From positions 1-43,812 of the IMG/VR virus record IMGVR_UViG_3300032322_000784: a DNA stretch of 43,812 bases. One strand, written 5' to 3'. Numbering within the stretch: position 1 is the stretch's first letter; each line of letters begins with the position of its first letter. The position numbers and the translations under genes were made by a program. Positions 1 through 43,812 of this stretch are shown here, one piece after another. Origin of the DNA: a virus. The notes under the pieces were generated by a model. The model ran no database searches. It was not told the origin of the DNA and saw nothing but the letters and a program-made list of their open reading frames with translations.

Positions 1-1412
1 GCAAGTGTTGTACCTACAGGAGCATTAGCACTCATGTCAGAAACTTTAAGTCCCTCTGCATTTGCAAACGCACGACCTTCTTGAATAATTTGGTTCATCA
101 ATGCATTTAATACTTGTGAAGGCTCTTTATAAGGCAACATTAAAATGTTATCTCTGATTGCACCGCTTGGTACGTCTACATCACGGAATTCACCAGGAGC
201 AATGGGGGTATCATCACCTTTAATGCGTAGCCCGCGTGACTTAAGCCCCCCTGGTAGGTTGCTCAATGTACCAGCATCAACGAGTTGTCTTAAAATCATT
301 GTGCCAGACTTAGCAAACGCTCCAATCAAGTGGATTAAACCAAAACAGTAGAATCCGAATCCAGGAATATAACCGTAGTGTACAAAGTGTTGACGCTTAG
401 CTTTTAATTTATCATCTGGGTTCCAATTACGACGAATAGCTAAGATAGTACCTGTACCTTTTTCGATAGTAATTACATAAGGTAGTGCAATGCCATCTTC
501 AGAGTCACCATTTTCTAAATCAAGATCAACATGCATCTCAAGGATTTTAAATCTGTCATCCTCTGTAGGATTAAACCCTAACTTCTCTGCAATTTTCTTT
601 TCAGCTTCATCAATATCTAAGAATGGTTCACCTAAATCTACATCACGATAAAACCCTGCAACTTGTAGCTTATGTAATTCATTTTTTGTTTTACGCATCA
701 CATGCGTCACACGTTCAGCTGTTTCTAAATTAGACGCGCCATAAGGGACCACCATATCTTCTGCTGGCACATACATCGCCACTTGTCTTTCGAACGATGG
801 ATCATAGTAAACTTTTTTAAACGCATTACCTGCTAAGCCTAGACCCCATAGCATGCGTTCGTGTTCTGGCCTGTACTCAGGCATCTCTTGCATAAGCTGA
901 TAGTTCATATCTTCTTGAACACGTTCAGCCGCTTCTTCTTTTTCTTTAGTTTGTTTACCTACGATTTGTGTTTTGACTGGACCTGCTGCTGGAAATGTTT
1001 CCATCATGGTCTCTGCTTGGAATTTAACTAACGCTTCTGTCATCAAGGGGTGATACACATTACATGCACCTGGCCATGGTTCAGTTCTATCTTCTACTTT
1101 CAAGCCTAGCAACTCTAAGCCATCCACATAAGTAGTTAACCAATCTTTTCTAGAGTTAACATCAGCATCAAATTCACCAATCAAATTACCTGACAACTCA
1201 GTGAGCTGACCTTCATCTAAATCTTCTGCTAAGTTAGCATTGAATTCATCGCCAGCAACTTTTTTACCTGGAACGATTGTGATCTCCATACTACCATCAT
1301 CAAGCGTTACGCTCTCTGGGTTTTCAATTTCAATAGAAAGGTCTGGTTGACCCATTGCTAATTCTTCTAAGCCTTTAGGTGCTTGTGCTAAACTTTTATC
1401 TATATCTGCCAT
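1..1412 (-). CDS. Portal protein (P22-type), 3' end beyond the window
   Basis: This encodes the portal, the ring at the capsid vertex through which DNA is packaged and ejected. The frame is open from the ATG at 1412 to the left edge, about 470 codons, so the C-terminus is missing. The translation starts MADIDKSLAQAPKG and contains ETMMETFPAAGPVKTQ near residue 145, typical of long P22-like podovirus portals in environmental phages. A Shine-Dalgarno AAAGGA lies just upstream of the ATG. It follows the large terminase by 10 nt, the usual terS-terL-portal order. The family call is from remembered sequence style, not a search. The ORF itself is certain. Confidence 0.88.
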   Translation of the reverse strand, partial: MADIDKSLAQAPKGLEELAMGQPDLSIEIENPESVTLDDGSMEITIVPGKKVAGDEFNANLAEDLDEGQLTELSGNLIGEFDADVNSRKDWLTTYVDGLELLGLKVEDRTEPWPGACNVYHPLMTEALVKFQAETMMETFPAAGPVKTQIVGKQTKEKEEAAERVQEDMNYQLMQEMPEYRPEHERMLWGLGLAGNAFKKVYYDPSFERQVAMYVPAEDMVVPYGASNLETAERVTHVMRKTKNELHKLQVAGFYRDVDLGEPFLDIDEAEKKIAEKLGFNPTEDDRFKILEMHVDLDLENGDSEDGIALPYVITIEKGTGTILAIRRNWNPDDKLKAKRQHFVHYGYIPGFGFYCFGLIHLIGAFAKSGTMILRQLVDAGTLSNLPGGLKSRGLRIKGDDTPIAPGEFRDVDVPSGAIRDNILMLPYKEPSQVLNALMNQIIQEGRAFANAEGLKVSDMSANAPVGTTL

Positions 1413-1422
1413 TTGTTATCCT

Positions 1423-3003
1423 TTAAATTGAGTACAGCCTATTTCTAGAACTCTTAAATCCTTTTATTTCTTCTGCTTCATCACTAGGCAACCTAATAAA
1501 TCCACCTTGTCTAAATCTTATTAATGCTAAAGTCGTGCTATCTACCAAGTCATCATTAGCACCACTAGGAAAATCGTTACATTCTTCTATAACTTCATGA
1601 GCCCATCGTCTATCGGGAGCCCATACTATACCACTTCTAAACAAATCTGACACAGCATTTACACGAGTTATCTTATCTTGCCCTTTACCTGGTGTAAATT
1701 CACCGACAGGGATACCCATACGTCTAAACTCTTGGTATAAAGCTGCACCATTAGATTTCTTTTCAACTAAAAATGCGTCTGGTTCCCATTCCTTATACTC
1801 TTCTATACATAATTCTTTGAGCTCTGGGAACTCTAATCGTTTCTTAATACTATTTAACAGTATTATATTATAGTTATTGGTTTCTTCGTTAAAAAAGACG
1901 CCCCAAGTGGTGAGCGCATTGTAGTCCGCTCTATTATTCGCCTCCTGGGCAGCATCTAAACTCATAATGGTAAATTCACAACTAGGAGGATCTTCTTCTT
2001 CCCATATTTTCCACCATTCTCTTTTAATTAACGCGCCTTCTTCTGATACTGGGTTCTGTAAATACTGTGCATTCCAATATCGCGTATCTAGCGCCGCTTT
2101 TTTAGCTAGTAATTCTTCTAGACTCCAAAACTCAGGCCATAGTGGTGTTTCAACGCCGTTTTTATCTTCTATAATTGCAGGGAACTCAACTACTTCCCAC
2201 TGATCTACCCCTTCTTGCTTCACCATCTGGTTCACAATCTGTCCAGTCAAGTCAAGCTTTGACCACCTCGTCATCACAACAATAATGGCACCGTTAGGCA
2301 TAAGACGCTGTATAGGGCCAGACTGAAACCACTCCCAAGCAGGGAGAAAAACATCAGCTCTTCCGAGCTTTGCATCTTGCTCAGAGTGTGGATCATCAAT
2401 GATAAAAAGATCAGCCCCGCGACCAGCGAGGGCACCACCCACACCAATCGCAAAATATTCACCATTAAAGTTTGTCCCCCATCTAGATGCTGATTTACTA
2501 TCTGCCTGTAACTCTACTTGCGGAAATATGTCTTTATACGCATCCGAGCCCACCAAATTACGGACACGACGACCAAAGCCAACCGCCAAATCAGCTGTGT
2601 GAGACGCCATAATAACCTTTTTAGCAGGAAATTTACCGAGGAACCATGCAGGCGCAAGATATGAAATAAGCTCTGACTTACCATGTCTCGGTGCAATGTT
2701 AACGATAACTCTTTTTTTCTTTCCTGCAGCAATATCTTCAAATATCTTAGCCAACCTCGCATGATGCGCTCCTATAATATATCCAGGGTAAACATGTTGT
2801 ATAAATTCTAAAAATGATGTGTTACCCGCATCTTGTACTATCTTACCATCCGTCAGTTCTAGTAGTGCATCTACTTCTTTAGCTTCTTCCTCTGCTAAAT
2901 GCTGCTTATGTGCTCCTAAAAACCTAATGAGTGATAAGACTCTTTTCTCTTGTTCTTTCTTTTCTTCTTCAGGCGTTAAGTTTTGATCCGCATTACTCAC
3001 CAT
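1423..3003 (-). CDS. terL: Terminase large subunit
   Basis: This is the packaging motor: an ATPase that drives DNA through the portal, plus a nuclease that cuts the concatemer. The ATPase shows a Walker A variant APRHGKS (residues 104-110), Walker B LFIIDD (199-204) and a coupling-type motif MTRW (244-247). The C-terminal RNase H-fold nuclease shows the expected acidic residues: D350 in MSLDAAQ, E414 in LVEKKSNG and D484/D485 in NDDLVD. At 526 residues it is full length. The start overlaps the end of the upstream gene by 11 nt. No strong Shine-Dalgarno is visible, so translation is probably coupled. Packaging type (headful or cohesive ends) cannot be judged here. Confidence 0.95.
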   Translation of the reverse strand: MVSNADQNLTPEEEKKEQEKRVLSLIRFLGAHKQHLAEEEAKEVDALLELTDGKIVQDAGNTSFLEFIQHVYPGYIIGAHHARLAKIFEDIAAGKKKRVIVNIAPRHGKSELISYLAPAWFLGKFPAKKVIMASHTADLAVGFGRRVRNLVGSDAYKDIFPQVELQADSKSASRWGTNFNGEYFAIGVGGALAGRGADLFIIDDPHSEQDAKLGRADVFLPAWEWFQSGPIQRLMPNGAIIVVMTRWSKLDLTGQIVNQMVKQEGVDQWEVVEFPAIIEDKNGVETPLWPEFWSLEELLAKKAALDTRYWNAQYLQNPVSEEGALIKREWWKIWEEEDPPSCEFTIMSLDAAQEANNRADYNALTTWGVFFNEETNNYNIILLNSIKKRLEFPELKELCIEEYKEWEPDAFLVEKKSNGAALYQEFRRMGIPVGEFTPGKGQDKITRVNAVSDLFRSGIVWAPDRRWAHEVIEECNDFPSGANDDLVDSTTLALIRFRQGGFIRLPSDEAEEIKGFKSSRNRLYSI

Positions 3004-3601
3004 TATTGATAACTTCGCCTTGAATTTCTTTTTCGTCTAACCTTTTTTGTAGTTTACCTACCAAGGACTGAAGTCTTGACTCTATAGCATCCATCGACAT
3101 ATTCTTATGGACCACTTCAGTATGTTTTTTAAAGGCATCTACACCATCAATGTCTCCTATGGCACGTAATGCTGTAATTCTTTCTTTAGGTTTATCTGCG
3201 GTTGTTGCTTCTCTTATCAACCCATTGACTACAAACGTCTTTAAGTCCTTTAACTCATCCACAACTTGTGCATCTAACTCAGCTACCATACCCGCTAAGC
3301 TTGCTAATGTCGCATTTTTATATTTTTTAAGTTGTAATTTGTTATTAGGGTCAGTAATCATGGTCTTAATCACAGACTTTGCCTCATCTACGTCTTCTTG
3401 CGTAGCCTCGATCTCTTGTCCGGTTAAGTCAGCAATTAGTTTTACGGTGTTAGCGAGCATTTCTACCTCTTCTTGATTAGTTAAATCAGGTAGTGCCTCA
3501 CGGGCGCTCTTAGGAATAGGGATATTTTCTTCCAAATTTGGCATCATCACGACGTCATATGGACTATCTATTTGAATTTCTTCAGTATTTTCTGTTTGCA
3601 T
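2993..3601 (-). CDS. Putative terminase small subunit
   Basis: This is probably the DNA-recognition subunit of the terminase. The evidence is position (immediately before and overlapping terL), size (202 residues) and a mostly helical, charged sequence. The C-terminal part RITALRAIGDIDGVDAFKKH resembles small-terminase oligomerisation segments, but I see no diagnostic motif. I start it at the ATG at 3601 because AGGTGA sits 11 nt upstream. An in-frame GTG at 3616 would add five residues but lacks its own Shine-Dalgarno. It is the first gene of the leftward operon, behind the promoter-like TTGCGA/TATAAA pair at 3676-3649. Confidence 0.7.
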   Translation of the reverse strand: MQTENTEEIQIDSPYDVVMMPNLEENIPIPKSAREALPDLTNQEEVEMLANTVKLIADLTGQEIEATQEDVDEAKSVIKTMITDPNNKLQLKKYKNATLASLAGMVAELDAQVVDELKDLKTFVVNGLIREATTADKPKERITALRAIGDIDGVDAFKKHTEVVHKNMSMDAIESRLQSLVGKLQKRLDEKEIQGEVINNGE

Positions 3602-3648
3602 GGGTTGCTGTATCACCTATGAATATATTTTTGCAGCTATTCTGTGAT

Positions 3649-3676
3649 TTTATACTACTTTGTCATTAACTCGCAA
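3649..3676 (-). promoter_or_regulatory. Leftward promoter for terminase-portal genes
   Basis: On the minus strand TTGCGA (3676-3671) and TATAAA (3654-3649) are separated by 16 bp, a fair sigma-70 type match. It reads into the putative small terminase and lies back to back with the rightward -10 at 3687. Prediction only. Confidence 0.5.
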
Positions 3677-3686
3677 CCTTTTTTAG

Positions 3687-3692
3687 TATAAT
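3687..3692 (+). promoter_or_regulatory. Rightward -10 element, possible leaderless start
   Basis: A perfect TATAAT lies 6 nt before the ATG at 3699, so the transcript would begin at or next to that ATG. No good -35 is seen at 16-18 bp; TTGTCA at 3660 would need a 21-bp spacer. The same TATAAT-6 nt-ATG geometry recurs at 20545. Confidence 0.45.
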
Positions 3693-3698
3693 GTGTAT

Positions 3699-3791
3699 AT
3701 GAAAGACTTAATTACTATTACTATTGCTGGAATTTTACTTTGGTGGGTTATGATTTGGCCTGATCCTATATATGCATACTACCTTAACTAA
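3699..3791 (+). CDS. 30-residue membrane peptide (hypothetical)
   Basis: A short open frame, MKDLITITIAGILLWWVMIW followed by PDPIYAYYLN, with one hydrophobic segment that could span a membrane. It has no Shine-Dalgarno; its ATG is at the predicted transcription start. Its end overlaps the start of the SprT-like gene by 20 nt in another frame, so ribosomes reading it could feed the downstream gene, which also lacks a Shine-Dalgarno. It may be a leader peptide rather than a functional product. I do not recognise it. Confidence 0.4.
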   Translation: MKDLITITIAGILLWWVMIWPDPIYAYYLN

Positions 3792-4116
3792 GAAGAACCT
3801 AGAAATTCTATACAACATGGCTTGCCAGATGGCACCATTCAACAAACTCCCTATGCCTAAGTCTTCTAAAGTTAATTTTAAAGTGATTAAGAACCCTGAT
3901 ATATATGGTTGCTTTGATGAACACGAGATGGAAATACAAATTAGTTCTAATGCATGCGGGCACTTCACAACTATCTTCCAAACCCTCCTTCATGAAATGG
4001 TACACCTAGCTCTCTATGTTCGGGGTGATGATGACTTCCATTTACATGGTGAAAAATTCCTTCGTATTAAAGCAGTCTACTCCGAGTTATACAACTTCGA
4101 TCCAAAAGCAATCTAA
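3772..4116 (+). CDS. SprT-like zinc metalloprotease
   Basis: A 114-residue protein with a zinc protease motif HEMVH (74-78) followed by HLHGEKF (90-96), which supplies a likely third zinc ligand. HExxH followed by a downstream H-G-x-x-F is the pattern of SprT-like domains; the C-terminal zinc ribbon of long SprT proteins is absent. Related domains (Spartan, SprT) act on proteins near DNA, so a phage version might clear a host protein from DNA, but this is inference. It is the first recognisable rightward gene, next to the divergent promoter region. It lacks a clear Shine-Dalgarno and overlaps the small frame upstream. Confidence 0.75.
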   Translation: MHTTLTKKNLEILYNMACQMAPFNKLPMPKSSKVNFKVIKNPDIYGCFDEHEMEIQISSNACGHFTTIFQTLLHEMVHLALYVRGDDDFHLHGEKFLRIKAVYSELYNFDPKAI

Positions 4117-4369
4117 CGGGCGGTTAAGCCAACATCAGAGGACGTAGTAAGTTAGGTATTTTTTGGCTTTCTGCCTAGCATGCTTTAACTACTAAATCTG
4201 CGCCCCCCTATTTTTCAAATTTTTTATAGAAATTTTTTTAGTTTGTCAAGTTTAAAGACAAGGGGGGTGGTTTGGGGAATGCGTAGTTATTTGTGCAGAT
4301 TAAAGGGGGAAGGGGGAATGGGTCCCATCTACTAATATTTGGGGGGTGGGGTATAGGTAGGGGTGTAAC
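4117..4369. other. Non-coding stretch with C/T runs then clustered G runs
   Basis: No gene is visible between the SprT-like gene and the next promoter. A C6 run at 4203-4208 is followed by T-rich sequence, then by strand-biased G runs at 4262-4267, 4274-4277, 4305-4309, 4312-4316, 4320-4322, 4341-4346, 4348-4351 and 4360-4363. A small hairpin TTGTC/GACAA sits just before them. The runs could form G-quadruplexes or an R-loop in the rightward transcript. Function unknown; a replication, termination or regulatory role is possible. Confidence 0.6.
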
Positions 4370-4398
4370 TTTACATATGTTTCTACCTATGAGATAAA
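4370..4398 (+). promoter_or_regulatory. Sigma-70-like promoter, copy 1 of a duplicated pair
   Basis: TTTACA (4370-4375), a 17-bp spacer ending in TGA, and GATAAA (4393-4398): a good promoter with an extended -10. The same hexamers with the same spacer occur at 5127-5155. It drives the small genes at 4445. Confidence 0.7.
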
Positions 4399-4406
4399 GT
4401 ATTCAA

Positions 4407-4425
4407 CCAAGCAACTTCTGTTTGG
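4407..4425 (+). promoter_or_regulatory. Leader stem-loop before the 4445 gene
   Basis: CCAAGCA pairs with TGTTTGG (one G-U pair) around loop ACTTC. It lies just upstream of AACTAGGAG, the ribosome binding site. The 5197 gene has a different stem at the same place, so the structure seems kept while the bases differ. It may protect or expose the ribosome binding site. Confidence 0.5.
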
Positions 4426-4444
4426 TATTAACTAGGAGATATGT

Positions 4445-4603
4445 ATGAAACTATCACACCAGGAAGTAGAGTCATTAATACCTGTTTTATATCGTATTAT
4501 TCAAAGGAACTACGAACTAGATAATGTAGATAAAAACCTTATAGCAATACTGCGTAGATTAAAACAGTATCATGAAACAACTTTACAACTAGAAAGAGAA
4601 TAA
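4445..4603 (+). CDS. Hypothetical 52-residue protein
   Basis: Starts MKLSHQEVESLIPVLYRIIQ and is helical and charged, with no motif I recognise. AGGAG lies 6 nt before the ATG, and a promoter and leader stem-loop lie directly upstream. A UUCG terminator follows 10 nt after the stop, so this is a single-gene transcription unit. That well-defined unit supports it being real despite its size. Confidence 0.7.
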   Translation: MKLSHQEVESLIPVLYRIIQRNYELDNVDKNLIAILRRLKQYHETTLQLERE

Positions 4604-4613
4604 CAAATCAACT

Positions 4614-4634
4614 GGGGGCTTCGGCCCCCTTCTT
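4614..4634 (+). terminator. Rho-independent terminator with UUCG loop
   Basis: GGGGGC and GCCCCC form a 6-bp stem closed by TTCG, followed by a short T-rich tail (TTCTT). The cUUCGg loop is very stable. It ends the 4445 unit, perhaps incompletely since the tail is weak. Confidence 0.75.
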
Positions 4635-4649
4635 AATAGGAGATTGTAT

Positions 4650-4799
4650 ATGCGTTCAGTAATTAGATTCATAGAAGGTTTAGTAATGTTAATGATTGGT
4701 GGCATTGCATTGTTTTATATCCACACACCAACAGGTGCGGCGTTGTGTGTAGTAGCTGCATGTATGTACTTTTATTTATCAATGACAGAGGAGAACTAA
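4650..4799 (+). CDS. Small membrane protein (49 residues)
   Basis: Two hydrophobic stretches, LVMLMIGGIALFY and ALCVVAACMYFYL, are separated by a short polar turn (HTPTG), suggesting a two-pass inner-membrane protein. AATAGGAGA precedes the ATG. It sits 1 nt before the next gene, sharing its transcript. No family recognised. Two-helix membrane proteins of phages include holins and superinfection blockers, but nothing here decides between these. Confidence 0.65.
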   Translation: MRSVIRFIEGLVMLMIGGIALFYIHTPTGAALCVVAACMYFYLSMTEEN

Positions 4800-4800
4800 G

Positions 4801-5001
4801 ATGTATACAACACAACTAGATTTATTCCCTGCAACACTTGGACAAGCAAGACGTAACAAGCTCGTTGACTTCCTAGGTTTAATGGAGGATGACTTATGGA
4901 ACAACTCGGATGTAACAGAGCCGTCGTTTGATATAGCTTATGAAATCATCAATGAGATAAGAAGGAGAATGTTAGAAGGTAAGATAGTAGAAGTATTATA
5001 A
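4801..5001 (+). CDS. Hypothetical 66-residue protein
   Basis: An acidic, helical protein starting MYTTQLDLFPATLGQARRNK. GAGGAG lies 7 nt before the ATG, inside the end of the upstream gene, and a strong terminator follows at 5009. No domain recognised. It is the last gene of the short unit that begins at 4650. Confidence 0.65.
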   Translation: MYTTQLDLFPATLGQARRNKLVDFLGLMEDDLWNNSDVTEPSFDIAYEIINEIRRRMLEGKIVEVL

Positions 5002-5008
5002 CCAAGAG

Positions 5009-5034
5009 GGGGAGCCTAGCTCCCCTTTCTTTTT
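5009..5034 (+). terminator. Rho-independent terminator
   Basis: GGGGAGC pairs with GCTCCCC around a 3-nt loop, followed by TTTCTTTTT. It starts 7 nt after the stop at 5001. Confidence 0.85.
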
Positions 5035-5045
5035 CGCCTAACGAT

Positions 5046-5068
5046 TTGATACCAGTTATGTGTCGTCG
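5046..5068 (+). repeat. Direct repeat copy A
   Basis: A 23-bp sequence containing ACCAGTTATGTGTCGTCG, matched at 5931-5953 in 22 of 23 positions. A shorter related copy is at 5851-5866. Together with the upstream terminator tail and GCCTAA, the neighbourhood resembles that after the 5814 terminator. GC-rich unique sequence follows to about 5100. Confidence 0.8.
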
Positions 5069-5126
5069 CGGTTGTTTCGGGCGCGTTCGCGAGGTCGTTA
5101 TTTAGCTATTCACTAGGCCCTGAAAC

Positions 5127-5155
5127 TTTACATATCCTCTCAGCTATGAGATAAA
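5127..5155 (+). promoter_or_regulatory. Sigma-70-like promoter, copy 2 of a duplicated pair
   Basis: TTTACA (5127-5132), a 17-bp spacer with CTATGA at its end, and GATAAA (5150-5155). These match the promoter at 4370 in both hexamers, the spacer length and the extended -10. It drives the 5197 gene. Confidence 0.75.
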
Positions 5156-5161
5156 ACAATC

Positions 5162-5177
5162 ACGGCAAATTCGCCGT
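5162..5177 (+). promoter_or_regulatory. Leader stem-loop before the 5197 gene
   Basis: ACGGC pairs with GCCGT around AAATTC, just ahead of TAACTAGGAG. It sits at the same place as the different stem at 4407. Confidence 0.5.
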
Positions 5178-5196
5178 ATAACTAGGAGCATTAAAC

Positions 5197-5802
5197 ATGG
5201 CAACATTAAACTTAAAACAAATAGGTTATCAACAAGCTACAAACAAAGACAACGAGCGTTCACTAGCTCGGACTGTATATGAGGCCTATCCTAACTTTGA
5301 TGATGAGGTTGCGGACGAGCCAAAGGCCGAACTATTTGCGGGTTATCAATTAAGAATCGCCGAGAATCAGCCGAGCATTGATCAACATTTTATCGTTGAA
5401 AATGGTAATTACTTACCTGTTGAAAAACTCGCCTTTGATAATCACAAGGGTGAAAAGTATCACCGAACTGTTGCTAACATCATGGCCTATACGCCACAAG
5501 CGTTTGGCGCGTTAAGGACTAGCAATCCACAATTACACGCGATCATCAAGGCCGAGCGTGATCAAGTAAGCAAATATTGTAGCAACCGCTTGAATGATCT
5601 TAAAAAAGCGATCAAGGCCTTGAAAGGCGAGGGTCAGCCGAGACAACGAGGCGCAACCCGAACCTTTGCTGAAACTGTCAAAGAAACTTTAGATGGCCTT
5701 AAGAAAAAATGCGCCAATGCAAAGGCGCGAGGCGATGACAGCGCGAACGAAAAGAAACTCATAACCGCGATTTCAGAATTCAATCGTAAATGGGTTAGCT
5801 AA
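5197..5802 (+). CDS. Unknown 201-residue protein with distinct base composition
   Basis: The protein starts MATLNLKQIGYQQATNKDN. It has a mixed N-terminal half and a basic, helical C-terminal half with GEGQPRQRG at about 144-152, suggesting nucleic acid contact. No family recognised. It uses many GCG, GCC, GAG and CGA codons, unlike the AT-rich codons of neighbours. It is a complete unit on its own: promoter, leader hairpin, AGGAG site, gene and a strong UUCG terminator, all bracketed by direct repeats at 5046 and 5931. This suggests an acquired cassette or a highly expressed early gene with different codon selection. Host-takeover or anti-defence roles are possible but not shown. Confidence 0.8.
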   Translation: MATLNLKQIGYQQATNKDNERSLARTVYEAYPNFDDEVADEPKAELFAGYQLRIAENQPSIDQHFIVENGNYLPVEKLAFDNHKGEKYHRTVANIMAYTPQAFGALRTSNPQLHAIIKAERDQVSKYCSNRLNDLKKAIKALKGEGQPRQRGATRTFAETVKETLDGLKKKCANAKARGDDSANEKKLITAISEFNRKWVS

Positions 5803-5813
5803 GTACTGACTAG

Positions 5814-5839
5814 GGAGGCCTTCGGGCCTCCTTTTTTTT
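5814..5839 (+). terminator. Strong rho-independent terminator with UUCG loop
   Basis: GGAGGCC pairs perfectly with GGCCTCC around TTCG, followed by eight T. It ends the 5197 unit, 11 nt after the stop. Confidence 0.92.
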
Positions 5840-5850
5840 GGCCTAAATTT

Positions 5851-5866
5851 TTGAAACCAGTTACAT
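5851..5866 (+). repeat. Direct repeat copy C (short)
   Basis: TTGAAACCAGTTACAT shares its first 12 bp with copy B at 5931 and is one base off copy A there. It lies just after a terminator tail plus GCCTAA, as copy A does. The inverse of GAAACCAGTTAC also occurs at 14872-14883. Confidence 0.65.
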
Positions 5867-5930
5867 AGCGAGCGGGCGTCAATCAGAAATCTCATAGCCG
5901 ATGCGTAGCTACCTTTTACCTGCCACCTTA

Positions 5931-5953
5931 TTGAAACCAGTTATGTGTCGTCG
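5931..5953 (+). repeat. Direct repeat copy B
   Basis: Matches copy A (5046-5068) in 22 of 23 positions. Weaker similarity continues downstream to a TTAGC-ATTCAC block (5103-5112 and 5993-6002). The two copies bracket the 5197 gene and its control elements. Confidence 0.8.
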
Positions 5954-5997
5954 ACGTCGCTATCGCGTGGTTGCGTGGTCAAGAAGTTTAATTAGCC

Positions 5998-6015
5998 ATT
6001 CACGTAGACGTGAAT
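5998..6015 (+). promoter_or_regulatory. Stem-loop of the TTCACG/CGTGAA family
   Basis: ATTCACG and CGTGAAT pair perfectly around TAGA. The same 6-bp core stem with other loops is found in the leaders at 6553 and 9014. Here no gene follows closely; the origin-like region does. Confidence 0.55.
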
Positions 6016-6089
6016 TTGTTCTGTGTTATGTGGTGTAAGATATACTTAGTTGATAGTGTGGTGTATGAGTTTAACTAAACATGAGCCGT

Positions 6090-6440
6090 GTTCTAAGTTG
6101 TTCTAATTTTGTTCTAAAATCTGTTCTATACTAAGTGTTTGATTAATAAGGAATGTTCTAGTGTTCTAAGGTTTTTAAGGTATAGGGGGGTTTTGGACTT
6201 TGTAAGACCAAGAGGTCGTTTTTCGCAGTGCAAAACATCGCAAACCAAAAAAATCGTTTTTCCCAGCATATACCTTAAAAACGCTAGAACATTAGAACAG
6301 CACAAGAACTATACTAATAATAATAATAAATAAATAATATATAAAACAAAGACTTACCAAGCAAAAACAGACACCAAAAACCTCAAATTCTGTTCCTATT
6401 TGTCAAGTATTTTTAGAACAGATTCTAGAACACGTAGAAC
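6090..6440. other. Candidate replication origin: iterons, inverted repeat, AT-rich segment
   Basis: No convincing gene lies here. GTTCTA occurs six times on the plus strand (6090, 6100, 6111, 6123, 6155, 6163). Its complement TAGAAC occurs five times to the right (6285, 6293, 6414, 6426, 6435). The middle is a long inverted repeat (6155-6184 with 6269-6298). Between the right-hand copies lies an AT-rich run with TAATAATAATAATAAATAAATAA. Iterons plus an easily melted segment are the classic look of a replication origin. A partition site or a large operator are alternatives. No initiator gene is adjacent. Confidence 0.55.
6155..6298. repeat. 30-bp inverted repeat with 84-bp spacer
   Basis: Arm 6155-6184 and arm 6269-6298 match in 27 of 30 positions when one is reverse-complemented, including an unbroken 14-bp block GTTTTTAAGGTATA. 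The spacer holds GGGGGG, a GACC/GGTC hairpin at 6206-6217, and two copies of TCGTTTTTC. Each arm carries two GTTCTA units. A cruciform or a dimeric protein-binding site is possible. Confidence 0.85.
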
Positions 6441-6471
6441 ACCGAAAAGTAAAAAAGTTATGTCAAGTTAT

Positions 6472-6499
6472 ATGTTTATATGTAAAGTTCTGATATAAT
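6472..6499 (+). promoter_or_regulatory. Extended -10 promoter, copy 1 (for 6596 genes)
   Basis: TGATATAAT (6491-6499) is an extended -10. This 28-bp block matches 8939-8966 in 24 positions. No -35 consensus is present, so it relies on the extended -10 or an activator. TATGTCAAGTTAT lies at 6459-6471, overlapping the -35 zone. Confidence 0.65.
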
Positions 6500-6552
6500 G
6501 GTAGTTATGTGGGGAGAGAAAGTAACAGCTCACATACAAAATATAAACCAAA

Positions 6553-6568
6553 TTCACGTCAGCGTGAA
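6553..6568 (+). promoter_or_regulatory. Leader stem-loop before the 6596 gene
   Basis: TTCACG and CGTGAA pair around TCAG, followed by ACAATATAAC and AAGGAGATA. The 9014 leader has the same stem and following sequence with loop ACAA. Confidence 0.6.
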
Positions 6569-6595
6569 CGACAATATAACAAAGGAGATAGCAAC

Positions 6596-6778
6596 ATGAA
6601 CTATACAGAGCATAGCAAAAACAAAAAGCTTAACGACTATATGTCAAGTTATAACAGAGAGGTAACCATGAGCCAATACGTTACAGTGCCAAAAGCTAGA
6701 CTTCGTAGACTTATTATTACCGAGGTTATCGCATGGGGTATTGCAGGGTTTATTCTCGTGGTTAGTTTATTTCATTAA
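6596..6778 (+). CDS. Small membrane-anchored protein (60 residues)
   Basis: A polar, basic N-terminal half (MNYTEHSKNKKLNDY) is followed by one C-terminal hydrophobic segment (VIAWGIAGFILVVSLF), suggesting a tail-anchored inner-membrane protein facing the cytoplasm. I start it at the ATG at 6596, which has AAAGGAGA just upstream; a longer frame from the GTG at 6509 would run through the leader hairpin and is unlikely. It is the first gene behind the promoter at 6472. Function unknown. Confidence 0.7.
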   Translation: MNYTEHSKNKKLNDYMSSYNREVTMSQYVTVPKARLRRLIITEVIAWGIAGFILVVSLFH

Positions 6779-6825
6779 CGAAGTGTCAAGCGTGGGCATA
6801 CTACGCAAACTAGGGAGGGTTTAGT

Positions 6826-7035
6826 ATGGAGTATAAAAATCTATGTATTAAGTGTGGCGACCATGTATTACACGCAAGATACAAGCTAGGTTATACCACG
6901 TGTTTAAAGTGTGGCGAGGTAGATGCACGTAACAAAAAGCACACCATAGCACCAATGCACAAGAGTAATTATATGGTGATAACAAACAAACTAGACTTAC
7001 AAGGACTTAACAACAAGGGAGGGTTAGTAAAATGA
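6826..7035 (+). CDS. Small zinc-ribbon protein (69 residues)
   Basis: Two CxxC knuckles, CIKC (7-10) and CLKC (26-29), are followed by a basic tail with KKHTIAPMHKSNY. The pattern suggests a four-cysteine zinc ribbon. Small proteins of this form are common in phage early regions and may bind DNA, RNA or host polymerase, but no specific role is shown. GGGAGG precedes the ATG. The stop overlaps the next start as ATGA. Confidence 0.7.
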   Translation: MEYKNLCIKCGDHVLHARYKLGYTTCLKCGEVDARNKKHTIAPMHKSNYMVITNKLDLQGLNNKGGLVK

Positions 7036-7376
7036 GAGTATCAAACAACAAGGCAAGAGATTATGTAAATGGGTTCAAAGAGTTTCAAGGTAGCAATATG
7101 TATGGTAAGTGGTTAGACGTTGGGAATGGTAGAACAGAGACTAATTTACTTTATGCAGTTTATAGTTATGGTTCACACTTTCCTATGTATGTATGGGATA
7201 GCACCGAAAAGAAGTGGATAGGTAACAAGGATAAGTATTCACGTTCAACAACAAGGCATCAATCACAGGGTAGACCGAGTGGTGAAATTCATGTATGGTA
7301 TAACACCAACGACATGAAAGAGGTTATATATCATGGTGGGTTAGTAGCACTTACAATAAGCAAGGCACAACAATAG
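7032..7376 (+). CDS. Conserved-looking hypothetical protein (114 residues)
   Basis: Starts MRVSNNKARDYVNGFKEFQG, with aromatic-rich stretches (YAVYSYGSHFPMYVWDS) and a C-terminal MKEVIYHGGLVAL, suggesting a small globular alpha/beta fold. No catalytic motif seen. It overlaps the upstream gene by 4 nt, so translation is coupled. The composition looks like a real gene. Confidence 0.7.
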   Translation: MRVSNNKARDYVNGFKEFQGSNMYGKWLDVGNGRTETNLLYAVYSYGSHFPMYVWDSTEKKWIGNKDKYSRSTTRHQSQGRPSGEIHVWYNTNDMKEVIYHGGLVALTISKAQQ

Positions 7377-7390
7377 GAGGTCACGTAAAC

Positions 7391-7552
7391 ATGAAGAACT
7401 ATATAGTAAAGCTAGAGGAAAGCATTGTGTATGAGGTTCACGTCTCAGCACATAGTAGCAAGGAAGCAGAAGTAGAAGCAATGAGACACCCTGAGTTATG
7501 GCAAGAGCAAGCAGGGCAGATTCACACAGTTGATATTAAACAAGGAGAATAA
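7391..7552 (+). CDS. Hypothetical 53-residue protein
   Basis: A short acidic protein starting MKNYIVKLEESIVYEVHVSA, compatible with a beta-strand-rich small fold with a helical middle. AGGAGG lies 10 nt before the ATG, and the next gene begins 1 nt after its stop. I recognise no family. Spacing and the strong ribosome binding site support it. Confidence 0.65.
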   Translation: MKNYIVKLEESIVYEVHVSAHSSKEAEVEAMRHPELWQEQAGQIHTVDIKQGE

Positions 7553-7553
7553 C

Positions 7554-7844
7554 ATGGAAGTAAAAGCGTTCACAATCGTATCAGAAGTATTAGTGCCTGA
7601 GGGCAAGATAAAAGAAGTTGAATCGTGGAATGAGAATATCACTATCGATGACTTTATTGAATCGGTAATCAAAGACCACGTGCAAGACAGAGGTATGCTA
7701 TGCAAGGTCGCAGTCGTTGAGGGTGATTTATATAAAGACGTGAAAGAGTATGCTCATGTAACAGCTAATCATAAGGCAGTCGCAGAGTTAGAAAAAGAAA
7801 TCTTAGAATCTAAACAATGTATCAACGGAAGTTGCGAGGACTAA
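7554..7844 (+). CDS. Hypothetical 96-residue acidic protein
   Basis: Starts MEVKAFTIVSEVLVPEG. Acidic residues are spread throughout, with two cysteines near the end (CINGSC). The ATG at 7554 has AAGGAG upstream; an in-frame TTG at 7530 lies inside the preceding gene and is less likely. No domain recognised. Part of the run of small genes behind the 6472 promoter. Confidence 0.65.
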   Translation: MEVKAFTIVSEVLVPEGKIKEVESWNENITIDDFIESVIKDHVQDRGMLCKVAVVEGDLYKDVKEYAHVTANHKAVAELEKEILESKQCINGSCED

Positions 7845-7846
7845 TC

Positions 7847-8065
7847 ATGGCGAGACCACTAAAATATAAAGGTATGGTTGATAACATAACTAATTGGCTC
7901 AGAGACGAGTTGAAACATGACGCCGAAGTAGTCAATGGGTTAGAGGAATTAACAGACGGAACAGAGGACATAGTGCATGGGAGGTATGAGGTATGTAGAG
8001 AACTCTTGCATTATATCCGTTCACTTAATGGTGAATCACAAAATAACTTAGATGAGGGGGTGTGA
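7847..8065 (+). CDS. Hypothetical 72-residue protein
   Basis: Starts MARPLKYKGMVDNITNWLRD, a helical and acidic protein with no recognised motif. The ATG at 7847 has GAGGAC 5 nt upstream. An earlier in-frame ATG at 7817 overlaps the preceding gene and has no site. It ends 1 nt before the next ATG. Confidence 0.65.
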   Translation: MARPLKYKGMVDNITNWLRDELKHDAEVVNGLEELTDGTEDIVHGRYEVCRELLHYIRSLNGESQNNLDEGV

Positions 8066-8066
8066 T

Positions 8067-8273
8067 ATGGGCAAGGTTAAAGAAAAAAAGTTAGACCAAA
8101 TGTTTAGAGATTTGAGTGAGGAGTATCAAGCTAAGAGAGATTATATTAGACGATACGATAACGAAAAGATTGGCATAGAGAATTGGTATGGTATGCAGGA
8201 CTATAGACATCTTAACTTTGATGCTGTAGATGCAAGGTTAAAAGAAATAGTAATGGAGAAAACATATGGGTAA
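8067..8273 (+). CDS. Hypothetical 68-residue charged protein
   Basis: Starts MGKVKEKKLDQMFRDLSEEY; highly charged and helical, perhaps coiled-coil. The ATG at 8067 follows GAGGGGGTGTG; the ATG at 8052 is in frame but sits within the preceding gene. It overlaps the next gene by 8 nt, a spacing repeated several times in this operon. Function unknown. Confidence 0.6.
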   Translation: MGKVKEKKLDQMFRDLSEEYQAKRDYIRRYDNEKIGIENWYGMQDYRHLNFDAVDARLKEIVMEKTYG

Positions 8274-8466
8274 AATAAAAGAGTGGTTAATTAAACAACA
8301 GGAGGATAACATGGAACAAGATGAGATTGACGCGATGTGGCATCAGAAACAATTAGAAGAAGAACAGTTGATTGAGATAGCTAAGAATAAGAATATGTTT
8401 GAGTGGCAAGCTATCCAAGATGCTATCTATTATTCTAAACGCTTACGTGCAGTAAAGGATAAATAA
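8266..8466 (+). CDS. Hypothetical 66-residue protein
   Basis: A charged helical protein, MGKIKEWLIKQQEDN and onward, ending RLRAVKDK. GGAGAA precedes the ATG at 8266. An internal in-frame ATG at 8311 has a near-perfect AGGAGG 6 nt upstream and would give a 51-residue product, so either or both starts may be used. No family recognised. Confidence 0.6.
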   Translation: MGKIKEWLIKQQEDNMEQDEIDAMWHQKQLEEEQLIEIAKNKNMFEWQAIQDAIYYSKRLRAVKDK

Positions 8467-8467
8467 C

Positions 8468-8923
8468 ATGGGCTATCGAAGTGAAGTCGCATATGGTGTC
8501 AAGGTTGATGAGATAAATCGTAACGATGAAGCCACAGAGGAAGAAAAGAATCTAAGTGCTGATGGCATATTCTTACTTATGCTCACCGAGATGCAACAAG
8601 ACCCAATAGCAGGAAAATGTTTTGATGATACCTACGAAATAAACGTTCACTTAACTGTGAACAAAGAAGCTAGGACTATCCTGTTTCATGAGCATAGCTT
8701 GAAGTGGTATGACAGTTATGAAGATGTAAAAGCTCATGAGAGACTATATCAAATCATGACGGAGTATGCTGAACTGTATGATGATAGAAATAATATGACT
8801 AATCCTGTGTCATGTAGTTTTACTAGGATTGGTGAGGAAGTAGGTGACATTGATGAATGTGGTAGTGGGTATGACCCGTGGAGTATTATGAATGTATATA
8901 CGAGTATAGATATACATATCTAG
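8468..8923 (+). CDS. Conserved phage protein with MGYRSEVAY start
   Basis: A 151-residue protein beginning MGYRSEVAYGVKVDEI. The MGYRS(E/D)V opening is familiar from many uncharacterised phage proteins, but I know no function. The middle has beta-strand-like repeats (TYEINVHLTVN) and the end is acidic (EEVGDIDECGSGYDPWS). It is the last gene before the second copy of the promoter-leader block at 8939, so it closes the 6472 unit. Confidence 0.7.
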   Translation: MGYRSEVAYGVKVDEINRNDEATEEEKNLSADGIFLLMLTEMQQDPIAGKCFDDTYEINVHLTVNKEARTILFHEHSLKWYDSYEDVKAHERLYQIMTEYAELYDDRNNMTNPVSCSFTRIGEEVGDIDECGSGYDPWSIMNVYTSIDIHI

Positions 8924-8938
8924 TTTATTTCAAGTGCT

Positions 8939-8966
8939 ATGTTTATATGTCAAGTTATGCTATACT
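8939..8966 (+). promoter_or_regulatory. Extended -10 promoter, copy 2 (for AAA/VWA module)
   Basis: TGCTATACT (8958-8966) is an extended -10. The block matches 6472-6499 in 24 of 28 positions. TATGTCAAGTTAT (8946-8958) lies in the spacer. Confidence 0.65.
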
Positions 8967-9013
8967 GTATAGACATGGGGTAAGAAAGTTATAGATGATA
9001 GTTAATTAAACAA

Positions 9014-9029
9014 TTCACGACAACGTGAA
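9014..9029 (+). promoter_or_regulatory. Leader stem-loop before the 9051 gene
   Basis: TTCACG and CGTGAA pair around ACAA, followed by ACAATATAAGGAGATA and the ATG. It is the counterpart of the 6553 stem-loop. Confidence 0.6.
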
Positions 9030-9050
9030 CAACAATATAAGGAGATAGAC

Positions 9051-9980
9051 ATGGAAGCAAACGTCTTGAAGTTTGAGATGCAACAACCGAACCATATCAT
9101 ATCGTTGGCAACGTCGGCAGTATTAGTATCAGTCGATGTCAATGTATGGTCAGCAACAAAGCAAGACAGAGGTATCAGCGACGAGGTAACCCACGCTAAG
9201 AAAGCAGATAGCAGTGCAGGCAGATTTGTTAAGAATCTCTTAGCTGATGACCAATTTCATAAACGAGTTAGCAATTACAGACAGACTATATACAACTGGC
9301 TCAAGCGTAATACATTCAGGTGGAACAATGCACAAGACATCTTGCCTGTGGTGAACCTTGAGAAGTTTAAAAAAGAATTTAATGAACACGAGATGGAATT
9401 CAATCGGTTACTAGACAGTTTTATAAACAACTACCAAGCTATCGTAAGTAACATGGCTTTCAAGGCAGGTGATATGTTTAATCCGACAGACTATCCAAGT
9501 GCGAGTGAGGTAAGAAATAAATTTGGGATAAAGCTATACGTAGCAGAAGTGCCTGCTCATGATTGGCGTTGTCAGATTAGTAACGACATAGCTGATGACT
9601 TGAAAGGTCAGTATGAAAGACAAGCTGAGGGCATCATAACTGGTATCCTAAATGAGCAAGTTGAACGCTTAACGGAAGTAATGGAAAGTATCAGTCATTG
9701 TTGTGGTATTGATGAAACTAAGGATTCAGTATCAGGTGAACTCAAAACTAAGCGACGTAAGATTTATGAATCCACGTTGGATAAAGCTAAAGACTTATGC
9801 AATACGTTTAAGCAATTCAAGCCTGTGGATAATGAAGTAAGTAGTAAGTTGAGTGTTGCAGTATTAGGACTAGAACAAACACTTAATGGTGTGGATAGTG
9901 ATTTAATCAGAGAGAATGATATGGTGCGTGACAGAGTAAAGAATGACGTTGATGACATCTTATCAAAATTTAAACTATAG
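9051..9980 (+). CDS. DUF3150-like partner of the AAA+/VWA module
   Basis: A 309-residue, mainly helical protein. Near residue 25 it has LVSVDVNVWSATKQD, which resembles the N-terminus of DUF3150 proteins, and such proteins are found beside MoxR/CobS-type ATPases and VWA proteins. That neighbourhood holds here: the AAA+ gene starts 10 nt downstream. The rest is charged helices compatible with an adaptor or substrate-binding role. AAGGAGATA precedes the ATG, and the gene leads the transcript from the 8939 promoter. The family link is from memory and needs a profile search. Confidence 0.65.
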   Translation: MEANVLKFEMQQPNHIISLATSAVLVSVDVNVWSATKQDRGISDEVTHAKKADSSAGRFVKNLLADDQFHKRVSNYRQTIYNWLKRNTFRWNNAQDILPVVNLEKFKKEFNEHEMEFNRLLDSFINNYQAIVSNMAFKAGDMFNPTDYPSASEVRNKFGIKLYVAEVPAHDWRCQISNDIADDLKGQYERQAEGIITGILNEQVERLTEVMESISHCCGIDETKDSVSGELKTKRRKIYESTLDKAKDLCNTFKQFKPVDNEVSSKLSVAVLGLEQTLNGVDSDLIRENDMVRDRVKNDVDDILSKFKL

Positions 9981-9989
9981 GAGGACAGT

Positions 9990-11063
9990 ATGGCAACAAT
10001 AAACACAGTAAATAATGTAACAATCGATGAACTAAGAAAACTCATACCCACGATAGGTCGTGAACTTACGCCTGTTATCCAATCTGAGCCAGGTTGTGGT
10101 AAGACATCGATACTAAAAATGCTTGAAGAAGATTTGGGCGACAAGTATGACTACATCTATGTAGATTGCCCTGTGAAAGATATGTCAGACATAGCTATGA
10201 CTATTCCTAACCATGAGACAAAGACGTTGGATAGTTATGTGGGTAAATTGTTTAAACTAGATTCACCGAAACCTAAGGTAATCTTACTAGACGAGTTTAT
10301 GAAATCACCGAAGCTATTACAAGTTATATTCACACGTCTTATGTTAGAGAGAACTGTGGGTGACGTTTCACTACCACGTGAATCGATAGTTTTCGCAACA
10401 AGTAACAATGCAAGTGACGGAGTAGGTGACAGTATGTTGGCTCATGCAGGGAATCGTGTATGTATATTGAAGATGCAAAAGCCTGATGTTGATTCATGGT
10501 TGAAATGGGCAACAGACAACTCAATCAATCCGTTAATCAGAGCATGGGTGTATATGTTCCCTAGGTCATTAGCAAGTTATACAGAGGGCGACCAAGTAGA
10601 CAACCCATATATCTTTCAACCAAGTAAGCCAAACTTATCATTCTGTTCACCACGTTCATTGGCTAAGGCATCAGTCATTGTAGATAACAAAGAGGTGCTA
10701 GGTGACAATGCAGTCATGTGTGCGTTGGCAGGGACTATCGGTGCTAGTGCGTCAGCAGATATGAGTGCGTTCCTATCGGTAGAGAAATCATTACCTCGTT
10801 TCAAAGACATCATTGAGAAACCTATGGATATTACTATGCCGACAGAGACCTCTGCATTATTGATGTTGATGTTCCAAGCGACAGATAACCTAGCAACACA
10901 AGAGGACTTATCAGCGTTCATGAAGTTTGTGAATCGCATTGAGAGTAGCGAGATTCAAGCAGTATTCTTTACCATGATGGTGCGTAGTAAGAATGGTGTC
11001 AAGCTAGCTCGTAACAACACAGAGATAGCTAAGTGGGCTACTGAGAACCATGAGTTATTTTAA
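9990..11063 (+). CDS. MoxR/CobS-like AAA+ ATPase
   Basis: A 357-residue ATPase. Walker A is EPGCGKTS (33-40), Walker B VILLDEF (97-103), and sensor 1 the ATSNN segment (136-140). The insert and the order SxPxxSLxxA near 215-225 fit the MoxR/CbbQ/CobS group, which works with VWA partners to remodel or load metal into other proteins. The next large gene encodes such a VWA partner. AGGAGG precedes the ATG. The substrate is unknown. Confidence 0.88.
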   Translation: MATINTVNNVTIDELRKLIPTIGRELTPVIQSEPGCGKTSILKMLEEDLGDKYDYIYVDCPVKDMSDIAMTIPNHETKTLDSYVGKLFKLDSPKPKVILLDEFMKSPKLLQVIFTRLMLERTVGDVSLPRESIVFATSNNASDGVGDSMLAHAGNRVCILKMQKPDVDSWLKWATDNSINPLIRAWVYMFPRSLASYTEGDQVDNPYIFQPSKPNLSFCSPRSLAKASVIVDNKEVLGDNAVMCALAGTIGASASADMSAFLSVEKSLPRFKDIIEKPMDITMPTETSALLMLMFQATDNLATQEDLSAFMKFVNRIESSEIQAVFFTMMVRSKNGVKLARNNTEIAKWATENHELF

Positions 11064-11097
11064 AAACTATACATACAAGAAATTAAAAGGAGGAAGT

Positions 11098-11280
11098 ATG
11101 CAATTAGAAATAGATGACTATGAGAATAAATTGTTGTATGACATCATCGGTGATTACATTGGTATTGAAAGAAAGTTTAACCAAGAACTAAAAGATGATA
11201 TGTCACCTGATAATGATATACCTATTGCACAGAGTAATAGAAGGATTCAAATACTAACCATGTTAAGGGCAAGACTATGA
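11098..11280 (+). CDS. Hypothetical 60-residue protein between AAA+ and VWA genes
   Basis: Starts MQLEIDDYENKLLYDIIGDY and is acidic and helical. The ATG at 11098 has AGGAGG 4 nt upstream; an ATG at 11050 is in frame but inside the AAA+ gene. It overlaps the next start by 4 nt (ATGA). Its place inside the module suggests a small accessory factor. No family recognised. Confidence 0.65.
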   Translation: MQLEIDDYENKLLYDIIGDYIGIERKFNQELKDDMSPDNDIPIAQSNRRIQILTMLRARL

Positions 11281-12449
11281 GTATCACACAAGAGACAAGA
11301 CTAAAGAAAGCACACATAGCCTTGATGAAACATCGTGAGACGGCATTGTATTCAGGTGTCATGCTCATGGGTAAGAACTCAGTCATTGAAGATAATGTAA
11401 CGGCATATACTGACGGCGTTAATAAAAAGTATGGTCGTGAATTTATATCTAAACTGACAGATGCAGAACTACGTGGTTTGATATTGCATGAGAACTTACA
11501 CGTTGCACTAAAGCATATACCTAGGTTTAAGAAAGAGTTTAAGGATAATGCACAAGCTATCAACGTAGCAACAGACTATGCAGTCAATGATGTGATTATG
11601 AATCTGAACGATAGAGATTTGTGTCACTTACCTGAGGGTGGACTGTATGACGCTAAGTATCATAATTGGTCGGTGCGTGAGATATATGAGGACTTGAAGA
11701 AACAACAGAAACAAAACAAGGATTCAGGTAAAGGTGAATCACTAGGTAAGACACTAGATGAGCATGGCTTTGAAGACGCACAGAACATGACTGATGAAGA
11801 AGCTAAAGAGATGTCAGGCAAGATTGACAAGGCTTTACGTGAGGGTGGCATACTTGCAGGTCGTATGGGTGCTAAGATTCCTAGAGTGATTGGCGATATG
11901 CTAGAACCCAAAGTGAATTGGCGAGAGGTGCTACGCGAGTTTGTATCTAATGCAACCAAAGGTAATGATGAATATACATGGCGTAGGTTTAACAAGCGTC
12001 AGATGGCTAATGATATTTATTTACCAAGTATGGAAAACGAATCGGTAGGTGAATTAGTTATTGCTATTGATACATCAGGTTCGATTGGTAGTGCAGAACT
12101 TACTGAGTTTGCTTCGGAACTGGCATCTATTTGCTCTGTGGCGACACCAAGTAAAGTGCGAGTGTTGTGGTGGGATACTGACGTGCATGGTGAACAAGTC
12201 TTTTTACCTGAACACTATGACAACATCAAAGAATTACTTAAACCACAAGGTGGGGGTGGAACTATGGTTTCATGTGTGAGTGAATACCTAAATAAACAAC
12301 GTGTGGAAGCCGAAGCAATCATTGTGTTTACAGACGGATATTTAGAATCAGAAATAACGTGGAACGTTAAATGCCCTACGTTATGGCTTGTGACACAGAA
12401 CAATAACTTCGTAGCACCAAGTGGCAAGGTCGTTAAAAAAGATGACTAA
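11277..12449 (+). CDS. Metallopeptidase-like plus VWA domain protein
   Basis: A 390-residue, two-part protein. The N-terminal half has HENLH (71-75), an HExxH zinc motif, followed by NVATDYAVNDVI (96-107), matching the DUF2201-type metallopeptidase-like domain. The C-terminal half is a von Willebrand A domain with MIDAS DTSGS (265-269), a likely MIDAS threonine in GGGGT (325-329) and FTDG (351-354). A charged linker joins them. Such proteins pair with MoxR-like ATPases, encoded just upstream. Similar AAA+/VWA pairs occur in N4-like phages, as far as I recall. Whether the peptidase motif is active is unknown. Confidence 0.85.
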   Translation: MSITQETRLKKAHIALMKHRETALYSGVMLMGKNSVIEDNVTAYTDGVNKKYGREFISKLTDAELRGLILHENLHVALKHIPRFKKEFKDNAQAINVATDYAVNDVIMNLNDRDLCHLPEGGLYDAKYHNWSVREIYEDLKKQQKQNKDSGKGESLGKTLDEHGFEDAQNMTDEEAKEMSGKIDKALREGGILAGRMGAKIPRVIGDMLEPKVNWREVLREFVSNATKGNDEYTWRRFNKRQMANDIYLPSMENESVGELVIAIDTSGSIGSAELTEFASELASICSVATPSKVRVLWWDTDVHGEQVFLPEHYDNIKELLKPQGGGGTMVSCVSEYLNKQRVEAEAIIVFTDGYLESEITWNVKCPTLWLVTQNNNFVAPSGKVVKKDD

Positions 12450-12747
12450 GATGCGAGTTAAAGACAAGATATTCTTTGGTCAATCAATGGGCGTAGTAAA
12501 TGCTCATATTGGAGAGCAAATTAAAGTGCATACAACACAAACATTAGAATTAGCAAAAGAAAGAAATGCAATCATGCAACAAATAAATTCCATAGCATGG
12601 AAAATGAAAATTAGAAGTAAAGAATCGCATCGTATCAACTGGCACTATGCTAGACGATTTAAAGAAACAATACCACAGTTAAAGAAACTATTAGCTGATA
12701 TGAGATTAGAGTATGTAATTCAACAAGCAGGAGGTTTAGATGAGTGA
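12442..12747 (+). CDS. Hypothetical 101-residue basic protein
   Basis: Starts MTKMRVKDKIFFGQSMG and continues as long basic helices rich in R, K and Q, possibly coiled-coil or nucleic-acid binding. The start is uncertain: ATG 12442 overlaps the VWA gene by 8 nt, ATG 12451 would avoid overlap, and neither has a clear Shine-Dalgarno. Coupled translation is likely. No family recognised. Confidence 0.6.
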   Translation: MTKMRVKDKIFFGQSMGVVNAHIGEQIKVHTTQTLELAKERNAIMQQINSIAWKMKIRSKESHRINWHYARRFKETIPQLKKLLADMRLEYVIQQAGGLDE

Positions 12748-12904
12748 TAAGAAACAGAAAGAAATTATAGTAAGTAATGTAAGAGTGAAAGGGTATGTTA
12801 AACATGCCAATGGTAGAAAAACATTGTTTGATTTTAGTAAACACGACTTTGAACCGAAGTCATTAGAGAAAATATTTGAAGAACTAGGGAGGAAGTATGA
12901 ATAG
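12740..12904 (+). CDS. Hypothetical 54-residue protein
   Basis: Starts MSDKKQKEIIVSNVRVKGYV; basic, with likely beta strands in its first half and a helix at the end. AGGAGG sits 6 nt before the ATG. It overlaps the previous gene by 8 nt and the next by 8 nt, which fits this operon and supports it being real. Function unknown. Confidence 0.65.
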   Translation: MSDKKQKEIIVSNVRVKGYVKHANGRKTLFDFSKHDFEPKSLEKIFEELGRKYE

Positions 12905-13931
12905 AAGTTTGACGTATGAACATTTAAAAAGAATAACAGAACAAGTTAAACCATATAGAGGGACAATAGATAAGTATCCCTTTAGTGATAGAAACCACAA
13001 CTACAAATACTTTTATCCCAAAGAAGTGAATGGTGAAATAGAGTATCACGTAGGTTATTATCACAAGTGGGAAACAGAGACTATGACTGCCGAGGAATTT
13101 AATGCCAAGAAAGATAGTATGGTTAAGGGAGAACGTAAAAAATGGCGAGAGGAAACAATATGGAAGAAAGATTCTAGTGGAATTGAAAGGACAGGCAATT
13201 ATATAAAGGATTTTAAAAACCCTAAGGTAGATTTAATTATTAGGTCAGACAACACAGTAGAGATTGTGACTGATAGCTTTCATCAAGGTATGCGTATGAT
13301 ATTTTCTGCATGGAACTATGCCAATGGTGTATTTCAATCAAGTGTTGGTCATGGTGGTATCGTGTATAGACGTAGAGATAATGGGGTAGATATAACAATA
13401 CCAATCTTTAAACATATACGATTCAACATGGATACTATGGCAATACACGAATCATCAAAATACATAGCAACATATAAGACAGTAGATAGAAAGAAATCTA
13501 AAGAAGCTATGAACCTCTATCAAGATAAACTTAATGGTGCGTTTGCATTTATATCTTGTATGGATATAGAATCTTTTAATCAAGACAGAGATGAAGTAAT
13601 AGATGAACTTACACCTGATTATAAAGGTTCACATTGGTGGAGTAAAAATATGCGAGAAGAAGCGACTGAGTTAGCTGATAAGATACTTTTTGATAAGCCT
13701 GTGGAAAGTGTTTATCTACTCATGAAAGCATTTAATGTTGGGTATTATATGAGTAGCCTAGCACACCCTAGTGATTGGATTAGTAGCTTTAAGAAAAAGT
13801 TTGCTAAGTATATTCACGTTAAACATAATACTTTCACTAAAGAATATCTTACACATCTAGAAAACTTTAAATCATCACCATGGAACATAGAAATCACAGT
13901 TAATGGTAAAATGGTAGAACGACTTAAATAA
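12897..13931 (+). CDS. Unknown 344-residue protein
   Basis: A full-sized soluble protein starting MNRSLTYEHLKRITEQVKPY. It is aromatic-rich, with a lysine-rich segment near 80-100 and NIEITVNGKMVERLK at the end. I find no catalytic motif or known domain. The segment HQGMRMIFSAWNYANGVFQ near 129-147 looks like a conserved core. GGGAGGAAGT precedes the ATG. It sits between the AAA/VWA module and the nuclease genes, so a DNA-metabolism or host-interaction role is possible but unsupported. Confidence 0.7.
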   Translation: MNRSLTYEHLKRITEQVKPYRGTIDKYPFSDRNHNYKYFYPKEVNGEIEYHVGYYHKWETETMTAEEFNAKKDSMVKGERKKWREETIWKKDSSGIERTGNYIKDFKNPKVDLIIRSDNTVEIVTDSFHQGMRMIFSAWNYANGVFQSSVGHGGIVYRRRDNGVDITIPIFKHIRFNMDTMAIHESSKYIATYKTVDRKKSKEAMNLYQDKLNGAFAFISCMDIESFNQDRDEVIDELTPDYKGSHWWSKNMREEATELADKILFDKPVESVYLLMKAFNVGYYMSSLAHPSDWISSFKKKFAKYIHVKHNTFTKEYLTHLENFKSSPWNIEITVNGKMVERLK

Positions 13932-13944
13932 TAGAAAGGGTTAC

Positions 13945-14409
13945 ATGAAAGTATATTGTCCTATGCCACACCATATTCTCAAGAAACATTGGAGAGTGCC
14001 GATGTGGCATACAGATGGTAGCTACGTAGTTTGCGTAGATAAAAACTATACAAGGAAATTTACAGATGAGACGCTACCTATATTTATTAGAATGAAACTT
14101 CCTTTTGCTAAGGCTAGGTCTGACCATGGTGAACCTACAGGAGACCCACTAGTAGATACATGGGCAGTATTTGAACCTGATTTATACATATGCCCTGAGG
14201 ATATGAAAGACTTAGAAAACATAGCATGGCAAGTAGCACCTTCATTATATATTATAGTATTACACGAAACAGATTTGGATTCACTACGAGGTGAACGACT
14301 AACTAAGGACAAACATGACACCAGAAGCAAAGGTAAAAAACAAAGTAAAGAAAATCTTGGATTCACTAGGTTGCTATCATTTCTCCCCTCAAACTGGAGG
14401 ATATGGTAA
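13945..14409 (+). CDS. Unknown 154-residue protein, 3' end overlaps VRR-NUC gene
   Basis: Starts MKVYCPMPHHILKKHWRVPM. The first 120 residues look like a normal globular protein with several H, W and C residues. The last 30 or so are basic and low-complexity (KDKHDTRSKGKKQSKEN) and lie in the 95-nt overlap with the nuclease gene, read in another frame. AAAGGG precedes the ATG. No family recognised. The long overlap is unusual even for this compact genome. Confidence 0.7.
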   Translation: MKVYCPMPHHILKKHWRVPMWHTDGSYVVCVDKNYTRKFTDETLPIFIRMKLPFAKARSDHGEPTGDPLVDTWAVFEPDLYICPEDMKDLENIAWQVAPSLYIIVLHETDLDSLRGERLTKDKHDTRSKGKKQSKENLGFTRLLSFLPSNWRIW

Positions 14410-14602
14410 GAGTGGTATCCCTGACATCATCGCCTGCTATAAAGGTAGGTTCATCGCTATAGAATGTAAAGCAGGAAAGGGTCAAGTCACTGCGTTGCAA
14501 AAATACAACATCGACCAAATCAAGGCTAATCAAGGCTTGGCAATCATTATAAATGAGGGTAATATAGAGGAAGTATTAACTCTAGTAAAGGAGGAAGTAT
14601 GA
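14315..14602 (+). CDS. VRR-NUC family nuclease
   Basis: A 95-residue PD-(D/E)xK nuclease. The core GIPDIIACYKGRFIAIECKA gives the catalytic set D37, E50 and K52, typical of stand-alone phage VRR-NUC domains (Holliday-junction or flap-type nucleases). AAGGAC lies 6 nt before the ATG, inside the preceding gene. Its stop overlaps the next start by 4 nt. It probably processes branched or damaged DNA during replication or packaging; the exact substrate is not known. Confidence 0.88.
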   Translation: MTPEAKVKNKVKKILDSLGCYHFSPQTGGYGKSGIPDIIACYKGRFIAIECKAGKGQVTALQKYNIDQIKANQGLAIIINEGNIEEVLTLVKEEV

Positions 14603-14853
14603 CATTAGCAGAAGAATTTGAAAATAGTAAAATAGATATGGTAAACCACCCACCACATTACACCAACGGGGGTATAGAAACAATAGACTACATCAGAGCC
14701 AAGATGTCAGGTGAAGAATACATTGGCTATCTCAGAGGTAACATTCTTAAATACACAAGCCGAATTGGTCTTAAAGGTAACCCTGCTGAAGACGCAGGTA
14801 AGATAGTTTGGTATGCCACGGAACTCAAAAAGTTTTTATCTAATATTAAATAA
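14599..14853 (+). CDS. DUF3310 family protein
   Basis: An 84-residue protein with VNHPPHYTNGGIETIDYI (15-32) and NILKYTSR (48-55), the signature of DUF3310, a small phage and prophage family sometimes labelled nucleotide kinase-like without biochemical proof. AGGAGG precedes the ATG and it overlaps the nuclease gene by 4 nt. A 48-nt gap with GTAACTGGTTTC follows, the inverse of a repeat seen near 5851. Confidence 0.85.
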   Translation: MTLAEEFENSKIDMVNHPPHYTNGGIETIDYIRAKMSGEEYIGYLRGNILKYTSRIGLKGNPAEDAGKIVWYATELKKFLSNIK

Positions 14854-14901
14854 TCTAAAGAAGTAAGCTAGGTAACTGGTTTCTTATTTAAGGAGGTTGG
14901 T

Positions 14902-15255
14902 ATGATAGACCAAGCATTGGCGTGTCTCGCACAAACTATTTTTATGGAAGCAAGGGGAGAGAGTATCTCAGGGCAAATTGCCGTGGGTTATGTGCTGTAT
15001 CGCAGAGCCGATTTCAAACCTAAAAACGTATGTATTGAAATGAAAAAGCCCTATCAATTTTCATGGTATGGTAAACTAAAACCACCATCGCCTGAGGTGT
15101 TAAAGAATACATCATACTATAAAATTGCATACGAGATTTTACATTTAAAAGCAAGAGATTATTCTAAAGGTGCATCACATTTTCACAATATCGCACTTAA
15201 TAATCAGTGGGGAATGAAACCACGTGTTATAATAAACAACCATGTATTCTACTAG
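14902..15255 (+). CDS. SleB-type cell wall hydrolase
   Basis: A 117-residue Hydrolase_2 (SleB-like) domain. TIFMEARGE (12-20) carries the expected catalytic Glu16, followed by GQIAVGYVLYRRA (24-36) and QFSWY. Enzymes of this fold cleave peptidoglycan as lytic transglycosylases or amidases. There is no signal peptide, so release would need a holin. AAGGAGG lies upstream of the ATG. It is placed among early/middle rightward genes, far from the holin and M15 endolysin, so it may act in entry, in host-wall remodelling or as a second lysin. Confidence 0.85.
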   Translation: MIDQALACLAQTIFMEARGESISGQIAVGYVLYRRADFKPKNVCIEMKKPYQFSWYGKLKPPSPEVLKNTSYYKIAYEILHLKARDYSKGASHFHNIALNNQWGMKPRVIINNHVFY

Positions 15256-15264
15256 GAGACAAAA

Positions 15265-15504
15265 ATGAAAGACCCATACGCATGGGCAATCGAAGAATTC
15301 AATAGTCACGGAGACCTCGTGTGGTCAAGCATTATGCAGACACGACCCAAAGAACTATCATGGATAAAAGATTTGCCTACAAAAAAACATAATATAGTGA
15401 TAACCCCATTATATAAAGATGAATCACAAGCTGAAAAGATTACAGGAATTAAAAGTTATCGTGAATCGACACAACGTCTTATTGATGCAAACGGAGGATT
15501 ATAA
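15265..15504 (+). CDS. Hypothetical 79-residue protein
   Basis: Starts MKDPYAWAIEEFNSHGDLVW, with a beta-rich centre (HNIVITPLYKD). No motif recognised. TAGGAGA precedes the ATG; it follows the hydrolase by 9 nt and precedes the next gene by 5 nt, so it is co-transcribed with both. Confidence 0.65.
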   Translation: MKDPYAWAIEEFNSHGDLVWSSIMQTRPKELSWIKDLPTKKHNIVITPLYKDESQAEKITGIKSYRESTQRLIDANGGL

Positions 15505-15509
15505 GGAAG

Positions 15510-15692
15510 ATGACAACACAACAGACACACAAAAGTAAACGACACGCAAACCCTTTTAAAACTAGAACGGGTAAAGATAGATTAAAAGCATTAACGCTAA
15601 AAGTATTATATGAAATGCTTGATAAAGTAAAAGAAGCAGGGAAGAAACGAGCTAAGATAGCTAAAGAGATTGCGAGACGAGAAGTCAAGTGA
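15510..15692 (+). CDS. Very basic 60-residue protein
   Basis: About one third of the residues are K or R (MTTQQTHKSKRHANPFKTRT, ending EIARREVK), and the C-terminal half is one helix. It could bind nucleic acid. AGGAAG lies just before the ATG, and its stop overlaps the next start as GTGA. No family recognised. Confidence 0.6.
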   Translation: MTTQQTHKSKRHANPFKTRTGKDRLKALTLKVLYEMLDKVKEAGKKRAKIAKEIARREVK

Positions 15693-15850
15693 TTAGTTAT
15701 GGTGCTAAAAAAGTAGGGGGAAAACTTCTACTAAGAAGATGGTTTAAGAAAAGAACTTCTGATAAACGCAAACGAATTGACCATGAGATAAATAGATTAA
15801 GAAAAATGTGGTGGCACTTTAGAACGAGGTGGACAGATGATTCCGTTTAG
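15689..15850 (+). CDS. Basic 53-residue protein with GTG start
   Basis: From GTG 15689 the frame encodes ISYGAKKVGGKLLLRRWFKK and continues to DDSV. It is rich in R, K and W. The GTGA overlap with the previous stop and the 14-nt overlap with the next gene suggest coupled translation. There is only a weak Shine-Dalgarno, so the assignment is moderate. Without it, 15693-15836 would be an unexplained gap in a gene-dense run. Confidence 0.5.
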   Translation: MISYGAKKVGGKLLLRRWFKKRTSDKRKRIDHEINRLRKMWWHFRTRWTDDSV

Positions 15851-16019
15851 TTATGCAGTAGTAGATGATGAGGGTGAGGTTATACGTAAACATCGTTGGT
15901 CTGTCAAGGAGGCTAAATGGTTTACAGAAAACAATCCTGATGTTAAAGTAATTAAACTAGATAAACCAAAAGTAGTTAAGGAAGATTTATTTCAATTAGT
16001 AGGGGAGTGTTTGTTTTAA
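15837..16019 (+). CDS. Hypothetical 60-residue protein
   Basis: Starts MIPFSYAVVDDEGEVIRKHR and looks like a small alpha/beta fold: strand-turn-strand, then a helix (SVKEAKWFTENN), then VKVIKL. GAGGTGG precedes the ATG. The next gene begins directly after its stop. Function unknown. Confidence 0.6.
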   Translation: MIPFSYAVVDDEGEVIRKHRWSVKEAKWFTENNPDVKVIKLDKPKVVKEDLFQLVGECLF

Positions 16020-16259
16020 ATGGCACAAGATTATAGAAGAAAAACCGACGAAGAACTTATTGCAATCGTAAATCAATATATGGAAGACTACCCCAATGCA
16101 GGGAGAAACCATATCATATTACACGCAAATGGTAATCACAAAAGAATTAGAGAACTAGATAAGAAAGGTTTAATTAGTTTACCGAAAGCACAACCTAGAG
16201 GTGGGGTGTGGCGTAATTATTTTTATATCCAATCAAAAGATAAAGAATTTATAAGATGA
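16020..16259 (+). CDS. Putative small DNA-binding (winged-helix-like) protein
   Basis: The order TDEELIAIVNQYMEDYP, AGRNHIILHANGNHKRIREL, then KKGLISLPKAQPRGG resembles a helix-turn-helix followed by a beta wing, as in small phage regulators. This is a pattern impression, not a family match. The ATG directly follows the preceding TAA and has no close Shine-Dalgarno, so translation is probably by re-initiation. Overlaps the next gene by 4 nt. Confidence 0.55.
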   Translation: MAQDYRRKTDEELIAIVNQYMEDYPNAGRNHIILHANGNHKRIRELDKKGLISLPKAQPRGGVWRNYFYIQSKDKEFIR

Positions 16260-16450
16260 GTGATGATGCCGACGTAGCTAATGATTTAATGCAACACATG
16301 ATTGACATGGGAGTAAAAAATGCACACGATAAAATCAAAAAACCTTCTAATCAAACAGGGAAGTGTATATGGTGTGAAATCCCAGTCAAAGATGACCGAC
16401 GTTGGTGTTCTACCGAGTGCCGTAATGAATTTGAAAAATACGCAAAATAA
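16256..16450 (+). CDS. Small zinc-finger protein (64 residues)
   Basis: CIWC and WCSTEC (C37, C40, C51, C55) form a four-cysteine pattern CxxC-x10-CxxxC followed by a helix (RNEFEKYAK), the look of a treble-clef zinc finger. Many phages carry such short proteins; some act on DNA or RNA polymerase, but nothing here shows the target. It overlaps the upstream stop by 4 nt (ATGA). Confidence 0.65.
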   Translation: MSDDADVANDLMQHMIDMGVKNAHDKIKKPSNQTGKCIWCEIPVKDDRRWCSTECRNEFEKYAK

Positions 16451-16463
16451 AAGGAAAAAATTT

Positions 16464-16736
16464 GTGCAAAACGCAAAATTAAATAACTTTGACCCAAGTG
16501 CAAGACAAGCAATTCGAGAATTTGAAACATGGCAAATGAAAATATTTGCTAAAAACGCAAAGAAAGGTTGGAGATTCTTTCAACCTGATACTTTTGATAA
16601 GCCTACACCACGTAGTGCAAGAGAAGCGTGGGGTGCACCATACGTAAAAGATGAATTTGAAAAGAAAGAAGATAGAAATAGTAAAATAATGTTTGCCATA
16701 GTGGTAGCTGTTCTGTTACTATTATCAACCTTATAA
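16464..16736 (+). CDS. Tail-anchored membrane protein (about 90 residues)
   Basis: A soluble basic N-terminal part is followed by a C-terminal hydrophobic segment (KIMFAIVVAVLLLLSTL), so it probably sits in the inner membrane with its bulk in the cytoplasm. I favour the GTG at 16464, which has AAGGA 8 nt upstream and avoids overlap; ATG 16425 would add 13 residues and overlap the zinc-finger gene. Function unknown. A 100-nt gap without a clear gene follows. Confidence 0.6.
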   Translation: MQNAKLNNFDPSARQAIREFETWQMKIFAKNAKKGWRFFQPDTFDKPTPRSAREAWGAPYVKDEFEKKEDRNSKIMFAIVVAVLLLLSTL

Positions 16737-16836
16737 AAGAATATGGGCGAAAACACTTTATTTATATGTTTAAATTCGTGATGGTATTTTTGCACTTATA
16801 TAAACCGTGAGTAGCCCACCAGTTTAGAGAGTATAT

Positions 16837-17115
16837 ATGTCAGACAATTTTTATTGTTTTAGTTGTGGTAAACATAAGTCGGTAGAAGCAAGGTCAAATA
16901 CAAAAATAGGTAGATATAAGAAATCATACTTATGTAAAACTTGTGATACAAAAGCTAAAAAGAATACGGCTAATTGTAATAAAGACCCTGAAGCATATAT
17001 AGGATATGGAACATATAAAGTAAAACACCTAAGAACTGCTAAAGACAATACAAATAAAAAGAATTACAGAACAGATGTAGTTTATAACAAGTTTAAAGAA
17101 CGAAACATCATTTAA
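16837..17115 (+). CDS. Zinc-ribbon protein upstream of DNA polymerase
   Basis: A 92-residue basic protein with CFSC (7-10) and CKTC (33-36), a four-cysteine zinc ribbon, followed by a K/N/T-rich tail. Its TAA overlaps the polymerase ATG by one base (TAATG), so the two are translationally coupled. Position suggests a replication accessory role, as inference only. Confidence 0.65.
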   Translation: MSDNFYCFSCGKHKSVEARSNTKIGRYKKSYLCKTCDTKAKKNTANCNKDPEAYIGYGTYKVKHLRTAKDNTNKKNYRTDVVYNKFKERNII

Positions 17116-18983
17116 TGAACCTAATCACACTTGACTTTGAAACTTTTTACGAACAGGGTTTCAGTCTATCAAACCTAACCACAGAGGAATACATACGCCA
17201 TGAAAAATTTCAAGTTATTGGAGTGGGTGTTAAGATTGACGACCAAGAAACTCAATGGATTACAGGCACACATAACCATATTAAAACTAAACTTATGGAG
17301 ATTAATTGGAACGAAGCCATTTTACTTTGCCATAATACACAATTCGATGGTGCTATTCTCTCGTTTATTTTTAACATTATCCCAGCTATTTATCTTGATA
17401 CTCTTGGCATGGCTCGTGCTAAGCATGGTGTGGATGTGGGTGGCTCCCTTGCGGCTCTTGTCGAACGATACCAACTAGGTAAAAAAGGAACTGAGGTTGT
17501 TGATGCTAAAGGTAAACGTGTAGAAGATTTTACCGCAGAAGATTTAAAACAGTATGGGGAGTATTGTAAGAACGACGTAGACCTTACCTATAAACTATAT
17601 AATGTTCTAGCACAAGATTTTCCAGCAAACGAAATGAAACTAATTGATATTACAATTAGAATGTATACCCAACCTAGATTGTGTTTAGATGATGCCCTAT
17701 TATCTACTAGACTAGAAGAAATAAAACTGGAAAAAGAAGAATTACTCAGTGCATTAATGGGTAAACTAAATTGCGATACATCTGAATGTGTTCGTAAAAG
17801 ATTAGCTTCTAATAAAAAATTTGCTGAGTTATTAAAAGAATTTGGTGTAGAAGCTCCGTTAAAAATATCCCCTACCACAGGTAAAGAAACATTTGCGTTA
17901 GCTAAGAATGATGAAGGCTTTATTGCACTAACTGAAGATGATGACCCATTCATACAACAATTATGTTCTGTTAGATTAGGCACTAAATCAACTATTGAAG
18001 AGTCAAGAATAGAGAGATTCTTAGATATTGCATCAAGAAATAAAGGCAAGCTTCCTATACCGCTAAAGTATTATGGTGCTCATACAGGGCGGTGGGCAGG
18101 CTCAGATAAAGTTAACTTCCAAAACTTACCTAGTCGTGATAAGAAAAAGAAAGCATTAAAGAACGCGGTTGAAGCACCGCTAGGTAGTATAGTTATTAAC
18201 TCAGACTCATCTCAAATTGAAGCTCGGATACTTGTATGGTTAGCAGGGCAAGACGATGTCGTTCAATGGTATAAAGATGGGCGAGATGTTTATTGTGAGT
18301 TTGCATCTACTGTATATGATAGACCTATTACTAAAGCCGATGCAACAGAACGATTCGTAGGTAAAACTTGTACACTAGGTCTAGGCTATGGGACTGGATG
18401 GAGTAAGCTACAACATACACTTAAAACTTCACCTCCAGGTGCTATCTTAGATGACCAAGAATGTCAAAGGCTTGTTAAAGTTTATCGCAAGGTCAATGAT
18501 AAAGTTATTAAGTTATGGGAAGAATGTGACAAAGCTTTAAAGAGTATAGTATTTTGGGATGAGGACTCTAAGCCATATTACTTAGGTAAACACAAGTGTG
18601 TGCTAGTCACTAGAGAAGGATTGCAATTACCTAACGGGTTATATATTAAATACCCTGAACTTAAATTAGAAAAAGAAGATGGTAAAGATAAGTTTGTATA
18701 TAAATCTCGTAAAGGTTATATATCTTTGTGGGGTGGTTCAGTTGTAGAAAACGTAGTGCAAGCGTTAGCTAGAATTATCATAGGTGAACAGATGATAGCA
18801 ATTAATGAAAAGTATAAGCCTGTGCTAACCGTACACGATGCTATTGTATGTATTGCCGAAGAAGCAGATAAAGATAATGCTATGAAATATATTACTGACA
18901 TAATGTCTACACCACCGTTATGGGGACAGGACTTACCTATTACGTGTGAAGCTAAGTATGGACAAAGTTACGGAGATTGTTAA
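17115..18983 (+). CDS. polA: Family A DNA polymerase with 3'-5' exonuclease
   Basis: The replicative polymerase, 622 residues. The exonuclease domain shows Exo I DFETF (D7, E9), Exo II NTQFD (74-78) and Exo III CKNDVD (D154). The polymerase domain shows motif A DSSQIEAR (364-371), motif B RFVGKTCTLGLGYG (413-426) and motif C VHDAI (573-577) with catalytic D575. Leucine 421 aligns with E. coli Pol I position 762, and alanine replaces the usual glutamate after D575. There is no 5'-3' exonuclease domain. It lacks its own Shine-Dalgarno and is coupled to the zinc-ribbon gene. Confidence 0.96.
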   Translation: MNLITLDFETFYEQGFSLSNLTTEEYIRHEKFQVIGVGVKIDDQETQWITGTHNHIKTKLMEINWNEAILLCHNTQFDGAILSFIFNIIPAIYLDTLGMARAKHGVDVGGSLAALVERYQLGKKGTEVVDAKGKRVEDFTAEDLKQYGEYCKNDVDLTYKLYNVLAQDFPANEMKLIDITIRMYTQPRLCLDDALLSTRLEEIKLEKEELLSALMGKLNCDTSECVRKRLASNKKFAELLKEFGVEAPLKISPTTGKETFALAKNDEGFIALTEDDDPFIQQLCSVRLGTKSTIEESRIERFLDIASRNKGKLPIPLKYYGAHTGRWAGSDKVNFQNLPSRDKKKKALKNAVEAPLGSIVINSDSSQIEARILVWLAGQDDVVQWYKDGRDVYCEFASTVYDRPITKADATERFVGKTCTLGLGYGTGWSKLQHTLKTSPPGAILDDQECQRLVKVYRKVNDKVIKLWEECDKALKSIVFWDEDSKPYYLGKHKCVLVTREGLQLPNGLYIKYPELKLEKEDGKDKFVYKSRKGYISLWGGSVVENVVQALARIIIGEQMIAINEKYKPVLTVHDAIVCIAEEADKDNAMKYITDIMSTPPLWGQDLPITCEAKYGQSYGDC

Positions 18984-19489
18984 TGAAACCCTACTACGAA
19001 CTACCAAATAAATCTACTATAAGACAAGGTCTTCTCGACGTAGCTCATAACTCAACTGAATGGATAGACTATTTTAATTTTAAAGCTAAGTTAGTACCAC
19101 CTGAATTATTATTTCAAGACGAGTTTTTTAAATGGTTAGTTAATCGTTACGACTTTATTGCAGGTATTCTTAGACTAGACCCATACACTTGCTATGATTG
19201 GCATACAGACACAAGACGTGGCGTTGGCATTAATATGTTGCTTACTCCCCACGCAAGAAGCTTCTGTGTATTTGGTCCTGATAGAGACGGAGAAGTATTT
19301 AAGATAGAAGAACTTCCGTATAAACCTACCACTTATTATTTATTTAACACACAAGTAGAACATACAGTGTATAATTTTGAAACAACTAGATATTTATTAA
19401 GTATAGAGTTTGAAAAACAAAAACACGAGTTATCATTTAATGATGTATTAATCGATATAAGGAATAATTATGTTAATAAAACTAACTAA
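18983..19489 (+). CDS. Putative 2OG-Fe(II) oxygenase-like protein
   Basis: A 168-residue protein with an iron-site pattern: WHTD (H74, D76), then a distal H127 in VEHTVYN, then R136, which could bind 2-oxoglutarate. The order HxD, about 50 residues, H, nine residues, R fits a jelly-roll oxygenase of the aspartyl/asparaginyl hydroxylase type. Possible substrates are host or phage protein, or nucleic acid. Start at ATG 18983, overlapping the polymerase stop by 1 nt, with CGGAGA upstream. The fold call rests on motif spacing and needs a profile search. Confidence 0.65.
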   Translation: MKPYYELPNKSTIRQGLLDVAHNSTEWIDYFNFKAKLVPPELLFQDEFFKWLVNRYDFIAGILRLDPYTCYDWHTDTRRGVGINMLLTPHARSFCVFGPDRDGEVFKIEELPYKPTTYYLFNTQVEHTVYNFETTRYLLSIEFEKQKHELSFNDVLIDIRNNYVNKTN

Positions 19490-19697
19490 CGCTTCAAAAG
19501 AATACAGGGGTGACCCACTACTTATCAATACGAGTCATGTAATATCAATGTTCCCTAAGACCCTAACCGAAAAAGATATTATAGAGACAGTAACTAATAT
19601 TTATAGTATTACGCAACAATCGTGGCAAGTAAAAGAGTCTTTAAAAGAAATCCAAAAACTAATTGAGAAGAACGATGAAAAAAACCTCACGAAATGA
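19470..19697 (+). CDS. Hypothetical 75-residue protein
   Basis: Starts MLIKLTNASKEYRGDPLLIN, reminiscent of the small beta-rich FlbD-like or related phage proteins that open with IKLT and have INTxxI soon after. The second half is helical and charged. It overlaps the preceding gene by 20 nt and the next by 23 nt in other frames. AAGGAA precedes the ATG. The role is unknown. Confidence 0.6.
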   Translation: MLIKLTNASKEYRGDPLLINTSHVISMFPKTLTEKDIIETVTNIYSITQQSWQVKESLKEIQKLIEKNDEKNLTK

Positions 19698-19893
19698 TGT
19701 CACAGGAGATTGGATGCAATCAAAACCAAACAACGAACAGTTTGAAAAAAACTTTGATTTGATCTTTAGGAAGAAGCCTATACCCCATGAAGAAATGGTA
19801 GAAAAAATGTTAGAGAATCCTGAAGTATTAGCCGAATACGAACTCAATAAATCGACGGGGAACGTTCAGAAAGTAGATAAAAATAATGGCTGA
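19675..19893 (+). CDS. Hypothetical 72-residue protein
   Basis: Starts MKKTSRNDVTGDWMQSKPNN; charged and helical, with no recognised motif. The ATG at 19675 has GAGAAG upstream; an in-frame TTG at 19663 is less likely. It overlaps the nuclease gene by 8 nt, so it is probably translated together with it. Confidence 0.6.
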   Translation: MKKTSRNDVTGDWMQSKPNNEQFEKNFDLIFRKKPIPHEEMVEKMLENPEVLAEYELNKSTGNVQKVDKNNG

Positions 19894-20542
19894 TTTTACA
19901 TGGTCTTTCTCGGCACTTAAAACATACCAAAATTGTCCTCGTAGATATTATGAGGAAATCGTCGCTAAAAACTTTAAACAAAAACCGTCGCAAGCTATGA
20001 TTTATGGTAATGCTGTACACCATGCGTTAGAAAAATATGTTAGAGACGGTGAACCACTTCCTAAATACTACGAACGATTTAAAAAAGATGTAGATGCCCT
20101 ATTAGAAATTCCAGGTGAGAAATTAACTGAACATCGTATGGGTTTAACACGAGACTTATCTCCTTGTGGATATGGTGATGATACAAGATGGGTACGAGGT
20201 ATTGCAGACTTAGTGATTGTAGACGGTGACTACGCATTCATTATTGATTACAAAACAGGCAGTGATAAATACCCTGATTTAAAACAATTAAGACTGATGT
20301 CGCATATGACGTTTGCTCACTTCCCTCAGGTTAAAAAGATTAAAGCCGCTTTGTTATTCCTAATGAATAGTAACTTTATGCCTGAAGAATATGTTAGAGA
20401 TGAGATACCTAAATCATGGGATAACTTTAAAGTACCTTTGACTAGACTAGAAAACTCATTGGATACAAATACATGGACACCAAACCCTACTCCCCTATGT
20501 GGATACTGCCCAGTAACTACTTGCGAGTTTAACAAGACTTAA
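19886..20542 (+). CDS. Cas4/RecB-like PD-(D/E)xK nuclease with probable Fe-S cluster
   Basis: A 218-residue nuclease. The motifs are GNAVHHALEKY (H45 or H46), GIADLV (D108), IIDYKTG (D121, K123) and a later LKQL (Q134). Cysteines C17, C205, C208 and C213 are placed as in Cas4/AddB enzymes that hold a 4Fe-4S cluster. It likely trims DNA ends in recombination or replication. The context of polymerase and helicase supports a DNA-metabolism role. No CRISPR array or cas1 is present, so it is not part of a CRISPR system here. Confidence 0.88.
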   Translation: MADFTWSFSALKTYQNCPRRYYEEIVAKNFKQKPSQAMIYGNAVHHALEKYVRDGEPLPKYYERFKKDVDALLEIPGEKLTEHRMGLTRDLSPCGYGDDTRWVRGIADLVIVDGDYAFIIDYKTGSDKYPDLKQLRLMSHMTFAHFPQVKKIKAALLFLMNSNFMPEEYVRDEIPKSWDNFKVPLTRLENSLDTNTWTPNPTPLCGYCPVTTCEFNKT

Positions 20543-20550
20543 GATATAAT
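20521..20550 (+). promoter_or_regulatory. Promoter for HNH-like gene, possible leaderless start
   Basis: TTGCGA (20521-20526), an 18-bp spacer, then perfect TATAAT (20545-20550). The ATG at 20557 is 6 nt after the -10, so it would fall at the transcription start. No Shine-Dalgarno precedes it. The same geometry occurs at 3687-3699. Confidence 0.55.
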
Positions 20551-20556
20551 ATAGCC

Positions 20557-20871
20557 ATGCCTTACGTTAATAAACCTAGACCTTATAAGAAAGAATACGA
20601 GCAACAAAAAGCTCGTGGTGAACACGAACGTCGTATGGAAAGACAACGTGGTCGTCGTTCTGTTGATAAAAAAGGTAAAGATTTAAATGGTAATGGCAAA
20701 GCTGATATGAGAGAAGGTAAAGATGTAGCACACGTTAAAGCTCTCGATAAAGGCGGTTCAAACAAGAACGGTTTACGCATTCAAAGTGCATCTAAAAATC
20801 GTTCATTCAAAAGAGACTCCCAAGGTAATCTTGTTTCCGAAGTAAGTAAAAAAGAACGTAAGAAAAAATAG
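20557..20871 (+). CDS. HNH-like small basic protein
   Basis: A 104-residue, very basic protein. The C-terminal half has DVAHVKALDKGGSNKNGLRI and a following SKNRSFK, which resembles the His-containing beta-hairpin and NR segment of phage HNH endonucleases. The cysteine pairs of classic HNH zinc sites are missing. It may nick DNA during replication or packaging, or be an inactive relative. It is probably expressed from its own promoter with a leaderless start, and a new promoter lies right after its stop. Confidence 0.65.
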   Translation: MPYVNKPRPYKKEYEQQKARGEHERRMERQRGRRSVDKKGKDLNGNGKADMREGKDVAHVKALDKGGSNKNGLRIQSASKNRSFKRDSQGNLVSEVSKKERKKK

Positions 20872-20899
20872 TTGACATATATAATTAGTGCAGTAAAAT
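20872..20899 (+). promoter_or_regulatory. Sigma-70 promoter for the helicase operon
   Basis: TTGACA (perfect, 20872-20877), a 16-bp spacer and TAAAAT (20894-20899). It starts at the first base after the HNH-like stop codon and drives the SNF2-type helicase and following genes. Confidence 0.75.
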
Positions 20900-20919
20900 A
20901 GTAAGATAGCACTACGTAG

Positions 20920-20936
20920 AAACCTCGGAGAGGTTT
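20920..20936 (+). promoter_or_regulatory. Leader stem-loop before the helicase
   Basis: AAACCTC pairs perfectly with GAGGTTT around GGA. It lies between the 20872 promoter and the AAGGA site before the ATG at 20959. There is no T-run, so it is not an intrinsic terminator. Confidence 0.6.
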
Positions 20937-20958
20937 AGTTTAATTTAGTAAGGATAAA

Positions 20959-22524
20959 ATGGAAATATTAAATAACCAAGCAGTCAAGCTCACAGTACCT
21001 GAACACATTGTTACACACATCACAGACAACATAGAAAAAAGTGAAGTGCTAGAACTTAAAGGTAATCTTGCCGACGTTCTAGTTTATTGGGGTGTAGATG
21101 AAATGACTCGCCTTAATTCACTAATATCTTTTAGAAACTATCTACCTTCACCTATCGTTAGAGATTACAACTGGCCAGGTTTATACGAACCTTTTAACCA
21201 CCAACGTGTAACTGCAGAATTCTTATCTATTAATCGCAAAGCTTTTTGTTTTAATGAAGCAGGTACAGGCAAAACTTCTTCTGTATTATGGGCGGCTGAT
21301 TACCTAATGACTCAAGGTAAAATTAAACGGGTCCTCATCATATGTCCTTTATCGATTATGTATTCAGCATGGCAGGGCGACGTCTTTAATACATGTATGC
21401 ATAGAACCTCAGCCGTAGCACATGGCACCGCAGAAAAAAGAACTAAGATTATTAATGGTGAGTATGAGTTTGTCATTATTAATTATGATGGAGTAGCCGT
21501 AGTACGTGATGCTATTGAGAAAGCTAACTTTGATTTAATTGTAATTGATGAAGCTAATGCATATAAAACTATATCAACAACTCGTTGGAAAACATTATCT
21601 AAAATATTAAAACCTTCAACTAGATTATGGATGCTTACAGGAACACCTGCGGCACAGTCTCCGCTAGATGCATTCGGTTTAGCAAAGCTTGTATGTCCTA
21701 ATCGAGTACCTAAAGTAACAGCAGGGTGGCGCGACAAAGTGATGTACCAAGTATCTAGATTTAAATGGGTTCCTAAACGTAATGCTAAAGATGAAATATT
21801 TAAAGCACTACAACCTTCTATTCGTTATGCAAAAGCAGACTGTTTAGATTTACCTGATGTCATGTATCAAACAAGAGATATACCACTCACACCCCAAGTA
21901 GAAAAATATTATCGCTTACTTAAAAATGAAATGCTTATTGAGGCGGCTGGAGAACAAGTCACTGCAGTGAATGCGGCAGCAAACGTAAATAAACTTTTAC
22001 AAATATCAGGTGGTGCAGTATACACAGATAAAAAAGAAGTAGTGGAGTTTGATATATCCCCACGCTTAGCGGCTTTACAAGAGGTGCTAGACGAAACAGA
22101 ACATAAGACAATTATATTTGTACCATATAGGCACACCATTGAAGTACTGTCAAGGTATCTCAATAAGAACAACATCACTAATGAAATAATTAACGGAGCT
22201 GTATCTGCTACCGAACGAGCTTCGATCATAGAAAGATTTCAAAAGTCAGAACACCCTCGAACACTTATCATACAACCACAAGCTGCATCACATGGTGTCA
22301 CACTGACTGCGGCTAACACAGTTGTGTTTTGGTCTCCTGTACTTTCTGTAGAAACTTATTTACAATGTGTAGCCCGTATGGATAGAGTAGGTCAGAAGAA
22401 CAAGATGACTGTAGTACATTTACAAGGTTCAGATATTGAAAGGAGAATGTATCAGATGTTACAAGGTAAGGTGGATATGCATAGCAAGTTAGTCGATTTA
22501 TATAGAGAGGAGATTGAAGCATGA
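20959..22524 (+). CDS. SNF2-type superfamily 2 helicase
   Basis: A 521-residue helicase or translocase. Motif I is GTGKT (102-106), motif II DEAN (197-200), motif III LTGTP (226-230) and motif VI ARMDRVGQ (472-479), the R-x-x-R-x-G-Q form of SNF2 proteins. Both RecA-like lobes are present. It probably remodels DNA or drives branch migration alongside the polymerase; related SF2 helicases accompany polA in many environmental podoviruses. It ends with an ATGA overlap into the next gene. Confidence 0.92.
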   Translation: MEILNNQAVKLTVPEHIVTHITDNIEKSEVLELKGNLADVLVYWGVDEMTRLNSLISFRNYLPSPIVRDYNWPGLYEPFNHQRVTAEFLSINRKAFCFNEAGTGKTSSVLWAADYLMTQGKIKRVLIICPLSIMYSAWQGDVFNTCMHRTSAVAHGTAEKRTKIINGEYEFVIINYDGVAVVRDAIEKANFDLIVIDEANAYKTISTTRWKTLSKILKPSTRLWMLTGTPAAQSPLDAFGLAKLVCPNRVPKVTAGWRDKVMYQVSRFKWVPKRNAKDEIFKALQPSIRYAKADCLDLPDVMYQTRDIPLTPQVEKYYRLLKNEMLIEAAGEQVTAVNAAANVNKLLQISGGAVYTDKKEVVEFDISPRLAALQEVLDETEHKTIIFVPYRHTIEVLSRYLNKNNITNEIINGAVSATERASIIERFQKSEHPRTLIIQPQAASHGVTLTAANTVVFWSPVLSVETYLQCVARMDRVGQKNKMTVVHLQGSDIERRMYQMLQGKVDMHSKLVDLYREEIEA

Positions 22525-22640
22525 TGTGTATAAAATGGATAGGCGGTATTTTAATAATGTGTATTGTAGTAACAGTATTTTTTATAGTAGTCAATGAAAT
22601 TCAAACTCAAAAAGAAATTAAGAGAGGAAGAAAAAGATGA
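22521..22640 (+). CDS. 39-residue membrane protein
   Basis: A short protein with one long hydrophobic segment (ILIMCIVVTVFFIVV) and a basic tail ending KRGRKR. ATGA overlaps at both ends (4 nt each) lock it between the helicase and the next gene, which is good evidence that it is translated. GAGGAGA lies upstream. The role is unknown; a single-pass inner-membrane peptide. Confidence 0.6.
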   Translation: MMCIKWIGGILIMCIVVTVFFIVVNEIQTQKEIKRGRKR

Positions 22641-23044
22641 GCGAAGATATGAAGTTAGATGATTTAGTTACAACATACTTGACAATTAGAACTGAAAGGA
22701 ATACACTGAAGAACCAGTGGGAAATTAGGGATGCTGAATTAAAGACAGACCTAGAACAGCTGGAACAGGCGATGTTAGTAGCCTGCAATGCAATAAATGC
22801 TGATAGCATACGTACAGGGAGTGGGACTATCATTAAGTCTTTGAAAGAAACTTATACTTGTGGCGATTGGGATAACTTTAAGCAATTCGTTGTGGATAAC
22901 AACGCACTCGATCTCTTGCAACAACGTATTAGTCAGACCAATTTCAAAGAGTTTATGAGTACCCGTCAAGATGAGGGCCTACCCCCTGGTATCAGCACGT
23001 TGCGAGAAGTCGCAATAACTGTACGCAAACCAACAAGCAAGTAA
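22637..23044 (+). CDS. Conserved-type phage protein near ssDNA-binding gene
   Basis: A 135-residue protein with a coiled-coil-like N-terminal half (TERNTLKNQWEIRDAELKTD) and a C-terminal half with CGDWDNFKQFV, LLQQRISQTNFKEFM and LPPGIS. I have seen this arrangement in many phage replication clusters without an assigned function. It may regulate nuclease or recombination steps, but that is conjecture. Overlaps its upstream neighbour by 4 nt. Confidence 0.65.
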   Translation: MSEDMKLDDLVTTYLTIRTERNTLKNQWEIRDAELKTDLEQLEQAMLVACNAINADSIRTGSGTIIKSLKETYTCGDWDNFKQFVVDNNALDLLQQRISQTNFKEFMSTRQDEGLPPGISTLREVAITVRKPTSK

Positions 23045-23061
23045 AATTAGTGGAGAATATA

Positions 23062-23952
23062 ATGAGTAATGAATTATCAGTAATATTACAAAATAGTGGC
23101 GGATTAATCCAAACAGGGCTAGATGAAGATACCTTAGCCGTTGCTGGTGGTTCCGTTAACCAAGGTAGTAAACGTATTTCAATTCGTGGTAAAGCATTTA
23201 GAAAAGTAGTTGGTGGTAAAGAAGTAAGTGTCTCAGAAAATAATTACATGGATGTTGTGATTGTTAAGATGGCACATACTGCATCAAGAACTTTCTACGC
23301 ACAATCATATAAGGAAGGTGAAAAGATTAGTCCTACATGCTGGTCTAGTGATAGCCGCGTTCCTGATATTGATGTAAAGACACCACAATCTAAAACATGC
23401 GACACTTGTCAATTTAGTGCTAAAAATTCAGGGGCTAATGGCACGGGTACCGCATGTCGTCTATCATGGAGAATGGCTGTTGTATTACCTAATGACCCTG
23501 CTGGTGATGTTATGCAATTAGTTTTACCTGCTACATCATGTTTTGGTAAGGAAGAAGGTGGTAAGTATCCATTCAGACCATATGTTCAATTATTAGCTAA
23601 CAATAATGTTAGTGCTGGTCGTGTAGTAACTCGTATGCAATTTGATGCTAAGGCTTCTACACCTAAAGTATTATTTAGCCCAGCAGCTGCCGTTAATGCT
23701 AATGACTTAGAAGTCTTACAAAGACAAGGTAAATCTTCTGCTGCAGAAAGTGCTGTTAAATTAACTGTATATCAAACAGATGAAACTACAACAGAAACTC
23801 CAGTACAAGCAGCACCAGTACAAGCAGCTCCGATAGATGTTAAGTCTGACGTAGATGTATCAGAGCCAGTACTAAGACCTTCTAATCAAGCACCAGCTCA
23901 GCCATTAAACAACGCGAGTGAAGTGATGAAGAAATGGTCGGTTAAAAACTAA
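23062..23952 (+). CDS. Possible single-stranded DNA-binding protein
   Basis: A 296-residue protein. Residues 1-240 are beta-rich, with cysteines C93, C113, C116, C132 and C160 suggesting a zinc site. The C-terminal 60 residues are disordered, with repeated VQAAPVQAAP and acidic stretches. That build, and its place between helicase and primase, fits a phage ssDNA-binding protein, but no diagnostic OB-fold motif was recognised. Start at ATG 23062 with GGAGA upstream; a GTG at 23050 is in frame. It overlaps the next start by 1 nt. Confidence 0.55.
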   Translation: MSNELSVILQNSGGLIQTGLDEDTLAVAGGSVNQGSKRISIRGKAFRKVVGGKEVSVSENNYMDVVIVKMAHTASRTFYAQSYKEGEKISPTCWSSDSRVPDIDVKTPQSKTCDTCQFSAKNSGANGTGTACRLSWRMAVVLPNDPAGDVMQLVLPATSCFGKEEGGKYPFRPYVQLLANNNVSAGRVVTRMQFDAKASTPKVLFSPAAAVNANDLEVLQRQGKSSAAESAVKLTVYQTDETTTETPVQAAPVQAAPIDVKSDVDVSEPVLRPSNQAPAQPLNNASEVMKKWSVKN

Positions 23953-24254
23953 TGGCAAGACCCTATAGCACTGATTTTTTAGCTACGCTAAGTACATTGG
24001 ACCCTAACAGACTTGGGGTTCAGTTGGCCAAACTATGTGTCCAAGCAAACCTACCTACGCTATATATTGCACGTAAGTTAGGTGTATCACGCTATACGAT
24101 ACATAGTTGGTTTAGGGGTCAATACATTAGAAAAACTAATAAAGTAAAAGTTGAATCATTAATACAAGAACTTGACAAGGGGTTTGCTGAGAATAAATTT
24201 CCAGTACTTACTCTATCTTTAGCTAAACAGTATTTGGATTCAATAGAGATTTAG
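23952..24254 (+). CDS. Helix-turn-helix DNA-binding protein
   Basis: A 100-residue protein. LAKLCVQANLPTLYIARKLG followed by VSRYTIHSWFRGQ (about 25-57) is a classic XRE-type helix-turn-helix. The rest is helical. It could regulate phage promoters such as the duplicated ones here, or mark the origin; no target is shown. Being inside the replication operon and not divergent from a partner argues against a lysogeny repressor. Confidence 0.75.
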   Translation: MARPYSTDFLATLSTLDPNRLGVQLAKLCVQANLPTLYIARKLGVSRYTIHSWFRGQYIRKTNKVKVESLIQELDKGFAENKFPVLTLSLAKQYLDSIEI

Positions 24255-24263
24255 TAGTAAAAT
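24234..24263 (+). promoter_or_regulatory. Possible promoter for the primase-helicase
   Basis: TTGGAT (24234-24239), an 18-bp spacer and TAAAAT (24258-24263). The AGTAAAATAG around the -10 is identical to that at the 20872 promoter. Confidence 0.45.
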
Positions 24264-24291
24264 AGAATTTCGCGGTAGTTAATTTTAAAAA

Positions 24292-24306
24292 CACATATTT
24301 TATGTG
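24292..24306 (+). promoter_or_regulatory. Leader stem-loop before the primase-helicase
   Basis: CACATA pairs with TATGTG around TTT, just upstream of GTGGGG. It matches the leader hairpin theme seen before other genes here. Confidence 0.45.
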
Positions 24307-24344
24307 GTGGGGCAGTGTTGTCTCTAAAAACAGAAAGCATACAG

Positions 24345-27323
24345 ATGATAAGCATAACAGATTTTTATAATAAGGTGCTTCCCTCAAAAGGTGTATATTG
24401 TATTATCACTATTGAGCCTAAAGAAGGTGCAACAAAACACTACTATGTAGAATCCATAGCTGAGTTAGAACCCCAAATTGAAAAATTAAAACAGTCAGAA
24501 GTTAACATCTATGTATCTCATAGCACATACAAAGGTTGGAAAAGAGGTAAACAAGAAGCTGTATTTTCTAAGTCTTTATTTATTGATTTAGATGTAGACC
24601 CTGAAGATATAGACGGTAAAAAATATAAATCTAAAGAAGAAGCTGAACTAGCTTTAAATGATTTCCTTGCTAAGACAGGATTACCTGAACCTATTAGATT
24701 TGATTCTGGCCGTGGTATGTGGGCATGGTGGGCTTTTGATAGAGATATTGAAATAGAACAATGGAAACTATATTCAGAAACATTTAAGAAGTTTTGTTTA
24801 GATAACGAATTAAAGATTGATGTCAATGTAACTGCTGACGCAGCTCGTGCTACCCGTACACCTAATTGTACTAACTGGAAAGCTATTCCCCCTACGCAAA
24901 CAAAAGTACTAAGTGATGAGATGCAATCATATGTATTTGATGAGTTTAAAGAATTTTTAGATGGAATAAGCCCCGTTGATCTATCAATAGAAGCTATATT
25001 AAAAGAAGCTAAAAAAGGTTTATCGCAAGAAGAACGAGAGGCACAAGGTGGTAGCCCGTACGAAAATAGTTTTGAACAACTATTAGATGAGAGTATTAGA
25101 GGCATAGGATGTCAGCAAATTAAGTACGCCTATGAAAACCAAAATAAAGTAGATTATGATTTATGGACTGCTTGCCTGACGGTAGCTAGCCGTTGTGTTG
25201 ATTCTGAAACAGCTATTCATACTATATCTGAAAAAGCTCCTAACTATAATCGTGAAGCTACTGTATTAAAAGCAGCTTCATTTGGTGGTGTACATCCATG
25301 TACTTCTTTTGAAAATGCTAATCCTGACGGGTGTGAAGGATGTATTAAACGAGGCCAAATATCTAATCCTTTATATTTTGGTAGAAGACTACGTACTATT
25401 CCTATTGTACCTGCTGTAATAAGCACTGAAATAGAAGACGGACAAGAGGTAGAAGAAAAGCTAGTAGTTGAAGTAGGCTCTACTGAAGTTATGCTAGATG
25501 ACGACGCAAATTATACTTACCCTCCACAGATGCTACCCTTCTTTAATGTACCAGGTAAAGGTATTTTTATGGAAGTGGCTGGTAAGTTTGATGCAAAAAC
25601 AGGAGAAGTTATTAAGTCTCCTCCTATAGTAATTTGTGAAGTAGAATTTAAAGCTATTAAAAAAATAAAATGTATAGGTGAAGACGGTCCAGGGGATTCT
25701 ATGGTAATAAGGGCTAAATTTCCTCACGATGAACCTATAGAATTTCCGTTTCCTTTAGCACATATGTATTCCGCTGAGAAACTCATGGATGCTTTTGCTA
25801 GAAAATCAATAACTGTTGAAAGAAAGAATGTGGTGCACTTTATGGAATGTATTATTAAATGGGGTGGATACTTAAGAAATAGAGGTCGATCTGATATTAT
25901 GCGTACGCATTTTGGTTGGACAGACGATGACAGAACTTCTTTTGTAATAGGTAATAAAGAATACATGAGAGATGGTACGATCAATCCAATAGCCTACGCT
26001 CCTCAAACAAGAGATTATGGTCTTTTTATGGAACCTAAAGGTAGCTTTGAAACTTGGAAAAATGCTGTTAGAAATTTTAATACACCGGGCATGGAAGTAC
26101 ACGCATTTGCTATGTTAGTTGGCTTTGCTTCTCCTTTAGTTGCTTATACAGACTTAAATGGTATTGTTATATGTTTATCAGGTGAAGCTGGTGCTGGTAA
26201 AACAGGTGTTATGTTTGCAGCTAATTCTCCATGGGGCCATCCTGAAAAGATGTATATTAAAGGTAATTCAAAATCCACTGCGGGTGGTGGAGCTACATTT
26301 AATGCATTACAGATTATTATGTCAGCATTAGGTAACTTGCCTTTTACTATAGATGAAGTAACTAATTTACCTACAGATCAAGTATCCCCTATGATTCATA
26401 TGATATCTAGTGGTAAAACAAAATACAAAGCTCATGGGTCTACTAATGCTATAAGAACCATAGAATCTTCATCTAAACTAATGGCTTTATGGACATCAAA
26501 TAGTTCTTTATATCAAAAATTAAAAGAAACAAATTCAGATCCAAACGGCGAATTTGCTAGACTAGTAGAGTTTGATATTGGGCAACCTGCGCCTTTACAA
26601 GAAAATGATTTGTTCGGTAAAAGAACTTTTAGTGTTATGTTAAATCACCATGGCCATGCAGGGTCTAAATATATTCAAGCTGTTTATGAGTTAGAAGCTA
26701 AAGGAGAAGTATTTAGAGACATAAATGATCCTGATCAAAAATTAGGTCCTAGGTTTCAAAAATGGATTGATAGATATGTTAAAGATGTAGGTTGGGACCC
26801 GGCGGAACGGTTTCATCATATGGCTATTGGTTTATGTTTTGGGGCTGGAGAAATATGTAATGAACATGGTATAACAGATGAATTACCTTTAGAACGAATC
26901 TATACAGTTATAGTTGAAAAAATGTTAGCTAACAAAAAAGAAAATGCTAAGATTAATAATATAGATTGTGAAAGTATTATAGGTACGTTTATTCTTAAAA
27001 ATGCTCAAAATATATTAACTATTAAAAATGAAAAAGTATATGAAGAACCTAGAGGCAGTTTAGTTATTAGAGCTGATAGTGATAAAAACATCATATATAT
27101 TCCTTCGAGCATACTTGAAACATATCTTAAAACAGAAGCTAAGGTATCTAATATAAATGCATTTAAAAAACAATTAAAAACTAATAATATAGATTATGAA
27201 ATTAAAAAGACTCGTATGACTACTTATTGGGACAAGATGCCTCCATCGGCAGAATGGAATCTATACTGTTACTGCTTTAAAAATTTAAAAATATCAGATA
27301 TAGCAAAATCTACAGATGAGTGA
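24345..27323 (+). CDS. Primase-helicase (AEP-like primase fused to DUF927-like ATPase)
   Basis: About 992 residues. The N-terminal part has FIDLDVD (79-85), DSGRGMWAWW (120-129) and DAARATRTPN (166-175), the metal-binding and nucleotide-binding pattern of archaeo-eukaryotic (PrimPol) primases. The C-terminal part is an ATPase with Walker A GEAGAGKT (613-620) and Walker B FTIDEV (667-672), of the DUF927 helicase type. It would prime and unwind DNA for the family A polymerase. The start is uncertain: ATG 24345 lacks a good Shine-Dalgarno, and GTG 24315 adds 10 residues. It overlaps the next gene by 8 nt. Confidence 0.85.
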   Translation: MISITDFYNKVLPSKGVYCIITIEPKEGATKHYYVESIAELEPQIEKLKQSEVNIYVSHSTYKGWKRGKQEAVFSKSLFIDLDVDPEDIDGKKYKSKEEAELALNDFLAKTGLPEPIRFDSGRGMWAWWAFDRDIEIEQWKLYSETFKKFCLDNELKIDVNVTADAARATRTPNCTNWKAIPPTQTKVLSDEMQSYVFDEFKEFLDGISPVDLSIEAILKEAKKGLSQEEREAQGGSPYENSFEQLLDESIRGIGCQQIKYAYENQNKVDYDLWTACLTVASRCVDSETAIHTISEKAPNYNREATVLKAASFGGVHPCTSFENANPDGCEGCIKRGQISNPLYFGRRLRTIPIVPAVISTEIEDGQEVEEKLVVEVGSTEVMLDDDANYTYPPQMLPFFNVPGKGIFMEVAGKFDAKTGEVIKSPPIVICEVEFKAIKKIKCIGEDGPGDSMVIRAKFPHDEPIEFPFPLAHMYSAEKLMDAFARKSITVERKNVVHFMECIIKWGGYLRNRGRSDIMRTHFGWTDDDRTSFVIGNKEYMRDGTINPIAYAPQTRDYGLFMEPKGSFETWKNAVRNFNTPGMEVHAFAMLVGFASPLVAYTDLNGIVICLSGEAGAGKTGVMFAANSPWGHPEKMYIKGNSKSTAGGGATFNALQIIMSALGNLPFTIDEVTNLPTDQVSPMIHMISSGKTKYKAHGSTNAIRTIESSSKLMALWTSNSSLYQKLKETNSDPNGEFARLVEFDIGQPAPLQENDLFGKRTFSVMLNHHGHAGSKYIQAVYELEAKGEVFRDINDPDQKLGPRFQKWIDRYVKDVGWDPAERFHHMAIGLCFGAGEICNEHGITDELPLERIYTVIVEKMLANKKENAKINNIDCESIIGTFILKNAQNILTIKNEKVYEEPRGSLVIRADSDKNIIYIPSSILETYLKTEAKVSNINAFKKQLKTNNIDYEIKKTRMTTYWDKMPPSAEWNLYCYCFKNLKISDIAKSTDE

Positions 27324-27516
27324 ACTACAAGAACCTGAATGGCTATTCCCATTTGAGTATATGAAAATAGGAGAGAGTTTTTTTATTCCCACTATGGAGA
27401 CAGCTCAAATGGTACATGCCATAGAATCAGGAGCTAAAAAAGCTAAGATAGGAATTAGGGTATATATTACTCAAAAGGAAAATCATTTAGGCGTTAGAGC
27501 CTGGCGTATTAGTTAG
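27316..27516 (+). CDS. Hypothetical 66-residue protein, end of rightward genes
   Basis: The sequence has WLFPFEYMKIGESFFIPTME then a helix and GIRVYITQKEN, GVRAWRIS, a pattern common in short phage proteins next to replication genes; function unknown. It overlaps the primase-helicase by 8 nt at the start, and its last 8 nt overlap the 3' end of the leftward 1,997-residue gene. Confidence 0.65.
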   Translation: MSELQEPEWLFPFEYMKIGESFFIPTMETAQMVHAIESGAKKAKIGIRVYITQKENHLGVRAWRIS

Positions 27517-30500
27517 ATTCAACTTCGTCTATAAGATTTACTGTACTAGTAATTTGACGCTTAATTACATTTTGTGCATCTTTAAGAGGATCTAACAAAG
27601 CTTTTCTTTCTTTAGGGCTAAGGCCTGGCATACGTCTAAACTGATTAGCATCTTCTCTTAATTGTTTTAGTTCACCATTTATCATCTCATTATACATATC
27701 AACCAATGCTGGATCTAACGGGTGATCAGATATATATTCTGCGTACTTAACAGGATTAGTTTCAAACATTTTTAGTAGGCGTTCTTTTTTCTTAACACTT
27801 TCTTCCATTTTAGCAAACTCTCTTAAGTCTACATTAGACTTAGTACTAATAAAGCTTTCTAAAATAAATAGATCTCGTTTAGGATCAAAGTCTTTTTGCC
27901 CTGCAAGAGTTAATCCTAGACCATAACCGTTATGCATAATTCTAGTTAAGCCATCCATGTAGTTATTAGCAAAGAAATATAAAGAGTTAGGGCTTGCATC
28001 TATACCCCAATTATCTACCATAAATCTAGCTGCATCTTTGTATGCGTCAGGAATATTATCTCCACCTGTATATGCATTACCAAATCTTGATTGTCTGTTG
28101 TTATAAATTTCTTGACCAAATGCATTCATGTTCATAGCATATTCAAAGAAAGGTCTAGCTATTGACGGCGTTACAGAATCCAACACAAATGCTGAAGGAT
28201 TATCAACCATATTAATTCTAGATACAGGTAATGGTACAAAAGAATCTAAACCAATATTAACAATATTACTAAATATATCTGCTAAGTCATTTGTTTTAGA
28301 AGACATAGCTCCCGCTATTTGAGCCCCTGCAGCCATAAAGCCGCCAAGACCAAAGCCCCACGGTATCTGTACTACTTTATCTTCACCAATATCAAAGCGT
28401 GCAAAACGAGTCCATCGAGATAAGTCATCATTAATAATCTTGTTACGACCTTCATCATCATCGTCAGCTAAACCTGCGGACATTAGGTATATAGTAGCAC
28501 CAGCACCTAATAAAGATAATACAACTGTTGCAGCGGTTCTACTTTGTTTTCTCCAATTAGCTTCATATTCAGCTAATGCCTTAGGATCTTTAGTAATAGT
28601 TTCAGGTAATGATTTCTTAACTGAGTCCCAGCTTCTTAACATAGGACCAATAGATTCAAACGCACGAACAGCACCTGTAGCAGATGGTCTAAAGAATACA
28701 AATAGTGCACCTAATGTTTTACCCCACTCACCAACCTCTTCAAAGTTAGCTAATTGTTTTGCATAAACTGCACCAACTTCTTTAGCTGCATCGCCTTTAA
28801 TACCTCTAGCTTCTGCGTCTGATTTAGCTATACGATATGCGGCTGCTCTAGCTGCCAACTCGAATGTAGATACCCAACCATCAAAGAATGGGTCTATTTG
28901 TTCTTTAACTTTAAGAATCTTACTTTGGTTTAACTCTTTATATAATTGACCTAATTGACTCTTAACAGATAAACCTTGCACTATAGATACAAGACCACCC
29001 TGCTCAATATAGTCAATCATATCTTTCATGTATGGGTCTTTAGATAACTTTCTTAATCCTGCGATATCACCTTTGGCGTAAAGCCTTGCTACCTTATTAG
29101 CTTTAAATAAACCACCGTTTGCAACTTGAGCGCCAACTGCACCTATGTATTTAAATGCTTCTACAGGACCAATATCAATAGCCATCACAAAAGCATTAGT
29201 TAATGTATCACGTACAAAGTTAAGTACGGGGAATGCAGGGTTATAACGAGTATGAGATTGACCTATTAAACTAGTAAATCTATTCACCATATCTAACATA
29301 GGATGTGAATCTTTATATGTACGACGGATAGATTCTAGTAACGCAGGGTCTTTAATACGGATTACATCCATAGAACCATCTTGATTATGGTGCACAATAG
29401 AGCTACGTTGGTTGATAAGATTTATTGCCTGCTGATCCAAGCCTTTATATACTTCACCTGCAGTATAAGTAGCTACAACTTCACCGTCGATAATCTTTTG
29501 ATTTACAGCGTTCTTAATAGATTGAGTTAGTCCTTTTCTACCAGCACGTGCAGCAGACACCGCACTTTCAACCATTGTTTGTATAATAGGATTTTCAGCT
29601 TCAGATAATCTTCCTTCGAATGCATACGGAGAATCTTTAAGTTCAGCACTTAATCTTTTATCATCTAATTCTAGATCAGCCACATTATTAGGCATCTTAC
29701 TTGCAGGTTTTCCTTTTAACGGAACATAGTTTTGCCAATTATAAAATCGTTTAATATTATCTGTAGAGTTAGACCAGTAGTTACCTTGTTTATTTAACTC
29801 TATAGTTGCATCTTGTACAGGCTTAAGTGCTGCCATAACCTCATTCATAAGTTTAATGTGAGGAGATTTTTCAAATCTATTTCTTAACGCGGCTATTTCT
29901 TGAGAGTTAAATTCAGCAGTTACGTTGTAATCAGCACTTTGTTCATTAATAGATTTATATTTACCTTCACCAGCTGGGTCTTTATATCTGGCTACAAGGT
30001 CTTCTAATTTAGCCCGTAGAGCTTTTATTTGTGCATCAGATAAACTGTTACTAGTAGCTATAGCCTTTAATATTTTTTCTCTTTCATCAGCTGCACTTGT
30101 AGGATTACCATTTTTATCTCTTAGATTTTTATCCACACTTAAAGGTACAGTTTTTAAAAATTTAATATGGCGTCGTTCTGGTTCATGTAATGCTTCAGCA
30201 TATCTATGTAATTCACCAAGTGCTTTACCTATAGGTTTATCCACCGCTTTAGCGTAATCATTTATTAAATTTTGTAACTTTTGAACAGGAGCCATTAAAT
30301 ACTCTTTATTTCTAAAGTCAGCTTCGCCAAACGCTAAAGAAATTTGATCATAGATATTAGTAAAATTAGGTCCACCTACAGTAATCTTGCCAGCCTTCAT
30401 TAAATCTTGTTGCCACTTCTTAATTGCATATCTACTATTTTGGAATTTAGTAATGAGCTGATCTCTAGCCTTTTCACCTATAAGTGTTTTCTTAACTGTT

Positions 30501-33500
30501 TGGACTGCGGTAGGTTTGTTATATTCTTTTACCTCTACTTTATCTATAGCAGCTTCTATATTAAACGGTTTAGCTTCTTTATCTTGTTTTGGTGCAAAGG
30601 ATACTTGTTTACCCGCCATCGTTTCTGTAGGTAATGTATATGCCTTGTCTGTAATAATGCTAGATACTAAGTCAATTGTTTCTTGAAGCACTACAGGTTT
30701 AACAGTATCAAAACGAAGACCTAACGCACTGACAATAGCTTTAGAAATGTTCCATACAATATCAGCCGCGGTTCTATATAGTTTGCTGCCAGGTGGAGGA
30801 CGGAGGCTAGCTAGAGCTCTTTGGAAGTCACTATTAGTAAATGCTTCAGCAACAAACTCTTTTAGATTAGGTATATCAAAGTCTTTACCTAGTTTAGATT
30901 TAACTTGTTTATGTAGTTGATCTAGACGTTTTAATGCGTTCTTTTGACCTTCAGATAAGTTTTTACGATTATCAATAATATGGTCTAGCATATAGTGCAT
31001 AGTTTCATGCATTACGATTTGGCCTAGGTCTTGACCTTGAGCATTGTTAGGATCGATTGTAATAGTATTAGTAGCAGGGTCAAACTTACCTGGTCTACCT
31101 TTTTCAACAGTGCCATACTTGATAGTAGGTAAAGCCATACCTTTCATTCCCATAGCTTTAGGTTTAGCTAATACGGAAATCTTTTTGCCTAACATGTCAG
31201 CTACTGTTTGATATGAGAAGTATTTATTAAACTCTCCGCCAGCTAAATCAGTTAGTACATCTAGGAATGGTTTATTATTACTAAGCGCAGAATTAACAGC
31301 TTTATTAACAACCCTTGTGCCTTTACTAAGAATCTGACCTTCAGTTTCAAGAGCTGGTTTGGTATCAGCTTCAGGTATTAGCTTAGCTTCTCTTTCTTCT
31401 ATTAATGCTATTTTTTCATCAAGATCATTTGATTTTTTTATATCTTTTCGTTTTTGTTTTAATAGTTGCTCATTAATAACTTGTTGTCTATTAGATTCTA
31501 ACTCTCTAATAATAGCATCATCTCTTATTTTATTTTTTACCGCTTGTTCTTCTTCAGATAAACTAGTAATAAATGCATCGCGAGATTCTTTAGCTTTGAT
31601 TTGTTCTTCAGATTCTAGATCACGTTTATTTTTATTCTCTTCATATAACCCAAGAAGTTCTTCACGAGTCATAAACTCAGTAGGTCTTAAGCCTGAGAAT
31701 GTAAAATCTTTTGCTGGACCTATAAGATTAGTAGCTTTCTTTTTAGATATACGTTGTTCTTGCATTACTCTTTCAATATCAGCTTTTCTTTTTGTTAAGG
31801 CTTCAGCAGTTTTTTGAGTAGCAATTTCAGTTAGTTGAGCTTTAAGTCGTTTAATATCTGCAGTATCAATCGTGTCAAATGCTTCTTCAACACCTGCAGT
31901 TTGGATACCTCTTTCTTTATTAATAGGCGCTTCTTTTGCATAAGGACTTATTGTTTCTAAATAGGTAGGTAATGTCTCAGCTTGTTCCCCTATAGGTTCG
32001 GCTTTTACACCCATCATGTTTGTTAATTTAGCTTGGGATTTACGTTCGTTAAATAAATCTTTAACTAGTGATGGGGTTTCTAATTCTAGTTGAGTAAGGG
32101 TAGCCTTATCTACTTTAGTTTTTAAGTAGTTTCTAACTTGAGATGTATTCTTAAACTGCAAACCTTCTGCAGCCATATCACCTAATATAGAATCTTTTGT
32201 TAATGCAGTTGGCTGTTTTCCCTCTCCAACATCAGCTGGTTGAGAATCAACTCCACCGCGAACCACTCCAGATCCGTCATCTCCTTTAGCGTCTCCGGCA
32301 GCTCCATCTTCGGGTCCTCCAAGTACTGGAACGCCTTTTCTAGATTTTCTGGGCTTAGGTTGTTCATCTTTAAACTCCTCTGTAGATAATATGCTATCGA
32401 TGTCTAAATCTTCTTCTTTTGCTAATGCAGGAGTTTTAGTTTTAACATCACCTGTTAATGTCTCTTCTGATTCTTTTGTAGGAGGAGGTGTCGGATTATT
32501 TTTATTTGCTATAGTATAGTTGTCTTTAGCTTGAGATATAGCACTTGCGGTACCACCCATAAGGGCCCCAGCTAACATACCACTTGCACCAGCTTCTGCT
32601 ACGCCCTCATCCCATGGTCTACCCATGTTAAGGTTCTGTGTAATTTGCTCTTGTATAGATTGTGGAAGTTCTTCAAATACAGATTCAGAAAGTGCACCTT
32701 TAAATGCTGCTTTAAGTATGTTTTGTTTTTCAGCTGCAGTAGCGCCGCCAGCCAATAAGGTATCAACATCAGCTACGCCTAGTTTCTTAGCAACCTTACC
32801 ACCAAATACACCTAGACCCGCAGTTAATGCACCGCCTATTGTAGCACCCGCAGCTTGGCCGGGTGTAATTAAACCTGATTCAGAATCTTGTCTTGTCGCT
32901 TCTGCAATAGAACCAGCTGTAACTGCGCCTTCACCTACAGCACCCGCAATTAATGGAGCAGCTTTTTTACCAACCTGTTTAGCTACCGTACTTAAAGCGC
33001 CCCGTGCTATACCTGCACCGCCCAACATAGTAGGAATAGATTCGGTAACTACACCAAGTAATGCACCTGGTCTTTCAATATAGGCTTTAGCGGTAGGTAA
33101 GAAACCTTTTGTTTCCGCAATTTCTTTTTCTTCTTGTTGAGCTTCTGCGGATTTTAATTGCTGAAGTTTTTCACGACCTTCTTGAGAAGTGCCACCAAAT
33201 ATAGCTTTCTCAGCTGCGGCTACACCTTTACCTGCTAGACCCATAGTAGGAATATCAGCGATACCAGTTATGGCTTCTTTAGCTCCTAGTACACCTTGTA
33301 ATGCACTAACACCAACGTCTTTTAAACTTTCACCAAATGTTGCATCTGGTGTTTCTGCGGGAGTAGGAGTAAGTCCTATTTTAGAATAGAATTGATCTAG
33401 AGGTATACTTGAATAATACTTAGTATGTAGAGCGTTAGCTAGTTGCTCGTCAGACACAGCATCATATTGTGGATACTGTTGGCGAAATGATTTTAAATCC

Positions 33501-33502
33501 AT
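27509..33502 (-). CDS. Giant internal virion / DNA-ejection-type protein (1,997 residues)
   Basis: The largest gene here. The N-terminus (MDLKSFRQQYPQYDAVSDEQ) is one I associate with large virion proteins of environmental podoviruses. Residues 100-330 are Ala/Gly-rich and hydrophobic, with membrane-like stretches. Residues 330-700 are charged and coiled. HETMH (832-836) is a zinc-peptidase motif. A segment near 1420 (FPVLNFVRDTLTNAF) resembles polyvalent-protein domain LPD38. Another hydrophobic segment is near 1670. It is probably packaged and ejected with the DNA, perhaps forming a conduit and cutting a host protein. It is the last gene of the leftward operon. Confidence 0.75.
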   Translation of the reverse strand: MDLKSFRQQYPQYDAVSDEQLANALHTKYYSSIPLDQFYSKIGLTPTPAETPDATFGESLKDVGVSALQGVLGAKEAITGIADIPTMGLAGKGVAAAEKAIFGGTSQEGREKLQQLKSAEAQQEEKEIAETKGFLPTAKAYIERPGALLGVVTESIPTMLGGAGIARGALSTVAKQVGKKAAPLIAGAVGEGAVTAGSIAEATRQDSESGLITPGQAAGATIGGALTAGLGVFGGKVAKKLGVADVDTLLAGGATAAEKQNILKAAFKGALSESVFEELPQSIQEQITQNLNMGRPWDEGVAEAGASGMLAGALMGGTASAISQAKDNYTIANKNNPTPPPTKESEETLTGDVKTKTPALAKEEDLDIDSILSTEEFKDEQPKPRKSRKGVPVLGGPEDGAAGDAKGDDGSGVVRGGVDSQPADVGEGKQPTALTKDSILGDMAAEGLQFKNTSQVRNYLKTKVDKATLTQLELETPSLVKDLFNERKSQAKLTNMMGVKAEPIGEQAETLPTYLETISPYAKEAPINKERGIQTAGVEEAFDTIDTADIKRLKAQLTEIATQKTAEALTKRKADIERVMQEQRISKKKATNLIGPAKDFTFSGLRPTEFMTREELLGLYEENKNKRDLESEEQIKAKESRDAFITSLSEEEQAVKNKIRDDAIIRELESNRQQVINEQLLKQKRKDIKKSNDLDEKIALIEEREAKLIPEADTKPALETEGQILSKGTRVVNKAVNSALSNNKPFLDVLTDLAGGEFNKYFSYQTVADMLGKKISVLAKPKAMGMKGMALPTIKYGTVEKGRPGKFDPATNTITIDPNNAQGQDLGQIVMHETMHYMLDHIIDNRKNLSEGQKNALKRLDQLHKQVKSKLGKDFDIPNLKEFVAEAFTNSDFQRALASLRPPPGSKLYRTAADIVWNISKAIVSALGLRFDTVKPVVLQETIDLVSSIITDKAYTLPTETMAGKQVSFAPKQDKEAKPFNIEAAIDKVEVKEYNKPTAVQTVKKTLIGEKARDQLITKFQNSRYAIKKWQQDLMKAGKITVGGPNFTNIYDQISLAFGEADFRNKEYLMAPVQKLQNLINDYAKAVDKPIGKALGELHRYAEALHEPERRHIKFLKTVPLSVDKNLRDKNGNPTSAADEREKILKAIATSNSLSDAQIKALRAKLEDLVARYKDPAGEGKYKSINEQSADYNVTAEFNSQEIAALRNRFEKSPHIKLMNEVMAALKPVQDATIELNKQGNYWSNSTDNIKRFYNWQNYVPLKGKPASKMPNNVADLELDDKRLSAELKDSPYAFEGRLSEAENPIIQTMVESAVSAARAGRKGLTQSIKNAVNQKIIDGEVVATYTAGEVYKGLDQQAINLINQRSSIVHHNQDGSMDVIRIKDPALLESIRRTYKDSHPMLDMVNRFTSLIGQSHTRYNPAFPVLNFVRDTLTNAFVMAIDIGPVEAFKYIGAVGAQVANGGLFKANKVARLYAKGDIAGLRKLSKDPYMKDMIDYIEQGGLVSIVQGLSVKSQLGQLYKELNQSKILKVKEQIDPFFDGWVSTFELAARAAAYRIAKSDAEARGIKGDAAKEVGAVYAKQLANFEEVGEWGKTLGALFVFFRPSATGAVRAFESIGPMLRSWDSVKKSLPETITKDPKALAEYEANWRKQSRTAATVVLSLLGAGATIYLMSAGLADDDDEGRNKIINDDLSRWTRFARFDIGEDKVVQIPWGFGLGGFMAAGAQIAGAMSSKTNDLADIFSNIVNIGLDSFVPLPVSRINMVDNPSAFVLDSVTPSIARPFFEYAMNMNAFGQEIYNNRQSRFGNAYTGGDNIPDAYKDAARFMVDNWGIDASPNSLYFFANNYMDGLTRIMHNGYGLGLTLAGQKDFDPKRDLFILESFISTKSNVDLREFAKMEESVKKKERLLKMFETNPVKYAEYISDHPLDPALVDMYNEMINGELKQLREDANQFRRMPGLSPKERKALLDPLKDAQNVIKRQITSTVNLIDEVESN

Positions 33503-33504
33503 TT

Positions 33505-35028
33505 TTATTGGCTAAGTAATCCTAGTGGATCTGCATTAGTTGCAGATGGTTGAACACCAGCTAAACCGTCTTGTGCAAAGTATGCTCTAATTTTATTTTC
33601 ATTAGCAAGTTTTTCAGCTTGAAGTGACTTAATCATATCTTGAACTGCTTGACTCTTACTACCAGCCATTACTAATGTAGCTAATTTTTTATCTATTGGA
33701 GCATTTGTTTTTTGAATTAACTCCGCCATAGCTTTAGTAGTTTTACCTGTAGTTAGAGCACCTAATCTTGCTGTATTAAATTCTTTAGTTAAACGATTTG
33801 ATTCTCGTCTAATAGCTAATTCTTCTTGACCTAATCTTTCTTTTTGGTCTCTATTTGCCTTAGCTTCTTCACTATCAAAACCAAACTTAGTAATAGCTTG
33901 TTTCTCGGCGCGATCTGCTTTAGCAGCTTCATTCATAAGTGCATATCGTTTTTCTTCTAATGCAGCCATCTTATCTTGAGCAGCACCGTATGATTTAAGA
34001 CCTGCTTCAGCACCTGCACCAAGATTAGTTAATGCAAATGGGGATGTACCAGCCATAGTTTTAAACCCAGCTTCTGTAAGAGCCATCCATGGTGCCATTT
34101 CTTCTTGACGTGCAGCACGTTTTTCCATAGCATCAATTTTTTCTTGAAGCTTAGTTCTATCTTCGTTAGGGCCCATAAACTCTTTATATAATGCCATACG
34201 TCTACGTAAATAGTCTTCATCAGATTCAGCAGGTTGTTGAGTAGGCTGTTGAGTTTGTGTTTTAGCACCCGTACCCTTTGCTGCCTGATCTTTTGACATT
34301 TTAGCTTTTTCTTCCTCAGTTAAAAGATTTAAACCTTTACCTTTACCTTCTGCTATACGCATAGCTTCTTGCTCTACATAAGACTTCATAGTAGGATCAA
34401 CAGCTTTTTCACCTTCTTTATATACATACCCGCTTGATGGATATCTAATAGAATCTTGTTTAGCTTTTAATTCTGCTATTTGAGCTTTTCTAGTGCTAAG
34501 TTCTGAGGGTGTAAGAGACTCAAATAAATTAGGTTGTAAGCTTTCTATTTGTCTTTGTAAATCCATAAGCTGAGATTTTTTATCAACATAGCCTTTTAAT
34601 CCACCTGTAATAGAACTTAATGCTCGTCCAATAGCGGAGGTAGATGGACCTTCATAGTTAGGATAAACAGCACCACCTGGTGTGAATGCAACAATACCGC
34701 CCGCTGCAAAGCTATCTTCTTGATACATATCATCATCTATAGGTAAGTCGGCGACACCCTGCGACATAGGGTCCCCTGGAGAGAGGTCAGGGTTATTAGC
34801 TAGCATCGCAAGGCCGCCTTGATCGGGCACTGCTTCTTGTTGTAAGTCTTCTGCTACACTTGATTCTGGAGCTTGTTCTTGTTGGTATTTAGCACGGGTA
34901 TCTTTACGTCTTTGTAATTCACTTAAGGCTAGATAGCTAGGCACTTCACCTTGAGGATTTTGGACATAACCAACCAAAGCGTTATCAGGAACGCCACGTA
35001 ACATATTTTGTATTTTAATTATGTTCAT
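33505..35028 (-). CDS. Putative internal virion protein (507 residues)
   Basis: Starts MNIIKIQNMLRGVPDNALVG. A glycine motif FAAGGIVAF near 107-115, seen in virion proteins of environmental podoviruses, is followed by long charged helices (about 260-480) likely to form coiled coils. It sits between the giant protein and the 368-residue Gly/Ala-rich protein, the place of T7 gp14-16-like or P22 ejection proteins. The assignment rests on position and composition. AGGA lies upstream of the ATG. Confidence 0.6.
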   Translation of the reverse strand: MNIIKIQNMLRGVPDNALVGYVQNPQGEVPSYLALSELQRRKDTRAKYQQEQAPESSVAEDLQQEAVPDQGGLAMLANNPDLSPGDPMSQGVADLPIDDDMYQEDSFAAGGIVAFTPGGAVYPNYEGPSTSAIGRALSSITGGLKGYVDKKSQLMDLQRQIESLQPNLFESLTPSELSTRKAQIAELKAKQDSIRYPSSGYVYKEGEKAVDPTMKSYVEQEAMRIAEGKGKGLNLLTEEEKAKMSKDQAAKGTGAKTQTQQPTQQPAESDEDYLRRRMALYKEFMGPNEDRTKLQEKIDAMEKRAARQEEMAPWMALTEAGFKTMAGTSPFALTNLGAGAEAGLKSYGAAQDKMAALEEKRYALMNEAAKADRAEKQAITKFGFDSEEAKANRDQKERLGQEELAIRRESNRLTKEFNTARLGALTTGKTTKAMAELIQKTNAPIDKKLATLVMAGSKSQAVQDMIKSLQAEKLANENKIRAYFAQDGLAGVQPSATNADPLGLLSQ

Positions 35029-35029
35029 A

Positions 35030-36136
35030 CTATTTTTTTCCTAAGATATTATAAAGACCTAGGCCTGCTAGTCCTACACCACCTAATTGTGAAGCTAAGC
35101 TTGGTGCTGGAGCATATTGAGTTTGAGTTGTACCAAGAGCCGCTGCATTACCACGAAGAATTTGTGATAGATAATCAAGTTGAGCTTTTTGATAGTTTTG
35201 TTTATCCATGAATTGTTGGTAGGCTTGATTAAGTCTTTCTTGTTCCATAGCTTGCCTTTCACCCCCTGACGCAGCTTGTGCTTTAAGTCTTTCAAGATCA
35301 GTAGCTTGTTCTGTCGCTGCTAATGCACCTTGTTTAGAAGAAGCTTCAAGACCTGCTTGTAATCCAGCAAGGCCAATATCTTTACCAAGTCCTGCTCTGA
35401 ATTGCCCTGCTTGTTGTCCTAATTCTGCTGCTTTCATACGACGAACTTGATCTGCTTCAAACATTTTTTGTGCGTTTTCATATCCAGCTTGTGCACCTTT
35501 AGCTCTAATATCGCCAATGTTTTGTGCTAGATTTCTATCTTGTTCAGCCTGCATTAAAGCTTGTCTTGCACCACCAAATGTACCTCGACCAATAGCGCCT
35601 AATGCGCCGCGAGATCTTTCAATATCACCTTGACGTCGAGCTTCACGAACTGCTACGTCAGTTACTGCTTCTTGGTAGGGTGAGGAATAATAGGCCGCTG
35701 CAGAAGGATCAAATGTACCGCCTGAAATAGCTGTAGGAGAATAATCAAATGCTTGACCTAACCCAGCGCCAGCTGCACCAAACCCTAAATTTGTACCTGT
35801 ACCTAATCCAGCAGCTGCTGCGTTAAAACCACTTGGAGTTCCCATCCCTGCTACTTCTGCTTGTACAGCTTGTTGTTCTGGGCTAAACCCTGCTATACGT
35901 TCCCCAGCGTAAGGAGTATATTCTTTAACGCCTGTAACATTACCTTTTGAATCTGTTTGATAAACTTGTTTACCCGTTTGTTTTAAAAGCTCTTCGTAAA
36001 ACGGTTTAGCATATTCAGGCAAGTTTGTAGAGTAAGAAGTTTGAGTAGTGTTACCACCTCCACCACCACCCCCTGAGTAGAAAGTAAATGCTTCTACTAA
36101 GTTAGTTACCCAGTTAAACAAGTTAAATGATTTCAT
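35030..36136 (-). CDS. Putative internal virion / DNA-injection protein (368 residues)
   Basis: A run of seven glycines near residue 23 is followed by YAGERIAGFSPEQQAVQAEV, an Ala/Gly-rich middle, and Gln/Ala-rich helices ending in a hydrophobic GVGLAGLGLYNIL. This composition is familiar from podovirus injection proteins that associate with membrane during DNA entry. GGAG lies upstream of the ATG, and the start overlaps the preceding gene by 4 nt. No enzymatic motif. Confidence 0.65.
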   Translation of the reverse strand: MKSFNLFNWVTNLVEAFTFYSGGGGGGGNTTQTSYSTNLPEYAKPFYEELLKQTGKQVYQTDSKGNVTGVKEYTPYAGERIAGFSPEQQAVQAEVAGMGTPSGFNAAAAGLGTGTNLGFGAAGAGLGQAFDYSPTAISGGTFDPSAAAYYSSPYQEAVTDVAVREARRQGDIERSRGALGAIGRGTFGGARQALMQAEQDRNLAQNIGDIRAKGAQAGYENAQKMFEADQVRRMKAAELGQQAGQFRAGLGKDIGLAGLQAGLEASSKQGALAATEQATDLERLKAQAASGGERQAMEQERLNQAYQQFMDKQNYQKAQLDYLSQILRGNAAALGTTQTQYAPAPSLASQLGGVGLAGLGLYNILGKK

Positions 36137-36546
36137 AAATCTTTCTCCACAACCATCCTAATGGTATTAAAGTTTGCTTTTATTTTATAGAGTCTAGCCT
36201 GCGCTTCTTGCGCCCATGCACTAGCTTTTGTTGCACCTTGCATTTTAGCCCAGACTTCTACTTGACCAAACGTTTCATCATTTACAATTCCGTGACCACC
36301 CAACGCAGTAATAAACATAGTTCTTGCATTAGCGTTGTTAATAAATTCTACTGTCATAGCTCCGTTTATTTTTTGGGTTTCATCAACAGATACTAATAAA
36401 ATTTGTTCGTTTCGTACTAATAATAATTTTAATTGATCTAGTGTAAAATCCCCACCACTTACATTAATAGATGCATTTAAATAATCTTTTATATCTTCCC
36501 AAACACTATATATGTTATTGGGCGCTACGATTTGTACGGTGTTCAT
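36133..36546 (-). CDS. GNAT-fold-like virion-associated protein
   Basis: A 137-residue protein. LLVRNEQILLVSVDETQKIN then GAMTVEFINNANARTMFITAL and GGHG have the strand order of GNAT acyltransferases. Similar small proteins sit before internal virion genes in T7-like phages (T7 gp13 is a positional analogue). Acetyl-CoA binding is not evident, so it may be structural. It overlaps both neighbours by 4 nt. Confidence 0.6.
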   Translation of the reverse strand: MNTVQIVAPNNIYSVWEDIKDYLNASINVSGGDFTLDQLKLLLVRNEQILLVSVDETQKINGAMTVEFINNANARTMFITALGGHGIVNDETFGQVEVWAKMQGATKASAWAQEAQARLYKIKANFNTIRMVVEKDL

Positions 36547-38345
36547 GCGGGTAGATATTTCTCTGCCTTAATTTGTTTACCTTGTTTAGTATGACCTGTA
36601 CGCGCATGTCTTACTTTATCTAACATTGCATATAATCTTTTTGATCCTGCTTTAGAAGAACCATTACCTAAATGAGAAACAACATCTGCAGGTACTACAA
36701 ATTCTCCGTCTGCTAAACGAGCTGGTTGCTTACCTTCTATTGTAGCAGGAATTGAGTCAGACATACCATCACCAGCACCGTTTAAATAACCACCTTGTGC
36801 CATTTTTGTTATTGCGCTTCTATCATACATATTTTTTGCAAAATCAAGCGATGGATTTCTTTCATACATTTCCCCTGCAAAACTAAGAGCTCGTCTAAGA
36901 TCATCGAGAGTTGCAAGCTTACCGGGCGTCCTAAGCATATCAAGGCCTGAATAATCAATATTTGAATTTTTGCTAGGAAAAGCTTTTAATAATCCTTCAA
37001 AATCAGCTTGTTGACTTCCTAATCCACGGGTGTATGGCGATTGTTTTTGATAAGCGTTCATTAAATCCTGTTTCAGCTTATATTCTTCACCACTAGATCC
37101 ACCACCCATGCTTTGTTCACCAGTATTTACATTAAGTGAAGGAAGTCCATCTAAGTTCATACCTTTTTCTGTATTACCACCATCAGCAAAACTTACTGGA
37201 CCACCCATAGCATAACCTAATGTTTGTGCTTGGTATCTAGCTTGTTCACTACCTAAATCACTTAATCTACTTAATCCATAAGCATTACTTGAAATATTTT
37301 GTGGTGTTTGTCCCTCAGGTCTATTATATAAATCAGATAACCCACCACCTACTGAAGGATTAGGATTAACAGCTCCACCTAAAGCATAATTCTTAATATA
37401 CCCACCTTTTGCAATTAAGCGAAGATTAGTATCAAATTTATCACTTAAATTAAGTTGACCTTCTGAACCTCTATATTTACCTTTGTCTGGGTCTTCATAA
37501 CCAGGATATGGTTCAGGTTTCAAAGCTTCCATACCTACAGACGCTACTGGGCTAAGTAAATCCATTGTGCTACCACCAGCTTCTTTAAAAGCATCATACC
37601 CTGCACCGAATGGGTCTTTTGCAAATTGTTTAAATCCTTCACCCATATCACCTAATCTACTTCTTGCATCACCTAATAATGATGGCTGAGCTAATTGTGA
37701 CTGTGCAATTTGAGAAGCTGACGGAGCCAATGCAGATGTAGCACCTGTAGCCCCTGTATTAAACATACCAAAATTAGATGTTGCATCCCCAAGAGTTGAA
37801 GCGGCTTGAGATATAGTAGGAACAGTAGCCCCACCAACTCCACCCATAGCAGCGGTAGCACCTTGTGAATTAAACATACCTAAATTAGTTGCTGCGTTTT
37901 GAGCTACATTTTCTGGAAGTTGGCCAACAATATCTTTTCCGACTGCGCCAATAGCCTCACTACCTGGGATACCACCTACAGCACTTTTACCCATACTTGC
38001 AAATGTTTTACCTAAGCCCGCGCCAGAACCCGCACCAAATCCAGCCAAAACGCCTTTACCAAGATCACCAGAAGCTAATGCAGTTACACCACCTACTAAA
38101 AGGCCTGTTCCCAATGCTCCAAGACCTGGAAACATTGCATTTAAACCTAATCCTGCTACGGTTGGGAGTATAGAATCTAAAAATCCAGCTTCAGGTAACC
38201 CAGTTTGAGGGTTAATAGTTAACGAACCTCCATGAGCCATAGCTAGACCTTGTAGTCCTTCTACCTCTCTTGGAGTCATGTGAACAAGCATCGAGTCGTT
38301 GCCACGACCTAGTGATGCTAAACCTTGTGCTGATTGATTCATCAT
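36543..38345 (-). CDS. Virion structural protein with repeated Gly motifs (600 residues)
   Basis: The N-terminus has SMLVHMTPREVEGLQGLAMA and the C-terminus ADGEFVVPADVVSHLGNGSS (545-564), both sequences I know from uncharacterised environmental podovirus virion proteins. The middle is Gly/Ala-rich, with hydrophobic stretches near 60-110. Short AGGG-type patches (YALGGAV, YAMGGPV, AQGGYL) recur and resemble the FAAGGIVAF patch of the 507-residue protein. A tail or internal core role is likely. AAGGA precedes the double ATG start. Confidence 0.6.
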   Translation of the reverse strand: MMNQSAQGLASLGRGNDSMLVHMTPREVEGLQGLAMAHGGSLTINPQTGLPEAGFLDSILPTVAGLGLNAMFPGLGALGTGLLVGGVTALASGDLGKGVLAGFGAGSGAGLGKTFASMGKSAVGGIPGSEAIGAVGKDIVGQLPENVAQNAATNLGMFNSQGATAAMGGVGGATVPTISQAASTLGDATSNFGMFNTGATGATSALAPSASQIAQSQLAQPSLLGDARSRLGDMGEGFKQFAKDPFGAGYDAFKEAGGSTMDLLSPVASVGMEALKPEPYPGYEDPDKGKYRGSEGQLNLSDKFDTNLRLIAKGGYIKNYALGGAVNPNPSVGGGLSDLYNRPEGQTPQNISSNAYGLSRLSDLGSEQARYQAQTLGYAMGGPVSFADGGNTEKGMNLDGLPSLNVNTGEQSMGGGSSGEEYKLKQDLMNAYQKQSPYTRGLGSQQADFEGLLKAFPSKNSNIDYSGLDMLRTPGKLATLDDLRRALSFAGEMYERNPSLDFAKNMYDRSAITKMAQGGYLNGAGDGMSDSIPATIEGKQPARLADGEFVVPADVVSHLGNGSSKAGSKRLYAMLDKVRHARTGHTKQGKQIKAEKYLPA

Positions 38346-38383
38346 AATTAAAAGTCCTTAAATATAATCTAATAATACCATAG

Positions 38384-39064
38384 TTACGTTCTAGAAACAA
38401 AGGTAATTGCGCCAATTGCTGAGGGAATTGACGGGTGAGGATAGGGTATAGTTTGTGCCGGGGCATATTCCATATACACTCCATCTGTAGCAGGGGAAAC
38501 AACAAACGCTTGATCAGTAGCCCACCATAGTGCTATTTGATCCCCTGCATTAACTTCAAACGGCACAGTTGAATACATCAATACATAACTAGGAACCCCT
38601 GCACTTTTACGAGAAGTTATAGTTATTTTACTAGCAGATCCTGGTACATCTGCAAATCCACTGCCATTATTAACTTTTAACCACACTACTACGTCATGTG
38701 GTGCATTTGCTGTATTTGCAAACTGAAGGCTATAATCTATTTTGTAAAACCCAGTATATTCAGCCGTCGCATAAAATCCAGGATCTAAAGTAAATCCTAA
38801 ACCAGAATCTAAAGTATTCCATTTAACAATCGTAGGCGTATTACTAGCCGTAGCATATTGAGTTGTAGTATCGAATGCAGCTATATGTGGAAAACTTAAA
38901 GCAGACCCACCAGCAATATCGCCTAATTTAGTAGTAAATGCATCTAAGGTATTAAAATATAAACGTAATGCATTACTAAAAGATTCTGTATATGTTTGAC
39001 TATACGCAATCGTAGGTATAGGTAAATTAGGAGCCTTGGTAGGTTTAACAATAGCACTAGTCAT
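38384..39064 (-). CDS. Probable tail/head decoration protein, beta-sandwich-like
   Basis: A 226-residue beta-rich protein. The segment from about 60 (FDTTTQYATASNTPTIVKWN) onward, with GFYKIDYSLQFANT and GDQIALWW, resembles C1q/TNF-like jelly-roll domains used in phage fibres and decoration proteins. It overlaps the gp10-like gene by 1 nt, so it is likely a tail component. No direct evidence of receptor binding. Confidence 0.55.
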   Translation of the reverse strand: MTSAIVKPTKAPNLPIPTIAYSQTYTESFSNALRLYFNTLDAFTTKLGDIAGGSALSFPHIAAFDTTTQYATASNTPTIVKWNTLDSGLGFTLDPGFYATAEYTGFYKIDYSLQFANTANAPHDVVVWLKVNNGSGFADVPGSASKITITSRKSAGVPSYVLMYSTVPFEVNAGDQIALWWATDQAFVVSPATDGVYMEYAPAQTIPYPHPSIPSAIGAITFVSRT

Positions 39065-41037
39065 TATGCTCTTGTTCCATCAGGGCGTGCATCAATTCTT
39101 GGTAAACCCAGTTGCCATTGTGTACCTACAGTATCTGATGCAATTCTAAAATTCATTTGACGTCCACGAGCTCTAATAAATACTTGGTTAGTATATTGGT
39201 CAACAGTAGCTGTTGCAGTTATAATCGTATCGCCTGTTAATTGACCTTCTGTATTGGTTATTGATGATGCAGCACCTGGAAAATTACGAACACCTACAGT
39301 AATATCTGCTTCAGGAATAATTGGAGCACCTGTAACTTCGTTATTAGTTGCTGAACCTCTAAAGTTAATATCAGGAATTACACGACGAATAAGCATATAT
39401 TTATCCCCATCATCAATATCAACATCAGCAGATTGAATATAGGAAGTTATAGGAAGAGGAGAAGCTCCTAAAGGTTGACCATCGTTAGTACCATCTTCAT
39501 GTTGATATACCCAGCCATCAGCTAATCCTACAGGATTATTAAATACACCTGAATCAATCCATGCAGTTCTTTCTAGTTGACCATAGTACCAAATATTTTC
39601 AAGGTAATTAAATACAACATAGCGATCAATTTCATCTGAGTTAGCTGAAGGATAGAACCAAATAATTTCTGTAAATTTATTATTAACCCCTGCAAATATA
39701 AGAGCACTTTGAGTAAAGTTAAGATCAGTAAATATGTATTGTCTTATAGTGCAAGGTAAAGTATCTACGCGACCAGAATACGTATAGAATCTATCTCGAC
39801 CCATCCAGTAAGTAATATTGTTAGAACCTACTAAAGCATTAGCACCAATGATAGATATATTATGTGATAACTCTTGTAAACCAAATACTTCAGCTGTACC
39901 TAAAAATTGTAATGACGTTAAAGAGGTGTTAGTAAATATTAATGTTTCTTGTCTGGTATTAATGGCAGTAATAATTTTAGAGCCTGATTGTAATCTTAAA
40001 AACCCTGCTGTGTTAGTAGTAAGGGGCTGCCAATTTTCTGGTTCCGGACCAATATCAGGATCAACATTAGACCAACGAATAAGTAGTGGATCATATGTAC
40101 CTAGATAATTTGGAGCTGCTGCTGTGGCATCATAATTAGTACAACCAAGAGCTAGTAAGAAACCTTGTGGAGTAAACATAATCTTTTGTACTTTTTGTGG
40201 CACTGCTACAGCACCTGCTAAAGAACTCATTAAAACTGCACGCGTATTAAATGCTGAGACATAAGCCCAGTAATAGATATCACCACCAGCACCAGATACT
40301 GTGTCGTAAGCTGTATTAAATATTAAGTCATTATTAAACTTATCCATAAAAATAAGTCTAGCAGGCTGGAATACGGGTGATGTAGAACCAGAACCCCAAG
40401 TACCACGACCCCAAGTAGAAGTGCCCCAACCATAACCTGCTGTTGTAATAGGGAATCCCGCAGGTAAATAAACTATTGCAGTAATACCCGTACCGCCTTG
40501 CCCTGTGGTTGTAGATGTTGCAGTAGTCGTTGCTTGGAATGTAAACGTGTTTGCATCTAATACAGTTACTTGCACTGTTGTATTCATTTCAGCAATAGGA
40601 ATGCCACCAATCGTAGGACCTGCAATACCACTAAATGTTACATAAGTGCCTGTCGTAGCTCCATGACCCGTAATAGTTACAGTAACAGTTTTAGACCCGT
40701 TGGTAGTACCTATACAATTACTTGATGAAGGTGTAGTAGCATTAGTATAAGTTGCATAAATAGGTGTAATGTCGTATAACGTTGTACCAGAACCTACATA
40801 AATACGAGAGTTAGTACCAACACCAAGTAAGTTAGCTCCGTCAGTTGTTGACCAACTAAATATAGAACGTGCAGAATCTGTGTAAGGTGTAATGTTAGAT
40901 ACAGTCCAACCACCAAACTTTTCTGGAAACCCTGATCTAAAACGAACAAGCTGAGTCTCATACCAACCGCCTTCTGATGCGTAGTTAGTTTGATCTCGGT
41001 TAACGCCGGGCTTAAATACAAGTTTACTTAGTGCCAT
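39064..41037 (-). CDS. P22 gp10-like DNA stabilization / tail hub protein
   Basis: 657 residues. The start MALSKLVFKPGVNRDQTNYA and the following RFRSGFPEKFGGW (33-45) are the signature of the podovirus protein related to P22 gp10, which plugs the portal and forms the head-tail hub. The rest is beta-rich with Thr/Gly-rich repeats, including an insert near 95-185 that looks like an extra Ig- or carbohydrate-type domain. It overlaps the M15 gene by 1 nt. Confidence 0.78.
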   Translation of the reverse strand: MALSKLVFKPGVNRDQTNYASEGGWYETQLVRFRSGFPEKFGGWTVSNITPYTDSARSIFSWSTTDGANLLGVGTNSRIYVGSGTTLYDITPIYATYTNATTPSSSNCIGTTNGSKTVTVTITGHGATTGTYVTFSGIAGPTIGGIPIAEMNTTVQVTVLDANTFTFQATTTATSTTTGQGGTGITAIVYLPAGFPITTAGYGWGTSTWGRGTWGSGSTSPVFQPARLIFMDKFNNDLIFNTAYDTVSGAGGDIYYWAYVSAFNTRAVLMSSLAGAVAVPQKVQKIMFTPQGFLLALGCTNYDATAAAPNYLGTYDPLLIRWSNVDPDIGPEPENWQPLTTNTAGFLRLQSGSKIITAINTRQETLIFTNTSLTSLQFLGTAEVFGLQELSHNISIIGANALVGSNNITYWMGRDRFYTYSGRVDTLPCTIRQYIFTDLNFTQSALIFAGVNNKFTEIIWFYPSANSDEIDRYVVFNYLENIWYYGQLERTAWIDSGVFNNPVGLADGWVYQHEDGTNDGQPLGASPLPITSYIQSADVDIDDGDKYMLIRRVIPDINFRGSATNNEVTGAPIIPEADITVGVRNFPGAASSITNTEGQLTGDTIITATATVDQYTNQVFIRARGRQMNFRIASDTVGTQWQLGLPRIDARPDGTRA

Positions 41038-41468
41038 TAGTAGGGCCTTGTTCCTGTTTTATCAATAATTAATGCTTGTTTACGTGGTTTATCACTTAGT
41101 TTGTTAGGTATAGATATGTGCACCCAAGAGTCAAACTCTCTAATAATTTGGTCATACTGAATAGTACTCTTTATAACTAATTTAACAATATCGTTTGGAG
41201 TTAATCCAGGCACTCTGATATCAGCCGCACACCCTAAACAATGTTGTGATGTAGGTTTACTTCCTATAGCTTTATTAACTTCTGGGCTACGATATGCAGA
41301 GTTCACCATAATAGGTCTACCCAATAAGTGTCTAACTTCTTCTAGCATACGAGCTAATCGCACTAAGGTAGCTTTAACCTTTTCATCAGGTGTATTATCT
41401 AAACCTAGTCTTTCGGCAGTTTCTGAATGTGTTAATTCTGCTAGTGTAAAATTAGGGCTTAGTTTCAC
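41037..41468 (-). CDS. M15-family peptidoglycan peptidase (endolysin)
   Basis: 143 residues with the zinc site of M15A peptidases: H76 and D83 in SQHCLGCAADIR, and H117 in SWVHIS. It is led by FTLAELTHSETA and followed by SAYRSPEVN (57-65). It cuts peptide cross-links in the cell wall at lysis. The GTG start overlaps the holin stop (GTGA), with AAGGGTG upstream, the normal holin-endolysin arrangement. No signal peptide, consistent with holin-dependent release. Confidence 0.93.
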   Translation of the reverse strand: MKLSPNFTLAELTHSETAERLGLDNTPDEKVKATLVRLARMLEEVRHLLGRPIMVNSAYRSPEVNKAIGSKPTSQHCLGCAADIRVPGLTPNDIVKLVIKSTIQYDQIIREFDSWVHISIPNKLSDKPRKQALIIDKTGTRPY

Positions 41469-41866
41469 TTAGTTACACCCTTAACTTTTTCAAACGTTCT
41501 GAATCCACCTAATCCTAGTAAACCACCGAGAGCATACATAAGAGATTGCATATCAAATACGATGTTAATAGCTGGAGCTCCGAATAGAACAACAACCCAA
41601 TTAAGCACAGGAAAAATAACAAAATGTAATGCGAATGCTGTTCCACAAGTCCACCCTATAAAAGGCCTCCATCGTTTAGTAAATTTATCGTCACTCGACG
41701 CTTCAATAGCATTAACTTTAATTTGTTCTATAGCTAGTTGAAATTCATTTGATGCTAGTGCTAATTTTAATGATTCTTCTGCTTCTGCACGTTTATTTTT
41801 ATCTGGTATAACTCTGTCTAAAACGTTACCTACTGTTCCTAATATTGTACCAACAATTCCGTCCAT
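41465..41866 (-). CDS. Holin (3-TM, GTA-holin family)
   Basis: 133 residues. The N-terminal third is hydrophobic with a helical polar region (EESLKLALASNEFQLAIEQI), then KFTKRWRPFIGWTCGTAFAL, then two hydrophobic stretches (VLNWVVVLFGAPAI and LMYALGGLLGLGGF). This order is typical of holin_3TM (GTA-type) proteins. Start at ATG 41866 with TTAGGAG upstream; an in-frame TTG at 41905 is unlikely. It forms membrane lesions to release the endolysin encoded just downstream. Confidence 0.88.
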   Translation of the reverse strand: MDGIVGTILGTVGNVLDRVIPDKNKRAEAEESLKLALASNEFQLAIEQIKVNAIEASSDDKFTKRWRPFIGWTCGTAFALHFVIFPVLNWVVVLFGAPAINIVFDMQSLMYALGGLLGLGGFRTFEKVKGVTK

Positions 41867-41914
41867 ATTAACTCCTAAGTTACCAAGTGAGTAAACAAAT
41901 TCCAATTAAAATCT

Positions 41915-42739
41915 TTATAGAGTAAATGTCCCTGCTGTATTAAATAAAGTTGTAGCATTATTGGTAGATGAACGACCTGCTGTACCTTGTGCACCAAAGT
42001 TACCTCCACCATCACTAGTAATTACAGCGTTTACGCCAGTAGTACCACCTTGAGTTGCTCCATTCTGTCTATTTCCCCATCCAGAGCCACCGCCACCGCC
42101 ACCGCCAAATACTCCTCCAGACTGATTATAAAGCGTTATCGTAGGCGTACTTGTCTCAACAAGAGCTATGCCTCCATCACCTCCACTACCTCCGCTTGAA
42201 TTGTTTGAGCCTTGTCCTCCAGCACCACCTCCACCTCCAGTAACAATACCATAATTATATATATTAAATATAATACTTGAATCACAATAGATAGCTGAAG
42301 ACCCTACACCGCCAGATGAGCCACTTATAGCTGGGTTATTGTCACCATATCCGTTATATCCGTTACTACCTCCAGTACCAATGCCTGATACGTTACCAGC
42401 TTCTTGATAAATACCAGCAATGCCTGTAAGCCCTCCCGCACCGCCCGCACCGTATATAGTGCCACTGTTATTTAAAGTAACAATGCTACCCTCAACTAAA
42501 TTTGTAAGTACCAATCCAGAACTTGTAGTATCCCCTGTTCCAATTAAAGATACACCACTATTAACATTTAATACTGCATTTAACTTATTAGTACCAGTCC
42601 ATCCAGCAGCTAAAGCAACTGTTCTTAAATTATAGTTTGTTTGATTAGATAAAAGTGTAATGGTTAAATTAAAATAACTTTGAGTTGTAAACCCAAAGCC
42701 ACGAGCAGTTGCTGCACCTGAAGTAATATTTAATGGCAT
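41915..42739 (-). CDS. Glycine-rich tail fibre/adhesin-like protein
   Basis: 274 residues. An N-terminal part (LTITLLSNQTNYNLRTVALA) is followed by a long Gly/Ser/Asn-rich section with runs of six or more Gly, such as GIVTGGGGGAGGQG and FGGGGGGGSG. Poly-glycine-II adhesin tips of other phages (S16 gp38-like) have this look, so receptor contact is plausible. It lies next to the tail fibre gene. It overlaps that gene by 1 nt. Confidence 0.65.
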   Translation of the reverse strand: MPLNITSGAATARGFGFTTQSYFNLTITLLSNQTNYNLRTVALAAGWTGTNKLNAVLNVNSGVSLIGTGDTTSSGLVLTNLVEGSIVTLNNSGTIYGAGGAGGLTGIAGIYQEAGNVSGIGTGGSNGYNGYGDNNPAISGSSGGVGSSAIYCDSSIIFNIYNYGIVTGGGGGAGGQGSNNSSGGSGGDGGIALVETSTPTITLYNQSGGVFGGGGGGGSGWGNRQNGATQGGTTGVNAVITSDGGGNFGAQGTAGRSSTNNATTLFNTAGTFTL

Positions 42740-43812
42740 TAAGCAAACCTTGTTTGTGATGCAAATACTGTGTAAGTAGCACTTGCTGTTTTAACAATGC
42801 TGTATGTGTAAATATCTATACTTGATGGATTACCCGCTGTTGGAGCGGCACCGCCTTGCCATTTAGGAGTCACTGATGAACCATCAATCGTAACTGCATT
42901 ATTATAATAAGCAGTGCCACCTTGTGTAACTAGAAAAGTTACAGTTCTAGTCTCGCCTACAGCCATCAATGAGTTTAGTGTTGTAGATCCGTCACCTCTA
43001 AAGTTAACAGTCCAGTTAGCAGAAGCATTTGATGTATAGTAAACAACACCTTGTGTTTTAACATCGTAGTTAATAGTGCCTGTAGCCGCTGTTGCAGAGA
43101 CAGTAGTTGTTTCGCCAAGCGTAGTTATACCCGCTGCATTAAATGCCGTAATACCACCGATAGTTCCACCTGTAATAGCCACAGCATTTGCATTTTGCGA
43201 AGACATCGTACCCAATGCACCCGCTACGTTTTGTACGAAAGCTGTTGTTGCAATTTGAGTTGTACTTGTACCCGGTGCTGCAGTTGGTGCTAGGGGTGTA
43301 CCTGTTAAAGTAGGAGACGCTGCAAATACTAAATTAGAGCTTGTAGTACCCGTAGCACCGGACGCAGTAAAACCTGTAATATTATTGAATGATGTAATGG
43401 ACGCAGTTGAAGCACCTGTACCGCCGTTTGCCACTGGGATTACTGTGCCTGTAGCTAGAGCTGTGACTACTTCAACAACGTTTGCCCCTGTATTAAACAC
43501 AATCATAGATTTACCGGCAGGTACTGAAACACCTGTACCCGTAGCGTTTTTAACTGTAATAGCAAAACCTAAAGTGTTATTAATGATGTATTGCTTTTCA
43601 ATTGCTGGAACAATTAAGTTTTGGGTAGCACCTACTGTACCTATTAGGTTCAAACGTAAGTTACGAGCAGTTTGAGCTGTGTTAGTATTAGTTAAAGTTA
43701 GGGTTACATCAGCACTTGAGAAAGAAACATCGGCAGTTCCAGTAATAGCTTCTTCAATTGCTGTGCCTAAATTGGTATTTGTAGTAGTTCCCCAGGTACC
43801 AGACTGATCGCC
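42739..43812 (-). CDS. Tail fibre protein, 5' end beyond the window
   Basis: The frame is open to the right edge, 358 codons including the stop. The visible start GDQSGTWGTTTNTNLGTAIE is a common N-terminal segment of phage tail fibres. A linker with PVANGGTGAST (about 126-136) and SPTLTGTPLAPTAAPGTST (about 164-182), repeated in many fibres, leads to a beta-rich C-terminus. The true start is upstream of the window. The in-frame TTG at 43653 is not the start. It is the first visible gene of the leftward late block. Confidence 0.85.
   Translation of the reverse strand, partial: GDQSGTWGTTTNTNLGTAIEEAITGTADVSFSSADVTLTLTNTNTAQTARNLRLNLIGTVGATQNLIVPAIEKQYIINNTLGFAITVKNATGTGVSVPAGKSMIVFNTGANVVEVVTALATGTVIPVANGGTGASTASITSFNNITGFTASGATGTTSSNLVFAASPTLTGTPLAPTAAPGTSTTQIATTAFVQNVAGALGTMSSQNANAVAITGGTIGGITAFNAAGITTLGETTTVSATAATGTINYDVKTQGVVYYTSNASANWTVNFRGDGSTTLNSLMAVGETRTVTFLVTQGGTAYYNNAVTIDGSSVTPKWQGGAAPTAGNPSSIDIYTYSIVKTASATYTVFASQTRFA

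Follow-up and report, generated by a model that had tools for sequence, protein, structure and literature searches.

A putative iteron-type replication origin and its probable primase-helicase initiator in a family of uncultured tailed phages

Iteron-containing origins read by primase-helicases are already known. The alpha protein of phage P4 joins primase, helicase and origin binder in one chain, and the type 1 repeats of the P4 ori and crr, TGTTCACC, are spaced by 10-11 bp. Phage lambda possesses iterons adjoining an AT-rich tract, and its O protein is neither a helicase nor a primase. The lambda iterons are inverted repeats of ~19 bp situated inside the O gene (PMC7466680), and a cloned lambda ori region can block the plating of phages of the same replication type (PMC3349717). 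For SaPIs, the Rep protein has been reported to read its iterons via its C-terminal domain, and Cch, a DUF927-containing protein, is related to Rep of SaPIbov1 (PMC7581432). Fusions of an AEP primase with DUF927 have been predicted to represent replication helicases of mobile elements (PMC5862659).

The window analysed here, a phage contig of 43,812 bp from IMG/VR, carries an array of 11 copies of the word TGTTCTA at 6089-6441. The preliminary description of this DNA had noted six copies of GTTCTA facing five of TAGAAC, and both the number and the orientation are confirmed, with six forward copies (GTTCTA starting at 6090, 6100, 6111, 6123, 6155 and 6163) followed by five reverse ones (TAGAAC starting at 6285, 6293, 6414, 6426 and 6435); the 6-mer extends to the 7-mer TGTTCTA in all 11 cases. 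The copies are spaced by 8-12 bp, plus gaps of 32, 122 and 121 bp, and follow no single fixed period. That such a count lies beyond chance was also borne out, as 60 order-2 Markov shuffles of the complete window gave at most five copies of any 7-mer within 360 bp. The inverted repeat, described previously as 30 bp long with 27 matches, is present together with its 84-nt spacer, but its arms (6154-6184 and 6269-6299) measure 31 nt and are complementary at 28 of 31 positions (90%); the outer arms, 6088-6119 and 6411-6442, pair as well. The adjoining TAA run is indeed AT-rich, containing the most AT-rich 50-mer of the window. The elements of the array, together with the coding features discussed below, are the following.

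6089-6128, forward strand: left outer iterons, four copies of TGTTCTA (6089, 6099, 6110, 6122)
6132-6144, reverse strand: exact match to the IHF consensus, AATCAAACACTTA, between the left outer and inner iterons
6154-6168, forward strand: left inner iteron pair (6154, 6162), 8 bp apart
6154-6184, forward strand: left arm of the inverted repeat
6185-6268: central spacer, 84 bp, holding TTTTTCGCAGTGCAAA at 6219-6234, which is kept in nearer relatives
6269-6299, reverse strand: right arm of the inverted repeat, which includes the right inner iteron pair (6285, 6293)
6307-6356: AT-rich tract of TAA repeats, the proposed unwinding element
6344-6356, forward strand: second IHF-like site, AAACAAAGACTTA, with one mismatch, inverted relative to the left site
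6391-6397, forward strand: degenerate forward iteron TGTTCCT, its position kept in relatives
6414-6441, reverse strand: right outer iterons, three copies of TGTTCTA (6414, 6426, 6435)
6491-6499, forward strand: extended -10 promoter-like element, TGATATAAT, lying outside the array and assigned to the rightward early genes
17115-18983, forward strand: family A DNA polymerase
24315-27323, forward strand: proposed initiator, 1002 aa, combining an AEP primase with a DUF927 helicase and, at the C-terminus, a winged-helix-like domain; translation probably starts at the ATG at 24345
26883-27320, forward strand: C-terminal winged-helix-like domain, the proposed iteron reader

The array occupies a non-coding region upstream of the rightward operon, as originally described; the ORFs crossing it are just 6126-6305 (reverse strand) and 6139-6333 (forward strand), both TTG-started chance frames, neither of them credible. 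The leftward genes encode structural proteins and terminase, and the rightward ones, from 6.5 to 27.5 kb, are early and replication genes, including those for an ATPase, the family A polymerase, a RecB-like exonuclease, an SNF2-type helicase and the 1002-aa primase-helicase. P4 requires crr as a second site, whereas here there is one array per genome, as seen in the two long genomes checked (G007 and G008). Rfam gave no match, nor did DNA-level searches of phage records with the array region and the replication genes, and no DnaA box (TTWTNCACA) occurs within 3 kb of the array. A turn of the GC skew had been suggested as a check on the array; a cumulative minimum does exist, but it lies 2-4 kb away and coincides with divergent transcription, and it therefore neither supports nor refutes an origin.

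A search with the ATPase identified 216 relatives in IMG/VR. The nearest cultured relative with the same gene order is Rhizobium phage RHph_TM3_14A, and a more distant one is Pseudomonas phage Rollin. An array is present at the same place in dozens of relatives and can be traced down to ~40% ATPase identity, with a word that is uniform inside each phage and varies between phages: TGTTCTA, TGTTCCA, TGTTCAA, TGTTCTG, TGTTCGG, TGTTCAT, GGTTCATG, AGTTCAC and AATTCCA, and at a greater distance GTTCCGG, TTGTTCCA, TTGTGCA and TTGTGCC. The expectation that the repeat pattern would recur in close relatives thus held for layout and place and failed for the word itself, which changes as a set, so a search of close relatives for GTTCTA alone would have misled; it found few arrays, whereas a word-free search revealed them in most relatives. 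In the typical order, the outer forward copies come first, and after them an IHF-type site and two inner copies ~8 bp apart; beyond the spacer stands the inverted inner pair, followed by an AT-rich tract, a single forward copy and, last, two or three copies in reverse orientation. The IHF-type site is located between the left iteron groups in most relatives, and 21 origins together hold 25 exact matches to the IHF consensus, where 1.1 would be expected, the majority of them lying between the left outer and inner iterons. Rollin has the same order of elements with the word TATGCAA, which differs from the weak word of RHph_TM3_14A. One array (L005) is mixed, with seven copies of TGTTCTG, two of TGTTCTA and two of TGTTCTT, and looks like a word change in progress, and in one genome (L047) no array was found near the ATPase. 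In the Rollin record (L108:1-500), long palindromes, AAAAGGTAGYAASTTRCTACCTTTT, are repeated at the record start, adjoining the TATGCAA array.

The preliminary description had sought an unrecognised initiator among the small genes. A likelier candidate is the 1002-aa primase-helicase encoded at 24315-27323, whose divergence follows the word and which, judged from the sequence comparisons below, is most probably the initiator, 18 kb downstream of the array. A profile built from 19 members matches the SCCmec Cch helicase (PDB 5dgk, 5e-17) and SaPIbov1 Rep (PDB 8tch, 4e-14), and Pfam DUF927 is found in 19 of the 19 members. The predicted structure (mean pLDDT 78.7) retrieves the same two helicases with Foldseek for its middle part and AEP primases for its N-terminus; the C-terminal model is winged-helix-like, with weak matches to DNA-bound winged helices and to the Cch C-terminus. 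The phage protein thus shares its DUF927 helicase family, by profile and fold, with SaPIbov1 Rep and Cch, and the SaPIbov1 replicon likewise has a short-iteron origin for whose reading the C-terminal domain of Rep is reported to be responsible (PMC7581432). There are also differences: the phage helicase carries a fused AEP primase, conserved IHF-type sites are present, and the element itself is a tailed phage of roughly 60 kb that encodes a polymerase of its own. Moreover, the SaPI origin lies directly downstream of rep, whereas here the origin (6.1-6.4 kb) precedes the proposed initiator gene (24.3-27.3 kb) by 18 kb; the replicon is therefore not of the SaPI type, even though the protein is a member of the DUF927 family. 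The P4 alpha protein is comparable in its domain content, and the P4 repeats have the same TGTTC core as the array; despite this, no homology between the primase-helicase and alpha was detected (hhalign probability <1%). In contrast to lambda, the iterons are 7-mers in a non-coding region. The primase-helicase of RHph_TM3_14A (MN988472.1 42239-45322; L146:12240-15323) is annotated as 'putative integrase protein', and its position and similarity indicate a homologue of the proposed initiator. The 1997-aa protein encoded at 27509-33502 in the window had no PDB match, so it could not be identified as an N4-type virion RNA polymerase.

The link between the word and the primase-helicase comes from 33 genes common to five genomes with 95-97% identical ATPases, in which pairs with the same word were compared with pairs with different words (TGTTCTA in the window and L012, TGTTCCA in L004 and L013, TGTTCAA in L010). 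The primase-helicase was by far the best of the 33 genes, with a gap of 26 points (92 and 84% identity in same-word pairs, 39-58% in different-word pairs), in a test that comprises few independent events and for which label permutation alone gives about 1 in 15. The next largest gaps were 12 points for a neighbouring ORF (23952-24254) and 6 points for the family A polymerase, whose divergence weakly follows the word too, and most other genes showed none. Between the window and L004 the primase-helicase is 56% identical and the ATPase 97%, a divergence of the former equal to that of phages with 79% identical ATPases; residues 1-350 are ~80% identical and the helicase and C-terminus ~45%, with the break after the primase domain. 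Other pairs fit this picture, close enzymes going with the same word in L018/L020, G048/G050 and G041/G051. In L022, whose primase shares 72% identity with the L018 one, the L018 word, GGTTCATG, was therefore expected; the word predicted, GGTTCAT, was then found at the contig end. The L062 and L064 enzymes are 96% identical and, in the aligned part of the C-terminal winged helix, are distinguished just by Q908E and E911D, and the base that follows GTTC is not the same in their two words; these residues are a lead to specificity and not proof, as the enzymes also differ at other positions. With 20 genomes, a partial Mantel test relating the word to the primase domains gave no significance (p 0.11-0.23), since the same words turn up repeatedly and deep identities are saturated, and the case is hence carried by the close group and the matched pairs. 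Extra primase scans for more close genomes yielded contigs without the array region, and in the 95% group the primase is missing from L005 (word TGTTCTG), L006, L007 and L009.

Five other candidates were considered as readers of the word, namely the 207-aa protein encoded at 2993-3616, the fast-evolving 344-aa protein encoded at 12897-13931, and the genes at 5197-5802, 7032-7376 and 8468-8923; the divergence of none of them follows the word. The 344-aa protein reaches just 25-35% identity to its counterparts in relatives, although the genes around it are 63-82% identical there. Several distinct versions of a DUF3310 gene (14599-14853), with 20-99% identity, are mixed among phages that are otherwise nearly identical, which suggests that the gene is often replaced.

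The 207-aa protein deserves attention for another reason, since the array is 2.5 kb from the terminase genes and might be a packaging (pac or cos) site read by a small terminase, perhaps this very protein, which lies beside the large terminase and varies faster than it does. Yet the protein is 71% identical between the window and L014, which have the same word, and 77% identical between the window and L005, which do not, and an AT-rich unwinding tract with IHF sites between repeat groups is more typical of an origin; we regard a packaging role as very improbable. Another alternative is that the repeats form an operator array, through which a phage repressor or activator controls the early rightward promoter. 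The array does immediately precede the rightward early operon, a TATAAT-like box is found ~50 bp to its right and at a similar place in most close relatives, and immunity systems offer known examples of diversified operators. Most of the 350 bp are, however, far from the promoter, the sequence of the promoter region stays constant while the word changes, no small DNA-binding gene separates by word, and separate palindromes (at 5999 and 6553), which in the close group likewise stay constant while the iteron word changes, look more operator-like, all of which makes this explanation unlikely. A partition (centromere-like) or host-factor site with no role in replication, finally, would account for the clustering of direct and inverted repeats, which occur in such sites too, but the gene that follows the word encodes a replication primase-helicase and not a ParB-like protein, and word changes among phages whose neighbouring genes are 97% identical would not be expected with a host factor; we give this possibility hardly any credence.

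The array is, in our judgement, very probably a theta-type phage origin, bound by the primase-helicase via its C-terminal winged helix with the assistance of IHF. The replication-origin reading of the preliminary description gains support from the family-wide layout, the co-variation of the word with the primase-helicase, the AT-rich tract and the IHF-type site. The points against it include the L047 genome, the differing words of the two cultured relatives and the distance of the initiator gene from the origin, unlike in SaPIs. The array, its layout and conserved place, the word changes, the co-variation of the primase-helicase and the protein's family and fold were computed directly; from these we infer binding, the number and facing of hexamers, use of IHF, the site of melting and bidirectional initiation, with the SaPI and P4 precedents as the guide for binding, loading and direction. 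On the simplest reading, the winged helix at the C-terminus of the primase-helicase would bind the TGTTCTA iterons, and the protein would assemble on the two inverted iteron groups, probably as two oppositely facing hexamers, while host IHF may bend the DNA between outer and inner iterons and so bring the groups together. The adjacent TAA-rich tract would then melt, each helicase ring would load, and the fused AEP primase would prime synthesis in both directions for the phage family A polymerase.

What is new is a family-wide origin of an uncultured phage group, distant from the gene for its proposed initiator, together with an extensive natural set of words that change with this protein. The origins of most uncultured phages are unknown, and the one described here is recognisable across the family by its layout despite the changing word. 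Competition among co-infecting phages or satellites is one possibility for the word change (compare lambda, PMC3349717, and geminiviruses, PMC12548392), although geminiviruses are single-stranded DNA viruses with a rolling-circle Rep, unrelated proteins and iterons of 5-6 nt. It is conceivable, if rather doubtful, that the phages form 'replication types', in which the word and the C-terminus of the primase-helicase are exchanged or re-tuned together, with selection favouring escape from competition with co-infecting relatives or same-origin satellites; such types, if real, would resemble immunity or incompatibility groups, but in phages without a detected repressor. Natural pairs of word and initiator, such as L062/L064, make a change of initiator DNA specificity directly testable, and the same pairs allow one to ask whether the origin type decides which phages replicate in one cell.

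Two further sets of repeats occur around the early genes. The motif TATGTMAAGTTAT (6459-6472, 6640-6653 and 8946-8959) is situated near the early promoter and upstream of early genes, with a copy directly before the TATAAT-like box in many close relatives. Perfect palindromes with a centre of 2-4 nt recur upstream of early genes in the window (5999-6014, 6553-6568 and 9014-9029) as well as in L018, L034, L041, L052, L064 and L083. Their sequence is uniform inside one phage and differs from phage to phage, being TTCACG-nnnn-CGTGAA in the window, AATCGGGAACTCCCGATT in L034, TTCGACATATGTCGAA in L018 (12 sites at ≤1 mismatch) and CCTGACAcccTGTCAGG in L052 (11 sites at ≤1 mismatch). These palindromes, which flank the origin on both sides, look like a second diversified recognition system, perhaps consisting of early promoters or operators.
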